A stretch of 39,478 bases of DNA from Phycisphaeraceae bacterium. Lineage in GTDB: Bacteria > Planctomycetota > Phycisphaerae > Phycisphaerales > Phycisphaeraceae. The stretch lies in the NCBI GenBank assembly GCA_002686995.1, contig NYZC01000184.1:1-39478 (forward strand), given 5' to 3'. The translations under genes were made by a program, and so were the position numbers. Positions 1 to 39,478 of the stretch are shown piece by piece. Numbering within the stretch: position 1 is the stretch's first letter; each line of letters begins with the position of its first letter. The notes under the pieces were generated by a model. The model was not told the DNA's origin, made no database searches, and saw nothing but the letters and a program-made list of their open reading frames with translations.

Positions 1-69
1 ATACCCCATACCCCATACCCCATACCCCATACCCCATACCCCATACCCCATACCCCATACCCCATACCC
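1..69. repeat. ATACCCC heptamer tandem array
   Basis: Nine perfect copies of ATACCCC fill positions 1-63, and a partial tenth ends at 69. The array starts at the first base of the window, so it may continue upstream. On the minus strand it reads as GGGG runs separated by TAT, a pattern compatible with a G-quadruplex. It ends 6 bp before the -10-like box of glcD, so it occupies the place where a -35 element would lie. Confidence 0.97.
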
Positions 70-86
70 TCCGCTAGAATGGCTGC
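70..86 (+). promoter_or_regulatory. -10-like box TAGAAT just upstream of glcD (candidate leaderless start)
   Basis: TAGAAT at 75-80 matches five of six bases of the TATAAT consensus and is followed by six bases and then the glcD ATG. There is no Shine-Dalgarno sequence in that gap. The 12-mer TCCGCTAGAATG (70-81) plus a 5-nt gap before ATG recurs exactly upstream of clpS on the other strand. No -35 hexamer is visible because the heptamer array fills that space. The leaderless transcript is inference. Confidence 0.5.
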
Positions 87-1523
87 ATGGCCGATGCCAT
101 CGCCGAACTTCGCGACCTGCTTGGTCCCGACCTCGTGCTCAGCCAGCGTGACGAACTGTTCGTCTACGAGTGCGACGGCTTCACCGTAGCCAGGGGTGTA
201 CCGGACGCCGTCGTCTTTCCCGAGAGCACCGAGCAGGTCTCTCAGTGCGTGAAGGTGCTCGCGCGTCACGGGCTTTCCGTCGTGCCGCGCGGCAGCGGCA
301 CGGGACTCGCCGGCGGCGCGGTCGTCTACGACGGCGGCGTCATGATCTCGCTGAGCCGGATGAGCCGGATCGAGTCGATCGACTTCGAGAACCGGGTCGC
401 GGTCGTCCAGGCCGGCGTGCGCAACCTCGCCCTGTCCGACGCGATGGCGGGAAGCGGCTGGCGGTTCAGCCCGGATCCGTCGAGCCAGCGCGCCAGCTCC
501 ATCGGCGGCAACGCCTCGACGAACGCCGGCGGCATCAACACCCTGAAGCACGGCGTGACGACCAATCACATCATCGGAATGGAGTGCGTGCTGCCTGACG
601 GCACCATCGTGCAGTGCCGCGCGAACGATTTATACGACGGCATCGGCGCCGACCTGACGGGCCTGATCTGCGGGAGCGAAGGCACGTTCTGCCTCGTGAC
701 CCGACTCTGGTGCCGGCTCGTGCCCGAGCCGAAGGCGATCCGCACCGTGTACGCGGTGTTCGATTCCGTGACCAGCGCCTGCAAGAGCGTGGCGGACGTC
801 ATCGCGGCGGGCATGGTGCCGGCCTCGATGGAGATGATGGACGGCGGCATGATCCAGGCCGTCGAACAGGCGTTCCACTTCGGCTTTCCCGATGACGTCG
901 CGGCGATGCTCCTGCTCGAGATCGACGGCGTCGACGACGTGCTCGACGAGCAGATGGATCAGATCGTCGGCATCTGCGTCGAGAACCAGGCGACCGACAC
1001 CCAGAAGTGCGCCGATCCGGCCCGCCGCGCCGAGCTGTGGGCCGCCCGCAAGAAAGCGTTCGGTGCGGTGGGGCGCATGAGCCACAGCTACTGCACGCAG
1101 GACGCGTGCCTGCCGCGGTCGATGCTTCCCGAGGCGATGGCGCACATCGCCGAGCTCGGAAAGAAGTGGGACATCACCATCACCAACGTCTTCCACGCCG
1201 GCGACGGCAACATTCACCCGATCATGCTCTTCGACGAGGACGACCCGGAAGAGGTCCAGCGCGTGCTGCTGCTCAGCGTGGAGGTGCTGGAGTACTGCGT
1301 CGACATCGGCGGCACGATCACCGGCGAGCACGGCGTCGGCATCGAAAAGCTGCACCTCATGAATAAGCAGTTCAGCGCCGACACGCTCGACGCTTTCCTC
1401 GAGCTCAAGAAGACGTTCGATCCCGATCAGCGTCTCAACGACGCCAAGCTCGTGCCGAGCGACCGGATGACCATCGAGATTCTCAAGCCGGTGGCGGCCA
1501 ACGTGCCCGGAGGGGCGATGTGA
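87..1523 (+). CDS. glcD: Glycolate oxidase FAD-binding subunit GlcD
   Basis: 478 aa, the usual length for GlcD. It would oxidise glycolate to glyoxylate with FAD, as part of the GlcDEF complex. The N-terminal half is a PCMH-type FAD-binding domain with PRGSGTGLAGGA at residues 67-78 and an SSIGGNASTNAGG segment near 137-149. The C-terminal half is the FAD-linked oxidase C domain, with FHAGDGNIHP near residues 369-378 and GEHGVGIEK near 413. The ATG at 87 is the only start after an in-frame TAG at 75-77, and it has no Shine-Dalgarno site. It is the first gene of an overlapping operon with glcE, glcF and a P450. A D-lactate dehydrogenase of the same family is the main alternative, but the adjacent GlcE and GlcF favour glycolate oxidase. 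Confidence 0.93.
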   Translation: MADAIAELRDLLGPDLVLSQRDELFVYECDGFTVARGVPDAVVFPESTEQVSQCVKVLARHGLSVVPRGSGTGLAGGAVVYDGGVMISLSRMSRIESIDFENRVAVVQAGVRNLALSDAMAGSGWRFSPDPSSQRASSIGGNASTNAGGINTLKHGVTTNHIIGMECVLPDGTIVQCRANDLYDGIGADLTGLICGSEGTFCLVTRLWCRLVPEPKAIRTVYAVFDSVTSACKSVADVIAAGMVPASMEMMDGGMIQAVEQAFHFGFPDDVAAMLLLEIDGVDDVLDEQMDQIVGICVENQATDTQKCADPARRAELWAARKKAFGAVGRMSHSYCTQDACLPRSMLPEAMAHIAELGKKWDITITNVFHAGDGNIHPIMLFDEDDPEEVQRVLLLSVEVLEYCVDIGGTITGEHGVGIEKLHLMNKQFSADTLDAFLELKKTFDPDQRLNDAKLVPSDRMTIEILKPVAANVPGGAM

Positions 1524-2701
1524 TGGCGACCGGCACCGCCAATCCGATGGTCACGATCGACGACCCGGCTCGACTCGCCGGCTTCGTCGACGAGTGCCGC
1601 GCAGACGGGCGGCCGATCGTCGATTACGGCGTCGCCCACGAAGGCGTCGGTCACGCGCCGCCGCTCGAGCACGCGCGCCTGGTCCAGGCAGGGGGGATCA
1701 TCGAGCATTACCTGCGCGACATGACGGTGCGGGTGGCGGCGGGCATGACGATCGCCGATCTGCAGGCGGCGCTCGGCGCGCACCGGCAGTTCCTGCCGGT
1801 CGACGCCGATGGCGATCTGACCGTCGGCGAGGTCATCCAGCATCACGTCTACGGCCCGATGCGGGCCTCCTACGGATCGGTGCGCGACCTTCTGCTGGGG
1901 CTGCGCTACATCGACGGGCAGGCTCGCGACATCAGTGCGGGAGGCCGAACGGTCAAGAACGTGGCCGGTTACGACCTGACGCGTTTCATGGTGGGCGGGC
2001 TCGGGCAGTTCGGGCTCGTGCACGAGGCGACGCTCCGCACCTACGCGATCCCGAAGCAGGTGACGCTGGTCGAGCTCGAGATGTCCTCCGCGCCGACGCT
2101 CGACGCGTCGGTCCGCGCGTGGATGATCACGGACGCGGTGCCCGCACTGGCCTGGCTCGAGCGCCGCGAAGGATCCTGGATCGCGACCGTCGGCTATCTC
2201 GGCACGCCCAGGAGCTGCGAAGTGCAGCGCGCTTGCCTGCAGAAGCTGGCGGCGGAAGGCGAGGGCGTCAATGTTCGCGACGCGCGCAACGAATCGCTCG
2301 AGGACTACGTCAGAGAGCGGACGCGCGGGCGCTCATGGCGTCGCAGCCATGCCGCGGTCGTCAAGGTCGTGGTGGCGCCGAAGCAGACGGGCGCGTTCTG
2401 CGCGCGGATCGCCGAACGTCAGACCGGACTCGACGGACTTTCGATCGAAGCGCAGCCGATCCACGGTTGCGTGTTCCTGGGCGGTGAGGCGGGCGAGGAC
2501 GAAGCACGAGGCCTTGATGAGGACATCCGGGAGACACTCGAATCGACGGGCGGCTTCCGTGTCTGGTACCGCCGGCCGGTTCCCCACATCGAGCCGTTCC
2601 ACCCCGAGCAGCCGGATTGGAGCATGCTGGCCCGGTTGAAGCAGTCGATGGATCCCGACGATCTGTTCAACCCCGGGCGTCTGCTGGGAGGCCGGGCATG
2701 A
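1523..2701 (+). CDS. glcE: Glycolate oxidase subunit GlcE (FAD-binding)
   Basis: 392 aa from the ATG at 1523. That ATG overlaps the glcD stop (TGATG) and lies 7 nt after GGAGGGG at 1509-1515. A GTG at 1520 in the same frame is also possible. The protein is a shorter homologue of GlcD and carries the characteristic GGRTVKNVAGYDLTRFMVGG stretch (about residues 140-160), followed by a G-rich loop (GLGQFGLV). The family is a second flavin-domain subunit needed for glycolate oxidase activity. The C-terminal half is more divergent, as is usual for GlcE, and ends in a PDDLFNPGRL-type tail typical of the superfamily. Its stop overlaps the glcF start (ATGA). Confidence 0.9.
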   Translation: MATGTANPMVTIDDPARLAGFVDECRADGRPIVDYGVAHEGVGHAPPLEHARLVQAGGIIEHYLRDMTVRVAAGMTIADLQAALGAHRQFLPVDADGDLTVGEVIQHHVYGPMRASYGSVRDLLLGLRYIDGQARDISAGGRTVKNVAGYDLTRFMVGGLGQFGLVHEATLRTYAIPKQVTLVELEMSSAPTLDASVRAWMITDAVPALAWLERREGSWIATVGYLGTPRSCEVQRACLQKLAAEGEGVNVRDARNESLEDYVRERTRGRSWRRSHAAVVKVVVAPKQTGAFCARIAERQTGLDGLSIEAQPIHGCVFLGGEAGEDEARGLDEDIRETLESTGGFRVWYRRPVPHIEPFHPEQPDWSMLARLKQSMDPDDLFNPGRLLGGRA

Positions 2702-4071
2702 GCGAGACCGCCACCGAGCCACGCGTCATCAGCGCCCTGGTCGAGGCGCCGAGCGCGGCGGCGCGCGCTTCGGCGACGCTTCACCTGGACCACCCGACGT
2801 ACGACCGCTCGCTCGACTGCGTGCACTGCGGGCTCTGTCTTCCGGCCTGTCCGACCTACACGCAGAACGGGCGCGAGGCCGATTCGCCGCGGGGTCGCAT
2901 CTACCTCATGAAGGGGCTGGCCGACGGGAAGATCGAGCCGACGGCTTCCGTGGTCGAGCACCTTGACCTGTGCCTCGACTGCCGTGCCTGCGAGACCGCG
3001 TGCCCTTCGGGCGTCGTGTACCACGAGCTGATCGAGGAGACGCGCGCCCAGCTCGACCGCGATCGCCAGCCGGGTATCGTCGATCGGCTGGTCAACGCGA
3101 TGTTCTTCCACGTGTTTCCGCATCCGCGCCGGCTCAAGCTGGCGGTGGCGCCCGTGCGGCTCATGCAGAAGATCGGCCTGTGGCGCGTGCTGACGCAGGG
3201 GCCGTGGCGGCGGCTGCTGCCGGCCCAGCTCGAAAAGATGCAGCAGATGCTGCCGACCGAAGGCGCGCTCTGGGAATCGACGCTCGACGAGATCTACCCG
3301 GCCGACGCGCCGGACGGTGTGAAGAAGGGGACCGTGGGATTCTTCGCGGGCTGCGTCGGCAGCGTGATGTTCCAGCACGTCAACCGACAGACGATCGCGC
3401 TGCTGCAGCGCGCGGGCTGCGATGTCGTGGTCCCGCGCACCCAGCAGTGCTGCGGGGCGATTCATCACCACGCGGGGCGCGTGGCGTCGGCGGAGATGTT
3501 CGCAAAGCTGAACATCGACGTCTTCACGCCGGCGTCAGGCGGCACGGAGGTCGACTGGATCGTCAACAACATCGCCGGCTGCGGCGCGATGCTGAAGGAT
3601 TTCGCCCACCTGCTGCGCCATGATCCGAAGTACGCCGACCGGGCCGCGGAGTTCAACCGGCGGGTGCGCGACATCAGCGAACTGCTCGTCGAGCTGGACA
3701 TGGCGCCGCCGACGAACCCCATCGAGCAGACCGTCACGTACCACGACGCCTGCCACCTCGCGCACGCCCAGAAGGTCACCGACCCGCCGCGCAGACTGCT
3801 TGCGTCGATTCCGGGCCTGACCGTCATCCCGCTGCCGGAGTCGGACATGTGCTGCGGAGCTGCGGGCACGTACAACCTCGCCCATCCGAAGATGGCACGC
3901 GACCTCGCGGAGCGCAAGATCGGCCACATTCAGAAAACAGGAGTGCGCCGCTGCGTGACCGCGAATGTGGGCTGCGCGATGCAGATCCAGTCCGAAGCGG
4001 AGCGCATGGGCGTCGACCTCGAGGTTTCACACCCCGTGACGCTCCTGCACGAGGCATGCTTCGGCCAATGA
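2698..4071 (+). CDS. glcF: Glycolate oxidase iron-sulfur subunit GlcF
   Basis: 457 aa from the ATG at 2698, which overlaps the glcE stop as ATGA and follows GGGAGG around 2686-2691. The longer frame reaching back into glcE has no support. Two ferredoxin-type 4Fe-4S motifs are visible: C41xxC44xxC47xxxC51 and C92xxC95xxC98xxxC102. Two cysteine-rich (CCG) domains follow, with QQCCGAIHHHAG in the first, and YHDACHLAHAQ and DMCCGAAGTYN in the second. This is the GlcF/heterodisulfide-reductase-like layout that passes electrons from the flavin subunits to the membrane quinone pool. The gene overlaps the downstream P450 by ATGA, so translation of all four genes is probably coupled. Confidence 0.93.
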   Translation: MSETATEPRVISALVEAPSAAARASATLHLDHPTYDRSLDCVHCGLCLPACPTYTQNGREADSPRGRIYLMKGLADGKIEPTASVVEHLDLCLDCRACETACPSGVVYHELIEETRAQLDRDRQPGIVDRLVNAMFFHVFPHPRRLKLAVAPVRLMQKIGLWRVLTQGPWRRLLPAQLEKMQQMLPTEGALWESTLDEIYPADAPDGVKKGTVGFFAGCVGSVMFQHVNRQTIALLQRAGCDVVVPRTQQCCGAIHHHAGRVASAEMFAKLNIDVFTPASGGTEVDWIVNNIAGCGAMLKDFAHLLRHDPKYADRAAEFNRRVRDISELLVELDMAPPTNPIEQTVTYHDACHLAHAQKVTDPPRRLLASIPGLTVIPLPESDMCCGAAGTYNLAHPKMARDLAERKIGHIQKTGVRRCVTANVGCAMQIQSEAERMGVDLEVSHPVTLLHEACFGQ

Positions 4072-5309
4072 ACGCTCCGCTCACCGACGACCCGGACTAC
4101 GAGCTGTTCTACCGCCAGCGGCTTGCGAACCCCTATCCGCTGCTTGCGCGACTGCGCGACGAGGATCCGGTGCACTTCTGCGCGCCGATGAAGACCTGGC
4201 TCGTCACGCGCTACGACGACGTGTATGCAGGTCTGCGCGACACGAAGCGTTTCTCGACGAATCGTGACGCCATGTACAACGCGCCGCTCCGGCCCGAGAA
4301 CCGCGAGCGGGCGCAACCCCTGATCGAGAACCTCGGCACCTGGCTGCTGAACGTCGATCCTCCGGACCATACGCGGCTGAGGCGGCTGGTGAACCTCGCG
4401 TTCACGCCCAGGTTCCTGCAGGCACTCGTCCCGCGCATCGAGTCGATCGTCGACCGGCTCGTCGAGCAGACCGCGGCGTGCGACGAGGTCGACTTCATTC
4501 GCAGCTTCAGCCTGCCCCTGCCCGCGCGGGTCATCTGCGACATGCTCGGCATTCCCGAGGCGGACCAGGACCGGTACTGCCGGTGCGTCGAGGGCCTGCT
4601 CCCGTTCAGCTCTGCCGCCGGCCCGGGTCTGAACGACGCCCTCGACGAGGCACGTGCGAACCTGGACGAGCTGCACGAGTTCTTCGAGGGCCTGCTGAAC
4701 GAGCGGCGCAGCGATCCCCGGGACGACCTGCTCAGCGCGCTGGTTCACGTCGAGGAGGAGGGCGATCGTCTCAGCCGCGCCGAGCTGTTCGGTTTGTGCG
4801 TCTTCCTGTTCGTGGCCGGACACGAGACCACGTCGGGCATGATCGCGACGGGCACGCTTGCGCTGCTGAGTCACTCCGACCAGTTCGAGAAGCTCAAGGC
4901 GAACCCGGACGATGTCGTGGATTCAGCAGTGGAGGAGATCATTCGCTACGACGCCTCGGTGACGCGCGGCGCTCGCCTGGCCCTGGAGGATTTCGAACTG
5001 CGCGGCCGGCACATCCGGAAAGGGCAGACCGTCATCCACCTCATTCATTCCGCCAATCGAGATCCCAGGCAGTTCCCCGAACCGGACCGTTTCGACATCA
5101 CGCGTCACCCCAACAAGCACCTGGGATTCGGGTTCGGCATCCACTTCTGCATGGGCGCGCCGCTGGCGCGCCTTGAAGGTCAGATCGCGTTCAAGGCGAT
5201 CGCTCGCCGCCTCGGTGACATGACGCTGAACAGCGATTCGTTCTCATACAAGCCCGCAATGGGGATTCGGTCGCTCGAGGCGCTGCCGGTGCGGATCAAT
5301 GAGCCATGA
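4068..5309 (+). CDS. Cytochrome P450, fourth gene of the glc operon
   Basis: 413 aa from the ATG at 4068, which overlaps the glcF stop (ATGA). It is a typical soluble class I bacterial P450 without a membrane anchor. The hallmarks are complete: I-helix AGHETT (residues 250-255) with the acid-alcohol pair E253/T254, the ExxR motif E290-I-I-R293, and the heme loop FGFGIHFCMG with proximal Cys361. No ferredoxin or ferredoxin reductase gene is visible in the window, so its electron donor is unknown. The overlap with glcF is the notable point: P450s are not standard members of glc operons. Its substrate cannot be told from sequence. Translation from further upstream inside glcF is unlikely. Confidence 0.93.
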   Translation: MNAPLTDDPDYELFYRQRLANPYPLLARLRDEDPVHFCAPMKTWLVTRYDDVYAGLRDTKRFSTNRDAMYNAPLRPENRERAQPLIENLGTWLLNVDPPDHTRLRRLVNLAFTPRFLQALVPRIESIVDRLVEQTAACDEVDFIRSFSLPLPARVICDMLGIPEADQDRYCRCVEGLLPFSSAAGPGLNDALDEARANLDELHEFFEGLLNERRSDPRDDLLSALVHVEEEGDRLSRAELFGLCVFLFVAGHETTSGMIATGTLALLSHSDQFEKLKANPDDVVDSAVEEIIRYDASVTRGARLALEDFELRGRHIRKGQTVIHLIHSANRDPRQFPEPDRFDITRHPNKHLGFGFGIHFCMGAPLARLEGQIAFKAIARRLGDMTLNSDSFSYKPAMGIRSLEALPVRINEP

Positions 5310-5366
5310 CCCACTCATGCCCCGCTTTCCGGTGCCGCGACATGGACGATGACCGACACGCCTGAC

Positions 5367-8300
5367 TCAGCGCTGCCGGCGTGCCTCGATCCACCTTTCG
5401 ATCGACGTGTTCGACTCGTCGCCGACAGGTAATTTCCAGCCATGCCGCGTCAATGGGGCCGGATCGATCTTCGGAAGTGTCGATGCGCTCGCGGTCACGG
5501 CCATCGCGCCCCAGGTCTCCGGATCCAGCGCGTCGGCCGTGGGCCGTCCGTGGTCGGCGGCTCGCGCCGGTGGCGTCACCGAGTTCGTGAAGTTCTGCAG
5601 AATCGCCTGCAGGTCGTCGCTGCCCACGATGCCATCGAGGATGCCGTCCGGACCGGACACGTCGCCCTGCGACAGGTCGCCCACCGGCACCTGGCGCGTG
5701 AAGTTGGCGAGGACGATCTGCAGATCGTTGACACCGACGGTGAAGTCACCGTCCAGATCGCCCAGGATCGTGACGATCAGGCGCGGTGCCGTGACCGTGA
5801 ACGCTGCGGCGGCATTGGTCGCATCGGCGATCAGGGCGGTGTCGTGCGACTGGCCGGTCACGATCTCGAACGTGTAGACGCCCAGCGCGCCCGGCTGAAT
5901 CTCGTAGTCCACCCGGATCAGACCGTCCCGATGGTCAACGGCGAACGGCGACGCCGTGAAGTTGACGGTGCCGTGGTAGTACTCGGTCGGCAGGCGGTCG
6001 GTGTTGCCGCCTGCGTTGAGCGGATCGGGCGCGGTGGCCGCGGGCGAGACCGTGGCCTGGCCGCCGCCGGTCAGCGCCACCTGCGTCCCGGCGCCCGGCC
6101 CTTCCAGGCGCACGCGCACCGAGTAATTGAGCAGGCTCACCGAGGAGCCGTCGTCGGTGTCCAGGACGATGTCGACCGAACCCGTGCCGGCGGCGAAATC
6201 CGGCGTCGTCACCACCCGGTCTTGACCGGTCAGCGTGATCGTCGCGGCTGCGCCCTGTGCCGGGGCGCGCTGCGGCGCCGCGGCGGGCAGCACGCGCCCC
6301 AGGTCCGCGCGCAGCGGCTGCTTGTCGAGATCGTCCACGATCGCGTCGCCGTCGAGGTCGGCGAAGATCGAGTAGGCCGGATCTCCGGCGCTCGCCCCGA
6401 GGGCGTCGCGCACCGGTTTGATATCGAAGATCGTCGCCGCGCCGTCGCGGTCGACGTCGGCGCGAGCGGCGTCGAAGCGGAACTCGAAATCGCCGCCCGC
6501 CGTGAGGTCGCCCGACGGGAACTGGCTCACGCCGTCCACCCACTCTCCGTCCAGCGCCGCCGCGGAGTCGGTCGCGGTGACGTTCGCGTCGTCCAGCACG
6601 AGCAGCAATCGGTCGGTGGCGAGCGGTGACGAAAGCGTCCATACCGCCTGGAACGCTCCGGCCGGACCGGTTTCGGTCAGGAACCCACTGAATGCGTAAT
6701 CGTCGTTCGCATCCTCGACACCGTCCGGCCCCAGCGTTCCCCGCAGGAGAAGGTCGGACTGGACGACGTTCACCGGCTCGTCGAAGCGAATGATGACCTG
6801 GTCCGCATCCGTCCAGGGCAGGGGGTCGAGCTGCGCGACGGATCCGACCGGAATCGCGTATCCCCGGGCGCCGCCGGAACCGGCCGGTTCGAGTGCGTCG
6901 AGGAACGCGCCCGTCCACGCCGTGCCGCCGATGAGCACGCTCGTGACGCGCGGCGGGAGCGGCACCACGCTGACGGTGCCGTTGGACGTCGCCGATCCGC
7001 CGTCGCCGTCGGTGACGTCGAGCGTCACGGTGAACTGACCGCCGTCCGAGGGCACCCACGCCACCGTTTCGCCGACCAGCTGCGTCGTCGCTCCCGCGTT
7101 CGGTCCGGTCGTGAGCTCGATCGTCCAGGTGAACGTCAGCGGGTCGGCGGCGCCGGCCGGATCCGTCGCGGCGGCGCTGAGGTTCTGGGATGTGCCCTCC
7201 ATGCCGGTCGCGGACACGTTGAACTGCGTGATCGTCGGGTCGAGGTTGTCGACCAGCACGGTCTCGGTCGCGATGCCCGCATCCCCGTCATCGTCGTTCA
7301 CGGTCACCGTGGCCGTGAACGAGCCGCTCGGACTGTCGTCCAGGTAGGTGTGCATCAACGTGAACGACTGGCCTGTGGCGGCGCCGGAGCCGTAGGACAG
7401 CGTCTGCACGTTGGTCGGCGAAGTCGGATCGTCCCAGTCGACCTCGAGGGTGAAGGTGTCCGTGATGCCCACGTCGCTGAAAGAACCTGTCAGGGTGGCG
7501 GTGCCGGTCTCGTTGATCGTCGTCACGGGATCGAGCAGGACCGCCGGGGCGACGCCTTCGACGACGAGCCGCTGCTGCGCCGCGTTCTCGAACAGCGTGC
7601 CCCCTGTCGTCATCAGATCGACCTGGATCGTGTAGGCGAAATTGTCCCCGTACCCGTGGGTCACGTCGCCGGACGAGGTAAAGGACTCGATCGTGCCGTC
7701 TCCCCAGTTCACGATGATCTCGTCGACGTCCGCGGCGCCGGGTCCGGTCACCTGGCCCAGCGTCAACGTGTAGGTCTGCTGCTCCATGACCGTTGTCGCG
7801 CCGCTGATCGCGATGGTCGGAGCGATCACGGCGTTGACGACCACCGGCTGGACGCCGAATGTCTCGTTCGCGTCGGCCACGACGAAGTAGTCGCCGTCGT
7901 ACGCGAAGTTCGTGAACACGAGAAGGGCGTCGTTGACGCCACCGCTGTCATCGTCCGCGGCCAACTCGTTCCCGTCACGATCGATCAGGCGGACGACCGG
8001 ATCGATCAGGCTGTTCCCGACGGTGCGATCGCTGCGTAACGCCGCGGTCAGGGCGTCGCCCGGCGCGGCGGAGATTCGGAAGAAGTCGAGATCCCGGTCG
8101 AGTCCGTTGGCGATTGCGCCCGTCAGCGACGCGGCCCTGGTGTTCGCGATCAGGGGCACCAGGCTTCCGGCCAGGTCATTGGCAAACGGCAGGTCGGCGG
8201 CGCCGACGCCGGCTACGCCGTCATCGTTCGCCTCGGATTCCGCGGTCAGCAGATCCGACGCGCCGGGCCGGTTGATCGTGGTGGTCAGCGCGTAGGTTCC

Positions 8301-11300
8301 GACGCCACGAATCATCGAGACGCCGTCGGCAGGGTCGAGCACGAGTTCGGTGTCGACGACGAGGTAGTAGGAGCCATCGGCGGTGACGTTGAAGGTCAGC
8401 TCGGCGTCGCGATTGCCTTCCGCGATGTCGTCGTTCTGAGCCAGCTCGGCGCCGGTCGCGTCGACCAGCGTCAGCTTTGGATCCTCCAGCGTGCCGAGGC
8501 CGCCGTCGACGCCGCTGAGCGTCGCGGTGATCGATTCGCCGTTCAAGGCGCTGACCCTGTAGAAATCGGCGAAGTCGGTGAGCGCGTCGATCCGGGCATT
8601 GAACAGCGACCGGAAGTCGCGGTTGCCGATCGGCACGAAGTTCGGGTCGAGGTTCTCGGCCAGCGCAAGGTCGGCCACGAGGATGCCGTCCGTCCCGTCG
8701 TCGTTGGGCTCGTTCTCGCCGGTCAGCACGTTCGGGGCATCCGCGTCGGTCAGCTCGAGGTCGAGCCGATAGGCGCCGGTGCCCGGTCGTGAGGTGCCGT
8801 CCTCGTCGATGACGGAGACCGCGATCGTGTACGCGCCCGCGTTCTGGTAGGTGTGCGTCGCCTGCGACACGACACCGACCGTCTCCATGTTGCCGTCGCC
8901 CCATTCGATTTCAAACCCCGTGGGCGTCTCATCGCCCGGGTCGATCACGCTGCCCAGCTCGAGGGTGTACGTCGCGCCCGCGTCAACCGTCTCGGCGCCG
9001 GTCACGTCGACCGTCGGCGCGATGTTCAGCACCGTCACGTCGAGCGTCGTCGAAACCGAATGGGTCGCATCCTCATCCACCACCTGGACGGTGATCGTGC
9101 GCGTCGCATCGCCGTCGCTGTACTGGTGGCTCGCTACGAGCGCGTCGAATCGCAGCGGCGAACTCCGCACGTGATCGACGGTGAGCGTGTAATCGCCGGT
9201 GATCGACCCTGTCGAAGCGATGACGACGTACGCCGTCAGATCCGCGGCGAAGCTGCTGAATTCGAGCATGCCAGTGCTCGTTTCGGACGCAAGCATCGTC
9301 GGCGCTCCCGTGGCGCCGGGCGTCCAGATTTCGATCTCGGGCGCGGTGAGGGCGCCGGAGACGTTGATGGTCAGCGTATCGCCGTCCGCGACGGCGACCC
9401 GGTAGAAATCCTCGTCGGCCGCCGACCCGATGGAACCGGTGACCGAGGCGCCGTATCTCTCGCCCGCGCCGGTGTACGTCGAATCGAGCGTGAAAGCGCC
9501 GCGCAGATCGTCGGCCACCTCGAGATCGGCCTGCAGCGCGCCCGCCGTGCCGTCATCGTTCGGCTCGCCCTCGGTCGTGATGGCATCAAGCGGCACGTTC
9601 AGCGTGGTCGACGCGCCGTCCCCCCAGGCGACGACCACCTGCGCCGGAAAGTCGCGACCGGGATCGACCAGGTCGCTGATGGCCAGGTTGAGGTCGTTGC
9701 CCTCCTCCACGATCGGCATGCTTCCCTGCTCGGTGGTCAGGACGACGTCCGGGGTGACGTTTCCGATGTTCACGTTCAGGGGCGTTGCGTCGTGGGTCCC
9801 CTCTTCGTCGGTGGCCGTGGCGGAGATCGTGAATGCGCCGTCATCGACATAGAGGTGCGTCACACGGACCGCCGCTCCGCCGAAAAGCTGGGGAACGCTG
9901 CCGTCGCCCCAGTCGATCAGCCAGCTCTGCAGCGTGTCGTCGCCCGGATCGGACGCGCTCAGATCGAACGCGAGGAGCGTGCCCTCGTCCGCGGCGGAGC
10001 CGTCCGTGCTGATCCCCAGGGTCGGCGCGACGTCGTTGACCGCGATCGTCTTCTGCGCCGAGTAGGTGCCGTCACGGTCGGTCAGGCTCGCGGTGATTGT
10101 TGCCATGCCGTCGGCATCGTTGTCGGCATAGGTGTGCTCGACGGTGCCGGATGCGCCCTCGAGCGCGGACGTGGTGTTGTCGCCCCAGTTGATGATCCAG
10201 CGTGCCGGGGCCGTGCCCAGGTCGAGACCGTTTGCCGACAGCATGAGCGAATAGGGTGTTCCTTCGCTGGCGCTGTCGGAGCCGGTGAGCGCCGGCATCG
10301 GCACCACGTCGGTCACGACGATCTGCGTCAGAAGCTCCCGGAACCCGCCGTCCTTGTCGGTGATCGTGCCGAGGACGGGCACCGCGAGCGCGCCGTTGTT
10401 CAGCAGCGTCGCCGGCACGGTGAACGCCCGGTTGTCCGTGCCCTCGATGGCGTCCGTCAGATCGATCGTGCCGTCGTTGCCCACGTCGAGCGAAAGCGTG
10501 AACATGCTGTCCGCGCTGGACGGGTCGGAGACGCCCGTGAAGCTGACGGTGGCAGCTTCCGACTCGGTGACGGCATCGCCGGTGAGCGTGCCGGTCGGCG
10601 CTGCGTTCTCGACGACGAGCGTCACGGTCGAGAAGTTCGGGGTGCCGGGGGGCGAATCAAAAGGAATGAGCCCGATCGCCTCGGGAAATCCGAAGGTCGT
10701 TCGGGCATCCGCGAACAGGTCGAACGTGTATGTGCCGTCGTCATTGATTCCGACCGAGCCCAGCTGCGCCCATGTGATCGTGAACGCCTGGCCTGGGGTC
10801 GCCGTGAAATCCGCGGTCCCGCCCATGCTCAGGTCCTCACCACCGAACTCCACGAGCACGGCGTCGGCGTCGGTGGACCGGGGGGTGAAGACGAGGTCCT
10901 GGCCTTCCGAGATCGTGATCGGATCCGCGTCCACCGTCGGGACCGGCGGCATGATGGTGACGCCGACCTGGTCCGAGAAGGAACCGTCGTCGTTGACCCA
11001 GCTGACGTCGAGCGTGACGAAGCCGTTGATCTGCGCGAAGGTGTGCGTGAATACGAACGTCTGACCCACGGTCGCCACGTTGCCTGGCGCCGACAGCGGC
11101 GCCAGCGTATCCATCGTGCCGTCGTCCCAGGTCAGCGTGACCTGGCTGACCGGGTCGTCACCGGGATCCAGGATCGTCAGGGGAACCTGGAATGGCGATC
11201 CCGCAACCACGTCGAACACCTCGCCGGGCAGAGATGCCCGCGCCGCCTCGTCGGTGACCGTCAGCGTTCCGTGAGCGACGGCGACGTCGTTGATGCTGTC

Positions 11301-14300
11301 GGTCACCCGCACCGAGATCGGATAGACGCCGTCGTCGTCGATCGGCACGGCACCATCCGCGGTCACCGCCACGATCCGCTCCCATCCCGTCATCCCTCCG
11401 CTGAAGGAGAACACCGGATCCTCGCCGGTGGCGTCGTCGAAGAGGCCGTCGCCGTCAAGGTCCCACTCGACCGACGTGATCGTCGTATTCGGCTGCTTGC
11501 TGCCGGGGATCGGGGTCGAGGCGAAACTGATGGTGCTCCTGCCCTCCCCCGCCGTCGCCGCGGCGAGCGTGACCCGTGTCGGGACGAAGCCCGGGATGTC
11601 CTCGAATCCGTCGTAGATCAGCGTGCCGACGCCGGTCACGGTGGCCGTGCCCAGCGGATCGGACGGCTGGTTGATGCTGTGCGGGTTGCCGTCGGTGTTG
11701 TCCGGAAGGTTCACCGACCCGATGGCGCCGGGGTCGAGCGTGTCCATGCCGGACACGCCGTGCGCCTGGGCATCGACCGTCACGGTCGCGCCGACCGCGA
11801 TGCCGGGCATGTCGATGAACGCATGGTCATCGAAGTCGCCCAGCTCGGCCGAGACGCTCGACGTCGCCGCCAGCTCCGTGATCTCGAAGAGATCGGTTCC
11901 GTTGCCGGTCTTCACCGTCGTCGTCACCCCCGGGATCGCCATCGCGATGCGCACGGTCTGCGGCTGGGAGTCGGTGCCGAGGACGCTGTTCACGTGGAAC
12001 GTGCCGCCGCTGCCGGTGAAGCCGGACAGCGTGATCGTGTCGGCGCCGGCGTCACCGTTCAGCGTCGCGAGTGTCGCCGCCCCGACGACCCCCGACGCGT
12101 TGATCGTGTCCGCGTCGGCACCGGCGCTCACCGTGACCGTGCCGCCGAGCGCGCCGGAAAGGCCGATCACGTCGTTGCCCGCGCCGGCGTTCACCGTGTA
12201 AGGCGCGCTGAAACCGCCCAGGGCGAGGTTGTCGGCCCCGTCTCCGGTATTGACGGTGACGGATCCGGTCGCCGGCGCAGTCGTCTGGAAGATCGTGTCG
12301 GCGGCGGCGCCCGTGTTGACGGTGACCGCCTCCACGTTCGTGAAGCTCACGCCATGCGTGAGCGACGACGGCGTGCCGTCGATCGGCAGCCGCGCAACGC
12401 CCTGCCCGCCGCCGACGTGCAGCTCGGTGTCGGTCGCGGCGAGACCCCGCGCGTCGCCGATCGACGTGACCGCCTTGTCGAGCAACACCTGTTGGAGCGT
12501 GCCGTTCAGGTCGTACGCTGCGAGCGTGTCCTTCACGCTCGACGCGACGAATACATGGGATCCGTTGGCGACCATCGCCATCGGTGCGTCCAGGCCGGTC
12601 ACGCCCGGGCTGCCCTCGATGAGCGTGGCCAAGTGGCTGAATCCGGGCATCGGCGGGTTGTTGATCCCCGTCGCATCGACGATGTCGAGTCGATCGTCGG
12701 TCTGCGAAGCAACGAACAGCGTGCTGCCGGAATGGGCCATCGACACGTCGCCCTCGCCGATCCGCAGCGCGCTGAGGAAGAAAGGACCGCCGAAGGGGAA
12801 GCCCGGGTCGAACGTGGCGCCGAGGACGTCGTTGTCCGCACCGGGCACATCGACGGCCACGTACGGCAGGAAGAATCCCGACTGCACGACCTCGATGGCC
12901 TTGATCCGGTTGCCCGATCCCGCGCCGGGCAGGTCGACCGAGCCCTGGGAAACCGCGTCCTGCAGATCGTGAAGCTTCGTCGCCTCGGCCACCCACAGAT
13001 TGCGCACGCCCTGGCGCTCCCAGCCGACATCGATCGACGGCGACGTGGTCGCGAACTGCGCCGGCGTCGCGCCGATCCCGCCGGCTCCGTTGATCTCGAA
13101 GATGGCGGCCCCCGTCGTCGTCGTGACCGCCACCGCCCGGTTGCCCCCGTTGTGGCTGAAGGCCGAGAGCCGACTGCCCGCCGTGATGCCGAAGCCGCTG
13201 ACGCTGTCGATCTCGGCGAGCGTGGTCGGGTTGAGCACCCGCAGCGTGCCCGTGCCGTCGATGCCGTACAGAAAGCCGGCATCGCCCACCATCGCGCGGA
13301 GGTCGAAGTCGGGAAACAGGTCCGGCGCGCCCTTTGACGGCGAGAGCATCGCACGCTGACCATCGGTGGTCGTGACGCTGTCCGTGTCGATCGTGGCGGT
13401 CACCTGGCCGACCGCCTCCTCGACCGTCAGCGTGTCCGTGCTGGGCGTCGAGCCCGCCTTGATCTTCACCTCGTCCGCGCCCGTCGTGCGCATGAACGGG
13501 AGGAAGTCGTCGGTGCCGTTGCCGTCACGGTCGAAACGCAGGGCGCCGACGTCGGTCATCCATTTCGTCGCCACGGTGCTGGCGGCGTTGTCAACTTCGA
13601 GCAGTTCGACCCAGACCCGCAGATCGTCGTAAAGCGTGCCGTGGATCGCCGCGCCCGGCGAGGCGGGCACGCTGACGTCGACCACGTCGTCGCCGGCTCC
13701 ACCAACCACGTCGGTGCGCGCCCCGATCTCGACGACGTCCACTCGATCGTGGCCGCCCTGTCCTTCGATCAGCAGCGGCATCGCGACATCCGTATTGATC
13801 GTGATCGTCTCGTCGAATGCGGACCCGGTGACCTGCACCAGCCCGAGTCCCGTCATGGTGACGTCGGTCGTGCCCTGCACGTAGTTCAGGACGTTGCCGG
13901 TCTGGTCCGTCGGCTCGTCCTGCAGCGTCGCGGAAACGCCCGCGGTCGAGCCCGACAGGTCGACGACGAGCACGTCCACGGCGCCGCCCGTGACGTCGAG
14001 CGACTGGTTCACGCCGGTGACGGTGACGAGCGCCTCGCCCGCGCCGGACATGTCGATGGTCGTCACGAGGTTGCTCATCTGATCGATGTTCAGCGTGTAC
14101 GCCGCGCTCACGTCGTCTCGGCCGGTAAGGTTGACCGTGGGAAAACCGTTGTGGGTGATGGTGCTGCCGACGCTGGACGCGATCGAAGTGCCGCTGAGGT
14201 GGATCGTGGCGGCCGCGGACCGACCCGCCTCGTCGAACTGCACGAGGTCTCCCGAACCGCCGCCGCCGCTGAGCGACAGCGGGGCCTGCACCGCGTCGAT

Positions 14301-17300
14301 CGTCAGCGCGTTGCCGGCCAGCCCGTCGCCGAGCGTTACCGTATCGTCGCCGCCTCGCAGGTTGATCGTGGTGGGCTCGGTCAGCGAGCGAACGATCAGG
14401 TTGTCGCTTCCGGTCGTGTCGCCGAGGTCGAGCGTCGTCTGCACCACGCCGGTCGCGTCGAGCGCGACGTGTTGGATGCTCGATCGGGTCGAGGTGGGGG
14501 ATGCCAGCAGTTGCGACCCCTGAAGCAGCCAGGTGTTCGTGGAGGCCGAACCCTGGTTGTCGTGCGTGAAGCCGACGGTCTCGACGTTGACGGTGGTGAG
14601 CCTTCGGCCGTCGCTGGAGCCGGTGCTCGGCCCGACCATGGTCACGTCCACGGTTTCCGCGCCGGCGAGGTCCCGGCCGCCATCGACGAGCAGGTGGCGA
14701 TCGATTGAGCTGTGCGTGACCGAGTTCGCCGCCACGCCCAGCTCGAGCCTGACGGTCTCGACGGTGGCGTTGAAGGTCGGGTCGGTCGGCGTCCCAATGT
14801 TCGCGACGCTCGTGTTGCCGACGCTGATCGACGGGCGCGCGGTCGCGTCGTTGCGGGCGGCGTAGACGATCGTGTCGGCGCCCCCGTCGCCCGAGACGCT
14901 GACCGCGCCGGCGATGCCGCTGAGCACGCCGGCGCCGACGGTCATCGTGTCGTCGCCCTCGCCACCGTTGACGGCGGCCGTCGAGGTGGTGGTCTCGACA
15001 ATCAGCGCATCGCTACCCCCGCCGCCGGCCAGCAGCACGGGGGCGGACGCCGTGCGGACCGTGAACGTGTCGGAGGCGCTGCCGCCCGTGACTGCGGTCG
15101 CGGCCGAGAACGTCGAAAGCACCGTCACGTCGCCGCCGGCGGACGACTGGCTGACGTCGATCGTCAGGGAATGATTCGTGACGTCGATGTGCACCCGGTC
15201 CGTGACGCCGTCGCGCGCGACGACGACGTCGCCGCTGCTGCTCGCCGATGACGTGATGACCGGCGTGCCGGTGCCTCGTCCGAAGTCCTTGATCGTGATG
15301 ATGGAAGTGCCGGTCCCCGAAATATCGTGGTTGCCGTAGCCGACCGTGACCGCGTCGCCCGTGCCGCTGCCGGCGTCGATCGTGACGTCACCGTTCTCGA
15401 CGACGATCGTGTCGTTTCCGCTGCCCGCGTCGACCGAAAGGCTCACGTGATCCGTCGGGATCCGCGCGCCGTGCTCGACGGTGATCGCGTCACCGCTCCC
15501 GCCGCCACCGGTCACGATGGACACCGAGTCCACGGTGCGGTCCGTGTTCATCAGGCGCGTCATCAGCTTGTCGCTGCCCAGCGAGTTCGAGTTGGTATCA
15601 ATTTCGACGACAGCGCCCGTGCCGCTGCCCATGTCGTTGTCGGCGACGGCCCGGACCATGACCACGTCGGCCAGTTCGGCGCCTCCCGGCGCGGTAAGGC
15701 CGTTGAAGGTCGTGGTGCCGCCGGTCATCTCGATGTTGACGGTGTGGTCGCCGCCGGGCGCGTCGACCCGGTCGACGGTCACGCTGTCGCCGCCGTCGCC
15801 GAGCTGCAGGCTGACGTCCTCGACACCGATCGTCGTCACGGTGCCCGCTCCGGAAGCCGCGACGCTGAGCACCGGGCCGGTCTTGGTCACCGTGACGTCG
15901 TCCGCCAGCTCGACGGTCGTCGGCGAGGAAGGGCTGGCGAGGGTCGCGCCGACGACCTGCATGGTGGCGCCGCTGGCGGTCAGCTCGTCCATGCCGGCGT
16001 CCCCGTTGACCGTGTCGTCGCCGTCCGCGACCGACCACAGGATTCGATCGTTGTCGGCGCCGCCGTTGATCGCGTCACCCCCGAGGCCGCCCTCGAGCAT
16101 GTCGGCGCCCGTGCCGCCGTCGATCGTGTCCGCGCCGCCTTCGCCCATGATCATGTCCGCGCCGCCCCCGCCGATCAGCGAGTCGTTCGCCGATCCGCCG
16201 ACGATGACGTCGTCATCCTCGTCGCCTCGGAGCACCGCGGGCGCGGTTCCCTCGTAAACGAGCATGTCGTTGCCGGCGCCGCCGGAGACGTCGACCGGAA
16301 CGCCGACGGTCGAATCGAAATAGAAGTCGTCGTCCTGGGTTCCCCCGGCGGCGCTGATGCGCTTGACGTTCTCGAACCGCTGCTGTCCGCGCCCGACGAC
16401 GTCGCCGCTGGCCGAGTTGCGACCGACGAAGTTGACGGCAAGCGTCTCGCCGGCCGAGACGTCGTTCGGATCCGTCGGTCCCAGCGACACGACGGTGAAA
16501 TCCTCGAAGGTGCTGTTGTCGCTCGTCGACACGCTCCCGCCGGTCGTGTATTGCCGCGACGAGGCCGTGGTGCCGGCGTACAGGTTGAGCGTGCCGTCGG
16601 CCGCCACCTGGCCCAGCACCGGCGGCTCGTTGACGATGCCGTTGACCAGGTTGGCGTCGTCGTTGGGAAACTGGCCGCTGGCGATCGTGATCTTGATGAA
16701 CTGGATGGACCAGCTGAACTTGAGAAAGCGAAAGGCGGTGAGATCGAAGCTCATGCCGCCCTCGAAGACGAGCGAGCCGCCGACGTTCAGGAACCCGCCG
16801 CCGGTCGTGATCGCCTCGAAGACGGTCAGATTCGGCGCGTAGTCCGCGATCGCATCCAGCTCGAGACCGCGCACCTTGCCGTCGTAGGTGAACGGCGCGG
16901 TCGGACGGGGCACGGACGTCCCGTCGGAAAGCAGGAATTCGACGGTCCCGTCCGGCAGGTCGTTGAGGTCGAAGAGGATGGCGCCCACGAGACCGGCGCT
17001 GATCTTCGCACCGAAGGAGAGAATGTCCAGGTCGAGACCGATCTTCGCGAACGGTTTGATCGACAGCTTGAAGGCCAGCTCGGGGTTGTCCTGGCCGGGA
17101 TGGTTGAAGTACGACGCGATCTGCCCGTCGGCCGTATCGGGGTTGGCGCCGAACGCCTCGGGCAGCGCGCCGGCCGTGGGCACCCCGTCGGTCGTGCCGG
17201 TCGTGTTGTGATCGTCGAGGAAATGTCCGTTCTTGAGCGCGTCGATGTTGTCGGCCACGGACAGGGCCAGGAACGTCGTGTTGGTGAAGTCGAGCTGGTC

Positions 17301-17516
17301 GGTCAGCAGCCGGATGCCCCCGGAGTCGTATCCGTACTTGAAGTTCGTGGCGATCGAGAGCACGATCTCGATCCCGAAGCCGGCCTGGATACCGATCTTT
17401 TCGAGGAACGTCTTGACCCCGCCGGCCGGGAAGCCGAAGTCGATCTCGAACTTGAAGTCGACGCCGAGCGTGGTCGAGAAGCTCGCGAACTCGACGTCCG
17501 GTCCGCCGATCATCAT
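5367..17516 (-). CDS. Giant PKD/PPC/RTX-like/dockerin-like surface protein, downstream part (after in-frame TAG)
   Basis: 4049 codons open from the first ATG after the TAG at 17709-17711. It is in the same frame as the upstream LEPR-XLL ORF and is best read as the rest of one gene. Segments by genome position: GGxGxDxU-type calcium-binding repeats at 16010-16260; long beta-rich GSGxDxxxV repeats at 13640-16000; a propeller-like stretch at 12380-13330; more RTX-like repeats at 11760-12330; a PKD array (W[GD]DG...TF/TY signatures) at about 6960-11480. Three PPC-like modules interrupt the array, starting with EPNDDG or EANDDG near 9570, 8710 and 8235. A GTAW-type module (6480-6960) precedes two dockerin-like EF-hand pairs (6300-6470 and 5590-5770). 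The ATG at 17516 has no Shine-Dalgarno site, so independent translation is doubtful. An extracellular structural or adhesive role is inferred. Confidence 0.85.
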   Translation of the reverse strand: MMIGGPDVEFASFSTTLGVDFKFEIDFGFPAGGVKTFLEKIGIQAGFGIEIVLSIATNFKYGYDSGGIRLLTDQLDFTNTTFLALSVADNIDALKNGHFLDDHNTTGTTDGVPTAGALPEAFGANPDTADGQIASYFNHPGQDNPELAFKLSIKPFAKIGLDLDILSFGAKISAGLVGAILFDLNDLPDGTVEFLLSDGTSVPRPTAPFTYDGKVRGLELDAIADYAPNLTVFEAITTGGGFLNVGGSLVFEGGMSFDLTAFRFLKFSWSIQFIKITIASGQFPNDDANLVNGIVNEPPVLGQVAADGTLNLYAGTTASSRQYTTGGSVSTSDNSTFEDFTVVSLGPTDPNDVSAGETLAVNFVGRNSASGDVVGRGQQRFENVKRISAAGGTQDDDFYFDSTVGVPVDVSGGAGNDMLVYEGTAPAVLRGDEDDDVIVGGSANDSLIGGGGADMIMGEGGADTIDGGTGADMLEGGLGGDAINGGADNDRILWSVADGDDTVNGDAGMDELTASGATMQVVGATLASPSSPTTVELADDVTVTKTGPVLSVAASGAGTVTTIGVEDVSLQLGDGGDSVTVDRVDAPGGDHTVNIEMTGGTTTFNGLTAPGGAELADVVMVRAVADNDMGSGTGAVVEIDTNSNSLGSDKLMTRLMNTDRTVDSVSIVTGGGGSGDAITVEHGARIPTDHVSLSVDAGSGNDTIVVENGDVTIDAGSGTGDAVTVGYGNHDISGTGTSIITIKDFGRGTGTPVITSSASSSGDVVVARDGVTDRVHIDVTNHSLTIDVSQSSAGGDVTVLSTFSAATAVTGGSASDTFTVRTASAPVLLAGGGGSDALIVETTTSTAAVNGGEGDDTMTVGAGVLSGIAGAVSVSGDGGADTIVYAARNDATARPSISVGNTSVANIGTPTDPTFNATVETVRLELGVAANSVTHSSIDRHLLVDGGRDLAGAETVDVTMVGPSTGSSDGRRLTTVNVETVGFTHDNQGSASTNTWLLQGSQLLASPTSTRSSIQHVALDATGVVQTTLDLGDTTGSDNLIVRSLTEPTTINLRGGDDTVTLGDGLAGNALTIDAVQAPLSLSGGGGSGDLVQFDEAGRSAAATIHLSGTSIASSVGSTITHNGFPTVNLTGRDDVSAAYTLNIDQMSNLVTTIDMSGAGEALVTVTGVNQSLDVTGGAVDVLVVDLSGSTAGVSATLQDEPTDQTGNVLNYVQGTTDVTMTGLGLVQVTGSAFDETITINTDVAMPLLIEGQGGHDRVDVVEIGARTDVVGGAGDDVVDVSVPASPGAAIHGTLYDDLRVWVELLEVDNAASTVATKWMTDVGALRFDRDGNGTDDFLPFMRTTGADEVKIKAGSTPSTDTLTVEEAVGQVTATIDTDSVTTTDGQRAMLSPSKGAPDLFPDFDLRAMVGDAGFLYGIDGTGTLRVLNPTTLAEIDSVSGFGITAGSRLSAFSHNGGNRAVAVTTTTGAAIFEINGAGGIGATPAQFATTSPSIDVGWERQGVRNLWVAEATKLHDLQDAVSQGSVDLPGAGSGNRIKAIEVVQSGFFLPYVAVDVPGADNDVLGATFDPGFPFGGPFFLSALRIGEGDVSMAHSGSTLFVASQTDDRLDIVDATGINNPPMPGFSHLATLIEGSPGVTGLDAPMAMVANGSHVFVASSVKDTLAAYDLNGTLQQVLLDKAVTSIGDARGLAATDTELHVGGGQGVARLPIDGTPSSLTHGVSFTNVEAVTVNTGAAADTIFQTTAPATGSVTVNTGDGADNLALGGFSAPYTVNAGAGNDVIGLSGALGGTVTVSAGADADTINASGVVGAATLATLNGDAGADTITLSGFTGSGGTFHVNSVLGTDSQPQTVRIAMAIPGVTTTVKTGNGTDLFEITELAATSSVSAELGDFDDHAFIDMPGIAVGATVTVDAQAHGVSGMDTLDPGAIGSVNLPDNTDGNPHSINQPSDPLGTATVTGVGTLIYDGFEDIPGFVPTRVTLAAATAGEGRSTISFASTPIPGSKQPNTTITSVEWDLDGDGLFDDATGEDPVFSFSGGMTGWERIVAVTADGAVPIDDDGVYPISVRVTDSINDVAVAHGTLTVTDEAARASLPGEVFDVVAGSPFQVPLTILDPGDDPVSQVTLTWDDGTMDTLAPLSAPGNVATVGQTFVFTHTFAQINGFVTLDVSWVNDDGSFSDQVGVTIMPPVPTVDADPITISEGQDLVFTPRSTDADAVLVEFGGEDLSMGGTADFTATPGQAFTITWAQLGSVGINDDGTYTFDLFADARTTFGFPEAIGLIPFDSPPGTPNFSTVTLVVENAAPTGTLTGDAVTESEAATVSFTGVSDPSSADSMFTLSLDVGNDGTIDLTDAIEGTDNRAFTVPATLLNNGALAVPVLGTITDKDGGFRELLTQIVVTDVVPMPALTGSDSASEGTPYSLMLSANGLDLGTAPARWIINWGDNTTSALEGASGTVEHTYADNDADGMATITASLTDRDGTYSAQKTIAVNDVAPTLGISTDGSAADEGTLLAFDLSASDPGDDTLQSWLIDWGDGSVPQLFGGAAVRVTHLYVDDGAFTISATATDEEGTHDATPLNVNIGNVTPDVVLTTEQGSMPIVEEGNDLNLAISDLVDPGRDFPAQVVVAWGDGASTTLNVPLDAITTEGEPNDDGTAGALQADLEVADDLRGAFTLDSTYTGAGERYGASVTGSIGSAADEDFYRVAVADGDTLTINVSGALTAPEIEIWTPGATGAPTMLASETSTGMLEFSSFAADLTAYVVIASTGSITGDYTLTVDHVRSSPLRFDALVASHQYSDGDATRTITVQVVDEDATHSVSTTLDVTVLNIAPTVDVTGAETVDAGATYTLELGSVIDPGDETPTGFEIEWGDGNMETVGVVSQATHTYQNAGAYTIAVSVIDEDGTSRPGTGAYRLDLELTDADAPNVLTGENEPNDDGTDGILVADLALAENLDPNFVPIGNRDFRSLFNARIDALTDFADFYRVSALNGESITATLSGVDGGLGTLEDPKLTLVDATGAELAQNDDIAEGNRDAELTFNVTADGSYYLVVDTELVLDPADGVSMIRGVGTYALTTTINRPGASDLLTAESEANDDGVAGVGAADLPFANDLAGSLVPLIANTRAASLTGAIANGLDRDLDFFRISAAPGDALTAALRSDRTVGNSLIDPVVRLIDRDGNELAADDDSGGVNDALLVFTNFAYDGDYFVVADANETFGVQPVVVNAVIAPTIAISGATTVMEQQTYTLTLGQVTGPGAADVDEIIVNWGDGTIESFTSSGDVTHGYGDNFAYTIQVDLMTTGGTLFENAAQQRLVVEGVAPAVLLDPVTTINETGTATLTGSFSDVGITDTFTLEVDWDDPTSPTNVQTLSYGSGAATGQSFTLMHTYLDDSPSGSFTATVTVNDDDGDAGIATETVLVDNLDPTITQFNVSATGMEGTSQNLSAAATDPAGAADPLTFTWTIELTTGPNAGATTQLVGETVAWVPSDGGQFTVTLDVTDGDGGSATSNGTVSVVPLPPRVTSVLIGGTAWTGAFLDALEPAGSGGARGYAIPVGSVAQLDPLPWTDADQVIIRFDEPVNVVQSDLLLRGTLGPDGVEDANDDYAFSGFLTETGPAGAFQAVWTLSSPLATDRLLLVLDDANVTATDSAAALDGEWVDGVSQFPSGDLTAGGDFEFRFDAARADVDRDGAATIFDIKPVRDALGASAGDPAYSIFADLDGDAIVDDLDKQPLRADLGRVLPAAAPQRAPAQGAAATITLTGQDRVVTTPDFAAGTGSVDIVLDTDDGSSVSLLNYSVRVRLEGPGAGTQVALTGGGQATVSPAATAPDPLNAGGNTDRLPTEYYHGTVNFTASPFAVDHRDGLIRVDYEIQPGALGVYTFEIVTGQSHDTALIADATNAAAAFTVTAPRLIVTILGDLDGDFTVGVNDLQIVLANFTRQVPVGDLSQGDVSGPDGILDGIVGSDDLQAILQNFTNSVTPPARAADHGRPTADALDPETWGAMAVTASASTLPKIDPAPLTRHGWKLPVGDESNTSIERWIEARRQR

Positions 17517-17708
17517 GTCGAACAGCAGGCCGGGGTCGTCGAGGAAGGGAAAGGCGAAGCCCGCGCCACCGAAGAACAGACGGCTGGCCTTGACCTTCTT
17601 GCCGTCCGGATTGTTCAGGCGGTTGATCGTCTGCCGCAGAACCTCGTTGCCATGGTCGGCGTTCAGCCGGTGGAACCGGCGGCCCGTGGAATCGAAGCGG
17701 CCGGGCCC

Positions 17709-17711
17709 CTA
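17709..17711 (-). other. In-frame TAG interrupting the giant gene (codon 488)
   Basis: The ORFs at 17709-19172 and 5367-17516 are in the same frame (both high ends are 2 modulo 3) and are separated only by this TAG. The 64 codons between the TAG and the next ATG are open and protein-like (for example LFFGGAGFAFPFLDD), with no ATG, GTG or TTG among them. One base change (to TAT, TAC, CAG, GAG or others) would restore one frame of about 4600 codons. Confidence 0.9.
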
Positions 17712-19172
17712 TGACGATGTAAAGCCCCATTTCGTGCTGCCGATCGGGACCTTGCCGCCGCCCTGGGCGGACGACGTGAAATCCCCGGCCTCGAACGACG
17801 GCAGGTCGAGCAGCGCGTCGACCGGCTCGAGAAAGAACGAGTCCAGGGCGAGCAGCCCGCTGACGAGCTTCTGTTGGCCTGCGAGGGTCGCGCCGAGGGT
17901 GATCAGGTCCAGCAGCGACGGGCCCTGGCCGAGATTGAGCTTCTGAAACAGGTCGTCGATCCCGGGGATCGGATCCTTGAAGATGTCGACGATCGTCCCG
18001 TACGGAAGAAGGACGCCCTTGACGGCCGAGGTGGTCGGGCCGATGAACTCGGTGAAGAACTTCAGCACGTCGACCTGGGTGTTGCTGTAGGTCAGCTCGG
18101 CGCTGACGGTGTCGGTCGGACTCGTGATCGTGAAGCTCGGCCACGAGATCAGCAGGTCCGTCGTGAAATCCATGTCGATCGCGGGGTCGACGCCCGTGAC
18201 CAGCCCGCCAAAGTCAGGCACGGCGCTGAAATCGGCATCGAGGTGCGCCACCGCCGACCCGGTGATGTCGGTGTCGACGCCGAGGTCGGTGGACCATTGC
18301 GCGCTGGTCAGGCGACTGTCGCTGCCGCTCGTCGTCAGGTCGACGCTGTATGTGTGGTTGAACGTGGAGGCACTCGTGGCATCCTGCGTGAACAGCGATC
18401 CGAAGATGCCAAGCTTGCCGTAGCCGGTCAGTCCCGATCTCACCGACCCGGTCACGTTCACGGTCAGCTCGTCCGAGCCGTTGACGACCGTGCTGCTGTC
18501 CGACACGTCGATGAAGAAGGACGTGTCGGTGACGCCGATCACCAGATCGAGTGACCAGGTCACGCTGGCCGCCACCTGGCCCGCCTGTCCCAGCAGGATT
18601 TCGACAGCCGGGCGCTCGATCAGCCACAGGTCGAACGACTGGCCGCTGAGCGTCTGCGTCAGCGGCACGGAGAACTGCACCAGGTCCGACGCGATGCCGC
18701 CGCTCGTGGACACGTTCGCGGTCGTCGCGCCCAGGGTGGCGAATCGCTGGGCGATCTCCGCGCGGACCTGCTCGACCGTGCTCGAGCCGAAATCGAAGCC
18801 CTGGTTGCCGCCGATGGACCATGCATCCTCGATCCCGGCCGCGATCTGCCCGGCGGTGTGTGTCGCGAGCTGACGGCCGATCAGGGGCAGGTCGATCTCG
18901 AAGACGCCCTCGACGTTCGGCGCCGTGTTGTCGCCCGACAGCAACGTCTGGAGGATCGGAAACAGGTCGGCGCTGCCGTCGCCGCGGAGCCCCGCGTCAA
19001 GCAGGCCCAGGTCTGCAGACAGCAGCAGGCGCGGCTCGAGCCTGTCGAGCACGAAGGGTGACCGCTCGTGCGCGGGCCGCGCGATCTTCTGATGACGTCG
19101 AGCCGATCCGGATCGTCGAAGCCGACTGGTTGGTCGCCTGGACATACGATTTCCCCACCTTGAGGTAGACAT
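17709..19172 (-). CDS. N-terminal part of giant LEPR-XLL surface protein (ends at in-frame TAG)
   Basis: 487 aa as read. A basic N-terminus (residues 1-37) is followed by LEPRLLLSAD at 45-54, the LEPR-XLL motif found at the start of very large planctomycete and related surface proteins and thought to act in export or anchoring. The rest is beta-rich, alternating polar/hydrophobic sequence with no recognised catalytic motif. Two starts are possible. The ATG at 19172 has no clear Shine-Dalgarno site; the ATG at 19145 lies 7 nt after GGTGGGG and may be the true start. The frame stops at TAG 17709-17711 but continues open beyond it for another 12 kb, so this is probably the first tenth of a larger protein. 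A perfect inverted repeat lies in the leader at 19195-19230. Confidence 0.85.
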   Translation of the reverse strand: MSTSRWGNRMSRRPTSRLRRSGSARRHQKIARPAHERSPFVLDRLEPRLLLSADLGLLDAGLRGDGSADLFPILQTLLSGDNTAPNVEGVFEIDLPLIGRQLATHTAGQIAAGIEDAWSIGGNQGFDFGSSTVEQVRAEIAQRFATLGATTANVSTSGGIASDLVQFSVPLTQTLSGQSFDLWLIERPAVEILLGQAGQVAASVTWSLDLVIGVTDTSFFIDVSDSSTVVNGSDELTVNVTGSVRSGLTGYGKLGIFGSLFTQDATSASTFNHTYSVDLTTSGSDSRLTSAQWSTDLGVDTDITGSAVAHLDADFSAVPDFGGLVTGVDPAIDMDFTTDLLISWPSFTITSPTDTVSAELTYSNTQVDVLKFFTEFIGPTTSAVKGVLLPYGTIVDIFKDPIPGIDDLFQKLNLGQGPSLLDLITLGATLAGQQKLVSGLLALDSFFLEPVDALLDLPSFEAGDFTSSAQGGGKVPIGSTKWGFTSS

Positions 19173-19194
19173 TCGATCTCAGGAACGGACGCGC

Positions 19195-19230
19195 GTCCTG
19201 ATCGATTCAGATTCGGAAAACGATCAGGAC
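19195..19230. promoter_or_regulatory. Perfect 10-bp inverted repeat upstream of the giant LEPR-XLL gene
   Basis: GTCCTGATCG (19195-19204) and CGATCAGGAC (19221-19230) are perfect inverted copies separated by 16 bp. The element starts 23 bp upstream of the 19172 ATG. It could be an operator for a dimeric regulator or a stem-loop in the 5' leader. The remaining gap to 19429 is AT-richer than its surroundings, but I find no convincing -35/-10 pair in it. Confidence 0.6.
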
Positions 19231-19429
19231 GGCAGGCGCTCACATTTTCGATTGCGACGTAGACGGTCGTCAGGTATATTCACGTCGTTTGTCGACGCGA
19301 CGCGAAACCGTGGACTATTGTCCGCTTGGCCAGTCTTTCCGGTGTCGATCGCGACGCCGCGAGCGTGAACCACGAGCGCATCGTGCGTGAATGAAGATCT
19401 CATGCTCTGGATGTCTCGTGCGTGGTGAT

Positions 19430-19449
19430 CTGAAGTCTGGCGACTTCAG
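19430..19449 (-). terminator. Hairpin directly after the stop of the 648-aa gene
   Basis: CTGAAGTC (19430-19437), a TGGC loop and GACTTCAG (19442-19449) form a perfect 8-bp stem that abuts the TAG stop at 19450-19452. There is no T-run after it on the minus strand, so it may act in mRNA 3'-end protection or as a weak or factor-assisted terminator. Confidence 0.5.
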
Positions 19450-21396
19450 CTACGAAGCCTGGGTGATTTCCAGTTTCACTGCACATTCAACGGTACGGCG
19501 CAGCAGGAGCCAGCATTCGCCCGGTTCCTCGAATTGGAATACGAAGTCGTTCGGAGCGCGCAGCGCATTGCCGTCGATGATGCAGTGAGGGGGGCATCCT
19601 GACGGCCAGTCGCGGATCGTGAAGGCGAGGTCCCGTCGCGGTAGGTTCAGTGGATCGAGGCGCAGATGCACGGCGCCGTCTTCGGCGATCACGACGTAGC
19701 GCCCGGTCGCGCGGTCGAATCCGTCCAACATCTCCATCGCTTCGCGCGGCGCCTCGTGCCGGGGATCGTGCGTGACGACCGAGCCCCGGACGGCCTCGAG
19801 GCGCGCCGGCGTGGACCATGCGTCGCGCCATTCGAGCAGATGCATGCCGACAGGCTCGAAGGCGTCTTCCTTGCGCCAGGAGATGAGCAGCGTGTACGCG
19901 TACTCCCACCCGGGCACGGACGGCGCACACCGAAAATCATGACTGCCAGTGAGACCGAGCGGATCCTGCCAGGCGAACAGGGCGGCCGACGGTTGAGGAT
20001 TCGTCGGATAGTTCAGCGCGATGACGGACGTCAGCCACCAGGTCTCGCCGTCAAGCTTGAACGGAAAGGCCGCCGCAACCGGGAACGTCGGTGCGTCGGC
20101 CGGTGTCTGGATCGATGCCATGGCGCCGTCGGCCGGCAGCGTCCATTCGCGAAACTCGCGCTCGTCCGCCATCGCGACGCGCGCCGGTCCCGGCATGAGA
20201 CGGCCGAGCAGGTCGAAGTCGGGTCCGACGCTGCGGCGCACCCAGGTGAGCACCTTGTCGGACACGACAATGTGCTCGGGATAGAACTGCGCTTCGCCGC
20301 GCGCCCAGCCGCGGACGTCGTCGGACTGCTCGACGAACTTGGGCATGGGACCCTGCCATCGCACGACGGACGCGACAGGTCCGTCCGCCACCCTGTGCTG
20401 GCGCGCGCCCTGGGTGAACTTGATCTCCGATCCCCCGATGTGTCCGTATTGCACGCCGCTCTCCCAGAACAGGTTCTGTTCGGGGCGGGCGCTCCGCCGC
20501 AGTTCGAGCCGGCTGATGTTGCCCGGTCGTATCGAGGCGCGGTACGACGGCCGGTCGATATCGAAGGACGGAACGTGCTGCGTGGTTGTCATGCGCAGCG
20601 CGAGGCACTCGATCGGTCCGGGCTCGCAATACATGCCGACCACGCCGACGCCGCCCATGAAACCTTCGAGGTCGTCAATGATCGGAGTTTCATCAAGCTC
20701 GACGAGATGACGCGATCCATTGAACGTCCAGGTGAGATCGAATTCATTGGAGGCTTTCAGGTTGGCCTCGGCCACGGTGTGCGGTTCGTCGTCACCCGGC
20801 GGCCCTCCCGTGAAGCGCAACAGTCTTGCGTGGAGTCTCCCCGCCGACCAGGTGCACGAGACGCGTATGTGCGTGGTCGCGTTGTAGTGGCGGCTTATGA
20901 GGCCGAATGATGTGCCCCCTTTGAAGCCGGTCACGAACGTTGCGCGCCATGTGCCGTGCATCGCGGCATCGAAGAACAGGTACGCCGTCTCGTTTCCCGG
21001 CTGCAGGCCGTCCGGACCGCACCGCCACGCGCCATGAGCCTGGCGATGGCGCGTATCGCCGAGCCAGGTGCCATCCACGCGCGTCAGGTCCGCATCCACG
21101 ACGATCTCGTCGCTGACGGTGAGCTTTTCGAGCGCGGTGCCGTCATTTCCGGACGCACCGGCAGGTTGCCATCGTCGCTGGTACGTTCCGGCCGGCAGCA
21201 TCGCGTAACGATCGCACGCCCCGGTGAATCGGCCATGCCACGCGTCGACGGTGGTCGCCCCGACGCCGGCCGCGATCTCATGACCGCGCCAGACGACGTC
21301 ACCGTCCGGCCGCTCGATGACCAGGCGGCCGCCCGAGTCGCCCGCGGGCAGGGCCAGAGCAGGGTTTCCATGCGTTCCAGGCGCGATCCGCGACAT
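19450..21396 (-). CDS. Conserved-looking hypothetical protein, 648 aa
   Basis: I do not recognise the family. The protein has no signal peptide, membrane segment or metal-binding motif. Its N-terminal third (about residues 80-275) is beta-rich, with FFDAAMHGTWRATF, GGTSFGLISRHYN and ELDETPI stretches. These resemble concanavalin/LamG-like folds seen in 3-keto-disaccharide hydrolase-like proteins; this is weak. The remainder is Trp-rich (for example LDGETWWLTSVIALNYP, YTLLISWRKED) and could be a carbohydrate-active domain. The ATG at 21396 has no Shine-Dalgarno site but lies 8 nt after a TTGACA-N17-GACACT promoter-like sequence. It is divergent from the GNAT gene. A hairpin follows the stop directly. 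Function unknown. Confidence 0.75.
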   Translation of the reverse strand: MSRIAPGTHGNPALALPAGDSGGRLVIERPDGDVVWRGHEIAAGVGATTVDAWHGRFTGACDRYAMLPAGTYQRRWQPAGASGNDGTALEKLTVSDEIVVDADLTRVDGTWLGDTRHRQAHGAWRCGPDGLQPGNETAYLFFDAAMHGTWRATFVTGFKGGTSFGLISRHYNATTHIRVSCTWSAGRLHARLLRFTGGPPGDDEPHTVAEANLKASNEFDLTWTFNGSRHLVELDETPIIDDLEGFMGGVGVVGMYCEPGPIECLALRMTTTQHVPSFDIDRPSYRASIRPGNISRLELRRSARPEQNLFWESGVQYGHIGGSEIKFTQGARQHRVADGPVASVVRWQGPMPKFVEQSDDVRGWARGEAQFYPEHIVVSDKVLTWVRRSVGPDFDLLGRLMPGPARVAMADEREFREWTLPADGAMASIQTPADAPTFPVAAAFPFKLDGETWWLTSVIALNYPTNPQPSAALFAWQDPLGLTGSHDFRCAPSVPGWEYAYTLLISWRKEDAFEPVGMHLLEWRDAWSTPARLEAVRGSVVTHDPRHEAPREAMEMLDGFDRATGRYVVIAEDGAVHLRLDPLNLPRRDLAFTIRDWPSGCPPHCIIDGNALRAPNDFVFQFEEPGECWLLLRRTVECAVKLEITQAS

Positions 21397-21433
21397 GGTG
21401 GGGGAGTGTCAGGGGTCCCCGGCGGCATGTCAA
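21397..21433 (-). promoter_or_regulatory. Promoter-like TTGACA-N17-GACACT upstream of the 648-aa gene
   Basis: On the minus strand a perfect -35 hexamer TTGACA (21433-21428) is followed by a 17-bp spacer and GACACT (21410-21405), then eight bases and the ATG. The block CTGACACTCCCC just before the start, and the TTGACA at the same distance, are also found upstream of pyrC. GACACT is a weak -10 (3/6). The repeated arrangement is the main support. Confidence 0.5.
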
Positions 21434-21483
21434 GGAGGAATCCGGGCCTCATCAGGTCCGATCACGATGCCGATTGAACCACC

Positions 21484-22377
21484 ATGGAGACATTCGAGAT
21501 CGCGCCCGCCACCTCCGATGACGATCGTGCGGTCCGCGTGCTGCTGCCCGACTTCGTCAAGAGGAGAATCCCACCGGTCCGGTTCGTGGCCCGTGACGAC
21601 GCTTCCCGGGTGATCGGCGCCGCGGCCTTGTTTCCCTGCCCGCTCGGCAACCCGGTCGGCTTCAAGATGATGCTCCGCGTGGCCCGGCCGTTCCGGGGCA
21701 GAGGGATCGGGCGGGCACTGGTGGCGGAAGCGTCCGCCGAGTCGAAACGGCGTCGCGTCGCGGCGCTGTATGCGCACAAGGCGGTCTCGCCCTTCGGAGA
21801 CGAGCTTTCCGCGTGGGTGGCGCTGGGCTTCGACCAGAGAAAGACCGAGAACGTCTACGAGAGCGAACCGTCGCGTCTCCTCGAGATCGTCGACCCGCTG
21901 TACGAGAAGATGGTTCGACTCAAGTGGATTCCGGAGAACGCCGAGATCGTGCCGTTGCGCGACGCTCCGCACGAGGACGTGGCGCGCATGCATGTCCGCC
22001 TGCTCGGCGGCTCCATGAATCACATCCTGCCGAGAATCATGGGCTTCGCCGACGTGTCGTACGACCCCGTGCTTTCAAGAGTGCTCCTGCTTGACGGGGA
22101 GGTGCAAGGCTTCGTGCTCGCGCGCCTGCCCGAGCCGGATTGCAGCTCCGTCGAGGCGCTCGTCGTCGATCCTTCATTGCGATTGGGATGGGCGCACGTG
22201 CTGCTGAAGCGCGAAACCGCGCTCCATTCGGTGGCGTCGAAACGGAAGGGCATCCGGTTCACCGCCTACGATCAGCACCGGGACACGCGCAAAATGGCGT
22301 CGGAGACGGGCGCCCGACTCGTTGCTTCGAATGTGCTGCCGTACATGATGCTGGATGCGGGAAACTTGAGCAATTAA
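21484..22377 (+). CDS. GNAT-family N-acetyltransferase (tandem GNAT)
   Basis: 297 aa, about twice the length of a single GNAT domain. The N-terminal half has a clear acetyl-CoA-binding motif A, RGRGIGRALV at residues 71-80, preceded by the usual beta-strand (VGFKMMLRVARPF). The C-terminal half (about 160-290) looks like a second, degenerate GNAT fold (SSVEALVVDPSLRLGWAHVLLKR) lacking the R/QxxGxG/A signature. This pattern fits GNATs with one active and one structural domain. The acceptor could be a small molecule, amino acid or protein and cannot be predicted. The ATG at 21484 has no Shine-Dalgarno sequence nearby; an AAGGAGGA at 21431-21438 is too far away. The gene is convergent with the AlkP-TPR gene across a 53-bp gap holding a 10-bp tandem repeat. 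Confidence 0.85.
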   Translation: METFEIAPATSDDDRAVRVLLPDFVKRRIPPVRFVARDDASRVIGAAALFPCPLGNPVGFKMMLRVARPFRGRGIGRALVAEASAESKRRRVAALYAHKAVSPFGDELSAWVALGFDQRKTENVYESEPSRLLEIVDPLYEKMVRLKWIPENAEIVPLRDAPHEDVARMHVRLLGGSMNHILPRIMGFADVSYDPVLSRVLLLDGEVQGFVLARLPEPDCSSVEALVVDPSLRLGWAHVLLKRETALHSVASKRKGIRFTAYDQHRDTRKMASETGARLVASNVLPYMMLDAGNLSN

Positions 22378-22417
22378 TGATCTTGATTGATCTTGATTGA
22401 TCTTGATTGATCTTGAT
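22378..22417. repeat. 10-bp tandem repeat between convergent genes
   Basis: The unit TGATCTTGAT runs four times from 22378, directly after the GNAT TAA stop, giving a 40-bp tract with AT-rich composition unlike the neighbouring genes. It fills most of the 53-bp gap before the stop of the convergent gene at 22431. No stem-loop terminator is visible here. Confidence 0.95.
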
Positions 22418-22430
22418 CTGCTCGTCTCCT

Positions 22431-24467
22431 TCACGCCGCGTCGAAATCCGTGTCGATTCTGGATTCCATCTGCCGCAAACGGTGAGCGTCTTTCAGGCGA
22501 TCGATCTCGTCGCGATGATGCTGCGCTCGCCGCTCGTCCTCGAGCGCTTCGCGATGGATGCGTTCGAGCCACGAATGGCAGCGAATGGATTGCGGCGCCA
22601 TCGACAGGCACGTTTCGAAGGCCGTGATCGCTTCGCGCGGCCGGTTCATCTTCGTGAGCGCGGCCCCGAGGTGGAAGTGCGCGGACGGGACCGCCCGGAG
22701 CAGCTCGACGGACGTCAGTGCCGCGTCCGCCGCTTCCGCCCAGCGCGACTGGGCCAGCAGAGCATGCGAAAGTCCGTCGTACGCGGACGCCTCGTCACCG
22801 TCGAGATCGATCGCGCGCCGATAGGCCGACTCCGCCTGCGCCCACTGCTCGAGCCTCGTATGGGCTCGTCCCAGCATGACATGCAGGCCCGGCATCTGGT
22901 CTGCGGCTGACGCGCCCCGGGTGAAGTGTTCGAGCGCGGCCTCGGGGCGCCCCTCCTTCATCGCCAGGGCGCCCTGGATGAGCTGCACGGTCGAATCTTC
23001 GGCATCCTCATCGGACAGCGCCGGATAGAGCTCCCGGCACGCCTCGATGTCACCAGCGTGGTAGAAGCATCGAACCAGGGCGAGACGGAACTTGAGCTGG
23101 CGGGGCCACTTCTCGACCAGCTCCCGGAGGATCGTGGCGGAATCGGCATGTCGTCCCGCATCCTGAAGCGAGATCGCAAGGTTGAACCGGGAGACGGCGG
23201 CGGTGTTCTCTGCCGATGCGACATCCGACTCGTCCGGCGCTTCGATGTAACCCAGGTCGATCAGGTGCGCGATGGCCTCGGCGTCGCCCGCTTCGTCCGT
23301 GTCGACGGCGGCGACCGGCGTCGCGTCCGCCGGCGCACGCTCGTCTGCCACGAGCTCCCAGCTCGTGATGCGATCGTGCCGTGCCGGCTCGTCGAACGCG
23401 CCCGGGATCATCTTTCCATCCATGTCCATGCCCGCGGGCAGGCCCAGCATGGCGAGCAGCGTCGGACAGATGTCGAGCAGGTTCGCTCCGTAGACGCGCT
23501 GCCCACGCGGAATGCCCGGCCCGGCCATGCACAGGATGCCATATCGGCGATGCCACGCGGTCGGGTTGCTCGTGGTCGACGGGCGCTGTGCGTCACAGTG
23601 AAACCCGTGATCGGAAAGAATGATCACCGTCGCGTCCTCGCCGGCAAGCTCGAGCAGCCGGTGGAGCATCATGTCGTGGTACTTGTAGCAGCCCGCCATC
23701 ACGTGCTGGTAGAGGTCGAAGTCGTGCTGCGTCACGCAGTCCATCTTCGGCGGGTGATACGGCATGAAGACGTGACCGAGGTGATCGGTCAGCTCATAGA
23801 AAACCGCGGTGACGTCCCAGGGCTCTTGCTCCATGAGCCAGGTCGCGGCCGCGTGATTGGTGGCGCTACGTGCGAGGAACTTCGCCAGCGTTGCAAGGCG
23901 CTTGTCGCGCGCCTGGTCGATCGAGGGCATGTCGGGGACGAACGGCTGCAGGTGCTCCTGTCCGAGCTCGGCCGGGTGCACGCGCATCTCGGCCATGGCG
24001 TCCTCGAGACGTGACGGATGGATGGAGCCGGCGCGCATCGGCCACGGGCTGCCGAACGGGCCGACCGCGCTGCTGTATGCGTTGCTGACGATGGCGCCGT
24101 CGATCGGCTCGGCGGGGTGGCTGGCATACCAGCCGATGACGTTGGTGCGGAGCCCCTTCTGGCTGAGGACGTTCCAGAACGCCTTGCACCGCCGGGATGT
24201 GCTGTTCACGGGACGGACACCGGCGCCGGATGGATCGGGCTCGGTGAATCCGCAGATGCCGTGCTTATCGGCCCGCTTGCCCGTCGCCACCGACGTCCAA
24301 AGCATCGGCGAGAGCATCGGCTGCAAGGTGGCGATGTTGCCCCAGACGCCGCGCTGCATCAGGTGCTGGAGCGTCGGCATCCATCCTGCGTCCATCAGGG
24401 GCCGGATCATTTTCCAGTCGGCGGCGTCCCACCCGATCAGGAGCACCTTTTCCGCAACACGTTCCAT
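22431..24467 (-). CDS. Alkaline-phosphatase-superfamily (type I phosphodiesterase-like) protein with C-terminal TPRs
   Basis: 678 aa. Residues 1-375 form a phosphodiesterase/nucleotide pyrophosphatase-type domain. Likely metal ligands are D14 in GWDAADW, D228/H232 in TDHLGH, D286/H287 in SDHGFH and H306. The nucleophile is probably S53 or T58 in the MLSPMLWTS segment. Residues 400-420 are a linker, and about 425-625 hold roughly five TPR units, suggesting protein-protein contacts. Family members cleave phosphodiester or phosphate groups from nucleotides, lipids or glycans; the substrate is unknown. There is no signal peptide, so a cytoplasmic location is likely. The start is supported by AAGGA eight bases upstream. 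It is convergent with the GNAT gene and follows the PEP-CTERM gene on the same strand, but a terminator separates them. Confidence 0.85.
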   Translation of the reverse strand: MERVAEKVLLIGWDAADWKMIRPLMDAGWMPTLQHLMQRGVWGNIATLQPMLSPMLWTSVATGKRADKHGICGFTEPDPSGAGVRPVNSTSRRCKAFWNVLSQKGLRTNVIGWYASHPAEPIDGAIVSNAYSSAVGPFGSPWPMRAGSIHPSRLEDAMAEMRVHPAELGQEHLQPFVPDMPSIDQARDKRLATLAKFLARSATNHAAATWLMEQEPWDVTAVFYELTDHLGHVFMPYHPPKMDCVTQHDFDLYQHVMAGCYKYHDMMLHRLLELAGEDATVIILSDHGFHCDAQRPSTTSNPTAWHRRYGILCMAGPGIPRGQRVYGANLLDICPTLLAMLGLPAGMDMDGKMIPGAFDEPARHDRITSWELVADERAPADATPVAAVDTDEAGDAEAIAHLIDLGYIEAPDESDVASAENTAAVSRFNLAISLQDAGRHADSATILRELVEKWPRQLKFRLALVRCFYHAGDIEACRELYPALSDEDAEDSTVQLIQGALAMKEGRPEAALEHFTRGASAADQMPGLHVMLGRAHTRLEQWAQAESAYRRAIDLDGDEASAYDGLSHALLAQSRWAEAADAALTSVELLRAVPSAHFHLGAALTKMNRPREAITAFETCLSMAPQSIRCHSWLERIHREALEDERRAQHHRDEIDRLKDAHRLRQMESRIDTDFDAA

Positions 24468-24614
24468 CGACGTCGTCCTTGTTCAGGAAGGTCCGGTCCC
24501 GGTCCGTACGGGTTCCTGGAGAACCGCACGGACCCTTGCTGAAAGTCGGCACGGGCCGGGGGGCACTGAACGGGGACGGCCGGGTCGGACGGAAATGGGG
24601 TCCGTCTGCGCAGC

Positions 24615-24647
24615 ATGAAAGCCCCGCGGGTCCCGCGGGGCTTTCAT
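24615..24647 (-). terminator. Rho-independent-type terminator after the PEP-CTERM gene
   Basis: A perfect inverted repeat has 16-base arms (24615-24630 and 24632-24647). The practical stem is about 14 bp of G/C-rich sequence with a 5-nt loop, and the outer AAAG/CTTT gives short A/T flanks on both strands. It begins 25 bp beyond the stop of the PEP-CTERM gene. Being symmetrical, it could act in either direction. Confidence 0.85.
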
Positions 24648-24671
24648 GGATCAGGCACTGGTCTGGTTTTC

Positions 24672-25481
24672 TCAGCGTCGGCGACGCAGGGCGGCCAGGC
24701 CCGCGGCACCCATGGCGAGGACGCCGAGGCCGACGGGCTCCGGAATGGCGCTCAGAGGCTCCGTATCGAATCCGACGCGGCTGATTCTGATGGCGAGCGG
24801 GGTCGGCGAGCCGCCGTCACCGGTCGCCGAAGCGCTCGGCAGCGTGTCGAGCGGGCCGTTTTCGTCCTCGACCTCGTCGACCGATAGCTCGACGAATCCG
24901 AAGTGCATGCCGTCTTCAGCTTCGAACAGCAGGCCGAGAAAGCCGCCGGCGCCGAAGTAGTTGAACCCGTAGGTATCGCCGTAGATTTCGTCGAACTTCT
25001 CAGCCGCGAGCACGGAGACGTCGGCGGGGGCGACATCCGGGGGATCGAACTCCGGCAGCTCAGGCGTGGGCAGGTTCAGGCCCTTGCCGATCGTTTCCGG
25101 GATGCCAGGGTCGCCGTCGCCGCGCAGGAGGGCGGGGCCGAGATCGAGCACCAGCTTGCTGACGACCTCGTTGTTGGTGTTGAAATCGTGCCCGTAAGCC
25201 AGCGCGACGAGGTCCTTGGCTTCAGGTCCGCGAACGTCCACATCGACCGGATCGGCTCTCCACTGGAACGTGAAGTCGTCCACGCCGTCCTCGTTGACAT
25301 CGAGGTCGTACGAATCCTCTTCAAAATCGTCGAAGTCGAAGACGACGACATCGACATCTCTTTCCATCAGCACCGCCTGCGCCGCCTGGTTCGCGGCAAC
25401 GACGCTGCCTGCCGCCGCGACGTAGGCGACCCAACGCTTCGAGTTGATCACGTCGATGAGTTTCCGATTCTGCGTGGACAT
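24672..25481 (-). CDS. PEP-CTERM sorting-domain protein
   Basis: 269 aa from the ATG at 25481, preceded by GGGAG eight bases upstream; the 38-residue in-frame extension upstream is unlikely. An N-terminal signal (RWVAYVAAAGSVVAANQAAQA) leads into an acidic body with a calcium-loop-like DVNEDGVDDF near residue 60. The LLFEAEDGMHFGFVELSVD segment is of the kind often seen just before PEP-CTERM tails. The tail is canonical: IPEPVGLG, a hydrophobic helix (VLAMGAAGLAAL), then RRRR. Such proteins are cut and anchored or released by an exosortase; none is encoded in the window. Function beyond export to the cell surface is unknown. A strong hairpin terminator follows. Confidence 0.88.
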   Translation of the reverse strand: MSTQNRKLIDVINSKRWVAYVAAAGSVVAANQAAQAVLMERDVDVVVFDFDDFEEDSYDLDVNEDGVDDFTFQWRADPVDVDVRGPEAKDLVALAYGHDFNTNNEVVSKLVLDLGPALLRGDGDPGIPETIGKGLNLPTPELPEFDPPDVAPADVSVLAAEKFDEIYGDTYGFNYFGAGGFLGLLFEAEDGMHFGFVELSVDEVEDENGPLDTLPSASATGDGGSPTPLAIRISRVGFDTEPLSAIPEPVGLGVLAMGAAGLAALRRRR

Positions 25482-25661
25482 CTTCCCTGCTCCCGTGTGG
25501 TTCTTATTGCCGAATGGGGGAAACGTACACCCGGTCGGGACACGAGCAACCGTTCGATGAGATTTTCTTCGACTGCAACGGCCGGGCCGCGACACCGGCA
25601 GCGATCGTGCCGTCTGCGACGATCACGAGGGCTGAGCCGCGGATACGGGTCGCGACGGGAC

Positions 25662-25681
25662 GGACGCGGGTTCAATTCCCG
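25662..25681 (+). other. tmRNA/tRNA T-arm-like fragment
   Basis: GGACGCGGGTTCAATTCCCG resembles the 3' T-arm of bacterial tmRNA (GGACGCGGGTTCAA-type). What follows (GGCGTAGAGG) lacks the closing C and any acceptor/CCA end. No 5' partner is visible in the 180 bp upstream. It may be an att-site scar or chance. The rest of the 289-bp divergent gap 25482-25770 holds no gene that I can see. Confidence 0.3.
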
Positions 25682-25770
25682 GGCGTAGAGGGCCGATCAA
25701 GAAGCAGGAGTACAGCCCAATAAGCGGCTCGGTCTGCGCGCTTCGTGCGACCAGCCAACGGGAGCGACCC

Positions 25771-27894
25771 GTGACAGACGTTCAGTCCATTGATGCGAAG
25801 ATTGATGCGAAGGATGCCGTCGACCGCGTGGACACGCGCCTGATTCTCGACGTGCTGGTCGAGCGCGGCCGGTGTCAGCGCGACGACGTCGTCTTCGAGT
25901 TCCTCGTCGATGGGGCGCGGCAGGTCGAGTCGTTGACGTACGGGCAACTCGACGAGCGCGTGCGGGCCGTCGCGGGAGAGATCGTGCAGAGGGATCTCGC
26001 CGGGCAGCGCGTCGTCCTGCTGGCGCCGCCCGGGCTCGAATTCATCTCCGGCTTCTTCGGGATTCTTCGGGCGGGCGCCGTCGCCGTGCCGACCTATCCG
26101 CCGACGTCGGCGCGACGGCAGTCTCTCTGGGCGCGCCTGCGGGCCGTCATCGCGGATTGTCGTCCGGAGGCGATCCTTACGTCGTCCGAACTGCAATCGA
26201 GCCTTTCCGCGCTGCTGCCGGATCGATCCGACGGGCAGCCGATTCCTCTGGTCGCGACGGACGCCCTGGCGAGGGCGCAGTCCACCGAGTTACCCGCGCT
26301 CCCGGCTGCGGACGACATCGCGTGCATTCAGTACACGTCGGGCTCCACCACCGAATCGTCCGGCGACGAGTCCGACCGGTACGCGGCCCGGGGCGTCGTG
26401 CTGACGCACGGGAACCTTGCCGCGAACACGAGTTTGATTCAAGCGGCGCTCGGAAGCAGTGAGCAGAGCCGTGGCGTGATCTGGCTGCCGCCGTATCACG
26501 ACATGGGCCTGATCGGGGGCATTCTGCAGCCGCTCTACTGCGGATTTCCGGTGACCCTGATGTCGCCGGCTGCGTTCATCCAGAAGCCGATTCGCTGGCT
26601 GGAGACGATCGCGCGCGTCGGTGGCACCATCAGCGCGGCACCGTGCTCGGCATACGAGATGTGTGTCGAACGCACGACGCCCGCGCAGCGTGAAGGGCTG
26701 GACCTGAGCACATGGGCGGTCGCGTGCAACGGGGCCGAGCCGATCGATGCGGGCACCGTCGAGAGGTTCATCGAGGCGTTCGCGCCGTGCGGTTTCCGGG
26801 CGGAGGCGATGTTCCCATGCTACGGGCTCGCCGAGGCGACGCTGATGGTGACGGGCAGTGAGCGGCAATCGTCACCTGTCGTTCGGTCGAGCGCGATCGA
26901 ATCGGCGAATCAGCTCGTCGGCAGCGGACGCGTCCAGGCGCCCTTTGCGCGGGACACGGTGTTCGTCGTCGATTCCGACCGGCGATACCCGGTCCCCGAT
27001 CGCGAGGAGGGGGAGATCTGGGTGCGCGGCCCGCATGTCGCGAAGGGCTATTGGAACCGTCCGGATCTCACCGAAACGTCCTTCGTCCCGGGTCTGGACG
27101 GCGTCGGTCCGGGGCCCTGGCTGCGGACCGGCGATCTGGGTTTCGTCGACGACGGCGAACTGTTCGTCACGGGCCGCACCAAGGACGTGATCATCGTGCG
27201 CGGCGTGAACCACGCCGCCGCCGACCTCGAGCGCACCGCGACGGGAGGCCACGAGGCCGTGGCTCGGTTCGGCGTCGCGGCGTTCGAAACCGACGTCGAC
27301 GGCCGGTCCGGCCCGGTGATCGTCGCCGAGCTCAAGCGTGATCGGCGCGACGCGGATCCCGATGAGGTGATTCGTGGAATCCGGCGCGCGGTGTCCGACG
27401 AGCACGAAATCGCGCTGCGCGTCGTCGCCCTCGTCCGACCCGGTGCGCTGCCCAGAACGCCCAGCGGCAAGCTGCAGCGGGCGGTGTGCCGCGAGGGCCT
27501 TCGGGCCGGCGACCTGGAGACGATCGAGATCTGGCACGGCACCTCGGAAGGCGAACCGGATGAAGGAGCAGCCTCGAAGCGCATCGACGAAGCGGTGCCT
27601 CGCACGGTCGAGCAGATCGAGCACTGGCTGGTGGCGCGCATGGCAGGTTTGCTGAAGGTGTCGATGGACGAGATCGAGCCCGGCGAGCCCTTCGCCCGGT
27701 ACGGCCTCGAATCGATCGACGCGGCGGAGCTGGCCATCGCGATCGTGGACAGATGGACCCTGGAGCTCCCGCCGACGGTGTTCTGGGATTACCCGTCCGT
27801 GGGCGAGCTGGCGCGGTTCATCGCCGAGCAGGCTGCGCCCCAGGCGAACGAGCCGAGTTCCGAGCCCGCGCCGACCGGCGCCGAACCGGTGTGA
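25771..27894 (+). CDS. Fatty acyl-AMP ligase (FAAL)-type protein with C-terminal carrier domain
   Basis: 707 aa from GTG at 25771, with GGGAG six bases upstream. Residues 20-600 are an ANL-superfamily adenylating domain of FAAL type: P-loop YTSGSTT (188-194), then GVVLTHGNL, WLPPYHDMGLIGG (238-250), CYGLAEATLM, and later RTGDLGFVDDGELFVTGRTKDVIIVRG. The core ends with TPSGKLQR near 570. Residues 625-690 are an acyl carrier domain with the phosphopantetheine site GLESIDA (Ser648). The layout suggests activation of a fatty or other acyl chain as the AMP ester and loading onto its own carrier. The P-loop is odd: about ten extra residues lie between STT and RGVV, without the usual proline. The downstream P450 (61-nt gap, same strand) is a likely partner. 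Confidence 0.88.
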   Translation: MTDVQSIDAKIDAKDAVDRVDTRLILDVLVERGRCQRDDVVFEFLVDGARQVESLTYGQLDERVRAVAGEIVQRDLAGQRVVLLAPPGLEFISGFFGILRAGAVAVPTYPPTSARRQSLWARLRAVIADCRPEAILTSSELQSSLSALLPDRSDGQPIPLVATDALARAQSTELPALPAADDIACIQYTSGSTTESSGDESDRYAARGVVLTHGNLAANTSLIQAALGSSEQSRGVIWLPPYHDMGLIGGILQPLYCGFPVTLMSPAAFIQKPIRWLETIARVGGTISAAPCSAYEMCVERTTPAQREGLDLSTWAVACNGAEPIDAGTVERFIEAFAPCGFRAEAMFPCYGLAEATLMVTGSERQSSPVVRSSAIESANQLVGSGRVQAPFARDTVFVVDSDRRYPVPDREEGEIWVRGPHVAKGYWNRPDLTETSFVPGLDGVGPGPWLRTGDLGFVDDGELFVTGRTKDVIIVRGVNHAAADLERTATGGHEAVARFGVAAFETDVDGRSGPVIVAELKRDRRDADPDEVIRGIRRAVSDEHEIALRVVALVRPGALPRTPSGKLQRAVCREGLRAGDLETIEIWHGTSEGEPDEGAASKRIDEAVPRTVEQIEHWLVARMAGLLKVSMDEIEPGEPFARYGLESIDAAELAIAIVDRWTLELPPTVFWDYPSVGELARFIAEQAAPQANEPSSEPAPTGAEPV
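25789..25812 (+). repeat. 12-bp in-frame tandem duplication in the FAAL N-terminus
   Basis: ATTGATGCGAAG occurs twice in a row and encodes IDAK-IDAK near residues 7-14 of the ligase. The length is a multiple of three, so the frame is kept. Confidence 0.95.
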
Positions 27895-27955
27895 TCTCGT
27901 CGTGCCACCACATGGCGCAGGACGACGTCGACGCGACACCCCCGCGGAGCAGACG

Positions 27956-29209
27956 ATGACACGAACCATCGCCGTCCGGCCTGATGCCCGGGACGACGGG
28001 CGCCCGGTATTCAATCCGCTGACCCCCGAATACCGGATGAACCCGCACCCGCTGCTGCACCGGCTGCGCCGCGAGGATCCCGTCCATCACAATCCGATCC
28101 TCGACGTGTGGGTCCTGACCCGTTACGACGACGTGCTCGACGCGATGCACGACGAGCGTTTCAGCGCCAGCGCGCAGCACTGGACGCACTACGAACGGTA
28201 CTTCCGTGGCCGTCTCGACGACGCGTCCAGCGCGCTCGCCCGCATCTACGGCCGATGGATGCTCCAGGTCGATCCGCCCGACCACACGCGCCTGCGCAGC
28301 GCCGTGTCGCGCTCCTTCACACCGAAGATCGTCGAGCAACTTCGCGGGGCGATCGAGAGGACCGTCGCGGCGCTGCTCGACGCCGTCGCGGATCGCGGCG
28401 CGATGGACTTCGTCGAGGACTTCGCCTACCCGCTGCCCATCATCGTGATCTGCGAACTGCTCGGCGTGCCCGAGGAGGACCGCGCCCGGATCCGCGCGTG
28501 GTCGGCGCGGCTGCTGCCCTCGTTCAGCCCGGCCCTGTCGCGGCGGGGTGCCGAGGATGCCGACGACGCGGTGCTGGCGCTGGAGGACTATTTTCGAGAC
28601 CTCATGCGTCGGCGCGACGGCGGCGCCCGCGGCAGCGATCTGGTTCGGGCGCTGGTCGACGCCGGTGAGTCGGCGCGACTCGATCCCCAGGAGCTTCTAA
28701 GCACCTGCGTGCTGCTGGTCTTCGCCGGTCATCTCAGCACCGTGCAGGCGATCGCCAACACGCTGGTCGCGCTGCTGGAGCATCCGACCCAGCTTGCGGC
28801 GGTGCGCGACCAACCCGACCTGGTCGCCGCGGCCGTCGAGGAGTCGTTGCGCTACGAGGCGCCGCTGCAGCTCGTGTACCGGACGACGCGCGAGCCGGTG
28901 TCGGTGCGCGGCGTGCCGATCGATGCGAACCGGATGGTGTTTCTCTCGCTCGTCGCCGCCAACCGGGATCCGGAGCATTTCCCGGATCCGGACACCTTCG
29001 ACATCTCCCGCGACAATCGTCATCACCTTGCGTTCGGTCACGGCATTCACTTCTGCGCCGGCGCCGCACTGGCCCGGCTGGAAGCCCGGATCGCGATCGA
29101 CGCGGTCCTGCGCCGATTCGACGTCCTGCACCTCGACCGGTCCGGCCTCGAGCGCGAGCCGAGCCTGATCCTCCGGGGCCTGACGCGGGTTCCGGTGCGC
29201 TGGACCTGA
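27956..29209 (+). CDS. Cytochrome P450 with atypical I-helix, partner of the FAAL gene
   Basis: 417 aa from the ATG at 27956, which lies six bases after CGGAG. An in-frame extension to 27902 lacks such a site. ExxR is E296-S-L-R299, and the heme loop FGHGIHFCAG has Cys367. The I-helix reads AGHLST (257-262) where most P450s, including the one at 4068-5309, have AGH-E/D-T-T. The acidic residue is therefore Leu260 and the adjacent Thr is Ser261. That pair normally delivers protons for O-O cleavage, so chemistry or partner requirements may differ. It has the same architecture as the first P450 and is probably a distant relative. Its position after the ligase/carrier gene suggests a carrier-bound or free acyl substrate; this is inference. 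Confidence 0.9.
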   Translation: MTRTIAVRPDARDDGRPVFNPLTPEYRMNPHPLLHRLRREDPVHHNPILDVWVLTRYDDVLDAMHDERFSASAQHWTHYERYFRGRLDDASSALARIYGRWMLQVDPPDHTRLRSAVSRSFTPKIVEQLRGAIERTVAALLDAVADRGAMDFVEDFAYPLPIIVICELLGVPEEDRARIRAWSARLLPSFSPALSRRGAEDADDAVLALEDYFRDLMRRRDGGARGSDLVRALVDAGESARLDPQELLSTCVLLVFAGHLSTVQAIANTLVALLEHPTQLAAVRDQPDLVAAAVEESLRYEAPLQLVYRTTREPVSVRGVPIDANRMVFLSLVAANRDPEHFPDPDTFDISRDNRHHLAFGHGIHFCAGAALARLEARIAIDAVLRRFDVLHLDRSGLEREPSLILRGLTRVPVRWT

Positions 29210-29249
29210 GGTCGAAGCGCCGACGATAAAAATATTCCGACATCTCCTG

Positions 29250-29277
29250 TTGACTCGGCGCGGATTGATGAGATAAA
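29250..29277 (+). promoter_or_regulatory. Sigma70-like promoter for the second PEP-CTERM gene
   Basis: TTGACT (29250-29255), a 16-bp spacer and GATAAA (29272-29277) match the -35 (5/6) and -10 (4/6) consensus. An A/T-rich stretch (29225-29237) lies upstream. It would give a leader of about 150 nt before the ATG at 29432. I see no second gene in that leader. Confidence 0.5.
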
Positions 29278-29431
29278 TAGCGCGTTGGGCTAAGTGAGTT
29301 CTCGAAGAATGTGAAGCCGGAGCACGGTGCGTTGGCGCTACGCCTGTTGCGTCGCTCCAAGGGACGGTTTCGCGGGCGCGCGGTGCGCGAACGAGCACTC
29401 AATCATGCGAAAGCCCGTGGGAGGTGCGCAC

Positions 29432-30414
29432 ATGAACATGTCACGTTTCGGATTGCTGGTGTTGCTGGCGATGATGGTCGGTGTCGTTGCGGTACCGAAC
29501 AAGGCGCAGGGCGTCCAGGTCTGCTGCACGGAGATCATGTTCGATACGTCGCTCGCGGAACTGGACCTGGGCGGCGGGCCGTTTCCGATACCGCTGGCGT
29601 TCGATCCAACCAACGCGCTGGGCGACAGCATCGACGGGTACGGCTTCGTGGACACCACGGTGAACCTGACGCTGTCCAGCCAGCGCGCCGTCGACCCGGG
29701 GCCGTCGACCCGGGGCCGCCGACGCTGGGGCAGGCGTTCGCGTTCAATGAGGGCGAATTCCTGCGCGGCGTGGACGGAGGCGGCGATCCGGAGCCGATCG
29801 ACCCGGAGCAGCTCGATGGCCAGTTCTTCTTCGTGGACAGCTTCTTCGACGTCTTCTTCGACATCACCGTGACGGACGTCGACAGCCGGCCCGGTCGCGA
29901 CTACGCCGGCCAGCCGGACGGCGCGTCGTTCTCGCTCCTGGACAACGGTCCGGCCTCGATGCGGTCGTTCCACTCGGCGATCTTCGACAAGAACGCGCCG
30001 AACTTCGGCCTGCTGCCGCCGCCCGAGGCGGATCCGTACATCGGCCACTTCGAGATCGAGATTCCGCTCGGCGCCGACATCAACGGCAACAGCATCAACG
30101 ACAAGATCAAGTTCACGCTCGCGTCCCACTCGGCGGGCGACGAGAACCGACAGTTCATCGAATTGCCCGACGGGACGACGCTGGACATGTTCGACTCGGC
30201 GGCGTTCCTCGAGGGCGCCATCGTCGACGAGATCACGGATCCGCCGTTCATCATCGGGGCGCAGCTTCCGAACGGACTGCCGGATCCCGCGGCCTTCGGC
30301 GGTCCGACCACCGCCACGAGCACCCTCATGAACCCGATCATCCCGGAGCCGGCGTCGATCGGCCTCGTCATGGCCGGAGCCACGCTCGTGCTCGCACGCC
30401 GCCGCTGCGCCTGA
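29432..30414 (+). pseudogene. PEP-CTERM protein gene, frameshifted by a 14-bp duplication
   Basis: The start is ATG 29432, seven bases after GGGAGG (29419-29424). The first frame encodes a signal peptide (MSRFGLLVLLAMMVGVVAV, cut near KAQG) and about 90 native residues ending in QRAVDPGP. It then runs into arginine-rich nonsense and stops at 29872. The other frame carries the remaining body, beginning PPTLGQAFAFNEGEF, and the PEP-CTERM tail IPEPASIGLVMAGATLVLARRR. Removing one copy of the 14-bp tandem duplication at 29687-29714 joins the two halves into a 322-aa protein. As it stands only a truncated secreted product without anchor could be made. It would be an exosortase substrate of unknown function. 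Sequencing error is the alternative. Confidence 0.85.
29687..29714 (+). repeat. 14-bp tandem duplication causing a frameshift
   Basis: GCCGTCGACCCGGG at 29687-29700 is repeated exactly at 29701-29714, and a third, diverged copy (GCCGCCGACGCTGG) follows. Fourteen is not a multiple of three, and deleting one copy restores the PEP-CTERM reading frame exactly. Confidence 0.95.
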
Positions 30415-30441
30415 CGCCGTGAAGCACAATGATTCTCCCAC

Positions 30442-30472
30442 GAGCCCGCGGCCGACCGGCCGCGGGCTCTTT
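30442..30472 (+). terminator. Intrinsic terminator after the second PEP-CTERM gene
   Basis: GAGCCCGCGGCC (30442-30453), a GACC loop and GGCCGCGGGCTC (30458-30469) make a perfect 12-bp stem followed by TTT. It begins 28 bp after the stop codon at 30414. Confidence 0.88.
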
Positions 30473-30505
30473 CATGCGCCCGGACCGGCTTCCATGGTGC
30501 GCGAC

Positions 30506-30540
30506 TTGACACCCGACAGGCCACCGCTGACACTCCCCGC
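30506..30540 (+). promoter_or_regulatory. Promoter-like TTGACA-N17-GACACT abutting pyrC (candidate leaderless start)
   Basis: A perfect TTGACA (30506-30511), 17-bp spacer and GACACT (30529-30534) end six bases before the pyrC ATG, and there is no Shine-Dalgarno site. The block CTGACACTCCCC (30527-30538) and spacing match those upstream of the 648-aa gene. Transcription would start at or near the A of ATG, giving a leaderless mRNA; this is inference. Confidence 0.5.
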
Positions 30541-31890
30541 ATGGCCGTGTTGATCATTACCGGCGGTCGGGTCATCGATCCGGCCGGCGAGATGGATGAG
30601 CAGGCCGACGTCATACTCGAAGACGATCGCGTGATCGAGGTCGGCGAGGCGACGACGGCGCAAAAGGACGACGCCCAGCTGCTGGACGCGCGCGGCTGCA
30701 TCGTCTGCCCGGGGCTGATCGATCCCCACGTTCACCTGCGCGAGCCGGGACAGGAAGACAAGGAGACCATCGCGACCGGGGCCGACGCCGCGGCGCAGGG
30801 CGGCTTCACGTCCGTCTGCTGCATGCCCAACACCGAGCCGACGCTGGACGACGACGGCCGGATCAACTTCATCTACACCGAGTCGCGGCGGGTCGGCCTG
30901 GCCAACGTCTTTCCCGTGGGCGCGATCACGAAGGGGCGCAAGGGCGAGGAGCTGGCCGAGATCGGCCTGATGTCCGCCGCGGGCGCGGTCGGCTTCTCCG
31001 ACGACGGGTGCGCCGTCGCCTCGGCGTCGGTCATGGCCAAGGCCCTGTCCTACATCGCGATGACCGGCAAGGTGCTCATGCAGCACTGCGAAGATCCCGA
31101 GCTGGGCGGAGGCGCCATGAACGAGGGGGCGGTCGCCACGCGCCTGGGACTGGCCGGCTGGCCGCGGGTGGCCGAGGAGCTGATCATCCAGCGGGACATC
31201 ATGCTCAATCTCCGGCGCAACGTCGGGGCGCGGTACCACGTGCAGCACGTCTCCAGCGGCGGCAGCATCGACCTGCTGCGACGGGCCCGGCACGACCTGT
31301 TCGGCCAGGCCCACATCACCGCCGAGGTCTCGCCGCATCACCTGCTGCTCACCGAGGATGCGTGCAGCAGCTACGACTCGAACTTCAAGATGAACCCGCC
31401 GCTGCGGTCCCGTCGCGACATTGAAGGCATCCGTGAAGGGGTCCGCGACGGCACGGTCACGATCCTCGCGACGGATCACGCTCCGCACACGCGCGAGGAA
31501 AAGGAGTTGGAGTTCGCGGCGGCGCCTTACGGCATCATCGGACTCGAGTGCGCGCTGCCGCTATACGTCCGGGGCCTGATCGAGACCGAGACGCTCGACT
31601 GGCCCGCCATGCTGGCCATGATGACCAGCCAGCCCGCGCGGCTCTGCGGCCTCGAAGGCAAGGGCACGCTCTGCGCCGGGGCCGACGCCGACGTGACGGT
31701 CATCGACCCGAACGAGGCCTGGACGATCGACGTGGACGCCTTTCACGGCAAGAGCCGCAACTGCCCCTTCCACGGCTGGAACGTCACCGGCCGCCCGGTC
31801 GCCACGATCGTCGGCGGGCGCGTGTGCATGCTGCGCGACGAAACGCGGCTTACGCGAGGAGATTCCGTTTATTCCGTTTATTCCGTCTAG
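30541..31890 (+). CDS. pyrC: Dihydroorotase, class I
   Basis: 449 aa, cyclising carbamoyl aspartate to dihydroorotate in de novo pyrimidine synthesis. The amidohydrolase signatures are present: metal-binding DPHVHLREPG with H63 and H65, the substrate loop MPNTEPTLD, HCED near 181, HVQHVSSGGS, and TDHAPH with the catalytic aspartate. The closing sheet ends with GRPVATIVGGRV. The last residues, SVYSVYSV, are encoded by a 9-bp tandem repeat that is also part of a 40-bp inverted repeat, so the tail looks like repeat-derived extension rather than conserved protein. The start ATG has no Shine-Dalgarno site, but a promoter-like sequence ends six bases before it. No pyrB is adjacent. Allantoinase or hydantoinase are alternatives; the NTEPT loop favours dihydroorotase. 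Confidence 0.92.
   Translation: MAVLIITGGRVIDPAGEMDEQADVILEDDRVIEVGEATTAQKDDAQLLDARGCIVCPGLIDPHVHLREPGQEDKETIATGADAAAQGGFTSVCCMPNTEPTLDDDGRINFIYTESRRVGLANVFPVGAITKGRKGEELAEIGLMSAAGAVGFSDDGCAVASASVMAKALSYIAMTGKVLMQHCEDPELGGGAMNEGAVATRLGLAGWPRVAEELIIQRDIMLNLRRNVGARYHVQHVSSGGSIDLLRRARHDLFGQAHITAEVSPHHLLLTEDACSSYDSNFKMNPPLRSRRDIEGIREGVRDGTVTILATDHAPHTREEKELEFAAAPYGIIGLECALPLYVRGLIETETLDWPAMLAMMTSQPARLCGLEGKGTLCAGADADVTVIDPNEAWTIDVDAFHGKSRNCPFHGWNVTGRPVATIVGGRVCMLRDETRLTRGDSVYSVYSV
31863..31889 (+). repeat. 9-bp tandem repeat at the end of pyrC
   Basis: TTCCGTTTA occurs at 31863-31871 and 31872-31880, followed by the one-base variant TTCCGTCTA at 31881-31889. It encodes the SVYSVYSV tail and the start of the TAG stop. 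Inverted copies of two of the three units close the downstream arm of the hairpin at 31955-31972. Confidence 0.95.
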
Positions 31891-31973
31891 TTGTTATTTG
31901 TTAATTCGGAACGCGCGCAGTGCGCAGCCTCACTCCGAACTAACAAATAACAATTAGACGGAATAAACGGAAT
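31871..31973. terminator. 40-bp inverted repeat between pyrC and clpS (bidirectional terminator candidate)
   Basis: Arms at 31871-31910 and 31934-31973 are complementary except at two places, with a 23-base loop. Each mismatch is a G.U wobble in one transcript and an A/C mismatch in the other. The arms are AT-rich in a GC-rich region. The left arm includes the end of pyrC and its TAG; the right arm ends 7 bp from the clpS stop. It could stop transcription from both convergent genes. Confidence 0.8.
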
Positions 31974-31980
31974 GAAATGA

Positions 31981-32316
31981 TCAGCCCGCTTCGACGGTGA
32001 CCGTGAGGTTGCGGGAGGCGAACTGGCCGACGTAGAGTTCGGCCCGCTCGCGATGGGTCGTCAACAGGAGGGTGAGGCCCTTCTTGTGGGCCTCGAGCAT
32101 CCGCGCGCCGGCCTCGGCCCGGTTCAGCGGCGTGAGCATCGTGATCGTCTCGATCACGTAGAGCATCTCGTTGACGTCGTCGTTGTGAAGCAGGACCTTC
32201 CACGGGGGAAGCGTCTTGGCGCGCGGCTTCTGCGGCTTCGTCGTCGTCGCGGCGTCGCTCGAGGCGCCCTGCCCATCCTCCACGACCGCGGTTCTCTTGT
32301 CGGCTTCTCCTGACAT
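31981..32316 (-). CDS. clpS: ATP-dependent Clp protease adaptor ClpS
   Basis: 111 aa from the ATG at 32316; a GTG two codons upstream is also in frame. After a charged, flexible N-terminus (1-34), the ClpS core starts with PPWKVLLHNDDVNEM (about 37-51), continues with YVIETITMLTPLNRAEAGARMLEAHKKG, and ends with ELYVGQFASRNLTVTVEAG. The HNDD block and the later His (TTHRERAEL) are the expected N-degron-pocket residues. ClpS hands substrates with N-terminal Leu, Phe, Tyr or Trp to ClpA or ClpC. There is no clpA or clpC next to it in this window. It is convergent with pyrC across a large hairpin, and a TAGAAT box sits six bases before the start. Confidence 0.92.
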   Translation of the reverse strand: MSGEADKRTAVVEDGQGASSDAATTTKPQKPRAKTLPPWKVLLHNDDVNEMLYVIETITMLTPLNRAEAGARMLEAHKKGLTLLLTTHRERAELYVGQFASRNLTVTVEAG

Positions 32317-32350
32317 GATCACATTCTAGCGGAAATCGTGGAAAAGGCAA
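32317..32350 (-). promoter_or_regulatory. Promoter-like TTGCCT-N16-TAGAAT abutting clpS
   Basis: On the minus strand TTGCCT (32350-32345) and TAGAAT (32328-32323) lie 16 bp apart, with six bases between TAGAAT and the ATG at 32316. TCCGCTAGAATG followed by five bases and ATG is identical to the arrangement at glcD. No Shine-Dalgarno site is visible. The rest of the gap to 32448 holds a direct repeat of CGTCAC but no gene that I can see. Confidence 0.5.
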
Positions 32351-32448
32351 GCGCCGCGCGACCGCATTCGACGCGCAGAAACACGATCGAACGCTCGACG
32401 CACGACTGTCTTACCGGATCGATACGACCGTCACGCCAACCGTCACGA

Positions 32449-35400
32449 TCACTTCAGCCAGAACAGCAGGTTGCTGAGCGAGTCGATGAAGGCCTGCTGA
32501 TCGAACAGCCCGCCGACGGACGGGAACTCGTCCGTGTCGACGCCGGAGGTGCCGATCACGGGATTGATCAGGAAGTCGTCGGGGAAGATCGAGCCCGGTC
32601 CGCCGGCGATGATGTTCAGCTGGTCCGGCAACACCGTGTCGCTCGGATCGCCGTCGTTGTTCGGGTCGTCCACTTCGGTGTCGCGCAGCGTATGGTTCAA
32701 TCCCAGCACGTGCGCCAGCTCGTGCACGGTGGTGCCGGCGATGCCCTCCGAGAACTCGCGCGTCAGGGCGTCGGGGTCGCCGGGGTCGCTGATGCCGAAC
32801 GTCGCGCCGACGAAGTTCTGTACGAACGTGATCGCTTCGTCCGCCTTGTCGAGGTTCGCGAAATCGACGTGGCTCGCAACCCCGTACAGGTCGGGAATCG
32901 TGTCGAGCTGACCGATGTACAGGATCGTGAAGTCGGTGGCGGGGTCGAGACCGGACAGCCTGGGGTCGGTCAGCGTGAAGAACAGCCCGTCGGTTGCCGT
33001 CTCGAACGCCGTCAGGTCGCCGCCCAGAAGCTGCACGTTCAACTGGCCGAGCGGATGCGACGCCGGCGTGTCGCGATAGCCCTCGAGGATCAGTTCGACG
33101 ATGCCGACCACGGGGTCGCCGTCCTCGCCGGTCCCGCCGAAGATCATCAGCTCGCGCTTGTCGGCGAGCAGCGGGTTGATCACGCCCGGGTCGAACGGCT
33201 CGACGGCGTCGCCCTCGTGCAGGTCGATCTCGCGAACGATGCCGCCGTCGAAGTTGAGGTAGACCAGCTGCTTCGGCTCCTGCGCGCCGGCGAGGTTGTT
33301 GTTCTCGCCGATCGTGTTGCTGATGTAGGCGATCGGCTCTTCCGGCGGCAGGTCGCCGAGGCCGAGATCGGTCGACGCGAGGTTCACCGTCACGACGTAG
33401 GTGCCGACCTCCAGCGAGTTCGCCAGGCCGGGCTTGCCGACCAGCACGAAGTACTCGAGGTCCGTCGTGTCGAAGCCGCCCGGTGCGCCGGCGTCCTCGA
33501 CCGGCGGCAGCTCGAAGCTCATGATCTGCTCCGGAAGCAGGTCCGGATCGAACTCGAAGTTGGGCGACTCCTCGAGGCCGTTGTCCTCCCAGCGCGTGAG
33601 CATCTCGAACCTGTCGTCCGACGGGTCGAGCGGCGTGCCCTGGTCGTCGAGCACGAACACGCCCGTCAGGATCGGGAACTCGGCCTCGGTCGTAACGCTG
33701 AGGAACTGGTACGCGTCCGCCATGATCCGGTAGACGTCGACGTCGGTGACGTTCTCCAGTCTCGACGTCAGCGCGAGCGGGCCGCTGTCGACGGTGAGGT
33801 CCAGCGGTTCCGATGCGAGCGCCTCGACGAAGTCGTCGGGGGCGTCGGTCAGGATGAACTCGAGCGTCACGCTGTCGTCGCCGGACTGACCGCCCTCCAG
33901 GCCGTCGCCGTCGACGTCGAGAATCGAGCCCAGGAAGTCCTCCCCGGTCTCGACGATGCCGTCCTGGTTGAAATCGCGCAGCACGCTGCGGAGGCCGGAG
34001 CGATCGTGAATCGTCGGCGACATCTCGAGATCCGCGGCCGTGATCGGGTCGCCCGCAAGGTTCAGCGTGCGGCCGAAGAGCGTGATCTTGACCCGGTCGC
34101 CGAAACCTTCCGGGCGGCGCAGCGTCAGGACGCCCTGCGTGCGCCCGTCGTCGGCGAGGCGGTTGTCGTACGAGAGGATCGTGCCGCCGTCGTCGATGAT
34201 GCTGTCGTCCGCGTCACGAATCTCGATGCTGCCGGGCACGTCCACGACGTCGTCGACGTCGCCGTCGTCGTTGCCGTCGAACGCGAGCGTGAACGTGGAG
34301 GTGTCGACGGACTCGCTGAAGAGGATCTCGATCTGGGTGTCCCCGAGGATCGTCGACGACTCGACCTGCACCGGGCCGGTCGGATCGTCGAGCGTCCGGG
34401 GGGTCAGCGCGAATCCGAAGGCGCCCAGCGACGCGCGATCGACACCGCCGGCGGCCACGACCACGGGCAGCCTGCCGTCGGCCGCCGCGGTGTTGGTGAT
34501 CTGGCCCTGCATGGTGAGCCGGCCGACGGTGCCCGTGAACAGGCCGCCGGCCTGGGCCGAATCCGCCTCGCGCACGTCGTCGGCCGCCGCGTTGCCCGAG
34601 TACGCACGGTTGTCGTCGGGCAGGTTGTTCGGGTTGCTGCTCCCGGCCTCGACGCTCGGCAGCACCGCGATCGCCAGGACGCCGTCGTTGAACACGCCCT
34701 TGAACGTCGCGCTGTCGAGCGAGCCGCCGGTCAGCAGGTCGTCCGGCGTGTTGTAGACGCCGTCCGGGCCGACCCACGCGCCGAAGGAGTAGACGCCGCC
34801 CTCGGTGTCGCCGTTGACCGTCAGGCGGCCGGACTCGAGTCCGGCCGCGAACAGGCCGAGGTCCACGTCGTTGAACGTCGCCTGGTCGGCGCCGAACCGG
34901 GTCGCGATCAGGCCGCTGTGGTTGCCGTCGACGTTGATCGATCGGGCCCGTCCGTCGACCAGCACGCGGCTGCCCGCCTCGGTGCCGTCGTCGAGGTTGA
35001 CGCCCGCGGCGTCGCCGTGAATGAGCACGTCGGCGGCCGGTCCGAGGGTGCCGCCGATGGTGAGGCGGCGGTCCACCCGGCCCAGTTCGACCAGGCCGTC
35101 CTGGTCGCCGGTGTACGAGATCGTGCCGGCGTCGAGGTTCACGAGCAGGTCGCTGCCGGGCAGCGCTGCCGCGTCGAACTTGAGCGTACCGGCCGACTCG
35201 GTGAGGACCCGCCCGGCCACGTCGCCGCCGGCCTGGTCGAGCCGGCTGATCGTGGACGTCGCGCGCACGATGCCGCTCGCGCTGATCTCGCCCGCGATCT
35301 TCATGCGATCGATCGAGCGGGCCAGGATGCTGCCGGCGAGGGCGCCGGCGAGATCGAACTGGCTGATCGCGGCGCCGGTCACGAGGTTGCCCGCGAAATC

Positions 35401-38400
35401 CCCGGTGATCGAGACGCGCCCGAAACTGTTGCCTTCGGTCGTCACGCGGCTCGTGAACGTGCCCGGACCCGTGATGCTCATGGTCGAGATGGAGTCGGCC
35501 GACAGGCCGACGTTCGACAGTGCGGACTGGGTGAAGCCGTTGAAGCTGACGAACCGGTCGTTGTCGACGTCGATGCCGACGAGCACGGCCGGGGCCACGC
35601 TGGTGTCGAACGTGATGCGGTTCACGCCTTCGGCGACGGCGCCCGGCTCGAGCGTCGGGGCGATCGTCGCATCGTCGGGATCGATCGAGACCAGCCGGTT
35701 GAGACCTTCGTCGAGGCCCATGAGGATCAGGTCGTCGTCGTTGTGCTCGATGTCCGCGATGTCGACGACACGTCCGGTGGCCGGATTCGTGAACGTGCCC
35801 GCCGCCTTGATCAGCAGGCCGGTGGCCGTGTCGTACCGGAACAGGCGATCGTCCTCGGTCGCGACGAACAGTTCGCCCGAGCCGCCCGCGCTGTTGTCCA
35901 CGGACATGCCGGCGACGGCGCCGGTGAGCGGCGCGCCGTCGTCGTCGACGGTCAGGACCGCCCGCCGCGTGAACGTGCCGTCGGTCGGATCGATCACGCC
36001 GAGTGTACGGCTCGTGTCGGCGCCGCTGGTGAAGAACGCGCCGCCGGGGACGTCGCCCGGATCGTCCGTGTCGCCGTCGCGCATCGGCAGGCCGCCGTCG
36101 TCGAAGTTGTCGCCCGTGTCGTAGGCGTAGGTCGGGGCGTTCGCGTCCGGATCGACGAGGAAACTGGTTGAGCGGGTCGTGAACGCGTCGACGAACGGAT
36201 CGAGCAGGCCGGCCTCGCCGATGATCGCCGAGTCGGTCCCCGGCGCCGTCGTGCTCACGGTGATGATCTGGCCGGTGCCGCCGGCCGTGTCGTACGCGGT
36301 GAGCATGCCGTCCGCGTTGAAGCCCATGCCGCCGATGTCCGTGTCGGCGCCGCCGATCTTGACGGCGCCCACCGTGAACACGGCGCCCGAAACGTCGATC
36401 AGCACGAGGACGTCCTCGGCGCCGACACGACGGATCGCGTGAATCGTGCCGAACTCGTCGATCGCCATGGCCGTGAAGTCGTCGGTGATCGGGCCGCCGT
36501 CGTCGAGCGGCACGGCCGGGAGGAAGGGCGAGAGGGGGCTGGTCAGGTTGACGATGCCGTCGCCGACGGAGGTCGTCGTGTCCAGGGCCGCGAGCGCGGC
36601 GCCGGCGCCGTCCGGGCCCTCGCCGTCGCGATCGGAGACGATGGCCACCAGGACGCCGAACGGAGAGTAAGTGATCGTGCGCACGATCGCCTCGCCGACC
36701 GCGTCGCCCGGATTCCCGGAGCGGAACTCGTTGTTGAAGATGTCGCGCACGTCGCCGATGGGCGAGATGCGGCCCGACGTCATGTCGATGTCCACGACCA
36801 CGTCGCGGAAGAAGTCGAACTCGTCGTCGCCGTCGGTGTCCACGCCGGCCGTCTCAACGGCCACGATCCGTCCGAACGCGCTCGCGGCGAGTCCGCGCAG
36901 GTCGGCGGGCGCCGAATCCGTGTCGACGAGGCTGCCCAGCGTCTGTGACGGCGTGGGATTGAACAGCTCGGCCACGCCCAGCAGCGGGTTGTCGAAGTCG
37001 ATGGCGTCGAGGACGAGGTCCTCACCGGTCTGCGCGTCGGTGACGCTGAAGGGACCGGTGAGCACCAAGCCCGTCGCCGTGTCGACCTGGGACAGCTCGT
37101 TGAGCACCGGGTCGTAGACCCACGTCGCGCCGGTGTCGTCGATCGCGATCAGGCTCACGTCGTCGGTGGGCGTCGCCGCCAGATCGCTGATCAGGCCGTT
37201 GGTGCCTGTGCCCTCGACGATCTCGAGGTTCTTGATCTGTCCCGCGATCCGCAGGGCAAGCTCGCCCATCTCCTCGATGGTGAGCTTGCTCACGTCGCCG
37301 CCGATGACGCCGGTGACGCCGTCGGCGAACGTGCCGAATCCGTAGTCGCTGGCGGTGGCGTCGAACCAGAGATCGGGGCTCGCCGCCACACCGTCGCCGC
37401 CGATGGCGCCGTCATAGCTGAAGTGCCCGAGCTTGGCGTCGTCGTCGGTCAGGATGCGCCCGATGGTCTTGCCGCCGGTGATCGTCAGCGCCGCCCGCCC
37501 ATCGGTGCCGCTGACGACGAGCGTGTCGATGGTGTCGGGATCGCCGGGCGTGTCGTGGATGTCGATCGTCGCGCCGACGGGGCTGCCTGACAGCGCAATG
37601 GTGAGGCCCTCGAAGAACAGCGATCCGCCCGTCGGCACCGACGCCGCGAATGGCTCGAGCGGGCTGCCGAGGTCGTCGGTCAGGTCGCTGATGGCGTAGC
37701 TCACGTCGGTGTTGACGATGGGCGAGCCCGAGATGCGGTTCGAGGAGATGCCGCCGTCGGAAAGCACGTAGCTGGCCGCGTCGATCGTGGCCGCGACGCT
37801 GCCGAAACGACTGTCGCCGCCACCGTCGGGCAGGACGTTGCCGGTGTCGGGGATGAACACGCGGTCGGCGTTGACGCCGATGCCAGTGCCGAACGCGCCG
37901 TCGTCGCCGGGATCCACGCCCGCGGTCAGGCTGCTGTCGATGATCGTCGAGCCGGCGGTGATCGAGCTGAAATCGCCGTTGAACAGGCGACGGTCCGTGC
38001 CGCTTCGCGCCGCGTTGCGCTCGACGTCGTCGAACAGCGGCGTGAGGTCGTCCTGGACCGCACGGATCGCCGTGCTGCCGAGATTGAAGCCGCTCGAGAC
38101 CGAGCTGTCGATGATGCTGGCGCTCGCCGAGAGCCGGTCGAACGGGCCGCCGGCGGCGACGACCGAATCGCTGATCGCCGTGGCCGAGAACCGGCCGATC
38201 CCGCCCATGCCGGCGTGCTCGCCGAAGTCGGCGGCGGACGGCGTCGCCGCGAACTCGTGGTCGAGACCGCTCTGGATGCCGGCCTGGATCAGGCTGTTGG
38301 AGACGCCGCCGGAAATCGTGAACTGCGTCAGGTCGAGACCCGACGTGATCACGGCCCCGTCGACCGCGCCGGCCGTCCAGCGGCCGCCCGTCCCGTCGAC

Positions 38401-39478
38401 GATGACGTCGCCGAAGATCGTGCCGGTGACGCCGAGCTGGTCGAGATTGCCGGTAAAGACCTGCCTCGAACCGGCCAGGACGTCGCCGCCGACGGTGAGG
38501 CGCGTGTTGGCGTCGATGACGCTGCGACCGCCCAGGTCGCCGCCGATCGTCAGGCGGCTGCCGCGCGCGGCCGGGCCGAGGTCGAGATCGCCGGTGACAT
38601 CGCCGCCGATCTTGAGGGTCGGGGCCTCGCCGGCCGCCACGCTGGGGCGCGGGTCGCCGCCGCCGTCGAGGTTCTTCGTGTTCGCTTCGATGCCGCCGTC
38701 CACGCTCAGGGACTTGAGCACGTCGTCGATCTCGATCACGGCCCCGTCGCGGACCGAGCCGGAGAACTTGAACGTGCCGCCCGACCGGGCGCGGATTTCC
38801 GCCGGGTCGTCGCCGTTACCGAAGTCGGAGCCTGCCGTGACAGTGATCTTGTCGATCGAGCCGTTGCCGGCGCGGACAGACCCGAGCAGGTCGCCGCCCT
38901 TGATCGAGAGGTTCCTGACGTCGCCGAAGCTGCTGGCGACCAGGGCGCCGGGCTTGACGCTGCCGGAGGTGAGATCGAACTTCACGATATCGGAGCCGGC
39001 GACGATCTCCGTGCCGGCGGCCACGTGACCGCCGCTGATCGAGATGCGCTTCGCCTCGCCGAAGATCTTGACGTCACCGGCGAGAATGTCAGTGCCCGTG
39101 GTGGCGGCGTCCGCCGTCACCATGATGTTCTTCGCGTCGCCCTCGATGATCACGTCGCCCGTGACGCTGCCGGTCGCGATGAACGTGCCCACGTCGCCCT
39201 GCACGAGCAGGTCGAGCCCGAGGTCCGAGCCGGCCGTCGTCTTGCTCGTGCCGACGTTGATCTTGTTGAGGTCGCCGCGGACGGTCAGGTTCTCACCGGC
39301 CGCGCCCAGGCCGCCCGCGACGTCGATCGTGCCGACGCTGCCCTCGACCAGCAGCGAGCCCTCGACGAGGTCGCCCCCGAGGATGAACTTGTTGAGGGCC
39401 GTCTTCTTCGCGTTCGTGCCGCGAATCGTCACGTCACCCGCAAGGTCGTCGCCGACCTCGAAGGTGCCGACGACGCCG
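32449..39478 (-). CDS. Giant surface protein with beta-solenoid repeats and C-terminal metzincin-like domain (N-terminus outside window)
   Basis: At least 2342 codons are open, and the frame runs out of the window at 39478. A GTG at 39432 is not a likely start, since the codons upstream continue the same repeat. From the N-terminal side: short repeats of the form VTGDVIIEGDAKNI / GDLNKINVG (about 37600-39478), typical of a beta-solenoid; a propeller-like region with DTATGLL-type strands (35500-37300); a second solenoid region (34480-35480); an SbsA-like Ig domain with ILFSESVDTSTFTLAFDG (around 34300); EF-hand-like DFNQDGIVETGEDF (about 33960); PPC-like sandwiches (33340-33850). The last is a metalloprotease-like domain with HELAHVLGLNH at 32692-32724. 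The usual Met-turn is absent. An extracellular location is inferred from composition. Confidence 0.87.
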   Translation of the reverse strand, partial: GVVGTFEVGDDLAGDVTIRGTNAKKTALNKFILGGDLVEGSLLVEGSVGTIDVAGGLGAAGENLTVRGDLNKINVGTSKTTAGSDLGLDLLVQGDVGTFIATGSVTGDVIIEGDAKNIMVTADAATTGTDILAGDVKIFGEAKRISISGGHVAAGTEIVAGSDIVKFDLTSGSVKPGALVASSFGDVRNLSIKGGDLLGSVRAGNGSIDKITVTAGSDFGNGDDPAEIRARSGGTFKFSGSVRDGAVIEIDDVLKSLSVDGGIEANTKNLDGGGDPRPSVAAGEAPTLKIGGDVTGDLDLGPAARGSRLTIGGDLGGRSVIDANTRLTVGGDVLAGSRQVFTGNLDQLGVTGTIFGDVIVDGTGGRWTAGAVDGAVITSGLDLTQFTISGGVSNSLIQAGIQSGLDHEFAATPSAADFGEHAGMGGIGRFSATAISDSVVAAGGPFDRLSASASIIDSSVSSGFNLGSTAIRAVQDDLTPLFDDVERNAARSGTDRRLFNGDFSSITAGSTIIDSSLTAGVDPGDDGAFGTGIGVNADRVFIPDTGNVLPDGGGDSRFGSVAATIDAASYVLSDGGISSNRISGSPIVNTDVSYAISDLTDDLGSPLEPFAASVPTGGSLFFEGLTIALSGSPVGATIDIHDTPGDPDTIDTLVVSGTDGRAALTITGGKTIGRILTDDDAKLGHFSYDGAIGGDGVAASPDLWFDATASDYGFGTFADGVTGVIGGDVSKLTIEEMGELALRIAGQIKNLEIVEGTGTNGLISDLAATPTDDVSLIAIDDTGATWVYDPVLNELSQVDTATGLVLTGPFSVTDAQTGEDLVLDAIDFDNPLLGVAELFNPTPSQTLGSLVDTDSAPADLRGLAASAFGRIVAVETAGVDTDGDDEFDFFRDVVVDIDMTSGRISPIGDVRDIFNNEFRSGNPGDAVGEAIVRTITYSPFGVLVAIVSDRDGEGPDGAGAALAALDTTTSVGDGIVNLTSPLSPFLPAVPLDDGGPITDDFTAMAIDEFGTIHAIRRVGAEDVLVLIDVSGAVFTVGAVKIGGADTDIGGMGFNADGMLTAYDTAGGTGQIITVSTTAPGTDSAIIGEAGLLDPFVDAFTTRSTSFLVDPDANAPTYAYDTGDNFDDGGLPMRDGDTDDPGDVPGGAFFTSGADTSRTLGVIDPTDGTFTRRAVLTVDDDGAPLTGAVAGMSVDNSAGGSGELFVATEDDRLFRYDTATGLLIKAAGTFTNPATGRVVDIADIEHNDDDLILMGLDEGLNRLVSIDPDDATIAPTLEPGAVAEGVNRITFDTSVAPAVLVGIDVDNDRFVSFNGFTQSALSNVGLSADSISTMSITGPGTFTSRVTTEGNSFGRVSITGDFAGNLVTGAAISQFDLAGALAGSILARSIDRMKIAGEISASGIVRATSTISRLDQAGGDVAGRVLTESAGTLKFDAAALPGSDLLVNLDAGTISYTGDQDGLVELGRVDRRLTIGGTLGPAADVLIHGDAAGVNLDDGTEAGSRVLVDGRARSINVDGNHSGLIATRFGADQATFNDVDLGLFAAGLESGRLTVNGDTEGGVYSFGAWVGPDGVYNTPDDLLTGGSLDSATFKGVFNDGVLAIAVLPSVEAGSSNPNNLPDDNRAYSGNAAADDVREADSAQAGGLFTGTVGRLTMQGQITNTAAADGRLPVVVAAGGVDRASLGAFGFALTPRTLDDPTGPVQVESSTILGDTQIEILFSESVDTSTFTLAFDGNDDGDVDDVVDVPGSIEIRDADDSIIDDGGTILSYDNRLADDGRTQGVLTLRRPEGFGDRVKITLFGRTLNLAGDPITAADLEMSPTIHDRSGLRSVLRDFNQDGIVETGEDFLGSILDVDGDGLEGGQSGDDSVTLEFILTDAPDDFVEALASEPLDLTVDSGPLALTSRLENVTDVDVYRIMADAYQFLSVTTEAEFPILTGVFVLDDQGTPLDPSDDRFEMLTRWEDNGLEESPNFEFDPDLLPEQIMSFELPPVEDAGAPGGFDTTDLEYFVLVGKPGLANSLEVGTYVVTVNLASTDLGLGDLPPEEPIAYISNTIGENNNLAGAQEPKQLVYLNFDGGIVREIDLHEGDAVEPFDPGVINPLLADKRELMIFGGTGEDGDPVVGIVELILEGYRDTPASHPLGQLNVQLLGGDLTAFETATDGLFFTLTDPRLSGLDPATDFTILYIGQLDTIPDLYGVASHVDFANLDKADEAITFVQNFVGATFGISDPGDPDALTREFSEGIAGTTVHELAHVLGLNHTLRDTEVDDPNNDGDPSDTVLPDQLNIIAGGPGSIFPDDFLINPVIGTSGVDTDEFPSVGGLFDQQAFIDSLSNLLFWLK

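What the first reader, a model, noticed from the sequence alone, without database searches (positions are those of the whole stretch)
17709..17711. One in-frame TAG splits an otherwise intact giant gene of about 4600 codons
The LEPR-XLL N-terminal ORF and the 4049-codon ORF share one frame, and the only interruption in 13.8 kb is TAG at codon 488. The 64 codons after it are open and protein-like but offer no start codon or ribosome-binding site. Without readthrough the 12-kb remainder would lack the N-terminal export motif. An old null allele would have gathered more lesions, so this is a recent mutation, a sequencing error, or stop-codon readthrough controlling a surface protein.
Basis: partly seen in the sequence, partly recalled or inferred. 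Interest (0 to 1): 0.7.

Follow-up and report, generated by a model that had tools for sequence, protein, structure and literature searches.

The report
Recent nonsense mutation in giant gene
A very long bacterial surface-protein gene is cut by one recent stop codon; related giant genes in the same genome carry similar single lesions, so this looks like ordinary gene breakage or polymorphism, not a special way of reading the genetic code.

Summary
On the minus strand, TAG at 17709-17711 is codon 488 and the only internal stop in a 4,602-codon frame (19172-5367). The next possible start is 64 codons on, inside a conserved motif.

Homologues show one gene. Six related loci (a 44% paralogue on contig C312, plus Phycisphaeraceae and Accumulibacter MAGs) cross the site in one open frame. 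The TAG sits in an unconserved linker.

Programmed readthrough or recoding is not supported. TAG ends about a quarter of 833 coding segments in 1.70 Mb of this MAG, including genuine ends such as flgB and fliR. No CUA-anticodon tRNA, no PylS and no unusual structure after the TAG were found. RF1 was not found, but the MAG is incomplete and the TAG-ended genes require it.

The same genome holds further large secreted-protein genes with one lesion each: C312 (TAG), C162 (TGA), C401 (TGA), C418 (frameshift), probably C152 (frameshift). No in-frame stop lesion was recognised in about 1.1 Mb of ordinary genes. Lesions of several kinds, one per gene, in giant genes point to recent loss-of-function alleles. 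Consensus error remains possible without reads. General low-level leakiness is not excluded.

The parts
5367..19172 (-). giant gene frame, 4,602 codons including the internal TAG and the terminal TGA
   Evidence: only two stops in frame against 142 and 32 in the other frames; homologues collinear
17709..17711 (-). in-frame TAG, codon 488: the lesion
   Evidence: sequence; absent from all six homologues that cross the site
17712..19172 (-). N-terminal ORF, 487 codons before the TAG
19005..19055 (-). LEPR-XLL motif, residues 40-56
   Evidence: NF012209, 21.4 bits, cut-off 17
5367..17708 (-). remainder after the TAG, 4,113 codons plus terminal TGA
17514..17516 (-). first possible start codon after the TAG (ATG); judged not a real start
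   Evidence: inside a conserved block, no ribosome-binding site
17496..17558 (-). conserved block FAFPFLDDPGLLFDMMIGGPD after the linker
   Evidence: alignment of homologues
16122..16226 (-). RTX calcium-binding repeats (best stretch)
   Evidence: PF00353, 29.1 bits
9786..10007 (-). PKD domain
   Evidence: PF00801
8787..9026 (-). PKD_4 domain (best stretch)
   Evidence: PF18911, 91 bits
8352..8567 (-). PPC domain
   Evidence: PF04151

Best explanation
The TAG is a recent single-base nonsense mutation in a giant LEPR-XLL surface-protein gene. Ribosomes stop there and release a fragment of about 487 residues. The 4,113-codon remainder has no usable start of its own and would lack the N-terminal LEPR-XLL region. 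In the cells this contig represents, the gene is therefore a young null or strongly reduced allele, fixed or segregating in the population. Several other large secreted-protein genes of the same genome carry comparable single lesions, which suggests that these probably dispensable genes are often broken one hit at a time. Shown: the frame, the intact homologues, TAG's normal role as stop in this genome, and the further lesions. Inferred: that the base is real, that the allele is recent, and that no protein is made from the remainder.
For: One gene: six homologous loci (C312, L102, L103, L104, L105, L107) cross the site without a stop in a single open frame. TAG is a stop here: it ends 206 of 833 coding segments in 1.70 Mb, including flgB before flgC and fliR before flhB, and one tail-collar paralogue on C214 ends with TAG at the residue where its neighbour ends with TGA. 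Lesions are not TAG-specific: C312 TAG, C162 TGA with paralogue C305 open through it, C401 TGA with G012 open through it, C418 frameshift with C422 and C68 in one frame, C152 frameshift by coding potential. All four in-frame nonsense lesions recognised lie in large secreted-protein genes, chance about 0.004 if spread evenly over coding bases. Recent: no second lesion in 12.3 kb, a 95% bound of about 1.4% neutral divergence from stops alone; GC3 unchanged. One lesion per gene is what random hits predict: about 0.5 genes with two expected among some 31.
Against: No reads and no second strain are available, so a consensus error cannot be separated from a real base. No congener is held and the nearest homologues are 44% or less identical, so dN/dS on either side of the stop cannot be measured. 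Lesions in ordinary genes were judged by coding potential and by eye and some may have been missed; frameshifts in ordinary genes were not surveyed. Leaky termination would also leave the downstream frame intact.
Confidence: 0.68

Rival explanations
1. The TAG is a consensus or assembly error in the MAG; the organism's gene is intact.
For: The sequence is an incomplete, 446-contig MAG with 5.5% contamination; all six homologues are open at the site; several large genes show single lesions.
Against: Only about 1.7% of random base changes in this gene make a stop, so four nonsense errors would imply a few hundred wrong bases in the surveyed coding sequence, and they should then hit ordinary genes too, where none was recognised in about 1.1 Mb. 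That comparison rests on four events and on partly manual calls.
Confidence: 0.2
2. The stop is read through at a low rate (near-cognate decoding or general leaky termination), so a small amount of full-length surface protein is made.
For: The downstream frame is intact; at the three other in-frame stops homologues carry Q, W and W, residues that near-cognate decoding of UAG and UGA could insert; in-frame stops kept in conserved bacterial genes have been read as frequent readthrough (PMC7918605).
Against: TAG is a normal stop in the genome; no suppressor tRNA, no PylS, no stimulatory fold, no stop at this site in any homologue; frameshifts occur in the same gene class; Q and W codons are also one transition from TAG and TGA, so mutation predicts the same residues.
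Confidence: 0.08
3. TAG is a sense codon in this organism after loss of RF1.
For: RF1 was not found in the MAG; two giant genes carry in-frame TAG.
Against: 206 of 833 coding segments end in TAG, several at homology-supported ends; no CUA tRNA; every relative at least 90% complete has RF1 and those without a strong hit are incomplete; two further in-frame stops are TGA.
Confidence: 0.02
4. Two genes: the 12-kb remainder is translated from its own start.
For: An ATG opens a 4,049-codon ORF at 17516.
Against: The ATG lies inside a conserved block and has no recognisable ribosome-binding site; the 64 codons before it are coding-like and no homologue starts there.
Confidence: 0.02

Closest known systems
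Giant (huge) extracellular proteins of Planctomycetota, LEPR-XLL N-terminus with RTX, PKD and similar repeats
   Same: LEPR-XLL motif, RTX repeats, PKD and PPC domains, several thousand codons. Huge proteins with HemolysinCabind and Dockerin_1 domains are reported as frequent in Planctomycetota (PMC11573180).
   Different: This copy is interrupted by an in-frame TAG; no Dockerin_1 hit was found for this gene.
In-frame stop codons in otherwise conserved bacterial genes (Belinky et al. 2021, PMC7918605)
   Same: One in-frame stop with the downstream frame intact; that survey finds most such stops short-lived, roughly like SNPs.
   Different: No close relative is available here to measure dN/dS or persistence.
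TAG recoding (code 15 in phages, pyrrolysine in archaea and some bacteria)
   Same: An in-frame TAG in a long gene.
   Different: Needs a suppressor or pyl tRNA, PylS or loss of TAG as a stop; none was supported.

Membership tests
LEPR-XLL giant surface protein | LEPR-XLL motif near the N-terminus | tested here: met
   NF012209, 21.4 bits against a cut-off of 17, residues 40-56
LEPR-XLL giant surface protein | long repeat-rich extracellular architecture | tested here: met
   RTX, PKD, PKD_4 and PPC hits over 4,113 codons
LEPR-XLL giant surface protein | export to the cell surface | not testable with these tools
   inferred from domains only
RTX haemolysin family | match to the family model above its cut-off | tested here: not met
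   NF033943 37.6 bits against a cut-off of 1000; only generic calcium-binding repeats match
Recently disrupted gene (young null allele) | homologues open through the lesion | tested here: met
   six loci without a stop at the site
Recently disrupted gene (young null allele) | few or no further lesions, coding composition kept | tested here: met
   no second lesion in 12.3 kb; GC3 0.895
Recently disrupted gene (young null allele) | lesion present in the organism's DNA, not an error | not testable with these tools
   no reads or second strain available
Programmed or suppressor-mediated TAG readthrough | suppressor (CUA) tRNA or pyrrolysine system | tested here: not met
   no CUA anticodon among ARAGORN calls at the tRNA places; no PylS; the MAG is incomplete
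Programmed or suppressor-mediated TAG readthrough | stimulatory structure after the stop | tested here: not met
   RNA fold of the 100 nt from the TAG on is no better than shuffles, z -0.43
Programmed or suppressor-mediated TAG readthrough | stop conserved at the same site in homologues | tested here: not met
   no stop at the site in any homologue
Programmed or suppressor-mediated TAG readthrough | full-length protein made | not testable with these tools
   needs proteomics or ribosome profiling
Alternative code with TAG as sense | TAG not used to end genes | tested here: not met
   206 of 833 coding segments end in TAG; flgB, fliR and a tail-collar gene end there

The most novel reading that the evidence does not exclude
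This organism tolerates generally leaky termination at UAG and UGA, and its giant surface-protein genes carry single in-frame stops that hold full-length protein at a low level, as a loose form of expression control.
Probability: 0.06. Interest if true: 0.6.

Novelty: new member of a known kind. Interest (0 to 1): 0.22.

Why it matters
It warns that giant planctomycete genes in MAGs can be interrupted by single lesions, which split one gene into two annotated proteins and can be mistaken for recoding. If the lesions are real, giant surface-protein genes in this lineage break more often per base than ordinary genes, which read mapping in the source metagenome could test directly. It is also a worked check of whether TAG is a stop in an uncultured genome.

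Tried and rejected
The first scan of genome contigs with the window protein found nothing; the second, with an alignment, gave six loci. A search of 400 genomes of the order found no closer homologue. TAG reassignment was considered, because two giant genes have in-frame TAG and RF1 was not found, and rejected. Several apparent in-frame continuations turned out to be neighbouring genes in one frame (flgB-flgC, fliR-flhB and others). C280, C334 and C323 were adjacent LEPR-XLL genes, not split ones. An AlphaFold model of codons 30-935, with the TAG read as Q, had mean pLDDT 49 and was not used for a fold search; the TAG residue falls in a very low-confidence coil. dN/dS between window and paralogue was not computed because at 44% identity synonymous sites are saturated. 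A paper search for LEPR-XLL found only passing mentions.

Full report
Observation. The window is contig C184 of a 7.8 Mb MAG in 446 contigs, 87.6% complete and 5.5% contaminated. On the minus strand a frame of 4,602 codons runs from 19172 to 5367. Its only stops are the TAG at 17709-17711 (codon 488) and the terminal TGA, while the two other frames of that strand hold 142 and 32 stops. GC3 is the same on both sides of the TAG. The next start codon is the ATG at 17514-17516, 64 codons on, without a recognisable ribosome-binding site.

What the gene is. The N-terminal ORF holds a LEPR-XLL motif above its curated cut-off. The part after the TAG has RTX calcium-binding repeats, PKD, PKD_4 and PPC domains. 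The RTX haemolysin model matches only weakly, 37.6 bits against a cut-off of 1000, so this is a repeat-rich surface protein and not a member of that family. Huge proteins with such domains are known to be frequent in Planctomycetota (PMC11573180).

One gene, not two. A paralogue on contig C312 of the same genome is 44% identical and collinear across the site. Homologues in Phycisphaeraceae and Accumulibacter MAGs also cross it in one open frame; six loci cross the site and none has a stop there. The TAG falls in a gap-rich, unconserved linker between two conserved blocks, so homologues do not agree on a residue there, and the first downstream ATG lies within the conserved block FAFPFLDDPGLLFDMMIGGPD. 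No homologue ends at the site and starts again.

Is TAG a stop in this genome? Coding segments end in TGA 560 times, TAG 206 times and TAA 67 times. In an 0.81 Mb subset the lengths open beyond TAG and beyond TGA had the same median, 36 codons. Apparent coding continuations in ordinary genes read as neighbouring genes in one frame, for example flgB before flgC and fliR before flhB, both ending in TAG. A tail-collar paralogue on C214 ends in TAG at the residue where its neighbour ends in TGA. RF1 was not found, but every relative at least 90% complete has a strong hit and the relatives without one are incomplete. Since RF2 does not read UAG (established knowledge), the TAG-ended genes imply that RF1 exists and is missing from the assembly. 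ARAGORN named no CUA anticodon; one tRNA-like place on C433 was not called and looks like a truncated tRNA. PylS is absent. The RNA from the TAG on folds no better than shuffles.

Other lesions. The C312 paralogue has its own single in-frame TAG, with about 800 codons beyond it that are homologous to the window gene; the window protein has Q at that position. C162 has a TGA between open frames of 3,313 and 7,121 codons, where paralogue C305 is open and has W. C401 has a TGA between 1,048 and 1,274 codons, where a homologue in G012 is open and has W. C418 has a frameshift; homologues C422 and C68 keep one frame. C152 probably has a frameshift, by coding potential only. No in-frame stop lesion was recognised in about 1.1 Mb of ordinary coding sequence. 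If nonsense lesions were spread evenly over coding bases, all four in the giants would have a chance of about 0.004. That figure rests on four events, on a choice of contigs that favoured giant genes, and on partly manual calls, so it is suggestive only.

Interpretation. Nonsense and frameshift lesions, one per gene, in a class of large and probably dispensable genes are what recent random loss predicts. With six lesions over some 31 large genes, about 0.5 genes with two lesions are expected, so single lesions are not a sign of protection. The absence of a second stop in 12.3 kb bounds the age at about 1.4% neutral divergence. The residues aligned with the other in-frame stops (Q, W, W) are one transition from TAG or TGA, so they fit mutation as well as misreading. 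The best explanation is a young null allele. Consensus error is the main rival and needs reads to settle. Readthrough is unlikely but not excluded; published work argues that in-frame stops in bacterial genes are common and mostly short-lived (PMC7918605).

Limits. No reads, no second strain and no congener were available. The survey covers about 22% of the MAG. Frameshifts in ordinary genes were not counted. The structure model of the linker region was poor and carries no weight.

Noticed in passing
L101 6589-6591 (C312 9847-9849), - strand: The 44% paralogue of the window gene has its own single in-frame TAG; about 800 further codons, homologous to the window gene, follow in the same frame.
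   Followed up: yes
L101 18333-19814 (C312), upstream of the paralogue: The C-terminal part of a third related gene lies directly upstream of the C312 paralogue, a tandem arrangement.
   Followed up: no
C162 16781-16783, + strand (L132): An in-frame TGA splits frames of 3,313 and 7,121 codons; paralogue C305 is open through the site.
   Followed up: yes
C401 14257-14259, + strand (L170): An in-frame TGA splits frames of 1,048 and 1,274 codons; a 53% identical homologue in G012 is open.
   Followed up: yes
C418 (L167) and C152 (L129): Giant genes split by frameshifts; C418 is supported by homologues on C422 and C68, C152 by coding potential only.
   Followed up: partly
whole MAG G000: RF1 (prfA) was not found, only RF2 on C333; several incomplete relatives also lack a strong RF1 hit. 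Probably assembly incompleteness.
   Followed up: partly
L103, L104, L105: Accumulibacter MAGs carry about 30% identical relatives of the N-terminal module in long open frames, far from Phycisphaeraceae; gene transfer or mis-binning not tested.
   Followed up: no
L100 (C433 19075-19155): A weak tRNA hit that ARAGORN did not call; looks like a 5'-truncated tRNA, possibly an integration scar.
   Followed up: no
32449-39477, - strand: A second giant frame (2,342 codons, cut by the contig end) with no Pfam match and GC3 0.938.
   Followed up: partly
25771-31890, + strand: AMP-binding enzyme with carrier domain, cytochrome P450 and amidohydrolase genes close together; could be a small biosynthetic cluster.
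   Followed up: no
87-4071, + strand: FAD-linked oxidase, FAD-binding and Fe-S/CCG proteins in a row, resembling glycolate oxidase subunits GlcDEF.
   Followed up: no
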